A stretch of 50,076 nucleotides of DNA. It comes from Oscillatoria sp. HE19RPO (GTDB lineage: Bacteria; Cyanobacteriota; Cyanobacteriia; Cyanobacteriales; Laspinemataceae). Made by a program: the position numbers and the translations under genes. A model generated the notes under the pieces. The model saw only the letters and a program-made list of their open reading frames with translations, was not told where the DNA came from and did not search any database. Of the stretch, positions 1 to 50,076 are shown piece by piece. The stretch is from assembly GCF_024220515.1 (NCBI RefSeq), contig NZ_JAMXOT010000043.1, positions 1 through 50,076 on the forward strand, read 5' to 3'. Positions within the stretch are counted from its first letter, which is position 1. The number at the start of each line of letters is the position of its first letter.

Positions 1-150
1 CTTCAGTCGTTCTCCGGTGTTCGTAGTAACGACTTCAGTCGTTCTCCGGTGTTCGTAGTAACGACTTCAGTCGTTCTCCGGTGTTCGTAGTAACGACTTC
101 AGTCGTTCTCCGGTGTTCGTAGTAACGACTTCAGTCGTTCCAAAGTTGCG
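1..150. repeat. 32-bp tandem repeat array, 4 full copies plus a partial
   Basis: Units start at 1, 33, 65, 97 and 129 with a constant 32-bp period, and the copies are identical by eye. Each unit carries the short hairpin acgac-ttca-gtcgt followed by a GTTCGTAGTAAC-like half. There are no unique spacers, so this is not CRISPR. The same core occurs in opposite orientation at 197-487. The array may continue to the left of the window. Confidence 0.95.
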
Positions 151-196
151 CGATCGCCCAGTTTTCTGGGTTCATGGGGACAACCCTGCGGGTTTT

Positions 197-487
197 GGAC
201 CCGGAAACGACTGAAGTCGTTACTACGAACGGGGATTTTTTCTGAATTTTTGGACCCGGAAACGACTGAAGTCGTTACTACGAACGGGGATTTTTGCTGA
301 GTTTTTGGGACCCGGAAACGACTGAAGTCGTTACTACGAACGGGGATTTTTGCTGAGTTTTTGGGACCCGGAAACGACTGAAGTCGTTACTACGAACGGG
401 GATTCTTGCTGAGTTTTTGGGACCCGGAAACGACTGAAGTCGTTACTACGAACTGAAGAGAACGCCTGAAGGCGTTACTACGAACAG
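197..487. repeat. 56-bp tandem repeat array, inverted relative to the array at 1-150
   Basis: GGACCCGGAAACGACTGAAG occurs at 197, 252, 308, 364 and 420, giving periods of 55, 56, 56 and 56 bp. Each unit holds the reverse complement of the core in the 1-150 array plus an AT-rich tail (ggggatttttgctgagtttt). A diverged copy (aacgcctgaaggcgttactacgaac) closes the block at about 462-487. The array lies just beyond the 3' end of cobK, so it is probably intergenic filler or a 3'-end structure. Confidence 0.93.
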
Positions 488-499
488 GAGGAGACGAGT

Positions 500-1333
500 T
501 TAGTTGGGAGGTAGAGAGGGATTACCCAGACGATCGCACAAGTGGGTGCGACAAAAGGCGACAGCAGCGGATAAGTCATTGGTTTGGTGGGGATAGGCGA
601 CTGGGGGGCGATCGATGAGGATGAGTTTGACCCCTAGTTCTGTTGCTAGTTGGCGTTTGATGGGTTCTCCCCCGGGGGTCCCTGATGCTTTGCTGACGAC
701 TAGGGTAATTTGCCAATGCTGCCAGAGTGCTCGTTCTAATTCTAGGGAAATGGGGGGGCGGATCCCGATGAGGCGATCGGGGGTGAATCCGGCAGCGAGG
801 GCCGCTTCTAGGGAGGTGACGGATGGAAGGACCCGCGCATACATCAGCGATCGCTCCTGCCAGGGTTGAAACAAATGTAATGTGCGATAACCTGTGGTCA
901 GTAATACTCGCTCTCCGGCTAAATATTCTGCCTCGATTAAGGTTTCAAAGCTGGGCAAGCTCAAAATTGTGTCATTTTTAATGGGTTTATTATTTGTATC
1001 CTGTGAATTGTTTGTTAACTCTCGCTCATAGCGTAAATAGGGTAAGCTATACTTTCGGGCGGCTTCTATCGCCAAACGTGAGATGTTTATAGCATAAGGG
1101 TGGGATGCATCTAGGATGGCAATGATATTGTGTGATGTGATAAAAACTTGAAGACGATCGCCCTCTAGCTGACCGACCCATACCTGCAATAGGGGAGTAG
1201 ATGGATAGAGCGATCGCGCCGATTCCGTGGTGACCGAAATCGTACAGGGGAGGTGATTTAAAGCCAGAATTTGAGCTAATTCCCGGCTTTCACTGGTCCC
1301 GCCAATTAGCCAAATCGAGGGAGTTACCGTCAT
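500..1333 (-). CDS. cobK: Precorrin-6A / cobalt-precorrin-6A reductase
   Basis: This 277-aa protein matches the CobK/CbiJ family, which reduces (cobalt-)precorrin-6A with NADPH during corrin-ring synthesis for B12-type cofactors in the cytosol. The N-terminus IWLIGGTSESRELAQIL is the family's dinucleotide-binding start. DASHPYAINIS (about residues 75-85), the central GYRTL segment and the late VSKASGTPGGEPIKRQLA stretch are all characteristic CobK motifs. Length is normal for the family (about 250-280 aa). It starts at ATG 1333 without a strong Shine-Dalgarno. It is the last of three minus-strand genes and lies 125 bp downstream of the methyltransferase, so co-transcription is possible but unproven. 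No cobalamin riboswitch was recognised upstream. Confidence 0.9.
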   Translation of the reverse strand: MTVTPSIWLIGGTSESRELAQILALNHLPCTISVTTESARSLYPSTPLLQVWVGQLEGDRLQVFITSHNIIAILDASHPYAINISRLAIEAARKYSLPYLRYERELTNNSQDTNNKPIKNDTILSLPSFETLIEAEYLAGERVLLTTGYRTLHLFQPWQERSLMYARVLPSVTSLEAALAAGFTPDRLIGIRPPISLELERALWQHWQITLVVSKASGTPGGEPIKRQLATELGVKLILIDRPPVAYPHQTNDLSAAVAFCRTHLCDRLGNPSLPPN

Positions 1334-1458
1334 AAATCGGGGCCGGAAAAAGTATAGAGGGAGCCGATGAAAATCAGACGGGATCGTAACATCTGATTTT
1401 GCAGGGTAGCCCGATGGGGCAAGCTTTGTATCTGCACCGGACCGGGTGTGAGTTTCGG

Positions 1459-2181
1459 CTATTCAAATTTAACCTTATACATAGAAAAGAGCTTTCCTTC
1501 TGAGCGCTTCACGACTTTGCAGCCGGATGCTTTAATCAGTTTTTCCCATTCCGTGAGGGGTTCTAAAAACACCTCAGTGCCGAGATACATTTCTAAAATT
1601 CCCCAATTTTCCGCAAGAGTTGCTTCAGGGTTGACCACATCAAAAACAAAAGCCCCGTCGGGTTTTAAAACCCGCTTCACTTCAGCGAAAACATCGGTCC
1701 AATAAGCTAAGGGATAATAGCAACTAAACCCCGTGGCGATCGCCAGATCGAAAGCATCTTCCCCATAACTTAGACGATGGGCGGGTCCTAAACAGACCCC
1801 TTTAAACAACTTAGAATTCAATTGCGGACCCCGAGAATTGAGGGCATCTCGCGCCACGGTACTGATCTCCTGCCCGTAAAAATAAGCCCCCCAATCTCGC
1901 CAAGGATAGACCAAGAAACTGACCCCACAGCCAATATCCAGACAGCGCTGATTTTTTTTAGGTTTAGCAATCTCCCAGAATGGAGAAACTTGAGACGCTT
2001 GTAACGAACCCGAAACGCGATCTTGAAAAATCGGCATCGACTCCACCTCGGGCGGGAGTTCAATCGGGTCCCCCCGATACTCCTGATTAAAGCGAGATGC
2101 TACAGGAGAAAGCCGACTTTGCCAAGGGTCGGACCCTAAGAAATCGGCATCTGGTGGACTACTATTTGAAGCTTTAGACAT
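1459..2181 (-). CDS. Class I SAM-dependent methyltransferase, substrate unknown
   Basis: This 240-aa protein has a class I methyltransferase core. The SAM-binding motif I is CLDIGCGVSFLVYP (about residues 80-93), followed by an acidic strand end (FYGQEIS), a DLAIATGFSCYYP motif and RVLKPDGAFVFDVVNPEA, the usual post-motif III segment. The N-terminal 70 residues (SRLSPVASRFNQEYRGDPIE) are a conserved lead seen in cyanobacterial members but without a named domain. Nothing in the sequence fixes the substrate; both small-molecule and protein targets are possible. Neighbours are cobK downstream and a 60-aa membrane protein upstream, both on the same strand. The adjacency to cobK does not make it a corrin methyltransferase, because it lacks the tetrapyrrole methylase fold motifs. 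Confidence 0.8.
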   Translation of the reverse strand: MSKASNSSPPDADFLGSDPWQSRLSPVASRFNQEYRGDPIELPPEVESMPIFQDRVSGSLQASQVSPFWEIAKPKKNQRCLDIGCGVSFLVYPWRDWGAYFYGQEISTVARDALNSRGPQLNSKLFKGVCLGPAHRLSYGEDAFDLAIATGFSCYYPLAYWTDVFAEVKRVLKPDGAFVFDVVNPEATLAENWGILEMYLGTEVFLEPLTEWEKLIKASGCKVVKRSEGKLFSMYKVKFE

Positions 2182-2245
2182 GAACCCTTATCCCTAGGAT
2201 TGGCCTGAATTATTTTACCCGCTCAAATCGGGAGTCGGTGCGAGA

Positions 2246-2428
2246 TTAGCGACCCTTGAGGGCCTTAGTAAAATTCTTACGATAAGACTTATTGACCACC
2301 AAAACGGGCCACAGGAGGGTTAAATACAGACGACCCTCGGTAAAATTGGTCCGTCTAAAACCCTTCCAGAACTTCCAACCTCCGGCAGCATACAGAACCA
2401 GGAAGGCAAAACCCACTAACTGCATCAT
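2246..2428 (-). CDS. Small conserved membrane protein, unknown function
   Basis: About 60 aa from the internal double ATG (MMQLVGFAFLVLYAAGGWKF). An upstream ATG at 2515 would give 89 aa, but the extra 29 residues look non-coding. One hydrophobic segment (about residues 3-17) is followed by a basic, aromatic half: FWKGFRRTNF, a second short hydrophobic stretch LYLTLLWPVLVV, and a lysine/arginine-rich tail. This suits an inner- or thylakoid-membrane peptide with a cytoplasmic basic tail. I believe similar short proteins occur widely in cyanobacteria, but I know no function. The start could be off by one codon. Confidence 0.6.
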   Translation of the reverse strand: MMQLVGFAFLVLYAAGGWKFWKGFRRTNFTEGRLYLTLLWPVLVVNKSYRKNFTKALKGR

Positions 2429-2539
2429 CGTCTTTAGTCCTCTAAGCGTCAATGTTGGATTCCAGGCCCCCAAAAGGCCCCTAGACCTCTCGGTTACCTG
2501 GAGAGAAATTTTCAAGAGCGGCGAGATGAACCGCTGCTA

Positions 2540-3142
2540 TTTATAAGGTTAATCGATCGCACTCTTATGATGCTACTCCGAGCGGTGGCATGAAATGAGT
2601 GTGACCCGAGTTGAGAGGCAGTTGCGAGAGAGTGGGAGTAAAATCGGGTTAATTTCGGGCGGTTTGTGATCTCAGTGGCAGAGTTAGAGCGCGTTTTGTG
2701 GTATCGGTGAGAAAGAGTATCAAGAGGAGCGATCGCAATTTAGGGAGAAGAGAAGATTTTTGCTGGCTCCCTCAACTATCCATCTGCCGTTAACAATAGC
2801 GCTTGTCGAGTCATGGAAAGAAGCATTGAGATGAATCCCCTACCCAGGAGGCATCGCAAGGGAATAGGGAAGGGAATAGGGAGAAAAAAAGACCCAGGCG
2901 AGGATCCGCCATCGGAAGGAATGAGGAGGAATCTCTGGTTTGGGATAGAAACGGCGATCGCCCCGGATTCATTCGATGGGACCCCAACATCTATCTAGAG
3001 GATGGAGACAGGGCAGTACCCTTTGCACAACGATTAAATCTGTACCGCAAGCTGTGCGAGTGGCATAGGATACTAGAGTACGACAAATGGTTGCACATTA
3101 TGAACAGTAATGATGCAACTGCCCCATAAAATAAAAATGATC
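2540..3142. other. Intergenic region, about 600 bp, no convincing gene
   Basis: The region separates a minus-strand cluster from the plus-strand nucleotidyltransferase gene, so it should hold divergent promoters. A 61-codon frame (2813-2998) is low-complexity (GIGKGIGRKK) and looks accidental. A second frame without a usable start runs to a TAA at about 3127-3129 and includes a protein-like tail (LYRKLCEWHRILEYDKW). It may be a gene remnant. No repeat or RNA gene was recognised. Confidence 0.5.
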
Positions 3143-3149
3143 AAGGAGG
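3143..3149 (+). promoter_or_regulatory. Strong Shine-Dalgarno AAGGAGG
   Basis: A perfect AAGGAGG lies 4 nt before ATG 3154 and fixes the start of the guanylyltransferase fusion gene. Confidence 0.85.
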
Positions 3150-3153
3150 AATT

Positions 3154-5694
3154 ATGCGAGCAGTGCTCATGGCAGGCGGTTCGGGAACTAGGCTCAGACC
3201 CCTAACCTGCGACTTACCCAAACCGATGGTCCCCATTTTAAATCGACCCATCGCCGAACACATCGTCAATCTCCTCAGACGGCATCACATTACCGAAATT
3301 ATTGCCACCCTGCATTACCTGCCGGACGTCATGCGAGATTACTTCCAAGACGGCAACGAATTTGGCGTTCAAATGACCTATGCCGTGGAAGAGGATCAAC
3401 CCCTGGGAACCGCTGGATGCGTCAAAAATATTGCCGAACTTCTAGATGAGACCTTCTTGGTGATTAGCGGCGACAGCATCACCGACTTTGACCTCACCGC
3501 AGCGATTAAATTCCATAAAGAAAAAGGATCAAAAGCCACCTTAGTATTGACCCGAGTTCCCAACCCCGTAGAATTTGGGGTCGTCATTACCGATGAGCAA
3601 CTGCGAATTCAGCGATTTTTAGAAAAACCCTCAACCAGTGAAATTTTTTCCGATACGGTCAACACCGGCATCTATATCCTAGAACCCGAGGTCCTAGATT
3701 ATTTACCCGCCAATCAAGAAAGCGACTTTTCCAAAGATTTATTTCCCCTATTGCTGGAAAAAGGCGACCCCATGTATGGCTATATCGCCGAAGGGTACTG
3801 GTGTGATGTCGGTCACTTAGACGCCTACCGAGAATCACAATATGATGGCCTCTTGGAAAAAGTCAAGCTAGACTTTGCCTACGAATTGCGATCGCCCGGA
3901 TTATGGATCGGTCAAAACACCTTTATCGACCCCAGCGCCAAAATCGAAACCCCCGTCGTCATTGGCGATAACTGCCGCATCGGGGCCAGGGCCAAACTCG
4001 AATCCGGCACCGTCTTGGGCGATAACGTCACCATCGGGTCCGATGCTGACCTCAAACGACCCATCGTCTGGAACGGCGCAATCATCGGCGATGAAGCCCA
4101 TTTACGAGCCTGTGTCGCCGGTCGTGGCGTCCGAGTAGACCGCCGTGCTCATGTCCTGGAAGGGGCCGTCGTTGGGTCCCTCTCCACCGTCGGAGAAGAA
4201 GCCCAAATCAGTCCCGGAGTGCGCGTCTGGCCGAGCAAAAAAATCGAATCCGGTGCTACCCTCAACATTAATTTAATTTGGGGACAAGCCGCCCAGCGGA
4301 ATCTCTTCGCCCAGCGCGGGGTCTCCGGACTGGCCAATATTGATATCACCCCGGAATTTGCCGTGAAATTAGGGGCCGCTTACGGGTCCACCCTCCAACC
4401 CGGTGCCAGCATTACCGTATCCCGAGACCAACGCAGCATCTCCCGCATGGTTTCCCGGTCCTTAATTGCCGGATTGATGTCCGTCGGCACCAATGTCCAA
4501 AACTTGGAAGCAACGGCGATACCCGTCGCCCGCTATATCGTCCCGACCCTTTCGGTGGAGGGCGGACTTCATGTCCGTTTGCACCCGGAACGCCCGGATT
4601 CATTGCTGATTGAGTTCTTTGACAACAAAGGCATCAATATCTCCAAGGCGCGGGAGAAGAAAATCGAAGGGGCGTATTTTAAGGAAGATTTTCGCCGCGC
4701 CCAGATTCAAGAAATTGGCAATATGGCCTACCCGAGTCAAGTGCTGGATTTGTACAGTACCGGGTTTGAAAAACATCTGAATGTAGAAGCGATTCGATAT
4801 AGTAACTCCAAAGTGGTCATCGATTACGCTTACGCCGTATCCGGGGCGGTTTTACCCCAGCTTTTAGCCAAATTTGGCTCCGATGCGGTGGTTCTGAATG
4901 CCAGTTTGAGTCAGATGGCACCCGTCAACGAAGAACGGGAGAATTTGCTCGTGCAACTCGGCCAGGTGGTGGAGGCCCTCCATGCTAATTTTGGCGCACA
5001 AGTCTCGGCAAACGGGGAATTGTTGATTTTGGTGGATGAAAGCGGCAGTTCCATCCGAGGGGAGTTGTTAACGGCGGTGATGGTGCAAATGATTTTGACC
5101 ACGAACCCCCGCAGTACGGTGGTTGTGCCGGTTCATGCGTCCTCTGCAGTGGAGCATATTGCCCGTCGTCATGATGGCAAGGTGATTCGCACCAAGGCGA
5201 ATCCCACGGCGTTAATGGAAGCTTGTCATACTAATCCGAATGTGGTGTTAGGGGGCAGTGGAGATATGGGCTTTATTTTCCCTGAACTGCATCCGGGATT
5301 TGATGCGATGTTCTGTATTGCCAAGTCGATTGAGATGCTGACGGTACAGGAGCAATCTCTGGGACAGGTTCGTTCTGAGGTTCCCCGAGTTTGTCATAAA
5401 ACTCTGACGGTACGCTGTCCTTGGACGGTGAAGGGGGCATTGATGCGTCATCTGGTGGAAACGCACCCGGCGGATAATTTGGAGTTAATCGATGGGGTGA
5501 AGATTTTTGAGCGCCCTCATGATGATAGTTGGGTGTTGATTCTGCCGGATGCCGGTGAACCGATGGTCCATATTTTCGCCAACAGTAGCGATCGCGAGTG
5601 GGTGGATTCCTCGTTGATGCAGTACCGCAAGTATGTTCAGGATTTTGTTCAGGAACAGGAAGGCGGGGATATGAGTATGAGCGCGGATAATTAA
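3154..5694 (+). CDS. Mannose-1-phosphate guanylyltransferase / phosphomannomutase-like fusion
   Basis: An 846-aa three-part protein. Residues 1-235 are a sugar-phosphate nucleotidyltransferase: GGSGTRLRPLT with PKPM, the GTAG motif, ISGDSITDFDL and WCDVGH. Residues about 250-375 are a left-handed beta-helix of hexapeptide repeats (VVIGDNCRIGARAKLESG). Residues about 380-840 resemble the phosphohexomutase fold (SRDQRSISRMVSRSLIAGLM). Cyanobacterial proteins of this layout are annotated as mannose-1-phosphate guanylyltransferase, supplying GDP-mannose for surface polysaccharide; other sugar nucleotides are possible. The mutase part lacks a recognisable TASHNP phosphoserine loop (VEGGLHVRLHPERP sits there) and a clear DGDxDR metal loop (LVDESGSSIRGE instead), so it is probably not an active mutase. 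It is preceded by a perfect AAGGAGG and followed by a good terminator, so it is likely monocistronic. Confidence 0.85.
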   Translation: MRAVLMAGGSGTRLRPLTCDLPKPMVPILNRPIAEHIVNLLRRHHITEIIATLHYLPDVMRDYFQDGNEFGVQMTYAVEEDQPLGTAGCVKNIAELLDETFLVISGDSITDFDLTAAIKFHKEKGSKATLVLTRVPNPVEFGVVITDEQLRIQRFLEKPSTSEIFSDTVNTGIYILEPEVLDYLPANQESDFSKDLFPLLLEKGDPMYGYIAEGYWCDVGHLDAYRESQYDGLLEKVKLDFAYELRSPGLWIGQNTFIDPSAKIETPVVIGDNCRIGARAKLESGTVLGDNVTIGSDADLKRPIVWNGAIIGDEAHLRACVAGRGVRVDRRAHVLEGAVVGSLSTVGEEAQISPGVRVWPSKKIESGATLNINLIWGQAAQRNLFAQRGVSGLANIDITPEFAVKLGAAYGSTLQPGASITVSRDQRSISRMVSRSLIAGLMSVGTNVQNLEATAIPVARYIVPTLSVEGGLHVRLHPERPDSLLIEFFDNKGINISKAREKKIEGAYFKEDFRRAQIQEIGNMAYPSQVLDLYSTGFEKHLNVEAIRYSNSKVVIDYAYAVSGAVLPQLLAKFGSDAVVLNASLSQMAPVNEERENLLVQLGQVVEALHANFGAQVSANGELLILVDESGSSIRGELLTAVMVQMILTTNPRSTVVVPVHASSAVEHIARRHDGKVIRTKANPTALMEACHTNPNVVLGGSGDMGFIFPELHPGFDAMFCIAKSIEMLTVQEQSLGQVRSEVPRVCHKTLTVRCPWTVKGALMRHLVETHPADNLELIDGVKIFERPHDDSWVLILPDAGEPMVHIFANSSDREWVDSSLMQYRKYVQDFVQEQEGGDMSMSADN

Positions 5695-5723
5695 GACGGC
5701 GACTGATTTCATGGTATTTTAAG

Positions 5724-5747
5724 AGACGCCCATCAGGGCGTCTTTTT
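5724..5747 (+). terminator. Rho-independent terminator of the guanylyltransferase fusion gene
   Basis: A perfect 7-bp stem (agacgcc/ggcgtct) with a 6-nt loop (catcag) runs directly into a T run, 29 bp after the stop codon. Confidence 0.9.
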
Positions 5748-5858
5748 CTGGCGATCGCCTCACCTGTTGCCCTCGGGAGAATCCCCAAGGTGGGTAGGAC
5801 AGGCACTCCAAAGACCGATATAATGGAATAAGGGAACTCCAAAATATAAAATCTCCAA

Positions 5859-5921
5859 AAAACCCGCAGGCTGAAGCCTGGGGCTACACGGACAAAGCCC
5901 GCCTGCGCGGGCTAATACAGT
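5859..5921. repeat. Dispersed cyanobacterial repeat (GCCCGCCTGCGCGGGC family)
   Basis: The segment acccgcaggctgaagcctg, then ggctacacggacaaagcc and cgcctgcgcgggctaa, matches the two arms found at 31692-31862. It contains several short stems, for example gcccgc-ctg-cgcgggc. There is no coding content, so it is an intergenic repeat. Confidence 0.75.
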
Positions 5922-5979
5922 CTTGTTAGGTGCTTAACCATCGGGACTTGGATGATTTATTTGTTGGAACACCCTAATT

Positions 5980-6029
5980 GTAGGGTGGGCACTGCCCACC
6001 TGAATTACGGTGGGCAGTGCCCACCCTAC
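5980..6029. repeat. Perfect 21-bp inverted repeat
   Basis: Arms gtagggtgggcactgcccac+c (5980-6000) and their exact complement (6009-6029) are separated by 8 nt. Each arm also has its own internal stem (gggcactgccc). It is followed by actataggaaacgctata, resembling the right end of the tatagcg...cgctata elements at 13604 and 42159. It lies 58 bp upstream of ssb. Confidence 0.88.
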
Positions 6030-6087
6030 TATAGGAAACGCTATAGATGTTTCGTCGGATTAAGTTCTAGTTAACACAACAGAGATT

Positions 6088-6618
6088 ATGAATAACTGCA
6101 TTTTAATGGCACAAATCATTGAAGAACCGCAATTGCGCTATACCAGTGACAATTTAGCGATCGCGGAAATGTTAGTGGAGTTTCCCAGTTATCGGGAGAG
6201 TGATCCACCGGCTCATTTAAAGGTGATTGGATGGGGAAATTTTGCTCAAGAACTTCACAGTAACTATCGCGTGGGCGATCGGGTGGTGATTCAAGGGCGA
6301 TTGAGCATGAATACTGTGGAACGTCCCGAAGGATTTAAGGAAAAACGGGCTGAATTAGTCGCACAACGCATCCACAGTTTAGGGGAACAAACCGAGGGTG
6401 CATCATCCCCAGAAAAGGCAACTCCCGCAACCAATGTGGTAGCCTTAGAATCGCGCAGAACCACCGCCCCTGCGGCAACGGATAAAGGGCGATCGCCTGC
6501 CGCACATACCCCCATCCCCTCGGAACCCACCCCCGCATCCAGGGTCTCTCCACCCCCAGCAAGAACCTCTTATCAACAACCACCCGTTGATGATCCAGAT
6601 GATGAAATTCCGTTTTAG
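6088..6618 (+). CDS. ssb: Single-stranded DNA-binding protein
   Basis: A 176-aa SSB. The N-terminal OB-fold (residues 1-105) starts MNNCILMAQIIEEPQLRYT and has the core LKVIGWGNFAQEL and RVGDRVVIQGRLSMNTVE, giving a homo-oligomeric ssDNA-coating protein for replication and repair. Residues about 107-165 are a Pro/Ala/Thr-rich disordered linker. The last residues DDPDDEIPF form the acidic tip that recruits partner proteins. Length fits the family. The start is the ATG at 6088; the preceding ribosome-binding site is weak (acagagatt). It stands alone between repeat-rich gaps and is followed by a long inverted repeat that could end its transcript. Confidence 0.95.
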   Translation: MNNCILMAQIIEEPQLRYTSDNLAIAEMLVEFPSYRESDPPAHLKVIGWGNFAQELHSNYRVGDRVVIQGRLSMNTVERPEGFKEKRAELVAQRIHSLGEQTEGASSPEKATPATNVVALESRRTTAPAATDKGRSPAAHTPIPSEPTPASRVSPPPARTSYQQPPVDDPDDEIPF

Positions 6619-6636
6619 ATAAAAGGGTGAGTAGAC

Positions 6637-6698
6637 TTATCCTACCTCAGCATCAAGCGCAAATCTCATTAACACCGCTTGATGCTGAGGTAGGATAA
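6637..6698. repeat. 23-bp perfect inverted repeat downstream of ssb, possible terminator
   Basis: ttatcctacctcagcatcaa+gcg (6637-6659) pairs exactly with 6676-6698 across a 16-nt loop. The right arm is followed by an A/T-rich stretch but no real T run on the plus strand. It could act as a transcript 3' end for ssb, or be a mobile palindromic element. It separates ssb from the restriction-modification genes. Confidence 0.85.
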
Positions 6699-6883
6699 AA
6701 CAGCAAAAATAACTAACCCAGGGTAATTCTTGATATTCATTCACCTATTTTACCATTTTTATGATATCTATCATTCATGCCTTCATTGTGAAACATATAA
6801 TTTTTTTTCAACAACTCTAAAAATCCCCACTTATAAAACGGCTGATATTTAAACAGCAATTAGTAAGATTACCATATAAAACA

Positions 6884-7510
6884 ATGACTATTGAAAAAGA
6901 CATTCAAATTTTAGCTGCTAAATATGCCGCCGCATTGGACAAGCAAATTCAAGCCAGAATTTCTGAAATGGAGCAGGACGATTTATCCCATTTTTTAATT
7001 TACCAGGTTCTGGGAGTAACTGATACGGAAGGTCGGATGATTGATATTTATCAAAACAAAGGTCGTTTTTTATATAAATATGCAGGTTCTTTTTTAGAAA
7101 ACGCCACAAAACTCTGTTTTCTTTACAGCTTTCCTCAATCTGGGTCTATTAGAATTCCGAATACAAAAGGTACTCGTCCAAAGACTTTTGAAGTTGACTG
7201 CTTAGAGGGTAATAATGCCATTGAAATTAAGTGGCGGGATGCTACCACCGATGGCGACCACATTACCAAAGAACATACCCGAATTAGCGTTATAGCGGAA
7301 GCGGGATACAAGCCAATTCGCGTTATGTTTTATTATCCTAATAGAACCCAAGCTAAAAGAATCCAACAAACCCTCGAAACACTTTATCAAGGAATCGGCG
7401 GGGAATATCATTATGGTGATGCCGCATGGCAGTATGTAAAAAATCGCACCAATATTGATATGCTAGAAATACTCCAAAAAATTGCTAAAAAAAATACTGA
7501 ACAAGCATGA
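6884..7510 (+). CDS. Type II restriction endonuclease, ApaLI-like
   Basis: This 208-aa protein is recognised as an ApaLI-family restriction enzyme, a type II nuclease. ApaLI itself cuts GTGCAC. Visible support is a PD-(D/E)XK-like core, FEVDCLEGNNAIEIKWRD (about residues 106-123), giving D and ExK catalytic positions, followed by ATTDGDHITKEH and the C-terminal YKPIRVMFYYPNR and GIGGEYHYGDAAW blocks that I associate with this family. The stop overlaps the start of the DNA methyltransferase by 4 bp (ATGA), a standard coupled arrangement for R-M partners. The 185 bp upstream are AT-rich. The family call comes from recalled similarity. The window lacks GTGCAC by my manual scan, which fits but does not prove the specificity. 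Confidence 0.75.
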   Translation: MTIEKDIQILAAKYAAALDKQIQARISEMEQDDLSHFLIYQVLGVTDTEGRMIDIYQNKGRFLYKYAGSFLENATKLCFLYSFPQSGSIRIPNTKGTRPKTFEVDCLEGNNAIEIKWRDATTDGDHITKEHTRISVIAEAGYKPIRVMFYYPNRTQAKRIQQTLETLYQGIGGEYHYGDAAWQYVKNRTNIDMLEILQKIAKKNTEQA

Positions 7511-8712
7511 AGATGAAAGTCTTAACCGGCGATTGCCTAAAACTTTTAGAGCAAATTCCCGATGAATCCGTTGATGCCATTTATCTGGACCCGCCATTTT
7601 TCACGGAAAAAACCCATAAACTCAAAACCCGAGATGGCAGCAAAGAGTTTTCCTTTGATGATTTGTGGGGTTGCCATAAAAAATATGCTGAATTCCTCTA
7701 TCAGCGATTAGTTCCCTTGCATCGCGTTCTCAAGTCCTCCGGGAGTCTTTTTTTCCATTGTGATGCCAACGCCAATTACATAATTCGTTCCCTGTTAAAT
7801 GAAATATTTGGACCGGACCAGTTTCGGTCTGAGATTATTTGGTATTACAAACGCTGGTCTAATTCTCAAAAAGGATTATTACCCGCCCATCAAACCATTT
7901 ATTTTTATTCAAAATCCGATTCATTTACCTTTAATACCCGCTATACCGATTATTCTGAATCGACCAATGTAGACCAAATCTTGCAGAGGCGATCGCGCAA
8001 TCCACAGGGTAAAGCCGTGTACGCTCGGGATGAACAGGGGAAAGTCATTCTCAATGACAGCAAAAAAGGCGTTCCCTTATCCGATGTCTGGGATATTCCC
8101 TACCTCAATCCTAAAGCAAAAGAACGGGTCGGTTATCCCACCCAAAAACCAATTCTCCTGCTGGAACGAATCATCGAAATTGCCACCAATCCGGGAGACT
8201 TAATCCTTGACCCCTTTTGCGGCAGCGGCACAACGTTAGTCGCCGCAAAACTTTTGGGCCGTCACGGAATCGGAATAGATATTTCCGAGGATGCTATTGA
8301 ATTGACCCAAAAACGGCTTCTCATTCCAATCAAAACTGCTTCAACCTTGCTACAAAAAGGCCGAAAATCTTACTTAACAGCAGACAAAGAAGCCTTAGCT
8401 TTATTGCAAGGATTAAATGCTATTCCAGTTCATCGCAACAAGGGAATTGATGCCATACTCAAACAAACATTCCAAAATAAACCCATTTTAATCCGAGTCC
8501 AAAAACCTGGAGAATCTCTCCTAGAGTCGGTCCGCCTCCTGTCAGCAGCCGCTCAAACCAAATCTTCTCAACTTTCTATCTTAGTTCAGACAGAACCGAG
8601 TGAATTTATTTGTGAAGAAATGATTCCCGCTTCTATCAAAATTGTCAATGCTCCCCTGGTTCAAATTCAACAAATTTTGCATGATACAGGGAAGGATAAT
8701 GTAGTAAGCTAA
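7507..8712 (+). CDS. Site-specific DNA methyltransferase (beta-class N4/N6) with C-terminal extension
   Basis: A 401-aa modification enzyme. The catalytic motif DPPF (residues 28-31, in YLDPPFFTE) comes first and the SAM-binding motif DPFCGSGTT (about 238-246) comes later. That order defines beta-class amino-methyltransferases, which methylate adenine N6 or cytosine N4. GYPTQKP and GIDISEDAIELTQKRL are further family marks. Residues about 283-401 form an extra domain: GIDAIL followed by ILIRVQK resembles the D...QxK core of Mrr-type nuclease folds, though no activity can be claimed. The ATG overlaps the stop of the restriction gene (ATGA). Its role is to protect the host sites cut by the partner nuclease; specificity (GTGCAC) is inferred from that partner. 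Confidence 0.88.
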   Translation: MKMKVLTGDCLKLLEQIPDESVDAIYLDPPFFTEKTHKLKTRDGSKEFSFDDLWGCHKKYAEFLYQRLVPLHRVLKSSGSLFFHCDANANYIIRSLLNEIFGPDQFRSEIIWYYKRWSNSQKGLLPAHQTIYFYSKSDSFTFNTRYTDYSESTNVDQILQRRSRNPQGKAVYARDEQGKVILNDSKKGVPLSDVWDIPYLNPKAKERVGYPTQKPILLLERIIEIATNPGDLILDPFCGSGTTLVAAKLLGRHGIGIDISEDAIELTQKRLLIPIKTASTLLQKGRKSYLTADKEALALLQGLNAIPVHRNKGIDAILKQTFQNKPILIRVQKPGESLLESVRLLSAAAQTKSSQLSILVQTEPSEFICEEMIPASIKIVNAPLVQIQQILHDTGKDNVVS

Positions 8713-9242
8713 AAGAAGCATTTAAACTGGATGTTCCTAGCGCGCAAGATGCAAAGCAAGCAGGCATGGCTTACGGCCCACATTCCGCACGACAAAATAG
8801 CGCCAACCGATTTAGGCCAGGGTTCAAGAAGAGAAACCCTTGAGCGAGAAAAAGTGCTTTAAAGCTTGCACTGTAGGACTAGACGATTGCTTGACTTATG
8901 ATGCGATCGGCCTGCGGCATAGCTTCGCTTACCCCCGGGGTGTCAGGAATTATCGTCTGATTGAAAATACAGAGATTTTCAGTCCCCATTGCCTTGATTT
9001 GTGTATAACGTTCCAGTTGATTGGCTCCCAGTTCTCCACGAGAGGGCGATCGCCCGATCCAATCCAGGAACCCTAGGAGCCAGATAATGAGTGAACAGTT
9101 GAGGGCTCCACTCTGGCTAACTTTTGGGCGAATAAAAGCCTTGATAGCTGGTGACCTTTATTATTATATTTATGACCTTGACAAAGCTGCCGGGTTGGTC
9201 GCCGGAGTAGGGGAACACCGGCTGACCGCGACCCGTCTGGAA
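8713..9242. other. Gap of 530 bp between the R-M pair and sbtA
   Basis: No complete gene. An open frame without a start codon runs from about 8700 to a TGA at 8841-8843 and reads like a protein tail (GPHSARQNSANRFRPGFKKR); it may be the end of a lost gene. HIP1-type sequence occurs near 9046. No terminator with a T run was found for either flanking gene. Confidence 0.45.
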
Positions 9243-10412
9243 TCAGCCGCCCATCATCGCCTGGGCGAGTCCGATGAAGAGCGGTATTCCCAAGGCGATC
9301 GCAACCGGCGTGCCGACGGCTGTGGACGCGCCAATGTAGGCCGAGGGATTGGCCGAAGGGATACCGGCTCGTAAAGTAGGCGGCCCCGAGATATCTGAAC
9401 TGGAGGCGGCGATGATGGCCAGTAGAGCGACGCCGCCAGGGGTGAACCCCGTGACGTAGTGGGCAATCATGCCGAGACCGAAGGCGATAAACCCATGCAG
9501 CAACGGTGCGAAGAAGGCATAGACGGCGTACCACTGGGCCACCTTCCGCAGCTCGTTAATCCTTGACCAAGCCTCCATACCCATGACCAGCATCAGTATC
9601 GAAAGCAGGCCCCGGAAGAGGGGGTTGTAGAAGCTTTCATAGACACTTTCCGGTCGGGTGAGGATGCCGAGAGCGAGGCCGAGCAGCAGTGCCGATAGGG
9701 CAGAACCCTCAAGGCTTTCCTTGACGATGGGCCATATTTTGACCCGATCGCGCTGTTTGCTGGGATACCCGCTTGCGGTAATGCGCTGCTGGCTGCGATA
9801 CTCCTGCCTGGTAGTGGGATACTCCGGCTTGCTGGGATACTCACCTGCGGCAACGGACTGCTTGCTGAGATATTCCTGCTTGCTGAGATACTCCTGCTTG
9901 CTGAGATTCTCGTCTGCGGTAGCGCGCTTCTTGCTGGTATAAATGCTGGCCAGGACGATCGCAGTCACGAGCGCTGGGATGTCCATGAAGGGATAGAGTG
10001 CGGCGGCCCAGGGCTCGTATTCCAGGCCTTGCGCTTCCATTACCGTTATGCCAGCGGCGAGGGTAGAGCCACTCACGGCACCAAACAAGCCCCCGGTCGC
10101 AAGGGCATCCACGGTTCTGATGCTCGGCAGCTTGGCTAACGTGTAGCTTGCGATGAACACAATAAGTATCCCCGTTACCACGGCGAACAGCGCGGGCAAC
10201 AGCATCTCCGTTATATTGGAATTGCGGATTGCAATGCCGCCGCTCAAGCCGACTTTGATGAGCAGCATGAAGACGATGAACTTATAGATCGCATCTGGAA
10301 TTTCCAGTTTGCTACCGAGGGCGGCAATGACTATACCACCGATCAGAAAGCCGAGCGTCGGGGACTGCAACTGCGCCCCGAATTTCGTAAAAAACTCGAA
10401 CAAAAATTCCAT
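9243..10412 (-). CDS. sbtA: Sodium-dependent bicarbonate transporter SbtA
   Basis: A 389-aa inner-membrane Na+/HCO3- symporter, part of the cyanobacterial CO2-concentrating mechanism. Family marks include the start FLFEFFTKFGAQLQSPTLGF, the first-half motif GAVSGSTLAAGI, and the second-half motifs LMLVMGMEAWSRI and SSSDISGPPTLRAGIPSANP. There are about ten hydrophobic helices in two halves with a cytoplasmic loop between (about residues 165-225). That loop carries tandem YLSKQE-type repeats, longer than I recall for other SbtA. The start at 10412 is supported by AAGGAGG nine nt upstream on the minus strand. It is transcribed away from sbtB, which lies 1.15 kb off on the other strand; in many genomes the two genes are in one operon. 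The region looks GC-richer than its neighbours. Confidence 0.95.
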   Translation of the reverse strand: MEFLFEFFTKFGAQLQSPTLGFLIGGIVIAALGSKLEIPDAIYKFIVFMLLIKVGLSGGIAIRNSNITEMLLPALFAVVTGILIVFIASYTLAKLPSIRTVDALATGGLFGAVSGSTLAAGITVMEAQGLEYEPWAAALYPFMDIPALVTAIVLASIYTSKKRATADENLSKQEYLSKQEYLSKQSVAAGEYPSKPEYPTTRQEYRSQQRITASGYPSKQRDRVKIWPIVKESLEGSALSALLLGLALGILTRPESVYESFYNPLFRGLLSILMLVMGMEAWSRINELRKVAQWYAVYAFFAPLLHGFIAFGLGMIAHYVTGFTPGGVALLAIIAASSSDISGPPTLRAGIPSANPSAYIGASTAVGTPVAIALGIPLFIGLAQAMMGG

Positions 10413-10510
10413 GTTGTAATTCCTCCTTGATTCAGATATTTAGGGGTTAGGACCGCAGGCAAATGCATCTGCATCCCGGTGGGTCTTGTGCTGGAAGATC
10501 GGGTTGCGAT

Positions 10511-10654
10511 CTAGCGATCGCAAATGATCGGGCTAATCAGTAGTGATTCATGGGCAATGGCGGGTTGCGGCCATAGTTCACCCGCAATGGGTTCGTACAA
10601 AGCCTCTGCGGTGTACAGAAAGTTCCGACGAGTCATGGGAGAGAAATTTGCCAT
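10511..10654 (-). pseudogene. Remnant with Tat-like signal, resembling NrtA/CmpA-type binding protein start
   Basis: A 47-aa frame with a perfect AAGGAGG six nt before its ATG. It begins MANFSPMTRRNFLYTAEALY. The TRRNFLYTA stretch resembles the twin-arginine lipoprotein signal of the nitrate/bicarbonate ABC binding proteins NrtA and CmpA, but the hydrophobic core and the lipobox are missing and the frame soon ends at TAG (10511). I read it as the leftover 5' end of a deleted transporter gene. A functional small peptide cannot be excluded because the ribosome-binding site is intact. It lies about 100 bp upstream of sbtA on the same strand. Confidence 0.5.
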
Positions 10655-11483
10655 GAATACCTCCTTGCGCTTCCTCTAACGAGGAGTGATGATTCTGATA
10701 AGTAAGCGTTAAGTTGAAGCAAGTAGGGATGAAGCATTTCATCCCTGCCGCACAGGTGTTAAGCAAATACCTGTCGATAGGGTGTTCAGAGGTGGCTGCT
10801 CTCTGAACGGGTCTCAAAGGTGTCGCTGTTTTGCAGCAACTCCCATAGATCAACATCTATTAAGACCCGAATCTCTATGTGCTTAAGTCTATCCTTAAAT
10901 CTCCACAAATTTGCGATCGATTTACATGGATCTGCCAAGTAATTTCAAATTCAAATCATAAGCTTTTCTTTTGGTTTCAGGAAGCCCCTATATCTATGGT
11001 TAATGCAAATGGGAAGCATAGAATTTTCTCTATACCTTGTTCTTGTTAAGAAGGGCCTTCTATGACTGCACTTCCCAAATAGCGTTGGATGGCGCTGCCA
11101 ATCCCAGTCGGCCTGGGCGTCATTAATTTGTCTCCAGAGTCGGCTGCTGTTCCCGATGCCTCTATAAAGAAAGAAAGACCTTGAACGAATGGTGTGAAGA
11201 CCCCACAGAGTTGCCAGCAGAAACGGCTCACACTGTTGATTAGTTGCTGTTGCTCACGGGGACAAAAGACTGTGCGGCTGCCGACGCCTTGAACAGCCAG
11301 CCGGAAACATTAGATCCTAGAGCGCTTGGAGTGGCAAGATTTAAGGCCCTTCTCTACTTTTACCCAGGTCATCTGGTTGTCATAGCGCCAAAAGAAAAGG
11401 ATAAGTGTTTTTTATAAAATGCTTCCGCTAATCTGAGTTAATCTTTCTCAACAGAGGGTAGTGTATTCGCTGCTCTTTGGCAT
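10655..11483. other. Divergent sbtA/sbtB intergenic region
   Basis: This region should hold the promoters of both sbt transcripts. It has a hairpin agggatgaa-gcat-ttcatccct (10725-10746) followed by caggtgtt-aagca-aatacctg, both about 80-110 bp upstream of the Tat-remnant ATG on the minus strand. A 61-codon minus-strand frame at 11046-11231 is unrecognised and probably not a gene. I found no clear NdhR/CcmR-type binding site by eye. Confidence 0.5.
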
Positions 11484-11528
11484 AAACTTAAAAATATGGT
11501 TCAAGGCACAACCATAGAGTCTTGCCTT
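11484..11528 (+). promoter_or_regulatory. Upstream element shared by sbtB and the 81-aa gene, copy A
   Basis: A 45-bp segment beginning aaacttaaaaatatggttca. It is identical at 35 of 45 positions to 12073-12117 and ends 38 bp before the sbtB ATG. This could be a duplicated 5' leader or regulator site; its role is inferred from position only. Confidence 0.55.
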
Positions 11529-11560
11529 GAATTGTCCTAACACAAAGCATCAAGAGGTAA

Positions 11561-11884
<324 letters not shown>

Positions 11885-11962
11885 GTCAAAACCCCAGTAA
11901 TTCTCATTTTGGCCAGAAGCTGTTCAAGCACTGGGAATCTTGGTATTGTAATGACATCTGAG

Positions 11963-12067
11963 ACAGGACTTACGCAGAGTTGGAGAATCTACCCTAAAAA
12001 TGTAGAGCAGAGGAAACGAATTGCCTCTACAGTTCGGGGTTAAGGTTACAGATTGCGTAAGTCCTGT
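11963..12067. mobile_element. MITE-like element, 105 bp, with 14-bp terminal inverted repeats
   Basis: The ends acaggacttacgca (11963-11976) and tgcgtaagtcctgt (12054-12067) are perfect complements. There is no coding capacity and no clear target-site duplication. It is directly followed by the copy B leader element. A lone end-like gacttacgca also occurs near 42129. Confidence 0.75.
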
Positions 12068-12072
12068 AACTT

Positions 12073-12117
12073 AAACTTAAGAATATCGTTCAAGGCGAAA
12101 GCATAGATGTCTGTCTT
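12073..12117 (+). promoter_or_regulatory. Upstream element shared by sbtB and the 81-aa gene, copy B
   Basis: The second copy of the 45-bp element (aaacttaagaatatcgttca), 35 of 45 positions identical to 11484-11528. It lies 151 bp before the ATG at 12269. Confidence 0.5.
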
Positions 12118-12268
12118 CTGTTCGACATCTAATGTCAGGTTTGAGCGACCCAGTCTCTCTTTTTGAGACACTCTCCATTCACAGGTGAATTTGACAACAG
12201 GTGTTTCAGTAGCGGCGGGCACTTGCCCGCCACGGCCACACACATTCAAACAGCATGGAGCGGACATC

Positions 12269-12514
12269 ATGAACAATTTTGATTCAACTAAACTGCGGAG
12301 CAAATTTGACAACACCAGCGAAGGCTGGCTAGTGCAGGTATATAGCGGCGATCGCCGCCTACTCTGCGTGCTCGACTCGTCTCACGCCTGGACTTTTTTA
12401 TTGGGCTGTGGGTTGGGTCTCCTACTGGCAGTCGGGTGGTTTAACCTGGCCAGTTACAGTCCGTCCACGACTTATGTGCCAGCAACAACTCCCCCCGAAA
12501 TGTGGATTGATTAG
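12269..12514 (+). CDS. Small single-span membrane protein in the sbt locus, unknown function
   Basis: An 81-aa protein from ATG 12269. A longer frame from 12185 is less likely, because the segment before 12269 is translated GC-rich spacer. Residues 1-45 are polar and probably cytoplasmic (KFDNTSEGWLVQVYSGD), followed by one strong membrane span, about WTFLLGCGLGLLLAVGWFNL, and a short proline/threonine-rich tail. A weak ribosome-binding site (ggagcgg) lies 6 nt upstream. I know no family. Its position 385 bp after sbtB, and an upstream element resembling that of sbtB, suggest it is expressed with the bicarbonate genes and might be a transporter accessory peptide. That is inference. Confidence 0.6.
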   Translation: MNNFDSTKLRSKFDNTSEGWLVQVYSGDRRLLCVLDSSHAWTFLLGCGLGLLLAVGWFNLASYSPSTTYVPATTPPEMWID

Positions 12515-12703
12515 CTCACATTGCTAGAATAGTAGTGCCCACGCAACTCCTGTTCCCGATTTGGCCTCCCTCATACCGTCCTCTGGTGAAAAAAACCAGA
12601 CGCTGGCCGGTTCGACTGGACAGGTAGAATGGAGCAGGGGTAGTCCTAAATATGGGGAATTTTAAATATGTAATGATTCATTATAATCATGAATAAAATA
12701 CAA

Positions 12704-13385
12704 TCAGGCCCCAACATGATTATCTAATGTTTTAGAAACCGATAACGTTTTTCTCGCCGAGTCTAGAAACTCGTTGCCTTCAGGTATTATTAAACCGTTC
12801 AATATGGCTGGTTTCCCCGCTATTTTTGATGAACGGCTTATGTCTGGTGGTTGGAAAAACATTGATAGGCTTGCCAAAAATCGGTATAGCACACTGCACA
12901 TTGCCGATAAACAAGAGGTAAAGATTCCCATAATTTTTAGGCTAATTTTTGACTTCTATCTCCCTTCGTAAAATCCGACAACTTCTTGGGTTTATAAATC
13001 TAAAGCGAACCCCACACACTGTGGGTTTTGTTTGTTTTGAACATCAGACCAAAGTTCGTCATATTACTGGTGTTTCCTGGAGGTTTAGCTGAGACTTCAA
13101 GTTCCCTGGAAACCTTGGCATACTTGGCATTAACGTATTTCTAAAGCTAAGTTCCTGAAACCTCAAGACTCTACCTATACCAGACCAAGATTTTTTTTCA
13201 AGTAATAGATTATCAATCCATTTTTTAAGAGAGTTGGAAATATATTTTTTACGGTTATTTCCAACAAACTGGCGGCCACAGTCCTGACATTGATGATTTT
13301 GCTTACCATGATGAATATGACCATTATGAACGGATGTTATGAAATCCAAATCTAGGACAGACTGGTTAAGAGTATTCAAAATCAT
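12704..13385 (-). pseudogene. IS1-family transposase, broken by several frameshifts
   Basis: The pieces occur in the right order but in different frames. They are the zinc-ribbon start NGHIHHGKQNHQCQDCGRQF, then LLLEKKSWSGIGRVLRF, then (another frame) YVNAKYAKVSRELEVSAKPP, then (another frame) DELWSDVQNKQNPQ, then TQEVVGFYEG, and finally RKTLSVSKTLDNHVGA. Together they match the IS1-type transposase common in cyanobacteria, with the conserved DELW acid and the C-terminal block. The true start codon and part of the DDE region are lost or frame-shifted, so it cannot be active. A short stem (cccaca-cac-tgtggg, 13011-13025) lies within it. Terminal inverted repeats were not recognisable. Confidence 0.88.
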
Positions 13386-13603
13386 TAGACTTCTGGATAG
13401 ATTGAGAATTTATCGATTTTTTCAGGGGTTAATTTATCTAAAATTCAGTATCATGATTTAACGGTTTCCATTCCAGAGAAATATTTTAATTTTTAAAACT
13501 TTTTAGAAATTTTGTTTATTAAACTACAATAGTTTTGGCTTTTTTTTATAGACCAAGGACATTTCTATTAGTAGTCCAGCAGCATTATTACATATTTATA
13601 ATT

Positions 13604-13734
13604 TATAGCGGTTCCCGGATTGATGAGGTACTTTTCAAAGCCCCTCTCCCCCCCCCTTTCAAAGGGGGGTAGGGGGGATGGAGAGGGGTTTGGGGCCGCC
13701 ATCGCTTTACCTTATCAATATGAGAAAGGCTATA
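13604..13734. repeat. MITE-like repeat, tatagcg...(g)gctata family, copy 1
   Basis: It begins tatagcggttcc and ends gagaaaggctata. The interior has a strong stem from ccccctttcaaaggggg and the text aaagcccctctcccc. The same layout with diverged interior is at 42159-42267. No coding capacity. Confidence 0.7.
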
Positions 13735-14136
13735 TGACGACCAAGGAGTTATTTAAAATGAAATAGCCCTGTTGTAGGAGGGTTTAAAAGCTGCTTTTCA
13801 AGCCCCTTTCAACTGTTAGTAGGCATTTGGGGTTCACTGGTTTAAGCCTCAGTTATGGACAGCTCTGTCCGTAACTGGGGAGACGTTTTACCGATCGCCC
13901 CCGCCTCCTGTAAAGTTTTCCCAACAAAATCCAGCACTTCCCATAATTTGGCAAGGTTAATCCGAATTAAGACGGATGATTTCGGTACAGAAACTGGGGT
14001 TCTGTACGGTAGAGGACTGGATGGCAAGCTGAAACATTAAGTTTTGTAACAAAATGTGGGTTAACCCGTAAAAGTCAAGGGGACAGGCAGAGAGAGAAAT
14101 TAGAAGCGGATGAGGAGGCAAGAGTAGGGACCTGTA
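13735..14136. other. Gap upstream of the sigma-like/DUF1822/CHAT operon
   Basis: About 400 bp that should carry the operon promoter. Two overlapping 61-codon frames on opposite strands (13842-14040) are unrecognised and have no ribosome-binding site; I do not call them. No riboswitch or terminator was seen. Confidence 0.45.
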
Positions 14137-14775
14137 ATGCCTGAGCGAGATAGAAATAGACAAGATGAGGAAATGCAGCACTATGCTGAGTTAGCACAGA
14201 GGCATCCTCCCCAGAGTCGGGAACGGCAGCTTGCTTTGACAAAGCTAGTGGAGGCGATCGCCGGTTCTGGGAAACTATCCCGTCCCCGTCAAGGTGAATT
14301 TATCGCGGTGTATGAGGAAATTTATGCTGAGGCCCTCTCTCTATTGTGGTTGTTTGTTTGCGAGAATATCGATCGCTATGATTCGGGACGGGGTTCGGTG
14401 ATGACTTGGGTCAATTATCTGCTGGATAAGCGATTTATCATTGAAGGGATTAAAACCGTTGTGGGCAAAAAGGGCGATCGCCTGCTCTCCACTGCGGAAG
14501 TCGAGTTAATCCCCCAACCGGAACCCCAACCGTCTCCATCCCAGGTTCTTCAACAATATATTGAAGAGGATCGGGAAGGACTCTTTCAAAGCACCCATTT
14601 AAAAAATCGACCCGATGTCAACTTTAAACAGATTGCTTTAGCTCGATTGGCAGGAATCAAATGGAAAACTATCTCGGTTGATTTAAACGTTACAGTTTCC
14701 ACTCTCAGTTCTTTTTATCAACGCTCTTTAAAACAACTGTCGGCCCCGCTTCAAATGCTCTTTATTGATGAATAA
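14137..14775 (+). CDS. Sigma-70-like (ECF-type) protein of the CHAT operon
   Basis: A 212-aa protein that looks like a divergent sigma factor. Residues about 65-115 (LLWLFVCENIDRYDSGRGSV then MTWVNYLLDKRFI) resemble sigma region 2, where FDPxRGSxxTW is typical. Residues about 165-205 (FKQIALARLAGIKWKTI then SVDLNVTVSTLSSFYQRSL) form a helix-turn-helix like region 4. It is first in an operon with DUF1822 (23 bp gap) and CHAT (28 bp gap). I recall cyanobacterial homologues annotated as sigma-70 family proteins beside DUF1822 and CHAT genes. Whether it binds RNA polymerase is unknown. It probably regulates the operon or the protease's targets. Confidence 0.7.
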   Translation: MPERDRNRQDEEMQHYAELAQRHPPQSRERQLALTKLVEAIAGSGKLSRPRQGEFIAVYEEIYAEALSLLWLFVCENIDRYDSGRGSVMTWVNYLLDKRFIIEGIKTVVGKKGDRLLSTAEVELIPQPEPQPSPSQVLQQYIEEDREGLFQSTHLKNRPDVNFKQIALARLAGIKWKTISVDLNVTVSTLSSFYQRSLKQLSAPLQMLFIDE

Positions 14776-14798
14776 ACCGGCTCAAGTTAAGTGAACCT

Positions 14799-15707
14799 AT
14801 GGAAATGAACATCAAGCAGCTCACTTTTACGACATCGTTGATCCAAAAATATCACCAAATGGCTCAACAGTTTGGTCGGCAGCAGGTCACTGCGGTGAAA
14901 TCTGCCCAGGTATATCAGAATACCTTGGCAGTGCTGGCGGTTGATTATTATTGTCAATGTTTAGGTATCTCCACCCAGTTAACCTCTGGTGATAGCTGGA
15001 ATCCTGTCATGCAAAATTTACTGGATATTGCGGATCTACAGTTGGCGAATAGGGGAAAAATCGAATGCCTCCCGGTTCAGGTTGATACTGAATTCGTGGA
15101 AGTTAGCTCAGAGGTTTTATCAGAGAGAATCGGCTATATTGCCGTGGAAATAAATCCATCCCTGACCCAAGCAAGATTACTGGGATTTGCTGAAATCATC
15201 TCCAATAATCCTTGTCCCTTATCCCAGTTTAAGGGGTTAGAATGCTTTATTGATAGCCTTCATTCTATGCCCTCAACTCAACAGATTCATCTGTCTCAAT
15301 GGTTGCATCACTGTTGGGATGCGGGATGGAAACGGGTGGAAGAATTGTTAGAGGTTTCTCAATTAGAACTTGCGTTACAGTTTAGAACCACTCAAACTGC
15401 GGTGAAGGGCGGAAAGTTACTTGATTTGAATTCAACCGGCGATTCGGTGGCTTTATTGGTGGGAATCAAACCCACGAATCCCCCGGAAATGGATATTTGG
15501 GTGGAAGTCTATCCCATTGGCGAAAAAACCCATTTACCCCGGGATTTGCAGGTGATGGTTTTGGATAGTTCCCAAGTGTCTGTGATGCAGGCACAAGCGC
15601 GCAGTACGAAAAATATTCAACTTAATTTTAGTGGTGAACCGGGAGACCAGTTTAGTATTAAACTAGAGTTGGGGGATGTCAGCGTTACGGAAGCGTTTAT
15701 CATCTGA
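14799..15707 (+). CDS. DUF1822 family protein
   Basis: A 302-aa soluble protein of the cyanobacterial DUF1822 family. N-terminal features are the region QVYQNTLAVLAVDYYCQCLG (about residues 38-57) and GYIAVEINPSLTQARLLGF (about 112-130). The C-terminal half (MDIWVEVYPIGEKTHLPRDL) is beta-rich. No catalytic motif is visible and no function is known. It sits between a sigma-like gene and a CHAT protease gene with 23- and 28-bp gaps, and the same order recurs on the other strand at 45-49 kb. The repeated trio suggests it is an obligate partner of the CHAT protein, for example an adaptor, inhibitor or substrate. That is inference. Confidence 0.8.
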   Translation: MEMNIKQLTFTTSLIQKYHQMAQQFGRQQVTAVKSAQVYQNTLAVLAVDYYCQCLGISTQLTSGDSWNPVMQNLLDIADLQLANRGKIECLPVQVDTEFVEVSSEVLSERIGYIAVEINPSLTQARLLGFAEIISNNPCPLSQFKGLECFIDSLHSMPSTQQIHLSQWLHHCWDAGWKRVEELLEVSQLELALQFRTTQTAVKGGKLLDLNSTGDSVALLVGIKPTNPPEMDIWVEVYPIGEKTHLPRDLQVMVLDSSQVSVMQAQARSTKNIQLNFSGEPGDQFSIKLELGDVSVTEAFII

Positions 15708-15735
15708 ATTACAGGTCAAATCTGGGGGGACTAAT

Positions 15736-17559
15736 ATGGCTAAATTAGTGGTGATTAAGCTAGAGGGGGATTTCCATCGCCAGGGGTTTGGGGTGACGTT
15801 AGAAATTGGGACAGAAGGCGATCGCCCTTCCATAGAACTCCCGGGAAAATTACCCCCAGCACCGGATCTGCCGATTCGCTTGCAGCAGTGGGAAGCGAAA
15901 TATCGGAATCTTGATACCATCCGAGGACTCAAACCCAAACAAATTATTTATAATGGCTCGATGGTTCAACGGGTTCAAGAATGTCGAGATGCTGCCAAAA
16001 TTTTGAGCGATTGCTTCCAAGATTGGATTGAGTCCAAAGACTTTTTACCCCTGGATAAAACTCTACGTGAAGAGTTAAATCGGACTGAAATTGTGCGGGT
16101 GTTGATTCGCAGCAATCAGTCTTTAGTACATAAATTGCCTTGGCATTTATGGGACTTTTTTGAACGCTATCCTAATACGGAACTGGCTCTCATTTCTCCC
16201 AGTGCGAAACGAGTAGATTGTTGTAAAGGGGCTCAAAATGCGGTAAAAATTCTGGCTATTTTGGGACATAAAGAAGGGATTGATATTGAAATTGACCGCC
16301 TGGTTCTGGAAAATTTACCCGATGCGGCAGTGACTTTTCTGGTGGAACCGACGCCGGAAGAACTGAGCGATCGCCTTTGGGAAGAATCTTGGGATATTCT
16401 CTTTTTTGCTGGACATAGTGAAACCCAAGGGGAGAGTGGCCGAATTTATATTAACCCGCAAGACAGTTTAACCCTAGAAGAGTTAAAATATGGCTTAACT
16501 AAAGCCGTTGCCCGAGGATTGCAAATTGCTATCTTTAACTCCTGTGATGGATTAGGATTAGCGCGGGAATTTGCTGAGTTAAATATTCCCCAAACCGTGG
16601 TCATGCGGGAACCCGTTCCTGACTCTGTAGCTCAACGCTTTTTACAGTATTTTCTAGCGGCTTTTTCCCGAGGGGAATCGTTCTATTTAGCGATGCGAGA
16701 AGCGCGGGAAAGATTGGAGGGATTAGAAGGGGAATTTCCCTGTGCGAGTTGGTTGCCGGTGATTTGTCAAAATCCCACGATGATGCCACCGAGTTGGGCG
16801 GATTTACGGGGAAAATCTAAGGAACAGGAACGGGTATCTCCGTTGTCGCCAGCACTTAAAATGCCCGAAAAGCAATGGCATTTTAGGGCAAGTTATTCGG
16901 TCAGGTTTGTGACTGGAATTATCCTGGCGAGTCTGGGGATTATTAGTTGGCAACAAATTGCACCAACCCTAGCAACTCGGTTGAATAATAGTGGGATGGA
17001 TAGTTATGGAATAGGAGATTTATCGGACTACTGGAAAAAGTTAGATTTAGCTTGGGTTGTTGACCCCTATAATCCCAAGGTGTATTACAATCAAGCTTGG
17101 TCCTGTGAAGAGGTGCTGGATTACGACTGTGCGCGAGTCAACTATCAAAAATCTGCCAGATTAGGGTCTGCTGCCGCTTATAATCAACTCGGTTCTATCT
17201 CCATGAATGTGGATACAGATTATCACACCGCCCTTCATTTTTTCACCCGTGGATTAGAATTGGCGACCCAGGATCGGGACAAATTTGCCCTGTACAAAAA
17301 CCTAGGGTGGGTTCAACTGAAATTAAGGCGAGAGGTGGAAGCAGGAAACTCTCTGGAAATGGCCCTAAATTTACACCAGAATTATGCATCTCCTTATTGT
17401 TTGTTGGCACAAGTGCGTGATAATTTAGGGCAGTTTCCCGAGGCGATCGCCCTCTGGGAAGAGTGCCAAACCCTTGCTAACCCCCAGAAACCGGAGGAAT
17501 ATTTATGGTTAGGCATGGCAAAAAAACGGTTATTGGAAATTTCCCCTCCCCAGAATTAG
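15736..17559 (+). CDS. CHAT-domain protease with membrane anchor and TPR tail
   Basis: 607 aa from ATG 15736, chosen because GGGGGGA lies 5 nt upstream and the homologous protein at 43239-45563 starts the same way (MAKLV). The N-terminal 110 residues are a conserved lead (LPGKLPPAPDLPIRLQQWE). The caspase-like CHAT domain follows (about 170-370) with catalytic His in DILFFAGHSETQ and Cys in IAIFNSCDGLGLA, and ends near LPVICQNP. One transmembrane helix (FVTGIILASLGIISW, about residue 400) precedes tetratricopeptide-like repeats to the end. It is probably a cytoplasm-facing or surface-anchored cysteine protease whose TPRs bind partners. It is third in the sigma-like/DUF1822/CHAT operon. Confidence 0.87.
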   Translation: MAKLVVIKLEGDFHRQGFGVTLEIGTEGDRPSIELPGKLPPAPDLPIRLQQWEAKYRNLDTIRGLKPKQIIYNGSMVQRVQECRDAAKILSDCFQDWIESKDFLPLDKTLREELNRTEIVRVLIRSNQSLVHKLPWHLWDFFERYPNTELALISPSAKRVDCCKGAQNAVKILAILGHKEGIDIEIDRLVLENLPDAAVTFLVEPTPEELSDRLWEESWDILFFAGHSETQGESGRIYINPQDSLTLEELKYGLTKAVARGLQIAIFNSCDGLGLAREFAELNIPQTVVMREPVPDSVAQRFLQYFLAAFSRGESFYLAMREARERLEGLEGEFPCASWLPVICQNPTMMPPSWADLRGKSKEQERVSPLSPALKMPEKQWHFRASYSVRFVTGIILASLGIISWQQIAPTLATRLNNSGMDSYGIGDLSDYWKKLDLAWVVDPYNPKVYYNQAWSCEEVLDYDCARVNYQKSARLGSAAAYNQLGSISMNVDTDYHTALHFFTRGLELATQDRDKFALYKNLGWVQLKLRREVEAGNSLEMALNLHQNYASPYCLLAQVRDNLGQFPEAIALWEECQTLANPQKPEEYLWLGMAKKRLLEISPPQN

Positions 17560-17588
17560 CTGATTGCTCTCTATCCCTCCTAGAAAAA

Positions 17589-17855
17589 CTAGGTGGTTTC
17601 ATGAAATGAAGGACAATGATATTTATTTCCTTTGTCATCAACGCAAATTTCCGAAGAATTTTCTGCTGTGCTAATTTCCGTTGCAATTAGCCCCATATTG
17701 GAGCCTAAAGCAGCAGAGGCAAACTCTAAGGTTGAAGAGGGTTGACCCATTACGATTAAACCTAAGAAAAGAGAGTTGAGAAATATTGAATCGTTCATTG
17801 TTCTGTTCTTACCCACAATAGATTTGAACGAAGACTGCTTAAGGGCTTTGTTCAA
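17589..17855 (-). CDS. Possible small secreted protein, unknown
   Basis: An 88-aa frame convergent with the CHAT gene. An internal start at 17798 would give about 69 aa beginning MNDSIFLNSLFLGLIVMGQP, which resembles a signal peptide. The C-terminal part holds two cysteines (SEICVDDKGNKYHCP), as in small exported proteins. No family recognised and no clear ribosome-binding site, so it may be accidental. Confidence 0.35.
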   Translation of the reverse strand: MNKALKQSSFKSIVGKNRTMNDSIFLNSLFLGLIVMGQPSSTLEFASAALGSNMGLIATEISTAENSSEICVDDKGNKYHCPSFHETT

Positions 17856-18036
17856 AGTCGCAAAGTTTGCGTTTTATAAAATCACAGGCCGCTAACAACT
17901 CATGGAATAACTTGAGTTCCAAAGTCGGTTTCCTGCTCTATTGATATCAGTGGGAAGAATGGGAAAAATTATGCACGAATTCACTAAATATTTCTCATTT
18001 TTAACCTAAAAAAATAACACCCAGTGGTGGATAAAA

Positions 18037-18074
18037 CCCATGTAGAGGCGCTTCGCGAAGCGCCCCTACATGGG
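18037..18074. repeat. 18-bp near-perfect inverted repeat
   Basis: cccatgtagaggcgcttc / gaagcgcccctacatggg around a 2-nt centre, with one mismatched pair. It lies between two convergent minus/plus gene ends and could serve as a transcript end. Similar 'gtaggggcgc' palindromes occur at the right edge of the window. Confidence 0.85.
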
Positions 18075-18191
18075 TTGAAAATTGACTAAAAACAGTATGG
18101 GATAAAACTTTTATTCGTCTTTAGACTTCTTGAGCTATGAGGTCGGGGATCGATCCCCCGTCGGGTGTTGCCACCGCTGCCAAATTTCAGG

Positions 18192-19556
18192 TCACCCCAA
18201 CATTAACCGTTGATCGGCGGTGACAAAGTTATCCGGAACCTGGAGTTCGCTGGAGTTGACATTGAGTACCAGTCCCAAATAGTCCCCAGTGGCCCAGATG
18301 CGGAGGGCGATCGCTTGTTGAGATGCTCCATTGACGGCGATATCCAGTTCTTCAAAGGTTAAATCTGACAGGGATAAGCCATTATTTAAGCCAATGCGAT
18401 CGCCTTGATTGGGATTAAAATCTGCAATCATATCCACTTCCGTCACAAACCGGGATGTATTGCTGAATCCATCCTGATTGTCGGACCGCAGCACAAAAAT
18501 ATCACTTCCCGGACCGCCAATTAAACTATCTTGTCCAAAATCCCCCACCAGGAAATCATTCCCCGCTTCACCGAAGAGAATATCATTATTTTTTCCCCCT
18601 CTTACAATGTCATCCCCTGCACCGCCATATACAGTATCGTCATTATTATTCCCATTGAGGATATCATTGGCATCCTCACCCCAAATTACATCAAAATCCT
18701 TACCCCCTCGGATGTAATCGTTCGCACTTCCCCCTTGGATATCATCATTTCCCCGGTTGCCATTGATCTCATCATTGCCAGTGGTTCCGATGACTGTATC
18801 ATTGCCATTTAAGGCCAAGACGGATGTTCCCATTGCATCGGGCCAGTCTGCTAAATTAATGCGATCGCTGCCATCAGAGAGGCTAAAAAACTCGCCGAGA
18901 TTCGTAAAATCCGTTACGCCGGAGGCAGTACCGATTTCTGGAGTTCCTCGACTGGGATTAAAGGCAATCTGAGCATCGGGGACTGCTGCGGGGAGGGTTG
19001 GCAGAGAACTGGCATCTGTATAATTTCCCGCTAAGGTCATCACGGACATGGTTCCCCATTGGCCGTGAGGTCCGCTATCAATGCCGATAAACCGATGTTG
19101 GGGGTTAAAAACGTTAATCCGGTGTCCGCGACTGGGAACATTGTCATCAATCAGCAGTTGTAAGACGACATCGCGGGCGGTTTTTTTGCCGTAACTGATA
19201 TTTTCTGCGGCAGCAGTTTGCCAAGTGCCATACCGATTCAGGCGATCGCTCATGGTGCTGCCATCGGTGCCTTGATGTCCCATTAATCCTTGAGGACCTG
19301 TATCATTCACCTGATCGCGCGCTGCCATTGTCATCCCTTGAGACAATTCCAACGGCGCTAACGGCGCTTGCGATCGCAGGAATTGAATGGTTTCGGCGAT
19401 CGCACTCGGCCCTTCTATCGTGGTTAGAGAGTTGCGGACTTGTTCCAAATAGGCAGCATAGGCACTGGGGTTCGTTCGGGCGCGGTTGACTTCATCAATG
19501 ATGCCTTTTTCTAAAGAGGAAAGGTAAGGTGCTTCGGTGGGAGTGAAAGTGGACAT
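18192..19556 (-). CDS. CAP/SCP-domain protein with RTX calcium-binding repeats
   Basis: A 454-aa exported protein. Residues about 15-175 form a CAP (SCP/PR1) domain: VNRARTNPSAYA, MGHQGTDGSTMSDRLNRYG with the conserved His, AAENISYG, and GHRINVFNP with the second His. Residues about 240-350 hold RTX nonapeptides (GTTGNDEINGNRGNDDIQGG, GGAGDDIVRGG, GEAGNDFLVGD) that bind Ca2+ and mark type I secretion substrates. The last 90 residues are the usual RTX C-terminal end (DMIADFNPNQGDRIGL). There is no N-terminal signal peptide, consistent with type I secretion. It is transcribed divergently from the giant subtilase across a shared control region with PhoB-type boxes. Its target is unknown; CAP proteins can act on wall or lipid ligands. 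Confidence 0.92.
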   Translation of the reverse strand: MSTFTPTEAPYLSSLEKGIIDEVNRARTNPSAYAAYLEQVRNSLTTIEGPSAIAETIQFLRSQAPLAPLELSQGMTMAARDQVNDTGPQGLMGHQGTDGSTMSDRLNRYGTWQTAAAENISYGKKTARDVVLQLLIDDNVPSRGHRINVFNPQHRFIGIDSGPHGQWGTMSVMTLAGNYTDASSLPTLPAAVPDAQIAFNPSRGTPEIGTASGVTDFTNLGEFFSLSDGSDRINLADWPDAMGTSVLALNGNDTVIGTTGNDEINGNRGNDDIQGGSANDYIRGGKDFDVIWGEDANDILNGNNNDDTVYGGAGDDIVRGGKNNDILFGEAGNDFLVGDFGQDSLIGGPGSDIFVLRSDNQDGFSNTSRFVTEVDMIADFNPNQGDRIGLNNGLSLSDLTFEELDIAVNGASQQAIALRIWATGDYLGLVLNVNSSELQVPDNFVTADQRLMLG

Positions 19557-19757
19557 AATCGGAACCTCAAAACAATGATGAATGATGTAAATGGCCTGGA
19601 CTAGGGCACCCTGATTGCCTTCTAAATGATTATTAGGTGAATTCCTCGGAAATTATGCACAGTGATGTTGAGGATGAGATTTCGAGGAGAGAATCTCCTA
19701 AATTGGACCCAATAGGCGGCTTATGGTGTGATCGCGCCTCGCTTTTTTGGGGTTAAA

Positions 19758-19775
19758 TGTAAAGTTTTAGTAAAG
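19758..19775 (-). promoter_or_regulatory. PhoB/OmpR-type direct-repeat box 1
   Basis: On the minus strand it reads CTTTACT-AAAA-CTTTACA: two 7-bp repeats spaced 11 bp apart, the geometry bound by OmpR/PhoB response regulators. The following atggcgg is shared with box 2. Confidence 0.55.
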
Positions 19776-19903
19776 ATGGCGGCCCCATTAATCCTTGTTG
19801 ATTGCGCTGTTTCGGTCGGGGCATAAAGCCTTCAATCCTGCTATTGTAGGCGGTCTTACTTCCTGTAGCTCAGGTTTTTGTCTGACGAATTTTCCGAGAG
19901 TTA

Positions 19904-19921
19904 TATAAAGTTTTGGTAAAG
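19904..19921 (-). promoter_or_regulatory. PhoB/OmpR-type direct-repeat box 2
   Basis: CTTTACC-AAAA-CTTTATA on the minus strand, same 11-bp period as boxes 1 and 3. Confidence 0.55.
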
Positions 19922-20101
19922 ATGGCGGGGATTCGCATAAAACACCCCCCATCTTCCTAGAGAAAGGAATAGAGCTAGACGATGGGTCAAAACCGGGCTG
20001 TGTTCAGATGAATGACAGTCGGTTCCTGTCAAGGTTCAGATGGCGATCGGTTCAACGGGGCGGATGTTTGCTTTACAGAATCTTCATCTAATCGAGATTT
20101 T

Positions 20102-20119
20102 TGTAAAGAATTGGTAAAG
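20102..20119 (-). promoter_or_regulatory. PhoB/OmpR-type direct-repeat box 3
   Basis: CTTTACC-AATT-CTTTACA on the minus strand. It lies about 110 bp before the subtilase ATG, where an activator would be expected. Confidence 0.55.
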
Positions 20120-20228
20120 CTAGGCCAGAGGAGGATGGAATCGAGGCTCTATAAATAAAACGCCCAATTGTGAATCGTCAGGAAACCGTTGAGCGGGTGA
20201 ACAGAAACCAAGGGTGCATAGGAGAACA

Positions 20229-23200
20229 ATGATGTCGGACAATTTACTTTGGAATGAGTCAGGAAGTTTTTATGGTTTTTTATCGGAAGAAAATCAGAAT
20301 AATACTTTCACGAACCTAGAGGGGAAAGACCAAAAGTATGAGGCGATCGCACCTTTAATCCACAACGAACCATTAGAAGTAAATGACCCATTTCTTAATT
20401 ATAACCAGGAGAAAACGGATGCTCAGTTAAAAGAAGCCGTTGACAAGATTACCTCCGAAACCAATTTTATCCTCGGTTCTGACTCAGACACTTCTCTACA
20501 GTTTTTGGAACCTCATGAAACTAAAGTAGACCCTGTAATTACAGACCCAGACACCCTATTACGGAGCGAAGTAAGCACAGGTGAATATGATAGTTTAACG
20601 GGGGGTGAACAGACAACCGAACGAGAAGAAAGCCCCTTATTAGCAACCTCTCAACCCAGCGAAAATCCCACCCAGTCTAGCAGTTATACGGTTGAGGAAA
20701 GCCTAAATTATCAATCAGGATTCTTTACAATTACTGACCCCAGCGGCCTAGTCACCGTTGACCATTTATTTGATGGCGGTGGCTATAGTCACGGGGAATT
20801 GGCCTTCTTTAGTCTGGCAGGACTGGAACCCAATCAACTGAGTTGGAGTGAATTAGTCCAAGAAGCAGCCCGTCGCGCCTTGAGCAATTCTGAAGAGGGT
20901 TATGTGGTCATTTCTGATAGCCAAGAAGGAGCAAGATTTCATGGAGAATTAGGAGAACCCGATTATAACAAAGGGGAATATTTAGGGGTTAAGTCATTTC
21001 AAATGCGCCCGGGAGATACCTTTGGCGTAATGTTAGTCCCCAATGGTTCCGTTGCCGAACTGTGGGAAAATCCGCAACTGGGGGGAGCGAAAAAGCCGAT
21101 ATTTTCCATGAGTTTGGAACATCCCAATAACATTGAACAATTCAGCCAAGTTGTGGACATGAATGTGTTTCAACTGGCGGATGTTCTCGGAGATGGTCAT
21201 ACCTTTGCCCTAGAAGATATCCGAATTGTTAATACTAATTCCGACCAAGATTATAATGATTTTGTCTTTCAAGTGCGTGGGGCTACTGCTCAAGCGTTAC
21301 ATCTCGATCGCCTCCTAGAAGAAGGCATCTTCAAAAAGGATTGGCGCACTACTGAAATCGGCCAAGATTTGGTCAATTATGCAGAATTTGCCGTCGCCGC
21401 AGCAAACGATTTCCTCGAAGAACCCCTCACCCCTGACTTATCGGATCCGGTCAGAAATGCCGTCGATCGCGCCGGAAATTTAGACAATTATGAACAAGAA
21501 GAATTAGTAGAAAATACCGAATGGGCCGTCTGGTTTGCGCCGAATGACTATATCGATGCTTCCCAAGTTGCCAATCTTTTAGGGGCAGAAGTGCTTCGCC
21601 AAACCGGACATATTGATAACACCTACGTCTGGAAATTTCCGGAAGCTATTACCGCCGCAGAAGTGCAACAGCGATTGCAAGATTTAGTCGGTGGTGATTT
21701 TGCCTATCCTCTGATTCCCATCGAACTGAAAAAACCGCAATTTATCCCCACCGACCCCGGACTGAATGACCAGTGGCATTTAGAAGATACCGACGAAGTG
21801 AATGGCAATCCCAGTCAAGGGGCAAATGCCATTAATGCCTGGAATTGGGCAACCGGAAAAGGCGTGGTGATTGGCATTGTCGATGATGGCGTTCAGCAAG
21901 ACCATCCCGATTTAGTCGATCGCTTTAAATATGCTGCGGAAAATGGCTTAAACCTGGATTTAAACGACATTGAGGAAACCGGCGGCGAACCCGTATTTTC
22001 CGATGTGGAAACTACCTTTGGAATGTCCAACCGGATTCGCTGGTCTGATGGGCCAGTAGAATCCATTGAAGACTTGTTTGGACTGTCCAATCGCATCCGC
22101 TGGATGAATGAAGAGATTTCCTGGGACGAATTGTTTGGAATGTCGAATCGGATTCGCTGGTCGGATATGGAAATGTCCTGGGATGAGTTGTTTGGACTCT
22201 CCAATCGGATTCGTTGGTCAGAGGATTCCGAACAGTTTTTAGAAGAATTATTTGGACTTTCTAATCGAATTCGCTGGGCCAATGGTAGCGAGATGTCCTT
22301 AGAAGAATTGTTTGGACTGTCGAATCGGTTGCGATGGGCGGAAAATCCCGAATTGCTGCAAAGCGATTTGGCCGGTTTAGGCGATCGCACCTTAATCTGG
22401 AAAGGCGAAAACGCCCAAACCGAAGTTTCCTTAGAAGAACTCTTCGGACTCTCCAACCGGATTCGCTGGTCGGAAAACACCGAACAGTTCCTCGAAGAAT
22501 TATTCGGACTCTCTAACCGAATTCGCTGGTCAGATGGTAGCGAAGTCACTGAAGTCACTGTCGAAGAACTGTTCGGACTCTCCAACCGGATTCGCTGGTC
22601 AGAAGATCCGCAACTGCTTTTAGAAGATTTGTTTGGATTGTCCAATCGGATTCGCTGGTCGCAAGAAGCAAATCTGAATTGGGAGGAAATTTTCCAAGAA
22701 GCTCAAAACATCGACAGTTCCGACGACCCGGAAGCATTTTTAAAAGCATTGTTTGGTGAAGGCAATGCCATAGAATGGGAAGATGGTACGCCGATTTCCT
22801 GGGATGAACTATTTGGCCTATCCAATCGCATCCGCTGGTCGCAAGAACCGGAACTATTTTGGAATCATTTATTTGGCCTGTCGAATCGGATTCGCTGGTC
22901 AGAAGATCCGGTACTGTTCTGGGATACCTTATTTGGAATGTCCAACCGAGTGCGTTGGATGGAAGAATCCGAATTAAGTTGGGACTGGAACGAACTGTTT
23001 GGACTGTCGAATCGGATTCGCTGGTCGGAAGAACCGGGATTGTTTTTAGAAGAAGTGTTCGGACTGTCGAATCGAATTCGCTGGTCGGATGATGCTACAG
23101 TGGATTGGACGGAATTGGTCGGTAATTTGCATGAAATATTAGCGGCAGAACCGGGAGAACGCGCCGAACTGTGGCAGCAGTGGTATGGGGGAGAGAATAC

Positions 23201-26200
23201 GCTAATTTGGTCGCAAGATGAAACGCTGGTTTCTTGGCAGGAACTTGGCGCAGTGGTCACCGATATTGATTGGTCGAAAACCCTGAATGAATCGTGGAGT
23301 TGGAAACAGTTATTCGGGTTATCGAATCGGATTCGCTGGTCGGAAGAAGAGGATATTCCGCCCTATCATCCACCGGGAATGCATGGAACTGCGGTTGCTG
23401 GGGTTGCGGCAGCAGTGGGTGGAAATGGTGAAGGGGTGAGTGGAGGTGCCCCAGAAGCGGATTTAGCAGAGATTCAACTGACTGCAGAAAAAGTCACCGA
23501 TGAGAAAATTGCCAAAGCAGTATCTCACGCCCATGATGGGATTGATATCTATAACAATAGTTGGAAACCGGCGGATTCATTTGTATCGCCTGGGTTGAGT
23601 TTGGCGGCGTTGGAAAATAACGCTTTGCAAGGGCGAGATGGATTGGGAAATATTAACATTTTTGCTGCTGGAAATGATGGATGGGATGGCGGCGATGTGA
23701 ATTACAATCCGTTTGCCAATTCGCGCTATGTTATTCCAGTGGCAGCGATCGATTATCAAGGGAAACAATCCTGGTATAGCGAACCGGGGGCATCGTTATT
23801 AGTGTCGGCGTATTCGAGTTCGGCGTATCAGGATGGCAGTAGTGTGGGGATTACCACCACTGACTTGGTGAATGGGGAAGGATATGACGAGGGAAACTAT
23901 ACCGATCGCTTTGGCGGGACTTCTTCATCTGCGCCATTAGTGTCAGGAATCGTGGCGTTGATGTTAGAAACGAATCCGAATTTAACGTGGCGCGACGTGC
24001 AGCATATTTTAGTCGATACTGCCGAGCAAAATGATAACCCCGATAGCGATTGGGTGCAAAATGGTGCGGGTCGTTGGGTGAATCATAAGTATGGATTTGG
24101 CGCAGTGGATGCCACCCTTGCGGTAGAGGCGGCGATGGATTGGCAGATTGTGGAACCCGAGGTGTCGATTACTTCGGGGGCGATCGATATTTTAGGTTGG
24201 GATGGTGAGGGGAATATCCGCCACCAGATTGGCGATCGCTTGCCCAAAAACGACACAACCGGCGTAGAAATTCCCGACCTTGACACCACTGGAATAACGG
24301 ACGCCATAACGATTTACGAAGATATTGCGATCGAGAAAATTGAGCTTGTTTTCGATGCCGATGGGTTGTATCGCGGCGACTTAGAAATCGTGTTAATTTC
24401 CCCCGATGGCACTGAATCTGTCCTCGCGCAACCGCGCTTTGATGACGGGACAAGCTATGACAAATGGGTGTTTACTTCCTCGCGACATTGGGGCGAATCC
24501 TCCCTGGGGGAATGGAAACTACAAGTGCGCGATTTAATGGGTGGTGATGTCGGTACTTGGAACGGGTGGAAACTGAACTTTTACGGAACTGAAAATGATG
24601 CTGCCACCGTCAGCGTCACCGCCACCGATACCGATGCCACAGAAGACGGCAACGCCGGACAACTGGTATTTACCCGCGACGGAGGAGATATCAGTAAAGC
24701 ATTAATGGCGCAGTATGCTATTGCTGGAACTGCCACCAATGGCACAGATTATCAAGAATTAACTGGAACGGTAATTTTTGAACCCGGTCAGACCAAAGTG
24801 ACAATGGGAGTCGTTCCTTTCCACGATTACGAATTAGAAGGAAATGAAACTGTTGATATTACCTTAGTCGATGGCATTGGGTACAGTTTGGGAACCGAGA
24901 TTAGCGATACGGTTACGATTGGGAACAGCACGACAATAGACCGTTACGGTTCCTTCGTTTACGTCAATCCTGCCAACGGCCATCTGTATCTGTTAAGCGA
25001 ACCCGGCACCTGGTTAAGCGCACAAGAGCAAGCAGAAGCAGTCGGTGGAAATCTGGTTTCTATTAACACTGCTGACGAACAGCAGTGGATTGTAGATACC
25101 TTTGGAAACATTCAACCCTTCTGGATTGGGTTGACAGATAGCGAAATGTATGGTCAAGAAACGGGTGATTATCAATGGGTGAATGGAGAACCCTCTAACT
25201 ATACAAATTGGATGCCCGGAAATCCATCTAATTCTGTTTGGTCAATCGGCACAGAACATTTTGGCGAAATGAATCGTGAAGGAGATGGTCGCTGGAATGA
25301 TTTAACTTATAATTGGTCTTCCCAACCCGGCATCATCGAAATTGACCCGGCAGAACTTGACCAGCCAATTGTCAATATCATGGTCACGGATTCCCTAGCG
25401 GGAGAAGATGGTAATGCCGGACAAATCGTGATTCAGCGCATCGGCAACTTAGACCAAAGCTTGAGCGTGAATTACAGCTTGGGTGGTAATGCGACGAATG
25501 GCAGCGACCTTCAAACCTTAAGCGGCAACATCATCATTCCAGCCGGTGAAACCTTAGTAACCCTGCCGATAATTCCCCTTGCCGATGATGAAATCGAAGG
25601 CAACGAAACCCTGGTGGTTAACTTAGCAGAGGGCGACTATGAAAACGGCACCCACTCCAGCGGTCACATCATCCTCACCGACCAAAATCCGATTAATCGG
25701 ATTGCCAACGAAGCGATCGGACGCGACGTTTCCTTACTTGCATACTGGATGGAACGCTGGCAAAACGGGGAAACTTTAGAGCAATTGCGTCCGGAAATTA
25801 TTCAAGCGGCAACTGATGAAGGGAACAACGATGCCGAACTGAAAATCGCCGAATTTTATCAAGAACTGTTAGGACGAGAAGCGGAAACCACAGAGATTGC
25901 TTACTGGCGAAATCAATTAGAAATAGGTGCCACCCTGTCCCAAGTGCGTCAACAGATAGAAGGTGCAGACCTTATCGATACCACAAGTTACGTTTACACC
26001 AATCCAGTGACGGGAAATCGCTATTTCCTCACCACACCCGACACTTGGCTAGGCGCACAAGAACAAGCGCAGGCACTAGGCGGCAACCTCGTCACCATTG
26101 ACGATGCTGATGAGAATCAATGGCTGTTTGATACTTTGGGCAATGGTCCAAAATGGATTGGGTTAAATGATAGCCCGATTTATGGCAATACCGAGGGTAA

Positions 26201-29200
26201 TTATCAGTGGGTAAGTGGAGATTCAGCCCCATTTATAAACTGGCGCAACACACCGGATAACACACTTCATACTCCCGAAGGTGAAGACTTCACCGAAACG
26301 AATTTCTATGGTGTTGGCACTTGGAATGATATGCCGAGTCAACAGAATTGGATTCGGCAAGGCATCGTGGAAATTCCTGGACCCATTGCCGATCGCTCCT
26401 GGATTCGTCAATTAGGCACAGTCAACTCCGACCAATCCCGTGGCGTTGTGGTGGATAGCGATGGAAACGTCTACATTGCTGGTGCTACCAATGGTTCCCT
26501 AGATGGCAACACCAACGCCAGCGGAATTAATGCCAACTTTGCCGATCCGTTCCTCACTAAATACGATGCCGAAGGCAATAAACTCTGGACGCGCCAACCC
26601 GGTTCTACAGGATTCGACTACTACAACGGCATCGCCAACGACTCATCAGGCAATCTCTATACAGTTGGCTACGATGATGGCCCCGGTCACAATGGCACTG
26701 GCGATATCACCCTAACAAAATGGGATAGCGACGGAGATCGCCTGTGGAGTCAATTTATTGGTAATGCTGCCCATGATTGGGCCAGTGGCATTACCGTCGA
26801 TAGTGCGAGTAATGTGTATATTGCTGGTTATTCTCAAGCCGGTATTTCCGATGCCTTACTTGCCAAATTCGACAGCAATGGCAATCTGATTTGGCAGCAA
26901 ATGCTAGGGTCTGAAGGTGAAGATATGGCGCGTTCTGTGGTGACAGATGCTGCTGGAAACGTTTACGTTGCTGGCGTCACTACAGGGAACCTGGATGGTA
27001 ATACCAATGCTGGCAGCACGGATATCTTCCTGACCAAATATGACGCTTCTGGTGCCAAACTCTGGACGAAACAACTGGGAACCCCTGCCGCAGAGGGTTA
27101 CATTTACATCCCCAATGTCGGCGGAGAATATCGCCGCAACGTTCAATTAGGCATTGACAGCGAGGGTAATATTTACCTCTCCGGCACTACCGAAGGCGAC
27201 CTCAACGGCAACACCAATGCCGGACGTCAAGATGCCTTCTTGGTGAAATACGACCCCAACGGCACTCAACTGTGGACGGAACAAGTAGGAACCGCAGGGA
27301 ATGACCGAGGTTGGGGTGTCACCGTCGATCGCAATGGCATGGTCTATTGGACTGGCACCACCCAAGGGTCTCTCAACGGTCAACCGCATTTTGGCAGTAA
27401 CGATACCTTTGTCACCACATTGGATAGCGACGGCAACTTTATCAATAGCCGCATCATCGCCACCGCCAACGACGATATCGTTCAAGATATTACCAGCGAT
27501 CGCAGTGGCAACATTTACACCACTGGCAACAGTACGGGTTCCGTAGCCAACACCAACGCTGGCAATTATGACGCCTGGGTGTCCAAAAACACCTTTGTCA
27601 ACATCGGGCCTATTATTAGCGAGGAACCCACAAACCTCATCCAAAATGGCGACTTTGAAGCTGTTGATATTAGTGGCCTCTGGCAAACATACAATGATGC
27701 AACTCTACCCGACGGATTTGGTTGGTCACTTTCCAATTCCCAGGTAGAACTGATAGACCTGTTGTGGAGTGGCGTATCGGGAACCAGCAACCCAGATGGT
27801 ATTGACCAAAGCTTAGATATTGACAGCAATGCAACTCTGTCGCAAACGTTTACCACAGAAGTCGGTCAGACTTACGAGTTAAGTTTCTGGTACGCGCATA
27901 ACCCAGATTGGGAAAATGAGTCATCCACAGGATATATCGACGTTACGGGTAACGATTCTCTACTCTCAACTACTCTGACCCACGATATTCCATCAACTCT
28001 AAACAATCTCCAGTTTGTCAAATACACTTCCACTTTTACTGCCGACAGCAACAACACCATCCTGTCATTCCAGGGAGATGCTGCCAATGGTGCAACCGGG
28101 TTTGTCATTGATGACGTGCGGGTTGTCCCCGTCACCGAGTTAAACTATGAAGACTTTAGCTCGATAGAAGGACTCAACCTCATCGGTAGCGCGGCACAAC
28201 TGGGCGACACACTCCGCCTGACCCCGAAGGTGAGTATAAGTGGCGCTGGCGGTCAAGCTGGAGCGGTGTGGCACGCGACGCCGCGATCGGTGGAAGACGG
28301 TTTTGAGACCACTTTCCAATTCCAGATTAACGATTTGGGAGGCTCCGGTGGAGATGGCTTTGCTTTTGTTATTCAAAATAGCAGTGCCGATGCGATCGGT
28401 GGTGGGGGAGGAACCCTGGGCTATAGCGGCATCTACAATAGCCTCGCGCTGGAATTCGATACCTATGATAACAACGAACCCGGCACCGATGACCCCAGTG
28501 ACAATCATCTGAGCGTTCACACTGGCGGCACAGGACGAAACAGCACCTCTCTCCCGCCTCTGGGTGTCACGAACGATATTCCCAACCTGTCCGAAGGGGA
28601 AGTCCACACGGTTACAGTGAAATACATCCCCGGCACTCTGCAAATTTTCATGGATGACCTATCTACCCCGGTTTTAACGGTGCCAGTGGACTTAGGGACA
28701 ACCTTAGATTTAGATAGCGGTAAAGCTTGGGTTGGGTTTGCCGCAGCCACAGCCGGAGCATGGGAAAATCACGATATCCTCAACTGGACATTCTCCAATC
28801 CACCGGCATCAGAGAACAATGCACCCACCGTCACCACCTCCAATCTCACCCTCACAGGTGCCACAGAAAACGCCGGATTTACCGTCACTCACGCCGACTT
28901 GGTGGCGGCGACGGGTGCCACTGATATCGATGGCGACGCTCTCACATTCCGCATCCAAACCGTCGGATCCGACATTCCCACCAAAAACGGTGAACCCGTA
29001 GAAGCAGGTGTGACAACCTTATCGGCAGGTGAGGCGATCGTGTGGACTCCCACCACCGTCGGCAACGCGCAATCGGCATTCACCGCCACCCTCACCGATG
29101 GTAAAGTCACAGTGGCAACCCCAGTCACCGTCAGCATTGATGTGAATCCCGTCACCGTCAGCATCGAAGCAACCGACCCCGATGCCACAGAAGGCAGCGA

Positions 29201-31604
29201 CCCCGGCGAATTCACCTTTACTCGCACGGGAGATACCACCACTCCGATGACGGTGAATTTCACCATTGAACCGTCTATCCATTGGTCTCGTCCCCAAGCG
29301 AAGAATGGCACCGACTACGCCACAATTCCCACCAGCATTATCATTCCGGAGGGTGAATCTTCCATCACCTTGACCATTACCTCTCTGGAAGACACAGAAA
29401 CAGAATGGCCGGAAACTGTGAGGCTGCAACTTGCAGAAGGTAATGGCTACGAAATCAACAGCAGCGAACACCTGGATACGGTGGTCATTTGGGACAATGA
29501 AATCCCGGAATTACGGCTGATGGCAGAATGGTATTCCGGTCAACCGACGAATTTCCATCAAGAATCCTATGCCTCGGAATCTCGAAATGACGAACATTTT
29601 CTGTTGCGTCGAATCGGCAGTGTGGAAGAAGATTTAACGGTCTATTACTCCCTACCGGGAACCGCAACCAATGGGGAAGACTACGAAGAACTCCCCGGAA
29701 GCATTATCATTCCTGCCGGTCAACATAGTGTCTCTTTCACGTTCATCCCCATTGATGATAGTGAAGTGGAAGGGGACGAGACGGTAGAATTGACCCTCAC
29801 CCCAGATCTAACCTATACATTTATGAACTATCAAGGTCGGATTTGGGATCGGATTCCCCTGACGCTTGTGGATAATGACGACAAACCCACCGTCGAGATT
29901 ACCGTCAGCGATAATCAAGCCTCTGAATATGGCGATCCGGGTCAATTCACCATTAGCCGCACCGGCGACACCAGCAATCCGTTAACAGTGGATTACTGGA
30001 TTTCTACCGGGTGGTGGCATAAAGCCAAAAACGGCATCGATTATGAATCTATCCCAGAAAGCATCACCATTCCGGCGGGTGAATCTTCCATAACCATTGA
30101 CATCAATCCCATTGATGACAGTGAACTCGAAGAAGATGAAATTGTCGATATCTACTTAAAGAGCAATCCCAACTATGCGATGCGGGGCACGTATTACGCA
30201 CAGTTGAAGATTCTTGACAATGAAACTCAATCCCTACAGTCGCAGCAACAGTTCGGCACTTCAGCGGATGATGTTGCCAATAGCATCGCTGTGGATAGTG
30301 CGGGCAACACTTACACCGTCGGTCACACTTCGGGCAACTTAGGCGGAACCAATGCTGGTGGCAACACTATTTCCATCATCATCAACAACAGCAGTAGCGA
30401 TGTGTGGCACAGTGAAGCTGGAAGCCCTGGCGATGACGAATCCTCAGTTATGCAGGCATCGGAAAGCTCTAGCAGTTCAAGCCAAACTCAAGGGGGTGGC
30501 AAGGATGCGTTTATCGTCAAACGCGACAGCAGTGGTAGCGAATTGTGGGAGATTCAATTGGGAACTGCTGGCGATGATGAAGCGAAACAAATTGCGGTGG
30601 ATAGTGCCGATAATTTATACGTTCTCGGATGGAGTGGGGACCCGTCAAATAGCTGGATTGCCAAATACGACAGCAACGGCACTCAACAGTGGCAAAAACC
30701 CCTGGGTAGTGCGGGTTATGACATTACCAATGGTGCTTTAACCCTTGGCAATGACGGCAGTTTGTACGTGACGGGGCGTACCACTGGCGACATCGACGGC
30801 ACTAACCAAGGTGCAACGGATACTTGGGTTGCCAAATACGACAGTGAAGGTATTCAAACCTGGGTGAAACAGTTGGGTACTACCGATGAAGATGAAGCCC
30901 TGGGAATTGCGGTAGACAATAATGGCAACGTTTACATCACTGGCGAAACGAAAGGATCTTTAGCTGGAACCCGCGAAGGCGATGGGGATGCCTGGGTTGC
31001 CCAGTTAGACAGCAGTGGCAATTTGCAATGGCAAACCCAGTTAGGAACCACTGCGGTGGATATTGCCCGTAGCGTTGCTGTGGATAATAACGGTCACGTT
31101 TATTTGGGGGGTCAAACCTTTGGGTGGTTAGGCGAAACCTATCCCGGCGATCCAGATGACTGGGTAGGCGATCGCGATGCTTGGTGGAAGGCAATTCACG
31201 GCGACAAGTCCGGTTTAGGCGGCACTTACTACGGCAACGGCGATGCCTGGGTTGCCCAGTTAGATAGCACCACTGGCAGCGTCAATTGGAAGCGACTGTT
31301 AGGCACTACAAATGCCGATAGTGGCAGTACCGTCGTTGCCGATAGTTTGGGTAATGTTTACCTCACTGGAACCACCGAAGGTAAACTCGGCACCACTCAA
31401 TTTGGCGCTGATGATATCTTCCTGGCTAAATACAACGTCGATGGCGCGTTGCAGTGGAAACAACAATTTGGCAGCGACAGCGATGATGTTGTCAATGACA
31501 TGATTTTGGATATCACCGGCATCTATCTTGCGGGTGACACCACCGGCGATTTAGAGGGTTCTAATCTCGGCGAAGAAGATGCCTGGATGATGAAGTTGTC
31601 GTAG
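20229..31604 (+). CDS. Giant modular S8 (subtilisin/kexin-like) protease with lectin, Calx-beta and SBBP modules
   Basis: 3,791 aa from ATG 20229 (aggag 4 nt upstream; an in-frame GTG at 20214 is less likely). Order by residue: DUF4114 (about 164-353); prodomain-like (about 428-518); subtilase with catalytic Asp552 (IGIVDDGVQQDHPDL), His1052 (MHGTAVAG) and Ser1232 (GTSSSAP); kexin P-domain (1355-1456); Calx-beta (1458-1566); C-type lectin (1575-1708); Calx-beta (1711-1820); DUF4214 (1821-1920); second C-type lectin (1920-2053); SBBP propeller repeats (2056-2458); CBM-like (2463-2634); L-type lectin-like (2638-2858); cadherin-like (2863-2975); three Calx-beta (2975-3335); SBBP again (3337-3791). 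The Asp-His interval is 500 residues because an FGLSNRIRW repeat array is inserted. There is no signal peptide, so type I-like export is likely. It is probably a surface or extracellular protease that binds glycans. No transporter gene is in the window. Confidence 0.9.
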   Translation: MMSDNLLWNESGSFYGFLSEENQNNTFTNLEGKDQKYEAIAPLIHNEPLEVNDPFLNYNQEKTDAQLKEAVDKITSETNFILGSDSDTSLQFLEPHETKVDPVITDPDTLLRSEVSTGEYDSLTGGEQTTEREESPLLATSQPSENPTQSSSYTVEESLNYQSGFFTITDPSGLVTVDHLFDGGGYSHGELAFFSLAGLEPNQLSWSELVQEAARRALSNSEEGYVVISDSQEGARFHGELGEPDYNKGEYLGVKSFQMRPGDTFGVMLVPNGSVAELWENPQLGGAKKPIFSMSLEHPNNIEQFSQVVDMNVFQLADVLGDGHTFALEDIRIVNTNSDQDYNDFVFQVRGATAQALHLDRLLEEGIFKKDWRTTEIGQDLVNYAEFAVAAANDFLEEPLTPDLSDPVRNAVDRAGNLDNYEQEELVENTEWAVWFAPNDYIDASQVANLLGAEVLRQTGHIDNTYVWKFPEAITAAEVQQRLQDLVGGDFAYPLIPIELKKPQFIPTDPGLNDQWHLEDTDEVNGNPSQGANAINAWNWATGKGVVIGIVDDGVQQDHPDLVDRFKYAAENGLNLDLNDIEETGGEPVFSDVETTFGMSNRIRWSDGPVESIEDLFGLSNRIRWMNEEISWDELFGMSNRIRWSDMEMSWDELFGLSNRIRWSEDSEQFLEELFGLSNRIRWANGSEMSLEELFGLSNRLRWAENPELLQSDLAGLGDRTLIWKGENAQTEVSLEELFGLSNRIRWSENTEQFLEELFGLSNRIRWSDGSEVTEVTVEELFGLSNRIRWSEDPQLLLEDLFGLSNRIRWSQEANLNWEEIFQEAQNIDSSDDPEAFLKALFGEGNAIEWEDGTPISWDELFGLSNRIRWSQEPELFWNHLFGLSNRIRWSEDPVLFWDTLFGMSNRVRWMEESELSWDWNELFGLSNRIRWSEEPGLFLEEVFGLSNRIRWSDDATVDWTELVGNLHEILAAEPGERAELWQQWYGGENTLIWSQDETLVSWQELGAVVTDIDWSKTLNESWSWKQLFGLSNRIRWSEEEDIPPYHPPGMHGTAVAGVAAAVGGNGEGVSGGAPEADLAEIQLTAEKVTDEKIAKAVSHAHDGIDIYNNSWKPADSFVSPGLSLAALENNALQGRDGLGNINIFAAGNDGWDGGDVNYNPFANSRYVIPVAAIDYQGKQSWYSEPGASLLVSAYSSSAYQDGSSVGITTTDLVNGEGYDEGNYTDRFGGTSSSAPLVSGIVALMLETNPNLTWRDVQHILVDTAEQNDNPDSDWVQNGAGRWVNHKYGFGAVDATLAVEAAMDWQIVEPEVSITSGAIDILGWDGEGNIRHQIGDRLPKNDTTGVEIPDLDTTGITDAITIYEDIAIEKIELVFDADGLYRGDLEIVLISPDGTESVLAQPRFDDGTSYDKWVFTSSRHWGESSLGEWKLQVRDLMGGDVGTWNGWKLNFYGTENDAATVSVTATDTDATEDGNAGQLVFTRDGGDISKALMAQYAIAGTATNGTDYQELTGTVIFEPGQTKVTMGVVPFHDYELEGNETVDITLVDGIGYSLGTEISDTVTIGNSTTIDRYGSFVYVNPANGHLYLLSEPGTWLSAQEQAEAVGGNLVSINTADEQQWIVDTFGNIQPFWIGLTDSEMYGQETGDYQWVNGEPSNYTNWMPGNPSNSVWSIGTEHFGEMNREGDGRWNDLTYNWSSQPGIIEIDPAELDQPIVNIMVTDSLAGEDGNAGQIVIQRIGNLDQSLSVNYSLGGNATNGSDLQTLSGNIIIPAGETLVTLPIIPLADDEIEGNETLVVNLAEGDYENGTHSSGHIILTDQNPINRIANEAIGRDVSLLAYWMERWQNGETLEQLRPEIIQAATDEGNNDAELKIAEFYQELLGREAETTEIAYWRNQLEIGATLSQVRQQIEGADLIDTTSYVYTNPVTGNRYFLTTPDTWLGAQEQAQALGGNLVTIDDADENQWLFDTLGNGPKWIGLNDSPIYGNTEGNYQWVSGDSAPFINWRNTPDNTLHTPEGEDFTETNFYGVGTWNDMPSQQNWIRQGIVEIPGPIADRSWIRQLGTVNSDQSRGVVVDSDGNVYIAGATNGSLDGNTNASGINANFADPFLTKYDAEGNKLWTRQPGSTGFDYYNGIANDSSGNLYTVGYDDGPGHNGTGDITLTKWDSDGDRLWSQFIGNAAHDWASGITVDSASNVYIAGYSQAGISDALLAKFDSNGNLIWQQMLGSEGEDMARSVVTDAAGNVYVAGVTTGNLDGNTNAGSTDIFLTKYDASGAKLWTKQLGTPAAEGYIYIPNVGGEYRRNVQLGIDSEGNIYLSGTTEGDLNGNTNAGRQDAFLVKYDPNGTQLWTEQVGTAGNDRGWGVTVDRNGMVYWTGTTQGSLNGQPHFGSNDTFVTTLDSDGNFINSRIIATANDDIVQDITSDRSGNIYTTGNSTGSVANTNAGNYDAWVSKNTFVNIGPIISEEPTNLIQNGDFEAVDISGLWQTYNDATLPDGFGWSLSNSQVELIDLLWSGVSGTSNPDGIDQSLDIDSNATLSQTFTTEVGQTYELSFWYAHNPDWENESSTGYIDVTGNDSLLSTTLTHDIPSTLNNLQFVKYTSTFTADSNNTILSFQGDAANGATGFVIDDVRVVPVTELNYEDFSSIEGLNLIGSAAQLGDTLRLTPKVSISGAGGQAGAVWHATPRSVEDGFETTFQFQINDLGGSGGDGFAFVIQNSSADAIGGGGGTLGYSGIYNSLALEFDTYDNNEPGTDDPSDNHLSVHTGGTGRNSTSLPPLGVTNDIPNLSEGEVHTVTVKYIPGTLQIFMDDLSTPVLTVPVDLGTTLDLDSGKAWVGFAAATAGAWENHDILNWTFSNPPASENNAPTVTTSNLTLTGATENAGFTVTHADLVAATGATDIDGDALTFRIQTVGSDIPTKNGEPVEAGVTTLSAGEAIVWTPTTVGNAQSAFTATLTDGKVTVATPVTVSIDVNPVTVSIEATDPDATEGSDPGEFTFTRTGDTTTPMTVNFTIEPSIHWSRPQAKNGTDYATIPTSIIIPEGESSITLTITSLEDTETEWPETVRLQLAEGNGYEINSSEHLDTVVIWDNEIPELRLMAEWYSGQPTNFHQESYASESRNDEHFLLRRIGSVEEDLTVYYSLPGTATNGEDYEELPGSIIIPAGQHSVSFTFIPIDDSEVEGDETVELTLTPDLTYTFMNYQGRIWDRIPLTLVDNDDKPTVEITVSDNQASEYGDPGQFTISRTGDTSNPLTVDYWISTGWWHKAKNGIDYESIPESITIPAGESSITIDINPIDDSELEEDEIVDIYLKSNPNYAMRGTYYAQLKILDNETQSLQSQQQFGTSADDVANSIAVDSAGNTYTVGHTSGNLGGTNAGGNTISIIINNSSSDVWHSEAGSPGDDESSVMQASESSSSSSQTQGGGKDAFIVKRDSSGSELWEIQLGTAGDDEAKQIAVDSADNLYVLGWSGDPSNSWIAKYDSNGTQQWQKPLGSAGYDITNGALTLGNDGSLYVTGRTTGDIDGTNQGATDTWVAKYDSEGIQTWVKQLGTTDEDEALGIAVDNNGNVYITGETKGSLAGTREGDGDAWVAQLDSSGNLQWQTQLGTTAVDIARSVAVDNNGHVYLGGQTFGWLGETYPGDPDDWVGDRDAWWKAIHGDKSGLGGTYYGNGDAWVAQLDSTTGSVNWKRLLGTTNADSGSTVVADSLGNVYLTGTTEGKLGTTQFGADDIFLAKYNVDGALQWKQQFGSDSDDVVNDMILDITGIYLAGDTTGDLEGSNLGEEDAWMMKLS
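22015..23355 (+). repeat. In-frame ~60-bp / ~20-aa repeat array (FGLSNRIRW) inside the protease domain
   Basis: I count 16 copies of FG(L/M)SNR(I/L/V)RW, usually as LFGLSNRIRW followed by acidic spacers such as SEDPELFLEE. Degenerate copies lie between (LAGLGDRTLIW, LFGEGNAIEW, GGENTLIW). The array fills residues about 596-1041, between the catalytic Asp and His. At DNA level most copies share cgaatcggattcgctgg, itself a small hairpin (cgaat-cgg-attcg). Synonymous differences between copies show the repeat is held at protein level, not freshly duplicated. Confidence 0.92.
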
Positions 31605-31614
31605 AACCGGCAAA

Positions 31615-31635
31615 GGGCACGGCAATGCCGTGCCC
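31615..31635 (+). terminator. Hairpin after the giant subtilase gene
   Basis: gggcacggca-a-tgccgtgccc forms a perfect 10-bp stem 11 bp after the stop codon. The T run is weak (ctacatcat), so it is either a terminator or an mRNA-end stabilising palindrome. Confidence 0.6.
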
Positions 31636-31691
31636 CTACATCATACTAAATCCGGCAACTAATACGGAATTCGGTTGTTAAAGGTCTATAA

Positions 31692-31862
31692 AAACCCACA
31701 CCCTGAAGGGTGGAGGCTCACAGGACGAAGCCCGCCTGCGCGGGCTAATCCAGAAAACCGACTTTTAACAACCGGATTTGGTATAAGAAGTCTGTTATAG
31801 AACTAGCCTGCGGAGGCAGGCTTTGTCCGTATAGCCGCACCCTTCCAGGGTGTCCGGGTTTT
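31692..31862. repeat. Large imperfect inverted repeat of the GCCCGCCTGCGCGGGC family
   Basis: The left arm (31692-31747) reads acccacaccctgaagggtg, then aggacgaagcccgcctgcg. The right arm (31805-31862) reads agcctgcggaggcaggcttt, then cacccttccagggtgtccgg. They pair over about 55 bp with mismatches. Between and outside the arms are ccggttgttaa-like inverted stretches (ggttgttaaagg at 31673, ttttaacaaccgg at 31764). The left arm also matches 5859-5921. Confidence 0.75.
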
Positions 31863-31904
31863 AAGACCGTTGAAAACCTTTGTTTTTTACCCCCAAAAAT
31901 AGTT

Positions 31905-32663
31905 ATGGATTCTAATTCATTTGTGACGATCGCTGACGAATCTTTCTCCTTTAAACAAGTCTGCCAAATGCTGAAAGTGTCTGGCGGCTTGCAACGAATG
32001 CTTGGCGACTTCAAGCAGCACTACGTTCTCACCCAAGAACTGGAAAATCGTTCTGACATCAAGGCGACTAAATTTCAAATTAATGAGGCAATTTCCAATT
32101 TTACCCGACAAGCCAATCTCTTAAATCCCAGCAAGTTTAACGAATGGCTATCGAAAAATCATCTAACTTATGATGAGTTTTGCGAGCAACTGGCCTTTGG
32201 GATTAAGGTGGAAAAGCTGAAAATAGCGATCGCCAAGCCGGAACTCGAAAAACGGTTTGAGGAACGGCAAGAATTATGCGATCGCGTGGTGCTTTCTCGA
32301 ATCCTCGTTAAAGACAAAGAAACCGCGATTGAACTCAAAGCGCAATTGGAGAGCGATCGTAGTCAATTTGAGGCGATCGCCAAAGAAAAAACCCTTCTCG
32401 ATGAAGATAAAGCCGTTGGCGGTATGGTGGGTACGGTACGAATCGGTCAACTGCCAGTACCCCTGCGAGAAGCGCTCAAAGATGCCAAAACCGACGAAAT
32501 TATCGGACCCGTGGATTTAGACGGACGATATTGCTTGTGTTGGGTACGCGATCGCTTGCCTGCCTCTATAGATGACCCCATCATCCAGCGAGAACTTCGC
32601 GAAGTATTGTTTCAAGAATGGTTGCAAAAACGACTTAAAGAAACGACTCTTCGCTTAGAATAA
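31905..32663 (+). CDS. PpiC-type (parvulin-like) peptidylprolyl isomerase
   Basis: A 252-aa soluble protein with the SurA/PpiC layout. The N-terminal helical chaperone half (residues 1-120, e.g. FNEWLSKNHLTYDEFCEQL) precedes a parvulin domain at about 125-225 (VVLSRILVKDKETAIELKAQ, GGMVGTVRIGQLP, EIIGPVDLDGRYCLCWV). No signal peptide. Cyanobacterial relatives of this type often lie beside peptidase-type ABC exporters and HlyD proteins, so it may help fold or hold exported proteins such as the giant subtilase upstream. That link is inference, since no exporter genes are present here. The gene is separated from the subtilase by 300 bp of inverted repeats and has no strong ribosome-binding site. 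Confidence 0.8.
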   Translation: MDSNSFVTIADESFSFKQVCQMLKVSGGLQRMLGDFKQHYVLTQELENRSDIKATKFQINEAISNFTRQANLLNPSKFNEWLSKNHLTYDEFCEQLAFGIKVEKLKIAIAKPELEKRFEERQELCDRVVLSRILVKDKETAIELKAQLESDRSQFEAIAKEKTLLDEDKAVGGMVGTVRIGQLPVPLREALKDAKTDEIIGPVDLDGRYCLCWVRDRLPASIDDPIIQRELREVLFQEWLQKRLKETTLRLE

Positions 32664-32745
32664 TCAACGAGGGTGGGCATTGCCCACCCTATGTTTTTTT
32701 GATATTTAATGATAAAATAAATCTTGTGTATTTCCACAATCATCA

Positions 32746-33672
32746 ATGACAAGATTTATTCATGACCAATTCGCTAAACAATATTTAGAAGAACTACTCA
32801 GTCCATTTGGAACCGTAGAAACCGGCAAAACCATTGCCGCAGAAGTCCAAGAAGTCGATGTCTTGTTCATCGCCAACCCGGAATCAAACCGAGACCGGAG
32901 TTCCCTAGGACTCCTGGGACAAATCGCAGGCAACCAATCGATATTTGAACCCTTTCGCAATGCAGTTCAACCCAAACAAATCCGCAGTTGTCTCGCTAAA
33001 CTCTATGCCATTCAATCCAATGAAGAACGCAAAGCCAACCGAGAGAATACCCCGTTACCGGAAGAAGAAGTCATCACCGGGTGGATTTTAACTCCCACCG
33101 CTTCCACCAGTCTCTTAGACTATTTTGGCGCAACTGAAGACCCGATAATCGGAGTCAAGGGAGTTTATTCTTTCCCGAGGGGATTCAAAATGGGCCTGAT
33201 TGCCATTCACCAACTGCCTGTAAACCCAGAAACCCTGTCTTTGAGACTATTAGGAAAGGGAAGAGTGCAACAACAAGCGGTTAACGAAATTCAAGGGTTA
33301 CCGGATGATAATCCTTGGAAGTTAGCTGCGCTAGAATTACTGTATAATCTGCGGACAATTTTAGAAGTCCGCCAAGACTTAGAACCGGATGACCAGGAGT
33401 TAATTATGGAACTATCGCCACTGTATTTGCAACGTCTGGAAGATGCCACTCAACGAGGGATCCAACAGGGCCTTGAACAGGGAGTGCAACAGGGAAATCA
33501 GCAGGGACAACGGTTGATGATAGAAAGTATGCTTCAAGTGAAGTTTGGGGAAGTTGATGCTGAATTAGCCCAAATTATTGATGGGTTAATTGAACTACCT
33601 GCTTTGGAACGGACTCAGTTAATTATGCAATTGTCTCGGGACGAAATTTTAGCTCGATTTGCAAATAATTGA
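32746..33672 (+). CDS. DUF4351-domain protein, intact copy
   Basis: A 308-aa protein of a cyanobacterial family related to Rpn/PD-(D/E)XK transposase-like proteins, with a C-terminal DUF4351 (about residues 255-305: MLQVKFGEVDAELAQIIDGL then IELPALERTQLIMQL). The N-terminal domain starts MTRFIHDQFAKQYLEELLSP. A glutamine/glycine linker (GIQQGLEQGVQQGNQQGQ, about 236-253) varies in length between copies. Relatives are often multicopy; a nuclease role is suggested for the Rpn group but no full catalytic motif is clear here beyond EVQEVDVLF. It is followed by a HIP1-containing hairpin terminator and a tandem second copy. Confidence 0.75.
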   Translation: MTRFIHDQFAKQYLEELLSPFGTVETGKTIAAEVQEVDVLFIANPESNRDRSSLGLLGQIAGNQSIFEPFRNAVQPKQIRSCLAKLYAIQSNEERKANRENTPLPEEEVITGWILTPTASTSLLDYFGATEDPIIGVKGVYSFPRGFKMGLIAIHQLPVNPETLSLRLLGKGRVQQQAVNEIQGLPDDNPWKLAALELLYNLRTILEVRQDLEPDDQELIMELSPLYLQRLEDATQRGIQQGLEQGVQQGNQQGQRLMIESMLQVKFGEVDAELAQIIDGLIELPALERTQLIMQLSRDEILARFANN

Positions 33673-33693
33673 GAATTAGGTTAGGGATTTTAA

Positions 33694-33734
33694 AAGCGAT
33701 CGCCTCTCGAAATAAGAGGGCGATCGCTTGTTTT
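33694..33734 (+). terminator. Hairpin terminator built on HIP1 octamers
   Basis: aagcgatcgcctct / agagggcgatcgctt with one bulged base, followed by gtttt. It lies 21 bp after the DUF4351 stop codon. The same arrangement ends the second copy. Confidence 0.75.
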
Positions 33735-33788
33735 AATTCTCTGCAAAATTCTGGTAAAATAAAGCCAGTCCAAACCGCCATTCAATCC

Positions 33789-34814
33789 ATGACCCGATTT
33801 ATTCATGACCAATTCGCCAAACAATATTTAGAAGAACTACTCAGTCCATTTGGAACCGTAGAAACCGGCAAAACCATTGCCGCCGAAGTCCAAGAAGTCG
33901 ATGTCTTGTTTATCGCCAACCCTGAATCAAACCGAGACCGGAGTTCCCTAGGACTCCTGGGACAAATCGCAGGCAACCAATCGATATTTGAACCCTTTCG
34001 CAATGCAGTTCAACCCAAACAAATCCGGAGTTGTCTCGCTAAACTCTATGCCATTCAGTCCAATGAAGAACGCAAAGCCAACCGAGAGAATAACCCGCTA
34101 CCAGAAGAAGAAGTCATCACCGGGTGGATTTTAACGCCAACCGCTTCCACCAGCCTTTTAGACTATTTTGGTGCAACAGAAGACCCGATAATCGGAGTCA
34201 AGGGAGTTTATTCTTTGGCTAGGGCGTCGGTACAGTATTAAATAGGCGAGGACAAGAAACCCGGTTTCTTACCCAAAATGTAGATGATTAGCAACAGATT
34301 AGGACAGAAACCGGGTTTCTAACCTTTACTGTACCGACGCCCTAGGGGGTTAAAAATGGGCCTAATTGCCATCCACCAACTGCCGGTAACCCCAGAAACC
34401 CTGTCTTTGAGACTATTAGGAAAGGGAAGAGTGCAACAACAAGCGGTTAACGAACTCCAAGGGTTACCGGATGATAATCCTTGGAAGTTAGCTGCGCTAG
34501 AATTACTGTATAATCTGCGGACAATTTTAGAAGTTCGCCAAGACTTAGAACCGGATGACCAGGAGTTAATTATGGAACTATCGCCACTGTATTTGCAACG
34601 TCTGGAAGATGCTACTCAACGGGGGATCCAACAGGGGAATCAACAGGGACAACGGTTGATGGTAGAAAGTATGCTTCAGGTGAAGTTTGGGGAAGTTGAT
34701 GCTGAATTAGCCAGAATTATTGACGGATTAATTGAACTGCCGCCTCTGGAACGGACTCAGTTAATTATGCAATTGTCGCGGGATGAAATTTTAACTAGAT
34801 TCCGCAATAATTGA
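33789..34814 (+). pseudogene. DUF4351-domain protein, second copy interrupted by a MITE
   Basis: The N-terminal half (33789-34216) is nearly identical to the intact copy at 32746 (MTRFIHDQFAKQYLEELLSP onward). It breaks after GVKGVYSL, and the reading resumes at about 34350 (MGLIAIHQLPVTPETLSLRL) to the end at 34814. The interruption is a 119-bp element with inverted ends that introduces a stop at 34239-34241. The QG linker is 8 residues shorter than in copy 1. The 3' flank (gagaattaggttagggattttaaaagcgatcgcc) is also duplicated, so the whole gene with its terminator was copied in tandem. The two halves are unlikely to be functional. Confidence 0.88.
34223..34341. mobile_element. 119-bp MITE with 15-bp terminal inverted repeats
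   Basis: The ends ggcgtcggtacagta and tactgtaccgacgcc are exact complements, flanked on both sides by CTAG (34219-34222 and 34342-34345), a likely target duplication. The interior holds agaaacccggtttct and its complement-like agaaaccgggtttct, a palindromic motif common in cyanobacterial genomes. It is inserted in the second DUF4351 copy. Confidence 0.88.
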
Positions 34815-34833
34815 GAATTAGGTTAGGGATTTT

Positions 34834-34875
34834 AAAAGCGATCGCCCTCTTTTTTACAAGGCGATCGCTTTTTTT
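34834..34875 (+). terminator. HIP1-based hairpin terminator after the broken DUF4351 copy
   Basis: aaaagcgatcgcc / ggcgatcgctttt, 13-bp perfect stem, followed by a T run. Confidence 0.85.
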
Positions 34876-35215
34876 GACTCTCAACCCAGCGCGATCGCCC
34901 TTTGGCTGCTACGAGGTCCCCAATATCCAGAAACCATTACATTATCACCGATGCACCGAACCTGGTTTTTTCCGGTGACTTTTCGGTGAATTCCCTTGAT
35001 ATCAATGCCACAACCCGGTTGCTGGTTCAAGATGCCAGGGTCCTGTACGCCAAACTAGAGTTGAGCAGGGGTTGCAAAAGTGGCATCAAAGGATTAATCT
35101 TCCCTTAGATATCAGGCGATCGCCTGGGTGTCTGCTTTCTATCCGGATCCGGGCCTTTTCTCAGTCTGCATAACTTTTCGATTTTTCTCCCATAACATCA
35201 GTACCCGATGTTTAC
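34876..35215. other. Gap of 340 bp before the TPS fusion gene
   Basis: A 68-codon frame (34902-35108) is unrecognised and has no ribosome-binding site. HIP1 sites are present. No structured element was recognised; the promoter of the next gene should be here. Confidence 0.45.
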
Positions 35216-38200
35216 ATGACGCTATTGATGAAACCACACCTTTTCCCCGTCGTCCTCTCCGTCAGCTTAACCCTCTGCTGGTTTGCCATAGCACCCACTC
35301 GAACTTCAGCGCAAATTGTCCCCGATCGCACGTTACCGGAAAATTCCCGCGTCACCCCAGACGGCAACACCTTTATTATTGAAGGCGGGACCTCCACCAC
35401 CGGCGGGACTCTCTTCCACAGTTTTGAAGAATTTTCTGTCCCCACAAATACCGAAGCATTATTCAACAACACGGATCAAATCAACCAAATTCTCACCCGG
35501 ATCACGGGTGGTTCTATCTCTAATATTGATGGGATTTTAAGAGCAAAGGGCAACGCTAACCTGTTTTTCCTCAACCCCAACGGCATTGTTTTTGGTCCCA
35601 ATGCGCGACTACAACTCGGGGGGTCTTTTCTGGCAACAACAGGCGATCGGTTTGTCTTTGCTGATGGTTCATTCTTTAGCGCCACCAATCCCCAAACCCT
35701 ACCCCTCCTCACCGTAAATGCGCCGGTTGGATTGCAATTTGGCACCACATCCGGACCCATTAATGTATTAGGAATCGGTCATAATTTAGAAGTCGATGAA
35801 TTCGGTGCAGTCGATCGCAGCGATCGGTCCGATGGACTCCAAGTGAATCCCGGTAATACCCTGGCAATTCTGGGGTCATCGGTTACCCTCAATGGCGGCA
35901 ACTTAATTGCAGAATCTGGACGCATTGAGGTGGGAAGTGTGAGCGCAGGTAGCACTGTCGGTTTAACCTCAACGGCACAAAATCTCTCCTTCGATTATCA
36001 AAATGTCACCGGATTTCAAGATATTCAACTCACGGAAGCAGCCTCAATTGATGCTAGTGGTCCCGGTGGGGGAGAACTCCGCGTTCATGGACAAAATATT
36101 AACCTCAATAATTCATCGGTTATTTTATCTATAACAGAGGGAGAAGAAATTGGAAAAACTGTCGAAATCAATGCTGCTGATTCTCTCAATTTAAGTGAAT
36201 TTTCTGCGATTCTTGCTGAAACTTATGGTTTTGGTATCGGGGCTGATTTAACAATTAATGCGGGACAGTTACGGGTTGGAAATGGCGCAACGATATCCAC
36301 GGGGGTGAATGAAGGACAACCGGGAAATGCCTTGAATATCGAGGTGCGTGAGTTAATTCTCGAAGAAGGGGGACAAATTTCTGCCTCTAGCTTTTTTGAA
36401 GAAGGACAAGCCGGTGACATTAATATTAGAGCCTCTGAATCAATTACAGTTAGTGGAGAAGGAGAAGATCTAGGAGGAAATCCGCGTGCGAGCAGTATTT
36501 CTTCAAATCAAAATAATCCATTAGGAACTGGGAGTGGAGGCAATGTTGTTTTAGAAACCCCAACTCTCATTGTAGATAAAGGAGGACAAATTGCAGTTGG
36601 AACAGTTGGATTGGGTCCCGGTGGAAATTTAATAATTCGGGTATCAGAATCTATCAAATTGGCGGGAACAGGAACTGAGGGCGACCCGAGTGGAATTTTT
36701 GCTTCATCGATGGGTTTGGGTCAAGCCGGAAATTTAACGATAGAAACCAACGAACTGGTTATCCGAGATGGTGCAAGGGTATCCGCCAGGGGAGATACTC
36801 TTGGAGAAATATTACAGTTTTTTGAAATAGAGAGTTTTGACGAGCTACCCGCTGAAATTTTAGGGTTGATTTTAGAAGTATTGGACCTTGAAAATGTTCG
36901 CCAAATCCAACCAGGTCAAGCAGGAAATATTAGAATTAATGCGGCTGATATTTTTTTAGAAAATCAAGGCAGTATCCGAGCTACAACCGCAGCAGGAGAG
37001 GATGCTAATATTACCATCACCACGAATAATTTACAATTACGCAGAGGTGGTAGTATTACAACTAATGCGTCGAATTTTGCCACAGGGGGGAATATTACCA
37101 TTGATACCCAAACCCTAGTTATGGGAGAAAATAGTAATATTACCGCTCAGGCAGAAGATGGACGAGGAGGGAATATTCAACTGAATACTACAGCGGATAT
37201 TCGGTCTTTTGATAGTGATATTGATGCCAGTTCTCAACGGGGAATTGATGGGGTGGTGGCCATTAATCGCCCGGAAGTTGACCCGGCTGCTGCATTGGTT
37301 GAATTGGAAGAGGACCGGATTAATCCCGTTGCGCTGGTTCCCCGAGGATGTGATGTGGGGAGTGGTGACAATAGCAGTCGATTTATTGTTTCGGGATGGG
37401 GAGGATTACCGCCATCGCCTCGGGAACCTCGTTCGGGTGGTAATTTTATTGATAATTTAGACCCGCTTCCTGGGCGAAATTCTGAGGGTTCTGGGGAGAA
37501 TTTCGGAAATTTTTCGCTTGGGGAATCTGTCCTAGTTCAACGCATTTCAGAAGCCTCGAATTGGCAATTGAATGAGCAGGGTGAGGTGGTTCTGATTGCT
37601 GCTGTTGAGAAGAGTTCACCAGATTTACCGGGGATTGGTTGTGATGGAGAGGCGCTTTCTCCCGGTTTGAAAAATGTGGGGACTGAGGCATCGGGTATCC
37701 CGGAATCGATTACGGTGGCGCGATTTAATGTGGTTGGCAATTCGGTGTTTTCTGAGGCGGAAGTTAGTCAAGTTTTAGCGCCTTATACGAATCGATCGCT
37801 CTCGTTTGCGGACCTGCGAGAGGCTCGTTCGGCGATTACCAATCTCTATGTGGAAGCGGGATATATTACGACGGGTGCCTATCTGCCACCCCAAACGGTG
37901 CGGGAGAATACGGTGGAAATTGCCGTGGTTCCGGGGATGTTACAAGATATTGAGGTGAATTCAAATCGTCTGAATAATTATGTGCGCGATCGCCTCTGGG
38001 TTGCGATCGGGAATGAACCCGTGAATGTGAACCGAATTGTGGAAGCGTTACGCTTACTCAGACTCGATCCATTAATCCAAGATGTGCAAGGGGAACTCCG
38101 CGCTGTCCCTATCCCGGGACAAAATATACTAGAAGTGAACATCATTGAAGCGTCCCCCTTTTCCGAGACCCAATTGGTTTTGGATAACCGCCGATCGCCT

Positions 38201-39193
38201 GGAGTGAGTACCTTTCGGCAGCAAGTCCAGGGTAACTATAATAACCTACTGGGACTGGGCGATCGCCTCTTCCTCAGTTATGCCCGCACTGAGGGTAGCA
38301 ATACCTGGGAAGGCAGTTATATAGTTCCTATCACTCCCCGTAATACCACCCTCGGATTCCGCTATAGCAACGGCAACAGCCAAATTGTCGAATCTCCCTT
38401 CGATCGTCTGGATATCGAGGCCAACTCCCGTTTATATGAACTCACATTGCGTCAACCCTTCCAAAGAGCAACCAACAACTACACCCGCGAATTTGCCCTG
38501 GGGTTGACCGCTTCCCGGCAAGCAAGTGAGACCTCTTTATTGGGCGATCGCTTCCCCCTCTCTGCCGGTGCCAACAATAATGGGGAACTGCGCGTCTCAG
38601 CCTTACGCTTCTTCCAAGAATGGACCCAACGCCAACCGGAGCAAGTTTTGGCCCTGCGATCGACCTTTAGTTTAGGAGTAGATGCCTTTGATGCCACCGT
38701 AAATAATAATGCCCCGGATAGTCGCTTCTTCGCTTGGCGGGGACAAGGACAGTGGGTGCGGAGTTTCGGACGAGATACCCTGCTGTTTGTGCGTGGGGAT
38801 GTCCAACTGTCCCCCGACAATCTGGTATCCTTTGAACAAATCGGTCTCGGTGGACTGGATTCCGTGCGCGGTTATCGTCAGGATACCCTATTAACCGATA
38901 ATGGGGTGTTGGGTTCTGTCGAACTCCGCTTGCCGGTTTTCCGCTTTGCTGGCGGGAATGGGTTGGTGCAATTGGCTCCTTTTCTGGATGTGGGTACCGG
39001 CTGGAATAGCGGGGGACAACCCAATCCAGATACAACTTCTCTCGTCTCTCTGGGTGTGGGACTCCAGTTAGAGTTAGGCAATCAATTGAGTGCTCGTTTA
39101 GATTTTGGTAAACCCCTGGTTGATATTAATTCGCGAAACAGAACATGGCAAGAAAATGGCATCCATTTTTCAGTAAAGTACAATCCTTTCTAA
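35216..39193 (+). CDS. TpsA exoprotein fused to its TpsB (ShlB/FhaC-type) outer-membrane transporter
   Basis: A single 1,325-aa frame. It has a signal peptide (LFPVVLSVSLTLCWFAIAP, cleavage after TSA-Q). A filamentous-haemagglutinin TPS domain (about 34-200) contains FLNPNGIVFGPNARLQLGG. A parallel beta-helix follows to about 700, then the usual cyanobacterial TpsA tail (RFIVSGWGGLPPSP and WQLNEQGEVVLIA). From about 830 it becomes a TpsB: POTRA (VARFNVVGNSVFSEAEVSQV, about 830-905), a second POTRA-like part (LQDIEVNSNRLNNYVRDRL) and a 16-strand-type barrel ending in aromatic HFSVKYNPF, as outer-membrane barrels do. TpsA and TpsB are normally separate proteins. It probably displays the exoprotein on the cell surface. 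The next gene overlaps its 3' end by 49 bp. A start at 35228 is equally possible. Confidence 0.88.
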   Translation: MTLLMKPHLFPVVLSVSLTLCWFAIAPTRTSAQIVPDRTLPENSRVTPDGNTFIIEGGTSTTGGTLFHSFEEFSVPTNTEALFNNTDQINQILTRITGGSISNIDGILRAKGNANLFFLNPNGIVFGPNARLQLGGSFLATTGDRFVFADGSFFSATNPQTLPLLTVNAPVGLQFGTTSGPINVLGIGHNLEVDEFGAVDRSDRSDGLQVNPGNTLAILGSSVTLNGGNLIAESGRIEVGSVSAGSTVGLTSTAQNLSFDYQNVTGFQDIQLTEAASIDASGPGGGELRVHGQNINLNNSSVILSITEGEEIGKTVEINAADSLNLSEFSAILAETYGFGIGADLTINAGQLRVGNGATISTGVNEGQPGNALNIEVRELILEEGGQISASSFFEEGQAGDINIRASESITVSGEGEDLGGNPRASSISSNQNNPLGTGSGGNVVLETPTLIVDKGGQIAVGTVGLGPGGNLIIRVSESIKLAGTGTEGDPSGIFASSMGLGQAGNLTIETNELVIRDGARVSARGDTLGEILQFFEIESFDELPAEILGLILEVLDLENVRQIQPGQAGNIRINAADIFLENQGSIRATTAAGEDANITITTNNLQLRRGGSITTNASNFATGGNITIDTQTLVMGENSNITAQAEDGRGGNIQLNTTADIRSFDSDIDASSQRGIDGVVAINRPEVDPAAALVELEEDRINPVALVPRGCDVGSGDNSSRFIVSGWGGLPPSPREPRSGGNFIDNLDPLPGRNSEGSGENFGNFSLGESVLVQRISEASNWQLNEQGEVVLIAAVEKSSPDLPGIGCDGEALSPGLKNVGTEASGIPESITVARFNVVGNSVFSEAEVSQVLAPYTNRSLSFADLREARSAITNLYVEAGYITTGAYLPPQTVRENTVEIAVVPGMLQDIEVNSNRLNNYVRDRLWVAIGNEPVNVNRIVEALRLLRLDPLIQDVQGELRAVPIPGQNILEVNIIEASPFSETQLVLDNRRSPGVSTFRQQVQGNYNNLLGLGDRLFLSYARTEGSNTWEGSYIVPITPRNTTLGFRYSNGNSQIVESPFDRLDIEANSRLYELTLRQPFQRATNNYTREFALGLTASRQASETSLLGDRFPLSAGANNNGELRVSALRFFQEWTQRQPEQVLALRSTFSLGVDAFDATVNNNAPDSRFFAWRGQGQWVRSFGRDTLLFVRGDVQLSPDNLVSFEQIGLGGLDSVRGYRQDTLLTDNGVLGSVELRLPVFRFAGGNGLVQLAPFLDVGTGWNSGGQPNPDTTSLVSLGVGLQLELGNQLSARLDFGKPLVDINSRNRTWQENGIHFSVKYNPF

Positions 39194-39783
39194 CCCGGGG
39201 TTGGAAATTTATTCTCATCAGTATTTTCGCAACTATTACTATCTTAAATCTCCAAGGGGGTTCACCAGTGTTGGCCTATCAACCCTGGGGTGAAACCGTT
39301 GCTCAAACTCCGAGTTCTGACGGGGAAATGCGCTTAGAAGAAGGGAGTCGCTTCTACGAAAATCTCCAGTTTGCTGAAGCCGAAACCGCTTGGTGGGCAT
39401 CAGTCGGGTTATTATCTGGAGAGGAAAAAGCATTAGGGTTTAGTTATCTGGCTTTAGCTCAATTGCGTCAAAGCAAATTAGATGAAGCCGAAATATCGAT
39501 TCAGGAAAGTCTCAGACTGCTAAATCAGGTGACGATACCAGGAACATCCGAGCGAAATCAAATCATTCATGCTCGAATTTTGACTACAGAGGCCCAGGTT
39601 AATTTAGCGCGAAATCAACCGGAATTAGCTGCTCATGCCTTAGAACAGTTCGCTGAAGCGACTACAATTTATGAGAAACTTAACCAACAAGAATGGGTCA
39701 TTGCCAGCCAGATTAATCAAGCCCAAGCGATGCAGCAATTGGGAATGTATCGGGAAGCATTGAAAACTTTAAAGAACTTATAA
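39145..39783 (+). CDS. TPR-CHAT protein, N-terminal part before an in-frame TAA
   Basis: 212 aa with a signal-anchor (GWKFILISIFATITILNL, then VLAYQP), indicating export to the periplasm or membrane, followed by tetratricopeptide-type helices (EEGSRFYENLQFAEAETAWW; AEISIQESLRLLNQV). It ends at TAA 39781-39783 in the middle of a TPR (REALKTLKNL). The downstream frame 39784-42000 is in the same phase and continues the protein, so this is one gene of about 950 codons interrupted by a nonsense codon, a sequencing error, or a real split. It starts inside the 3' end of the TPS fusion gene (49-bp overlap), which suggests translational coupling. Confidence 0.7.
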   Translation: MARKWHPFFSKVQSFLTRGWKFILISIFATITILNLQGGSPVLAYQPWGETVAQTPSSDGEMRLEEGSRFYENLQFAEAETAWWASVGLLSGEEKALGFSYLALAQLRQSKLDEAEISIQESLRLLNQVTIPGTSERNQIIHARILTTEAQVNLARNQPELAAHALEQFAEATTIYEKLNQQEWVIASQINQAQAMQQLGMYREALKTLKNL

Positions 39784-39819
39784 AACACAATTCTTAATGA
39801 TTCTGAACCAGAAATTCGA

Positions 39820-42000
39820 TTGAGTGGCATCCTCAGTTTGGGGAAAACTTATCGGGCGATTGGAGTGTTGGATCAGTCCTACTGTGTTTTAGAAGCGGGA
39901 AAGGAAATTCCGGAGATTGACCTGGAATTGGGAAATACCGCCCAGGCGATCGGCAAGCGGATCAAAGACCAATTGGATTCAGTCAAGGATAAGACATCCG
40001 AACCCATTTTCACGACAGAACAAGTGGTAAAACCTTGCGAAATTCCGTTTAAAGACCTTCCCAAAATTAGTGCTTTGAATTTTTACGAAACAGCCCAGGA
40101 CTTTTATCAACAATCCTGGAATTCACCGGCAGCCAAACCTGAGACTCAAGTTCAAGCGATGGTGAACCACTTAAGCCTGATATTGGATTTAAAAGATACC
40201 GAAGAATTAAAAGAAGAAACCAGTCAGTTACAGAGACAGGCGAATGAATTAGCCCCTCAAGTTCTTCAACTGATTGAAATTCTGCCCTTCTTGAATCGGG
40301 AGAAGGTGTACGATCGCATTCATTTAGCACGCAGTTTAACCCGACTGAACCTAGAAGAATTGAGTCAGAACCAGTTAGAAACTGCCATTGCCGAAGCACA
40401 GGAGTTAGCAGATAAACGTGCAGAAGCTTATGCGATCGGCGAGTTGGGATGGATGAAACAACAGCAAGGGAACTGGACTGAAGCGGAACAGTGGACCCGA
40501 CAAGCAGTGGCAATGACGCCACCGGATGCGATCGATATCAGGTATCAGTGGGAGTGGCAGTTAGGACAAATTCTCACGGAAGAGGGGAGAACGGAGGAAG
40601 CGATTCGGCATTATACGGAAGCGGTGGATTTGCTGCAAAGGGTGCGTCAAAATTTAGTGGCGATCGCCGCTGGCATGGGTGAGATGAATGCGGACCTCCA
40701 GTTTGATTTTCGCGATCGGGTCGAACCCGTCTACCGGGAGTTAGTGGAGTTACTGTTAAACCCCCAAGGGAATGAAGTCACCCCTCAAGATCACATTCAA
40801 ACAGCTTTAGGCGTCATCGAACTCCTGCAAGTTGCTGAATTACAGAATTTTCTGCAATGTGACTTGCAACCCGAACCCCAAGTTCAGTTGGCTCGTAGCG
40901 TTTCCGAAGCTAAACAGAAGGTTGCTGAAAAATTAGAATTAATTTTTCAAAAAGATCCAAACTATGCCCTGATCTACCCCATGATTTTGCCTCAAAAATT
41001 AGAGGTGGTATTAGCTTTGGCTGGACAACCCTTAACTCATTACTCAATTACCCAGCTTGAATCAACCTCAAAAAATATCATCAAAAGTCTAAAATCTGAA
41101 CTAATCCAAAGAACTTTGTATGAAAAAATGGAAGATATTTCCTATGAAATGTATCAATGGTTGATTAAACCCTATAAATCTAAATTGAATAACAAGTCAT
41201 TAATTTTCATTCTGGATATTCCCTTCCAAACCATCCCAATGGGTGCATTATACGACAAGGAAAGCCATCAATACTTAATTGAAACTAATCCAGTTTCAAT
41301 CGTGAGCAGCTTACAATTACTAAAAACTAATTCAGGTAAAAAAGAATTATTAAGACAGGTACTAACCGCAGGAATTTCCGAAGGTCGTACAGAAAGAAAT
41401 ATCTCTTTTAGCAACTTAGATCATGTTGAAGAAGAAATAACAAAAGTCAATCAGTATTTTTCTCGTTCTCAAAAATTTTTTGCAAACACTTTTACACCAT
41501 CTAATCTCAAAAATTCTATTCAAACGAGTAATTTTTCTATTTTACATTTAGCAACTCATGGAAATTTTAGTTCTCAACGCTATTTAACATTTGTCTTGGC
41601 TGGACAGGGAATTATTGACATAGCCGATTTTAATAGTTTATTCAAAGTTAATTCCGATTCCAGTAAAAATCCTATTGAATTATTAGTTTTAAGTGCTTGT
41701 CAAACGGCCAAAGGAGATCGTAAATCAGCATTAGGAATTGCCGGAGTCACTGTCACTAGCAGAATTAATAACACCATTGCATCTCTTTGGTCTGTTAGTG
41801 ATGAATCGACTACTATTCTGATGAATAATTTTTATCAAAAATTGACAGAACTTTCCACGACTTTACCCGAATCAACTTATAATCTTTCTCAGGCACTTCA
41901 GGAAGCTCAAAAAATCATGATTACAGAAGAAAATCGGAAGGGTCGTCATCATCATCCCTATTATTGGTCACCGTTTATTTTGTTACAACACTCTTTATAG
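39820..42000 (+). CDS. TPR-CHAT protease, C-terminal part after the in-frame TAA
   Basis: About 726 aa if translation restarts at TTG 39820; the reading frame is open from 39784. It is in the same phase as the upstream part. TPR helices continue to about residue 290 (AEAYAIGELGWMKQQQGNWT), then the CHAT domain occupies the last 300 residues. It has catalytic His in FSILHLATHGNF and Cys in LLVLSACQTAKGD, the typical IASLWSVSDEST segment, and the ending YYWSPFILLQHSL seen in cyanobacterial CHAT-TPR proteins. Such genes commonly sit beside TPS genes in cyanobacteria. Without the N-terminal signal-anchor this part would stay in the cytoplasm if expressed alone. Confidence 0.8.
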   Translation: MSGILSLGKTYRAIGVLDQSYCVLEAGKEIPEIDLELGNTAQAIGKRIKDQLDSVKDKTSEPIFTTEQVVKPCEIPFKDLPKISALNFYETAQDFYQQSWNSPAAKPETQVQAMVNHLSLILDLKDTEELKEETSQLQRQANELAPQVLQLIEILPFLNREKVYDRIHLARSLTRLNLEELSQNQLETAIAEAQELADKRAEAYAIGELGWMKQQQGNWTEAEQWTRQAVAMTPPDAIDIRYQWEWQLGQILTEEGRTEEAIRHYTEAVDLLQRVRQNLVAIAAGMGEMNADLQFDFRDRVEPVYRELVELLLNPQGNEVTPQDHIQTALGVIELLQVAELQNFLQCDLQPEPQVQLARSVSEAKQKVAEKLELIFQKDPNYALIYPMILPQKLEVVLALAGQPLTHYSITQLESTSKNIIKSLKSELIQRTLYEKMEDISYEMYQWLIKPYKSKLNNKSLIFILDIPFQTIPMGALYDKESHQYLIETNPVSIVSSLQLLKTNSGKKELLRQVLTAGISEGRTERNISFSNLDHVEEEITKVNQYFSRSQKFFANTFTPSNLKNSIQTSNFSILHLATHGNFSSQRYLTFVLAGQGIIDIADFNSLFKVNSDSSKNPIELLVLSACQTAKGDRKSALGIAGVTVTSRINNTIASLWSVSDESTTILMNNFYQKLTELSTTLPESTYNLSQALQEAQKIMITEENRKGRHHHPYYWSPFILLQHSL

Positions 42001-42158
42001 AACCAGTTAATCCAATCGGATTTCATTTTCGATTGATTTTTGAAATTTCCTCCTATTAAAGTATTTAAATAGATTTGAACAATAAGGGAAATAGACCTTC
42101 AATAAATTGCAAATTTTGATTTCGTCATGACTTACGCATTATTTAATATAAAATCTCA
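42001..42158. other. Convergent gap between the CHAT genes
   Basis: AT-rich spacer with no gene. It contains an isolated gacttacgca (about 42129), like the end of the MITE at 11963. Confidence 0.5.
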
Positions 42159-42267
42159 TATAGCGGTTCGGTGAACTCATTATATATTCTATAAAGCCCC
42201 TCTCCCCCTTTGGGCCGCCGTCGGTTTGGGGTGAGGGCTGTCCTGTATATTCATGAGAAACGCTATA
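42159..42267. repeat. MITE-like repeat, tatagcg...cgctata family, copy 2
   Basis: A 109-bp element with ends tatagcggttcg and gagaaacgctata and interior aaagcccctctcccc and gggccgccgtcg, matching the layout of 13604-13734. Non-coding. Confidence 0.72.
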
Positions 42268-42384
42268 TACTGTAGGGTTGATTCGCGAATCAACCTTATA
42301 GGATATGAAGTTTATGCCTAAGTTTTGTCCTTGAAACCCTTGCCCAGAGTGTCCCAAAAGATGCAATGATTTTTGCCCCCGTGC

Positions 42385-43137
42385 TTAGTAAAGAGGACAA
42401 TTTAGGGGTTCAGGAATCAGTATATCCCAAAATTTACGGCGATTATCCTGTAGGTCATTAGCAACTGAATTTAACAGATTTTCCCATTCAATTTTGAGAG
42501 TTTCATCCGCTAAAGGGTTGTTACAGAGTTGTTGGGCAAGGCGATCTACCCGATCATACCAAATCAAATCAGAGTCTCCTGAATAGTTCTCTTCTTCAAG
42601 TCGTGCAATCCATCCTTGAATCGAAATATTCTGACTTTTATCTTGAGGATTACATTCTATCGATAAATGCCAGTTGTACCAATTTTGGGATTCAAGAGGA
42701 TATTCTTGTGCAATCAAAACTTTAAAAAACCCGGGTTCTTTCGGTAACTTAATGGGCATGAACTCTCCAAATTGTCTGCGCTCATCTGTCAAGATATTAA
42801 ACGTAGCGAAAAGTTGAGTTTCTTCACTCTGAGTATAGGGAGAATAAAACCATAAACTCGGTTGTTCCTGGAGAGTACCACCCCGGATTTTAGCGGGGAC
42901 TAATGCCGTGAGCCTCCGGGGGCTATTAGAGTCTAGGACACAAGCGCCTCGACTTCCTCCTCCAACAACATCATTCAGTCTTTGTTCATCTTCAAAGTTT
43001 TGATTGTCATCATTTTTTTGAAGGGATAAAACCTGTAACGGGATGATTAGCATGATAAGTATGGCAATCATTGTACTGCGGGCAATTCCTTGTTTAAGGC
43101 TAAAAATTAATTTAATATTCATGATTTTTCCAAGCAT
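42385..43137 (-). CDS. DUF928 family exported protein
   Basis: 250 aa with an N-terminal signal peptide (STMIAILIMLIIPLQVLSLQ). The DUF928 body follows: GGSRGACVLDSNSPRRLTAL, a WFYSPYTQSEE motif with aromatic strand, FKVLIAQEYPLE and a C-terminal helical part with two cysteines (CNNPLADETLKIEWENLL; NCPLY). The family is cyanobacterial, predicted periplasmic, and of unknown function; I recall it beside CHAT and TPS genes. It is the last gene of a five-gene minus-strand operon, 101 bp after the CHAT-CHASE2 gene. A start at 43122 (MNIKLIF) is also possible. Confidence 0.85.
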   Translation of the reverse strand: MLGKIMNIKLIFSLKQGIARSTMIAILIMLIIPLQVLSLQKNDDNQNFEDEQRLNDVVGGGSRGACVLDSNSPRRLTALVPAKIRGGTLQEQPSLWFYSPYTQSEETQLFATFNILTDERRQFGEFMPIKLPKEPGFFKVLIAQEYPLESQNWYNWHLSIECNPQDKSQNISIQGWIARLEEENYSGDSDLIWYDRVDRLAQQLCNNPLADETLKIEWENLLNSVANDLQDNRRKFWDILIPEPLNCPLY

Positions 43138-43238
43138 AGGTTACCAAGGATGTATGAAAAAATTACTGCATCTAAGTCTGGACTGAGACAAAAGAGTAGA
43201 TTTGCGGGTCTGGAATCACTTCAATAAAATCCGGTTCA

Positions 43239-45563
43239 TCAAGATAATTTGTACAGGATTAATGTTCCAGAGGTTAAGATTAACACAAATACAGAAGGAA
43301 TTAAAGGAATCCAGCCTCCTTGTAGAAATAGGACCCAGCAAACACCACCTAAAATGAATATCATCGTCATCGTTGCCAATCCTAGGGTTAACGGATGTCG
43401 CAATTTCCAGACTAACAAACCTCCCATTAAAGACCAAGACCCAATCCATAAACTTTCTGTCCAATCAGACCACCACCAAAATAGTGGTCTGCCATCTAAA
43501 ACTGCACTGATAATATGACTAATTTTATGGGCTTGAATTTCTACCCCTGACATATTTTGGGTGCGGTGATTTATGAAAGGAGTGGAATGCTTATCCGTAT
43601 GAATAGCCCCAATCAAAACAATTCTATCTTTAATCAAATTCTCTAACCTCTCTTCTTCTAATCCTTCTAACAAATTTTTTAGGGAAATTTGTTCAAATTC
43701 TGCATTTCTATAATTTAATAAAATTTGATATCCTCCTTCTGCGGAATTCAACGGTAATTGGTATCCGCCAGCATTATACCGGATTCTCGGGAATAAGACT
43801 CCATTTACTGCTCGTTGTTTATCAGGAAAAGTCGTGAGCAAAGAACTTTGATTGAGAATTTTTTGTAAATACTGTAATGCAACCCGGAGACTTAGAGAAA
43901 ACCCGGTTGAACATCGATCGGTTGATTGAGCACCGAGGAGTTGCCGACGAATTCGCATATCTGGGTCAAAAGGCATATCGGAGAATCCCACACTGTCGGG
44001 CTGAATAAAACTATCATTGATTCTCAGCGAGCGATTATTAACCTCAGAATCACCCAGCCTACAGACTCCTATCATTTTTTTTTCCTTCACTAAATTTTCT
44101 ACAGCTTGTGATAATTCCAAGTTTTGAAATCGATGTTCTTGATAAATATCCAGAGCAATTAACTGGGGTTGATAAGGAATAATTTTATTTAGAATTTTTT
44201 GAAATGCTTCTTCGGACAAAGAATATCGCGGAGTAAATTCTTTTTCATAATATTGGTAGTCCAGATCCTCATCATTAATTGTAATAATTGAAATGCGCGA
44301 ATCTACGATTTCTGGAGGTCTTTGTCTCAAGAATAAGTCATAAACTGCAACTTCTGAGGAGTGGAATAGGCCCAAAATCCGAGCTATAACAACAATAAAT
44401 GTACAAAATAAACTGCTTATACTCGCTTGTTTTAATGAAATTTTATTATGTAAGTCACGCCATGTTGGGGGAATATATGCTGGATTTTGACAAACGACGG
44501 GCAACCAATTTAAAGAAGGATATTCAGTCTGCAACTCTTCGGCAATCCGCTCTTTTGCTCGACGAACTGCGACATACATCGGACGCCCATGATCAGCATA
44601 TTCTAGTAAAAAGTATTCCAGAAATTTTTGGGCAGCCCCATCAGGAATGGGTTCACGCATAGCGATGACAACGGGAATACTAAAGTCGGTTACCAGTTCA
44701 TAAGCGACTTCTAATCCCACACAGGAATTTAAAAAGGCAATTTTTAAGCCCTGATCAACAATGGCTGTTTTTAAAGTATTTTTAAACTCAGAGGGAGTTA
44801 AGTATTCGCTTGAGTTCAGATAAATTTTACCTTTTTGGGAGTTTTTATCTCGGTCTCCATGTCCGGCAAAAAAGAAAATATCCCAGGATTTGTCCCATAA
44901 CAAATTTCTGAGATTGTCCACACTGGGTTTGTGGATCAGAGTGGGTTGAGCCCCAACAGATTTTAAGCGCTCGATTTGTTCTCGATCCGGTTTGGTATTA
45001 ATATTCTCATCGCTGCCAAAAATTGATAAAATTCTGACATTTGTTCTGGGAGTGACTTTAATCGGTTTTTCACCATATTTGGCATCGAAGGAGCTAAAAA
45101 CTACTTCTGCATTAGAATAAGTGTCAAAAAAATCCCAGGCAGACCAAGGAATTTGCCAGAGTTTATAATCAGTGGTTTTAATTAGAAATCTTATGTTTTC
45201 TTCGGGGCTTAAATGAGTGCGAATTCTATCTTCAATTTTTCTGAATCCTGGAGCATCTAGCCATTGGTTGATTTCCTGTTCTAGGTTTTGGGAGAGTTGT
45301 TGACATTTGGCTAAAGAGACATTTGAATTATTCTCTATGTCTAAAAACCGAAATTCTCTCCCTCGATAAATCTGTTCGAGTTGTTCGTAATTATCCTGCC
45401 AGGTTTGATAACATTCGTAAATCTCGGCGGCTGGAGGGAGTTTTCCCCAAAGGCCTTCGATGAGGACTTTGCCATCCCGTTGTTCTTCGGAAATCTCAAT
45501 TAACTCGACTTTATAGCCGGAGGAAATTTCTCCCTCTAATGACAGTTTGACTAATTTTGCCAT
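43239..45563 (-). CDS. CHAT protease fused to a CHASE2 sensor domain
   Basis: 774 aa. The N-terminal part (WGKLPPAAEIYECYQTWQDN) and CHAT domain (about residues 170-370, His in DIFFFAGHGDRD, Cys in IAFLNSCVGLEVA) parallel the protease at 15736-17559, including REPIPDGAAQKFLEYFLLEY. After one hydrophobic segment (ISSLFCTFIVVIARILGLF) comes a CHASE2 domain (about 405-690; VYDLFLRQRPP, IALDIYQEHRF, DRIVLIGAIHTDKHSTPF) and then three membrane helices at the C-terminus. CHASE2 is an extracytoplasmic sensor module, so an external signal may control the cytoplasmic CHAT protease. It lies 39 bp after the DUF1822 gene in the operon. Confidence 0.9.
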   Translation of the reverse strand: MAKLVKLSLEGEISSGYKVELIEISEEQRDGKVLIEGLWGKLPPAAEIYECYQTWQDNYEQLEQIYRGREFRFLDIENNSNVSLAKCQQLSQNLEQEINQWLDAPGFRKIEDRIRTHLSPEENIRFLIKTTDYKLWQIPWSAWDFFDTYSNAEVVFSSFDAKYGEKPIKVTPRTNVRILSIFGSDENINTKPDREQIERLKSVGAQPTLIHKPSVDNLRNLLWDKSWDIFFFAGHGDRDKNSQKGKIYLNSSEYLTPSEFKNTLKTAIVDQGLKIAFLNSCVGLEVAYELVTDFSIPVVIAMREPIPDGAAQKFLEYFLLEYADHGRPMYVAVRRAKERIAEELQTEYPSLNWLPVVCQNPAYIPPTWRDLHNKISLKQASISSLFCTFIVVIARILGLFHSSEVAVYDLFLRQRPPEIVDSRISIITINDEDLDYQYYEKEFTPRYSLSEEAFQKILNKIIPYQPQLIALDIYQEHRFQNLELSQAVENLVKEKKMIGVCRLGDSEVNNRSLRINDSFIQPDSVGFSDMPFDPDMRIRRQLLGAQSTDRCSTGFSLSLRVALQYLQKILNQSSLLTTFPDKQRAVNGVLFPRIRYNAGGYQLPLNSAEGGYQILLNYRNAEFEQISLKNLLEGLEEERLENLIKDRIVLIGAIHTDKHSTPFINHRTQNMSGVEIQAHKISHIISAVLDGRPLFWWWSDWTESLWIGSWSLMGGLLVWKLRHPLTLGLATMTMIFILGGVCWVLFLQGGWIPLIPSVFVLILTSGTLILYKLS

Positions 45564-45602
45564 CCTTCTAGTCCTCTTAATGTTTCCTCAACGGTTAGAT
45601 GC

Positions 45603-46814
45603 TTAAATGGTAAAATATTCGAGAATTGTCTGGTTGCCTAGACTGATGCTGAGAACAAACTCGGTCCCAGGTGAGCTACAAAAGGGTTGGGGGAATTGGA
45701 GAATATTGGTCTCGGTTTCCGATCGCACTTCAACTTGAGTGGTGCCCTCGTCGTCTAATAAGGCAAGTTTTAAATTGGGTGATAAGCATTTGGTCCGATC
45801 GCCCGGATTAAAGGGCCGCAGTTGGGGTGAAATCCACAAGTTGCCTTCCGTATCCTCCATTAAATCAATCACCAGGGCGATCGCCTCCTCACCTAACTCC
45901 AATTGTTTCACCCGACTCACCATCGCTTTCGGTTCTACAGGGGCACGTCGGAATGTTCCCGCTAATTGGGACCCGCCAAAAACCTCTTGATAAAGTTGCC
46001 AACCGATCGCAATCAGTTCCGTGGCGATCGCACTCCCTTGTACCTGGAACCATTGGGTTAAAGCAGGAGGTTTGACTCGCTGCTGATACAGTTCTTTGCG
46101 CCAGGTTTCGTTTGCCATGATTCCCCCCCATTGGGCAAAGGGAAGTTGCAGTCGCAGTCGTGGCGATCGCAATGCTGCTGGGGACAACCCTCTCACTGCA
46201 TCTTTAACCGTAGTATAGGACATCGGGGGCAACGGAGAAACGGGTTTAGCTTGATGAATCCCCAGAGTTTCCCAGAGGAGAGTTAAATCTTGATGCCAAT
46301 CCTCTGGTGATAAAGCATAAAGGCGACTACTGCGGGTATAGGTTGCCCGGTTTTCCAACTCTACATCCGTCACAAACCCTCGCACACAAATCCAGCAGTT
46401 TTCTTCGTCTTCATCCAAATTGACTTGAATTGACAGATAATAATCTGCCCGCAATTCAGGAATATCAATCCACTCCCGAGGCACGATTAAATCATCGGGA
46501 TTCAAGGTTTGACTGGGAATCAACACCAGTCGATTGTTTCCCAAGGCAAGGGGCACTCCCTCTATAAATTCCCAAAGACTTTCTAAGTGTTTGACATAGG
46601 GTTCCACGAACTGAAAATTCTGCTCAAATCGTTCCGAAAACCAACTCATAAATCCCTGGAAGCATAAGTGTCCGAGATAGGCTTGATTTCGAGCAAGGGG
46701 GTTAGAATGGCATCGAGATTTTTGCCATGCTTGATCCTGCATTTCCAACGATAGATTAAAATACAGTTCATCGGGAGCAATGGGGGGAATAGGATGGGTC
46801 ACATTGGCATTCAT
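45603..46814 (-). CDS. DUF1822 family protein (second copy)
   Basis: A 403-aa soluble protein, longer than the 302-aa relative at 14799. Typical parts are LARNQAYLGHLCFQGFMSWF, the RLVLIPSQTLNPDDLIVPRE stretch, a PRLRLQLPFAQWGGIM segment, and a C-terminal beta-rich domain (LVIDLMEDTEGNLWISPQLR, FVLSISLGNQTILEYF). No catalytic residues are evident and the function is unknown. It sits between the 713-aa sigma-like gene (25-bp gap) and the CHAT-CHASE2 gene (39-bp gap), the same order as in the operon at 14-17 kb. Members of the pair are strongly diverged, so this is not a recent duplication. Confidence 0.82.
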   Translation of the reverse strand: MNANVTHPIPPIAPDELYFNLSLEMQDQAWQKSRCHSNPLARNQAYLGHLCFQGFMSWFSERFEQNFQFVEPYVKHLESLWEFIEGVPLALGNNRLVLIPSQTLNPDDLIVPREWIDIPELRADYYLSIQVNLDEDEENCWICVRGFVTDVELENRATYTRSSRLYALSPEDWHQDLTLLWETLGIHQAKPVSPLPPMSYTTVKDAVRGLSPAALRSPRLRLQLPFAQWGGIMANETWRKELYQQRVKPPALTQWFQVQGSAIATELIAIGWQLYQEVFGGSQLAGTFRRAPVEPKAMVSRVKQLELGEEAIALVIDLMEDTEGNLWISPQLRPFNPGDRTKCLSPNLKLALLDDEGTTQVEVRSETETNILQFPQPFCSSPGTEFVLSISLGNQTILEYFTI

Positions 46815-46839
46815 GTCAGTTTTTCCTTATTTGAAAAGA

Positions 46840-48981
46840 TTAAAACCATTTTTTCAGAACTTTCTCTAAATCCCCCTCGGTGAGGGAGACTGCTAACTGT
46901 TGTTGGCACCAATACTGGATAGCCTCTAAAAATAGCCCTTCCGCTTGAGAGAGTTGGTTGACCACCTCCTCAACGGTAACGTGATAGCCAACACTCAGGC
47001 GACTGGCGATTTTTCGAGGTTTCAACCCTTGTTGATAATACAGTATCAAAAGTTGATACTCCTCGGGATACCGGGTGGGAAATCGGGGCAGAACTTGGGT
47101 TTGATAATGAGATTTTAACCAAGTTTTGACCGTGGTGGTGAGCAATTCTGTGAGTTTGAGGTGCAAAATTATCTGCAATTCTTTCAGGGATGCCGTAAGC
47201 TGACAAGTCAGCTCATTTGCAGTACAGTTTAACTTTTGAGTGACCTCTTCCTGAGATAATTGGGTGCCATAGACATATCGGATGATTTTTTGCTGTTGCT
47301 CGGTTAAAGTGGCAACCCCTTCTAATATTTTATCAGAAAGTAGGTTAGGGGAATGAATGGAATCTTGATAAGATTGTCTGATAAGTTTGTCGGTGGATCT
47401 CTCCAACCACAAGGCGATACAAAGCACTCTTCGTAAGGGATGTTTTGCTAGGTCTATGGCCTGCTCTACTTCCCCAGTTTTGAGCTTATGTTCCGAGGCT
47501 ATTTGAAAAAAGTTTTTCTGCTTCTGATAGTGCTTTTCTAACAGAGTGCGTTCGGGCTTGGATAGCGATTTAGCCAGAGTCTCTATCAGAAATTTCTGGA
47601 TTTTGTTTGAAAATTTTGGATGAGAATATCCTCCCGATAACCACTGCTCTAAATCATGATTGATTTGTTCTAAACTGATGCCTTTTTTATCGGATAACCA
47701 CTGGCAGAATAAGGAAAGTAGGCTCTCGATATAGTCAGACTCTCGGCGGGAAATTTGGCTTTGATGAACTCCAAAAATTTGCCCTACATCTTGTTGGCTG
47801 AGTCCCATGCCATAGCGCAGGGGTAAAAGTTTGACGATATAATCGGGTTTTTCTCCCTGAGCGATCGCCTGGGTAAACCTGGAGTTGAGTTGCTCCAAGT
47901 TGTTAGTCAAAATCTCCTGAACATTTCCCAATAAATCTGAGGGATTTGAGGAAGAAGTCGGCGAAACAACTGACTTTTGAAGACTGAGGTGATCTAATAC
48001 ATCGGGATTGTTAATATTGACTTCATCAAGCAGAGCACTGTTTCGCAAGGCTTGGACTGATTCCTGCATCCACTGGGCGATCTGTTCTGGGCTTCTGGTG
48101 GTATCTTGAAATACTGCCAAAGGGACTCCCGTTAATTCTTTTTCTTGATTGTAGTACCGCGAAACTTCGGCAAAATCTTCCCGGTGAGGATTCGGCCATC
48201 GATCGCCTTTTTTGCGACGGGGATGGTTGACTCGGTTCTCTTTATAAACCGACTTAAAATAATCCCAAGCAAAAATATATCGTTCAATCAGTACATCGGA
48301 AATTCCTTGGGTTTGTAAAGATTGTCTTAATTCGCTTTCTTTAGCCATACAGAGCAGCCTCCAATCTGATGCTCGGGAAATGCCAAACTGTTCCAGTACC
48401 TCTAAAATCTTGTACTCAAAAGCCCGTTTAAAATAGAATTCGATAGAAACTTTTCCCTGGTTTTCTTGGGCGGCACGGAGAAAGTTTTCAACAATCTTAA
48501 TAATTTCATGGGGGTTGTTGATAATATCTTGAACTTGAAAAAACCAGTGTTCCCAGGTATAATTTTTCAGCCGCTTCCAGCTTTTAGCTGTTTTTTCCAC
48601 GGCTCGGTAAGCGGGTTCATCGAGATAAGCACAGAGTAGGGGGTAGAGTTCATATTTTTTGCTCAAGCCCTTTGCCCTTTGCCTCGGCTGTCCCGAATAA
48701 ACCCCAGCTAATTGCTCTGCCTGCCAGAGTTGAGCTAAATAAATAACAAATCCATTCCAATCTTCCGGTTCACCCTCGGGTTTATAGAGATTTGGGATAG
48801 AATCATCGGTTTTTTTGATGTATTCCAAAGCACGATGAGCATCAGTCTTGACTACCCATTGGGGCTGATACTTGTTATGGTAAAAGCCAATTTCTAGGCT
48901 AGTGGTTAGTTTCTCGTCGAGAGAAGTGCGGCAGCGGACGTGAGGTAGAATAGGCATCGTCTTGATTTTCCCTGAACTCAT
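46840..48981 (-). CDS. Large sigma-like / multi-HTH regulatory protein
   Basis: 713 aa, far longer than ordinary ECF sigma factors. The N-terminal 260 residues are helical without a named domain (LEYIKKTDDSIPNLYKP, WDYFKSVYKENR). At least four helix-turn-helix-like stretches follow: LRYGMGLSQQDVGQIFGVHQ, SEHKLKTGEVEQAIDLAKHP, the sigma-4-like LTEQQQKIIRYVYGTQLSQE with KLNCTANELTCQLTASLKEL, and YYQQGLKPRKIASRLSVGYH. It takes the position held by the 212-aa sigma-like gene in the other CHAT operon, so I infer an analogous role. Polymerase binding is unproven. An in-frame ATG 8 codons downstream is an alternative start. Confidence 0.65.
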   Translation of the reverse strand: MSSGKIKTMPILPHVRCRTSLDEKLTTSLEIGFYHNKYQPQWVVKTDAHRALEYIKKTDDSIPNLYKPEGEPEDWNGFVIYLAQLWQAEQLAGVYSGQPRQRAKGLSKKYELYPLLCAYLDEPAYRAVEKTAKSWKRLKNYTWEHWFFQVQDIINNPHEIIKIVENFLRAAQENQGKVSIEFYFKRAFEYKILEVLEQFGISRASDWRLLCMAKESELRQSLQTQGISDVLIERYIFAWDYFKSVYKENRVNHPRRKKGDRWPNPHREDFAEVSRYYNQEKELTGVPLAVFQDTTRSPEQIAQWMQESVQALRNSALLDEVNINNPDVLDHLSLQKSVVSPTSSSNPSDLLGNVQEILTNNLEQLNSRFTQAIAQGEKPDYIVKLLPLRYGMGLSQQDVGQIFGVHQSQISRRESDYIESLLSLFCQWLSDKKGISLEQINHDLEQWLSGGYSHPKFSNKIQKFLIETLAKSLSKPERTLLEKHYQKQKNFFQIASEHKLKTGEVEQAIDLAKHPLRRVLCIALWLERSTDKLIRQSYQDSIHSPNLLSDKILEGVATLTEQQQKIIRYVYGTQLSQEEVTQKLNCTANELTCQLTASLKELQIILHLKLTELLTTTVKTWLKSHYQTQVLPRFPTRYPEEYQLLILYYQQGLKPRKIASRLSVGYHVTVEEVVNQLSQAEGLFLEAIQYWCQQQLAVSLTEGDLEKVLKKWF

Positions 48982-49067
48982 AAATTAATTTGAGTAGAGA
49001 CCCTGACGAACAGTATAATGCACAAGTGAGCGATATAGAAATAGAGGAGAGAGAGGAACCACTGGAG

Positions 49068-49628
49068 TTAACCCATCGATTGTTTGATTTTTGGATGGGA
49101 ATGATGGGTAGCGATCGCTTGCTCTAATTCATTCAAAAATCCCGTTGGCATTTTTTCTTGTAGCATCAGCAAGACTTGCTCTCCCCGTTGACATTGCACC
49201 GGGTCAACTCCCGTCGCCATCACCGATTTGAGTCGCGGCAAGGCATCTTGAATCAGTTGGACTAAACCACTCATGCAGCGGTAAAACTGTCCTGATTCGA
49301 GTTCTGCATCTTCTAGAGGTAATTCAATGCCAGCGCGAACTTCTCCCCCCAGAGCATCGTACTCCCACCTGAGCATTTTCGTTTCCCAGGACAGGGAAAG
49401 CAGGGTACTCAATACCAACTCTCGATAAGGATGCCGGTAAAAATGGAGGAGACGCGGCACATAAATTCGGCAAAATCTGCCTTGTTCCTTTAACTCGATC
49501 ACAATCTGCAAGGGATTGACAACTTCTGAACGAACCGCTGTAATAATTCGCAAATTCGCCCGATCGACTATGTAGTTCCAGTTCCAGGCGTCAAGGTACG
49601 CCTCTATCCGGGCCAGGGTGGTTCCCAT
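49068..49628 (-). CDS. YbjN-like domain protein
   Basis: 186 aa. The alternating beta/helix pattern (RIEAYLDAWNWNYIVDRA; IVIELKEQGRFCRIYVPRLL; LSLSWETKMLRWEYDALGGE; VRAGIELPLEDAELESGQFY) matches the YbjN/type III secretion chaperone-like fold in its cyanobacterial form. No catalytic motif is visible. It may be a chaperone or adaptor. It is the first gene of the minus-strand operon, 86 bp before the sigma-like gene, and the start ATG is at 49628. Confidence 0.7.
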   Translation of the reverse strand: MGTTLARIEAYLDAWNWNYIVDRANLRIITAVRSEVVNPLQIVIELKEQGRFCRIYVPRLLHFYRHPYRELVLSTLLSLSWETKMLRWEYDALGGEVRAGIELPLEDAELESGQFYRCMSGLVQLIQDALPRLKSVMATGVDPVQCQRGEQVLLMLQEKMPTGFLNELEQAIATHHSHPKIKQSMG

Positions 49629-50038
49629 CTGATTCTTTCCTAAATCGCCTACATCTGTGTAGTGGGAAAAAAATCAAAAAGTTATGCACGCCTTGGGGAG
49701 ATTCGTCCCAACTCCTTGCCGGTCAAAGATTTGGGGCAATTCAATCCCTAGGAATAGTCAAATTGCCAAGCTGCAACTCACACAAAAGAGAGGTCCCGCA
49801 GGCAGATCAAACTCCGGAAATCAGCTCAAATTCAACCTACATTACACATTCCGCAGGTTAGATAAGGTACTAACGAATTTAGGAGCGTTGAGTCTCTATC
49901 AAAAGATTCCACCTACTTTTTACTAAAACTGACACTCAATCAGTCGCCCAAATCTTTTCTCACAGGTGTAAGAGCATAAGGGGATTGCAAAATATAAATC
50001 CTTCAAACGCTCAACTGAAAGGAAGGTATCTGTAGGGG
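49629..50038. other. Right-edge intergenic region
   Basis: It should contain the promoter of the 49628-42385 operon. An 80-codon plus-strand frame (49684-49926) has biased composition and no ribosome-binding site and is not called. No RNA gene seen. Confidence 0.45.
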
Positions 50039-50076
50039 CGCAATGCTTGCGCCCTCCGGAGGGCGCAAGCATTGCG
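50039..50076. repeat. Perfect 38-bp palindrome at the window edge
   Basis: cgcaatgcttgcgccctcc and its exact complement abut with no loop, preceded by tgtagggg. It is likely part of a longer dispersed 'gtaggggcgcaagcattgcg' repeat cut by the window end. Confidence 0.9.

Follow-up and report, generated by a model that had tools for sequence, protein, structure and literature searches.

The protease gene

The window analyzed here, i.e., the whole stretch of 50,076 nucleotides from Oscillatoria sp. HE19RPO, contains the gene of a giant S8 protease, whose open reading frame runs over its whole length (20214-31604, forward strand) without interruption. The features of the gene outside its repeat array are as follows:

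20214..31604, forward strand: giant S8 (furin/kexin-like) protease gene (open reading frame, 3796 aa from GTG)
21003..21281, forward strand: DUF4114 domain, residues 264-356 (Pfam)
21882..21884, forward strand: codon of catalytic Asp557 in IVDDGV (computed from the motif position)
23382..23384, forward strand: codon of catalytic His1057 in HGTAVAG (motif position)
23673..23675, forward strand: Asn1154 in AAGNDG, aligned with the furin GN (furin alignment, motif position)
23922..23924, forward strand: codon of catalytic Ser1237 in GTSSSAP (motif position; aligned with furin GTSASAP)
24333..24581, forward strand: P domain of the proprotein convertase type, PF01483, residues 1374-1456 (Pfam, E 4.4e-20)

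Five codons after the GTG start there is an ATG in the same frame. The catalytic residues are Asp557, His1057 and Ser1237 when counted from the GTG, and Asp and His become Asp552 and His1052 when counted from the ATG; in both numberings they are 500 residues apart, where a few tens of residues would be expected for S8B. The three motifs follow in the order IVDDGV, HGTAVAG and GTSSSAP, and the S8 family is matched in Pfam with an E of 9.7e-38. The original prediction had described intact Asp, His and Ser motifs with this very spacing, and the recomputed motif positions agree with it. Asn1154 presumably has the oxyanion role. A query that began at His and included the P domain matched 40 PDB sequences at E 0.001, the best being furin (3.1e-52), which aligns from His onward, and kexin (1.7e-50). 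Judged by these sequence matches, the enzyme is a furin/kexin-like (S8B) protease with a P domain directly behind its catalytic domain, and its C-terminus is giant and multi-domain (Pfam). In furin, residues of the VDG and NCDG segments form the S1 pocket, where acidic residues give specificity for Arg/Lys. In a single alignment, the furin VDG segment stands opposite a gap in the HE19RPO protein and the Asp of NCDGYTNS stands opposite Asn, so that Arg specificity is doubtful.

The repeat array

The space between the catalytic Asp and His is occupied by an array of about 22 units of ~20 residues each, a count in which three stretches of 40-43 residues are taken as two units each. Its features are as follows:

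22017..23339, forward strand: repeat array, 16 strict FG[LM]SNR[ILV]RW copies and degenerate units (motif search, unit lengths)
22371..22400, forward strand: degenerate unit AGLGDRTLIW (unit lengths, motif position)
22752..22778, forward strand: degenerate unit FGEGNAIEW (unit lengths, motif position)
23184..23210, forward strand: degenerate unit YGGENTLIW (unit lengths, motif position)
23247..23273, forward strand: degenerate unit GAVVTDIDW (motif position)

The motif counts match the 16 clear copies and the degenerate ones that had been predicted between Asp and His. The strict copies comprise 12 FGLSNRIRW, two FGMSNRIRW, one FGLSNRLRW and one FGMSNRVRW, and the degenerate units sit where the gaps between them are longer. 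A hydrophobic residue two positions before the final Trp is kept in all four named degenerate units of HE19RPO, and G..N/D in three of them; two weaker units, EIFQEAQNI and LVGNLHEIL, have neither G..N nor Trp. Arg is substituted in the degenerate units, and an unbroken row of Arg is therefore not required. Units without the final Trp are also found in orthologues (FATSTRIEF and FGEGDWIQS in G003; FATSNRVEF and AGLGDRTLIL in G004). The 441 residues of the array include 84 Asp+Glu and 38 Lys+Arg (four of them Lys), so the array is acidic overall. Over 14 units, R-I-R-W shows a strand-like alternation, with a mean moment of 1.77 at 170 degrees and 0.37 at 100. The array is not a chance occurrence. 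A 27-base motif pattern occurs 14 times forward and never in reverse in the HE19RPO genome (reversed-pattern control, 0), and an 18-base pattern occurs 16 times forward and never in reverse (control, 2 and 2).

No family or sequence in Pfam, NCBIfam or the PDB sequences was matched by the array, and the database search that had been suggested with the original prediction thus gave no known domain. Three families were listed in Pfam, all below the curated cut-off and with no stretch passing alone. The CoV_NSP7 match (0.00035, below the cut-off) was taken as a sum of weak repeats, as were the matches in PHROGs (best 3.2e-08), since in either case no stretch passes alone; the PDB match 8cli_B (E 0.026) was judged to be chance. 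In Pfam, the array alone has no match to P_proprotein (PF01483), and an intein/Hint domain is found neither in the array nor in the whole protein. The string FGLSNRIRW was not found in the open-licence PMC literature.

Distribution, conservation and selection

The array was found in four of the 79 genomes searched (HE19RPO included), all from a single genus and with Laspinema palackyanum among them. The 27-base pattern had no match in the 385 other genomes of a 386-genome sample of the phylum, a sample from which the three array-bearing relatives were absent. A match in G067 (29%, 11 stops) was judged to be chance, as were six of ten matching stretches in another scan, which came from unrelated bacteria and contained a single motif apiece. 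A mobile or viral origin was rejected, the array being unmatched in viral_contigs, plasmids and phages. Relatives of the protein part after the array, sought in viral_contigs to deepen the alignment, were not found there. Descent of the array from Trp-rich loops in sister enzymes was also rejected. The loop of L019 (LFWLLYNR) resembles the repeat by eye; the unit profile scored such loops no better than 1000 shuffles of each, and, among the shuffles reporting a score, those as high as the real loop numbered 339/829 for L019, 564/893 for L021 and 123/853 for L032.

The comparison of orthologues that had been suggested shows that the Asp motif, the His motif and the array are all kept. All three complete copies of the array protease have an Asp-His distance of 500, and the GTS motif is kept in both orthologues whose sequence reaches that far in the alignment. 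The domain content after the catalytic part varies among orthologues. The dN/dS is 0.06-0.08 for the motif, 0.10-0.17 for the spacers and 0.09-0.11 for the 496-codon region that starts at His; because the value of the spacers is near that of the latter region, the spacers are of importance as well. Synonymous codon differences between HE19RPO and G004 amount to 0.40 for orthologous copies (15 pairs) and 0.46 for non-orthologous copies (225 pairs), and to 0.47 among the copies within HE19RPO (120 pairs), which indicates that the copies are not homogenized. The original prediction had held that codons differ while the motif stays constant and that selection keeps it; the 15 distinct DNA sequences among the 16 strict copies and the low dN/dS of the motif bear this out. 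The array is an old, constrained module under purifying selection.

The Asp-His loop as an insertion slot

A survey of related proteases gave 97 Asp-His segments, of which 75 were unique and 72 remained after L027, L028 and L035 (other subtilases) were dropped; near-copies such as L020, L029 and L030 were counted as separate segments. There were 16 short segments, 48 long, three Trp-rich, one with a different repeat, one other and three with this array. A P domain was matched in 34 of the 48 long inserts of these cyanobacterial proteases. Nine open reading frames had the Asp block and lacked the His block. The survey lengths were wrong or missing for L082, L019, L110 and L009-L011, where Asp was placed late, and for L022, L028, L068, L071 and L129, where it was not found; a separate determination for the former group gave 41, 82, 170 and 500. 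The first tree held 69 of the 72 segments (L083 and two other rows, one long and one short, had too little sequence), and its label Plike refers to length only. The second tree had 56 rows, with 14 of the 17 outer-clade rows omitted and L140 added.

The Asp-His loop is a recurrent insertion slot among the relatives of the HE19RPO enzyme. P domains, Trp-rich stretches and at least two different repeat arrays are found in it. In subtilisin, the catalytic residues are Asp32 and His64, and loop 50-59 falls between them. According to the available text of PMC9549277, this loop is among the most variable. The claim that no repeat of this kind had been described inside a catalytic domain therefore stands in part: the repeat belongs to no family in Pfam, NCBIfam or the PDB sequences, but a repeat or insert in such an enzyme has parallels, namely, the P domains and the repeat of L083/L140 in the same slot, the large Asp-His spacing of TPPII and the jellyroll inside the subtilase domain of CspB.

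Possible roles of the array

The best reading, which we hold tentatively, is that of an arm of repeats next to the substrate cleft, with the function of an exosite or gate. It is preferred because the base of the arm adjoins the catalytic His, which presumably places it beside the cleft, as we assume from general subtilisin structure. The loop just before His would have been enlarged into this arm, and each ~20-residue unit may consist of a short helix that runs from the spacer to F-G, followed by a turn at S-N and a strand formed by R-I-R-W. The I and W would face inward and the two Arg outward, so that stacking would line up the Arg in rows over a helical face of acidic character. Such an arm could serve to bind or let in particular large substrates, or an acidic partner (sheath polysaccharide, for example), with no departure from standard catalysis. 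In its favor are the triad, the similarity to furin and kexin and the P domain, the constraint on motif and spacers, copies that are not homogenized, an Asp-His length that stays fixed although the domains after the catalytic part vary, the residues kept in the named degenerate units, the strand-like alternation of R-I-R-W, the charge composition of the array and the variability of subtilisin loop 50-59. The suggested fold prediction was run and resolved nothing: a model of 881 residues (catalytic domain and array, 4-row alignment) had a mean pLDDT of 34.5 and showed the array as short helices with a few short strands, and a five-unit model (8 rows) had a mean pLDDT of 49.0. The latter showed helices only, which counts against the helix-strand reading. 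The overall acidity of the array, the two weaker degenerate units, the orthologous units without Trp and the substitution of Arg in degenerate units also speak against the arm as pictured here.

It is less likely that the array is a structural brace, which would pack on the catalytic domain and stabilize it or its maturation without touching the substrate, in the manner of the CspB jellyroll and of kexin-type P domains. The P-domain matches in the slot of relatives and spacers under almost the same constraint as the sequence that starts at His are consistent with it, and in the available text of PMC3567191 the jellyroll of CspB stabilizes the protease and aids autoprocessing, and is likened by the authors to P domains. 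However, 16 of the 72 related segments are short, a P domain is already present behind the catalytic part of the protein, and 441 residues are large for that role. An assembly scaffold, in which arrays would join molecules into a large complex active only when assembled, appears improbable. TPPII offers the model, with its large Asp-His spacing and complex formation as its only demonstrated activation (PMC2933905, available text), and the basic motifs and acidic spacers could, by composition, pair between molecules. Nevertheless, the catalytic part is furin/kexin-like by sequence, TPPII was not named among the 40 PDB matches, and the available text of PMC2933905 draws no link between the TPPII insert as such and assembly.

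It is more doubtful still that the RIR-W motifs are bound or cut by the enzyme's own active site, with release of peptides or an inactive enzyme as the result. Kexins cut after basic residues, and peptide precursors with many copies look similar to this array, in which acidic spacers of variable sequence separate a conserved motif of 9 residues; yet the doubtful Arg specificity, the constraint on the spacers and the loss of Arg in degenerate units speak against it. Neutral expansion of the repeat, in a surface loop able to tolerate it, would fit the variation of the loop across relatives and the high variability reported for subtilisin loop 50-59 (PMC9549277, available text). It is already disfavored and hardly credible, given an array dN/dS of 0.06-0.17, the unchanged Asp-His length and copies that are not homogenized.

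Along with the exosite or gate reading, it may be, although we would put this even more cautiously, that in cyanobacterial furin/kexin-like proteases the loop is an evolvable socket for whole modules, in which the Laspinema clade has a new ~20-residue repeat fold as an exosite on the side of the active site; the array would then be a repeat arm that nature has grafted onto a catalytic domain. If this is true, there is a natural socket beside a protease active site in which very different modules are placed, and it would provide a testable system for the origin of exosites and a possible route to designed substrate selectivity. The 20-residue repeat lies outside the families searched, and its 16 near-identical units are regular enough for structural work.

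Comparison with known systems

Furin/kexin-type proprotein convertases (S8B) share the catalytic motifs and the downstream P domain with the HE19RPO enzyme, which differs in the 500-residue Asp-His gap, the giant multi-domain C-terminus and, in the one alignment, the gap opposite the furin VDG and the Asn opposite the Asp of NCDG. The DUF4114-type cyanobacterial subtilases (L030, L087, L076 and others) have a related N-terminal block and the same insertion slot; their insert is a P_proprotein match, whereas that of HE19RPO is a short tandem repeat. A large Asp-His spacing is shared with TPPII, i.e., tripeptidyl-peptidase II, whose catalytic residues are Asp-44 and His-264 (PMC2933905, available text). 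TPPII, which was not named among the 40 PDB matches (E 0.001), probably belongs to another subtilase group than the HE19RPO enzyme. We know of no repeat of this kind in TPPII. An extra module inside the subtilase domain is also described, in the available texts, for Clostridium CspB, where a jellyroll domain interrupts it (PMC3567191), and for subtilisins with PA-domain inserts (PMC2605481); these modules are single folded domains, in contrast to the repeat array of HE19RPO. The protease of L083/L140, from another family of the same order, carries four copies of an LAxKRKNSPND-type repeat at a spacing of 37-38 residues, on which no match of the 20-residue unit profile was reported. It groups weakly with the HE19RPO protease clade (tree support 80/83) and has, in the same slot, a tandem repeat that likewise combines a basic motif with acidic spacers.

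The Protease Gene and Its Surroundings

The region around the giant S8 protease gene contains the following features:

15676-17559 and 39820-42000 (+), flanking CHAT-domain proteins with TPR matches
18192-19556 (-), CAP-domain protein with RTX repeats, divergent from and adjoining the protease gene
20214-31604 (+), giant S8 protease, 3796 residues from GTG
from 31905, PPIC-type isomerase, downstream of the protease gene
35216-39193 (+), single ORF combining TPS secretion and POTRA/ShlB transporter domains, by domain content a two-partner secretion pair in fused form
1-453, contig end with 32-base and 56-base tandem repeats

The triad motifs were found at Asp557, His1057, and Ser1237, counted from GTG. 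The original prediction of intact motifs with Asp and His 500 residues apart thus holds; its lower residue numbers, off by five, reflect the start it chose. The FG[LM]SNR[ILV]RW array between Asp and His has 16 strict copies (22017-23339), and 15 of these are distinct at the DNA level, so the protein motif is indeed constant while the codons vary, as had been noticed. With degenerate units included, some 22 units of around 20 residues each make up the array. The consensus, taken from 43 units of the window, Laspinema palackyanum D2a (G003), and G004, which we believe to be Oscillatoria acuminata PCC 6304, is S-E/D-D/E-P/T-E-L-S/F-W/L-E-E-L-F-G-L-S-N-R-I-R-W; units under 20 residues fell outside the pattern used.

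In the whole protein, Pfam recognized DUF4114, S8, P domain, Calx-beta (5 stretches), C-type lectin (2), L-type lectin, and SBBP (13), besides weaker families. The domain content downstream of the catalytic part changes between orthologues: G004 has 4 SBBP stretches versus 13 in the window, and neither L-type lectin nor DUF642 was found there at E 0.001. For the stretch that begins slightly upstream of His and takes in the P domain, the best matches among PDB sequences were furin (3.1e-52) and kexin (1.7e-50), which assigns the window protease, as far as sequence tells, to the S8B type. Its Arg specificity is doubtful, since the VDG segment of furin lies opposite a gap and the Asp of NCDGYTNS opposite Asn; we take both to be S1 pocket residues.

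Distribution of the Array

Of 79 genomes searched with the array protein, five matched, its own included. The match in G067 was rejected as chance (29% identity, 11 stops), which leaves as carriers the own genome and three congeners. Half of the genus sample (4/8) has the array; among the four array-free genomes, G005 is 87% complete. A 27-base pattern matched only the own genome among 386 of the phylum, a sample that excluded the three array-bearing relatives. A pattern scan of a genome contig collection matched ten stretches. Four belong to Laspinema palackyanum D2a or Phormidium pseudopriestleyi FRX01; the other six lie elsewhere and have one match each. The Phormidium copy (L057; G001:C139 and C156) is split across two contigs, both with ends within the array, and upstream its frame is interrupted.

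Orthologues of the CAP-RTX protein at 91–93% occur only in the array-bearing genus members (4/8, own included), adjoining the array gene; in the other four, the best match is about 50% over part or 38% over most of the protein. The CAP-RTX protein is a candidate partner or substrate of the protease, and linkage alone could explain this co-occurrence. For the PPIC-type isomerase, G003 has a 93% orthologue and G004 a fragment of 54 residues (91%).

Evolution of the Array and of the Asp–His Loop

The window has 16 strict copies, G003 has 14, and G004 has 15, and Asp–His is 500 in each despite these different counts; this is the orthologue comparison that had been proposed. The claim that selection keeps the repeat is borne out by motif dN/dS values of 0.057–0.077. 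Against the window, simple counting (dS 0.7–1.4, so that the values are rough) gave 0.062 for the motif, 0.104 for the spacer with degenerate units included, and 0.091 from His onward in G003, and 0.077, 0.116, and 0.097 in G004. For G003 versus G004, the values were 0.057, 0.166, and 0.111. The synonymous codon difference between the window and G004 was 0.40 for orthologous and 0.46 for non-orthologous copies. Among copies inside the window it was 0.47, which argues against homogenisation, as this would make it the smallest.

Relatives were gathered via the N-terminal block and their Asp–His segments cut out; three other subtilases were dropped, leaving 72 unique segments. This array fills three of them and a different repeat one (L083); of the rest, 16 are short, 48 long, 3 Trp-rich (L019, L021, L032), and 1 is classed as other (L100). 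A P_proprotein match at E 0.01 or better was present in 34 of the 48 long segments and absent from 14. The consensus ahead of the insert is DLSxDFxExDxDPSP, presumably the calcium-loop region of furin. In L085 there seems, by eye, to be a second P-domain-like stretch in a later part of the catalytic domain, past His. In L083 (2005-3240; also L140), Asp–His is 411 residues and holds four LAxKRKNSPND-type basic-motif copies, spaced 38, 37, and 37 residues.

Array and Trp-rich rows grouped with support of 100/98 in a 69-row tree and 94/84 in a 56-row tree, where the L083/L140 protein joined them weakly (80/83). If this grouping holds, the window clade would have altered its loop content more than once, with P-like inserts prevailing elsewhere.

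Fold and Putative Function

Over 14 units, R-I-R-W has a moment of 1.77 at 170 degrees versus 0.37 at 100, a strand-like alternation, and the spacer together with F-G shows mild helicity (0.26 at 100 versus 0.16 at 170). Four degenerate window units have lost R-x-R but retain a hydrophobic residue and the final Trp; the weaker units EIFQEAQNI and LVGNLHEIL retain neither, and the final Trp is missing from some G003 and G004 units. In our reading, each unit would be helix-turn-strand with Arg at the surface. In the fold prediction that had been suggested, a five-unit model contained helices only (pLDDT 49.0), which counts against this reading yet is too poor to decide, and a larger one (pLDDT 34.5) gave the array short helices and a few short strands.

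The arm root directly precedes the catalytic His in sequence. In subtilisins generally, the site just before this His lies by the cleft, and the arm root would sit there too. We tentatively prefer a putative exosite or gate as the function of the array, a reading that may well be wrong; its main rival, a brace, seems rather unlikely.

Comparison with Known Systems

The array lacks a Pfam match above cut-off, an NCBIfam match, and a convincing match among PDB sequences. The claim that no repeat of this kind had been described inside a catalytic domain stands in part. The motif was found in no paper of the open-licence PMC library searched. A large Asp–His spacing is on record for TPPII, as in the window protease, and CspB and PA-containing enzymes carry modules within their subtilase domains, comparable to the array. 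Together with the library searches, these precedents make the window protease an enzyme of a known kind that houses a repeat absent from Pfam, NCBIfam, and PDB sequences.
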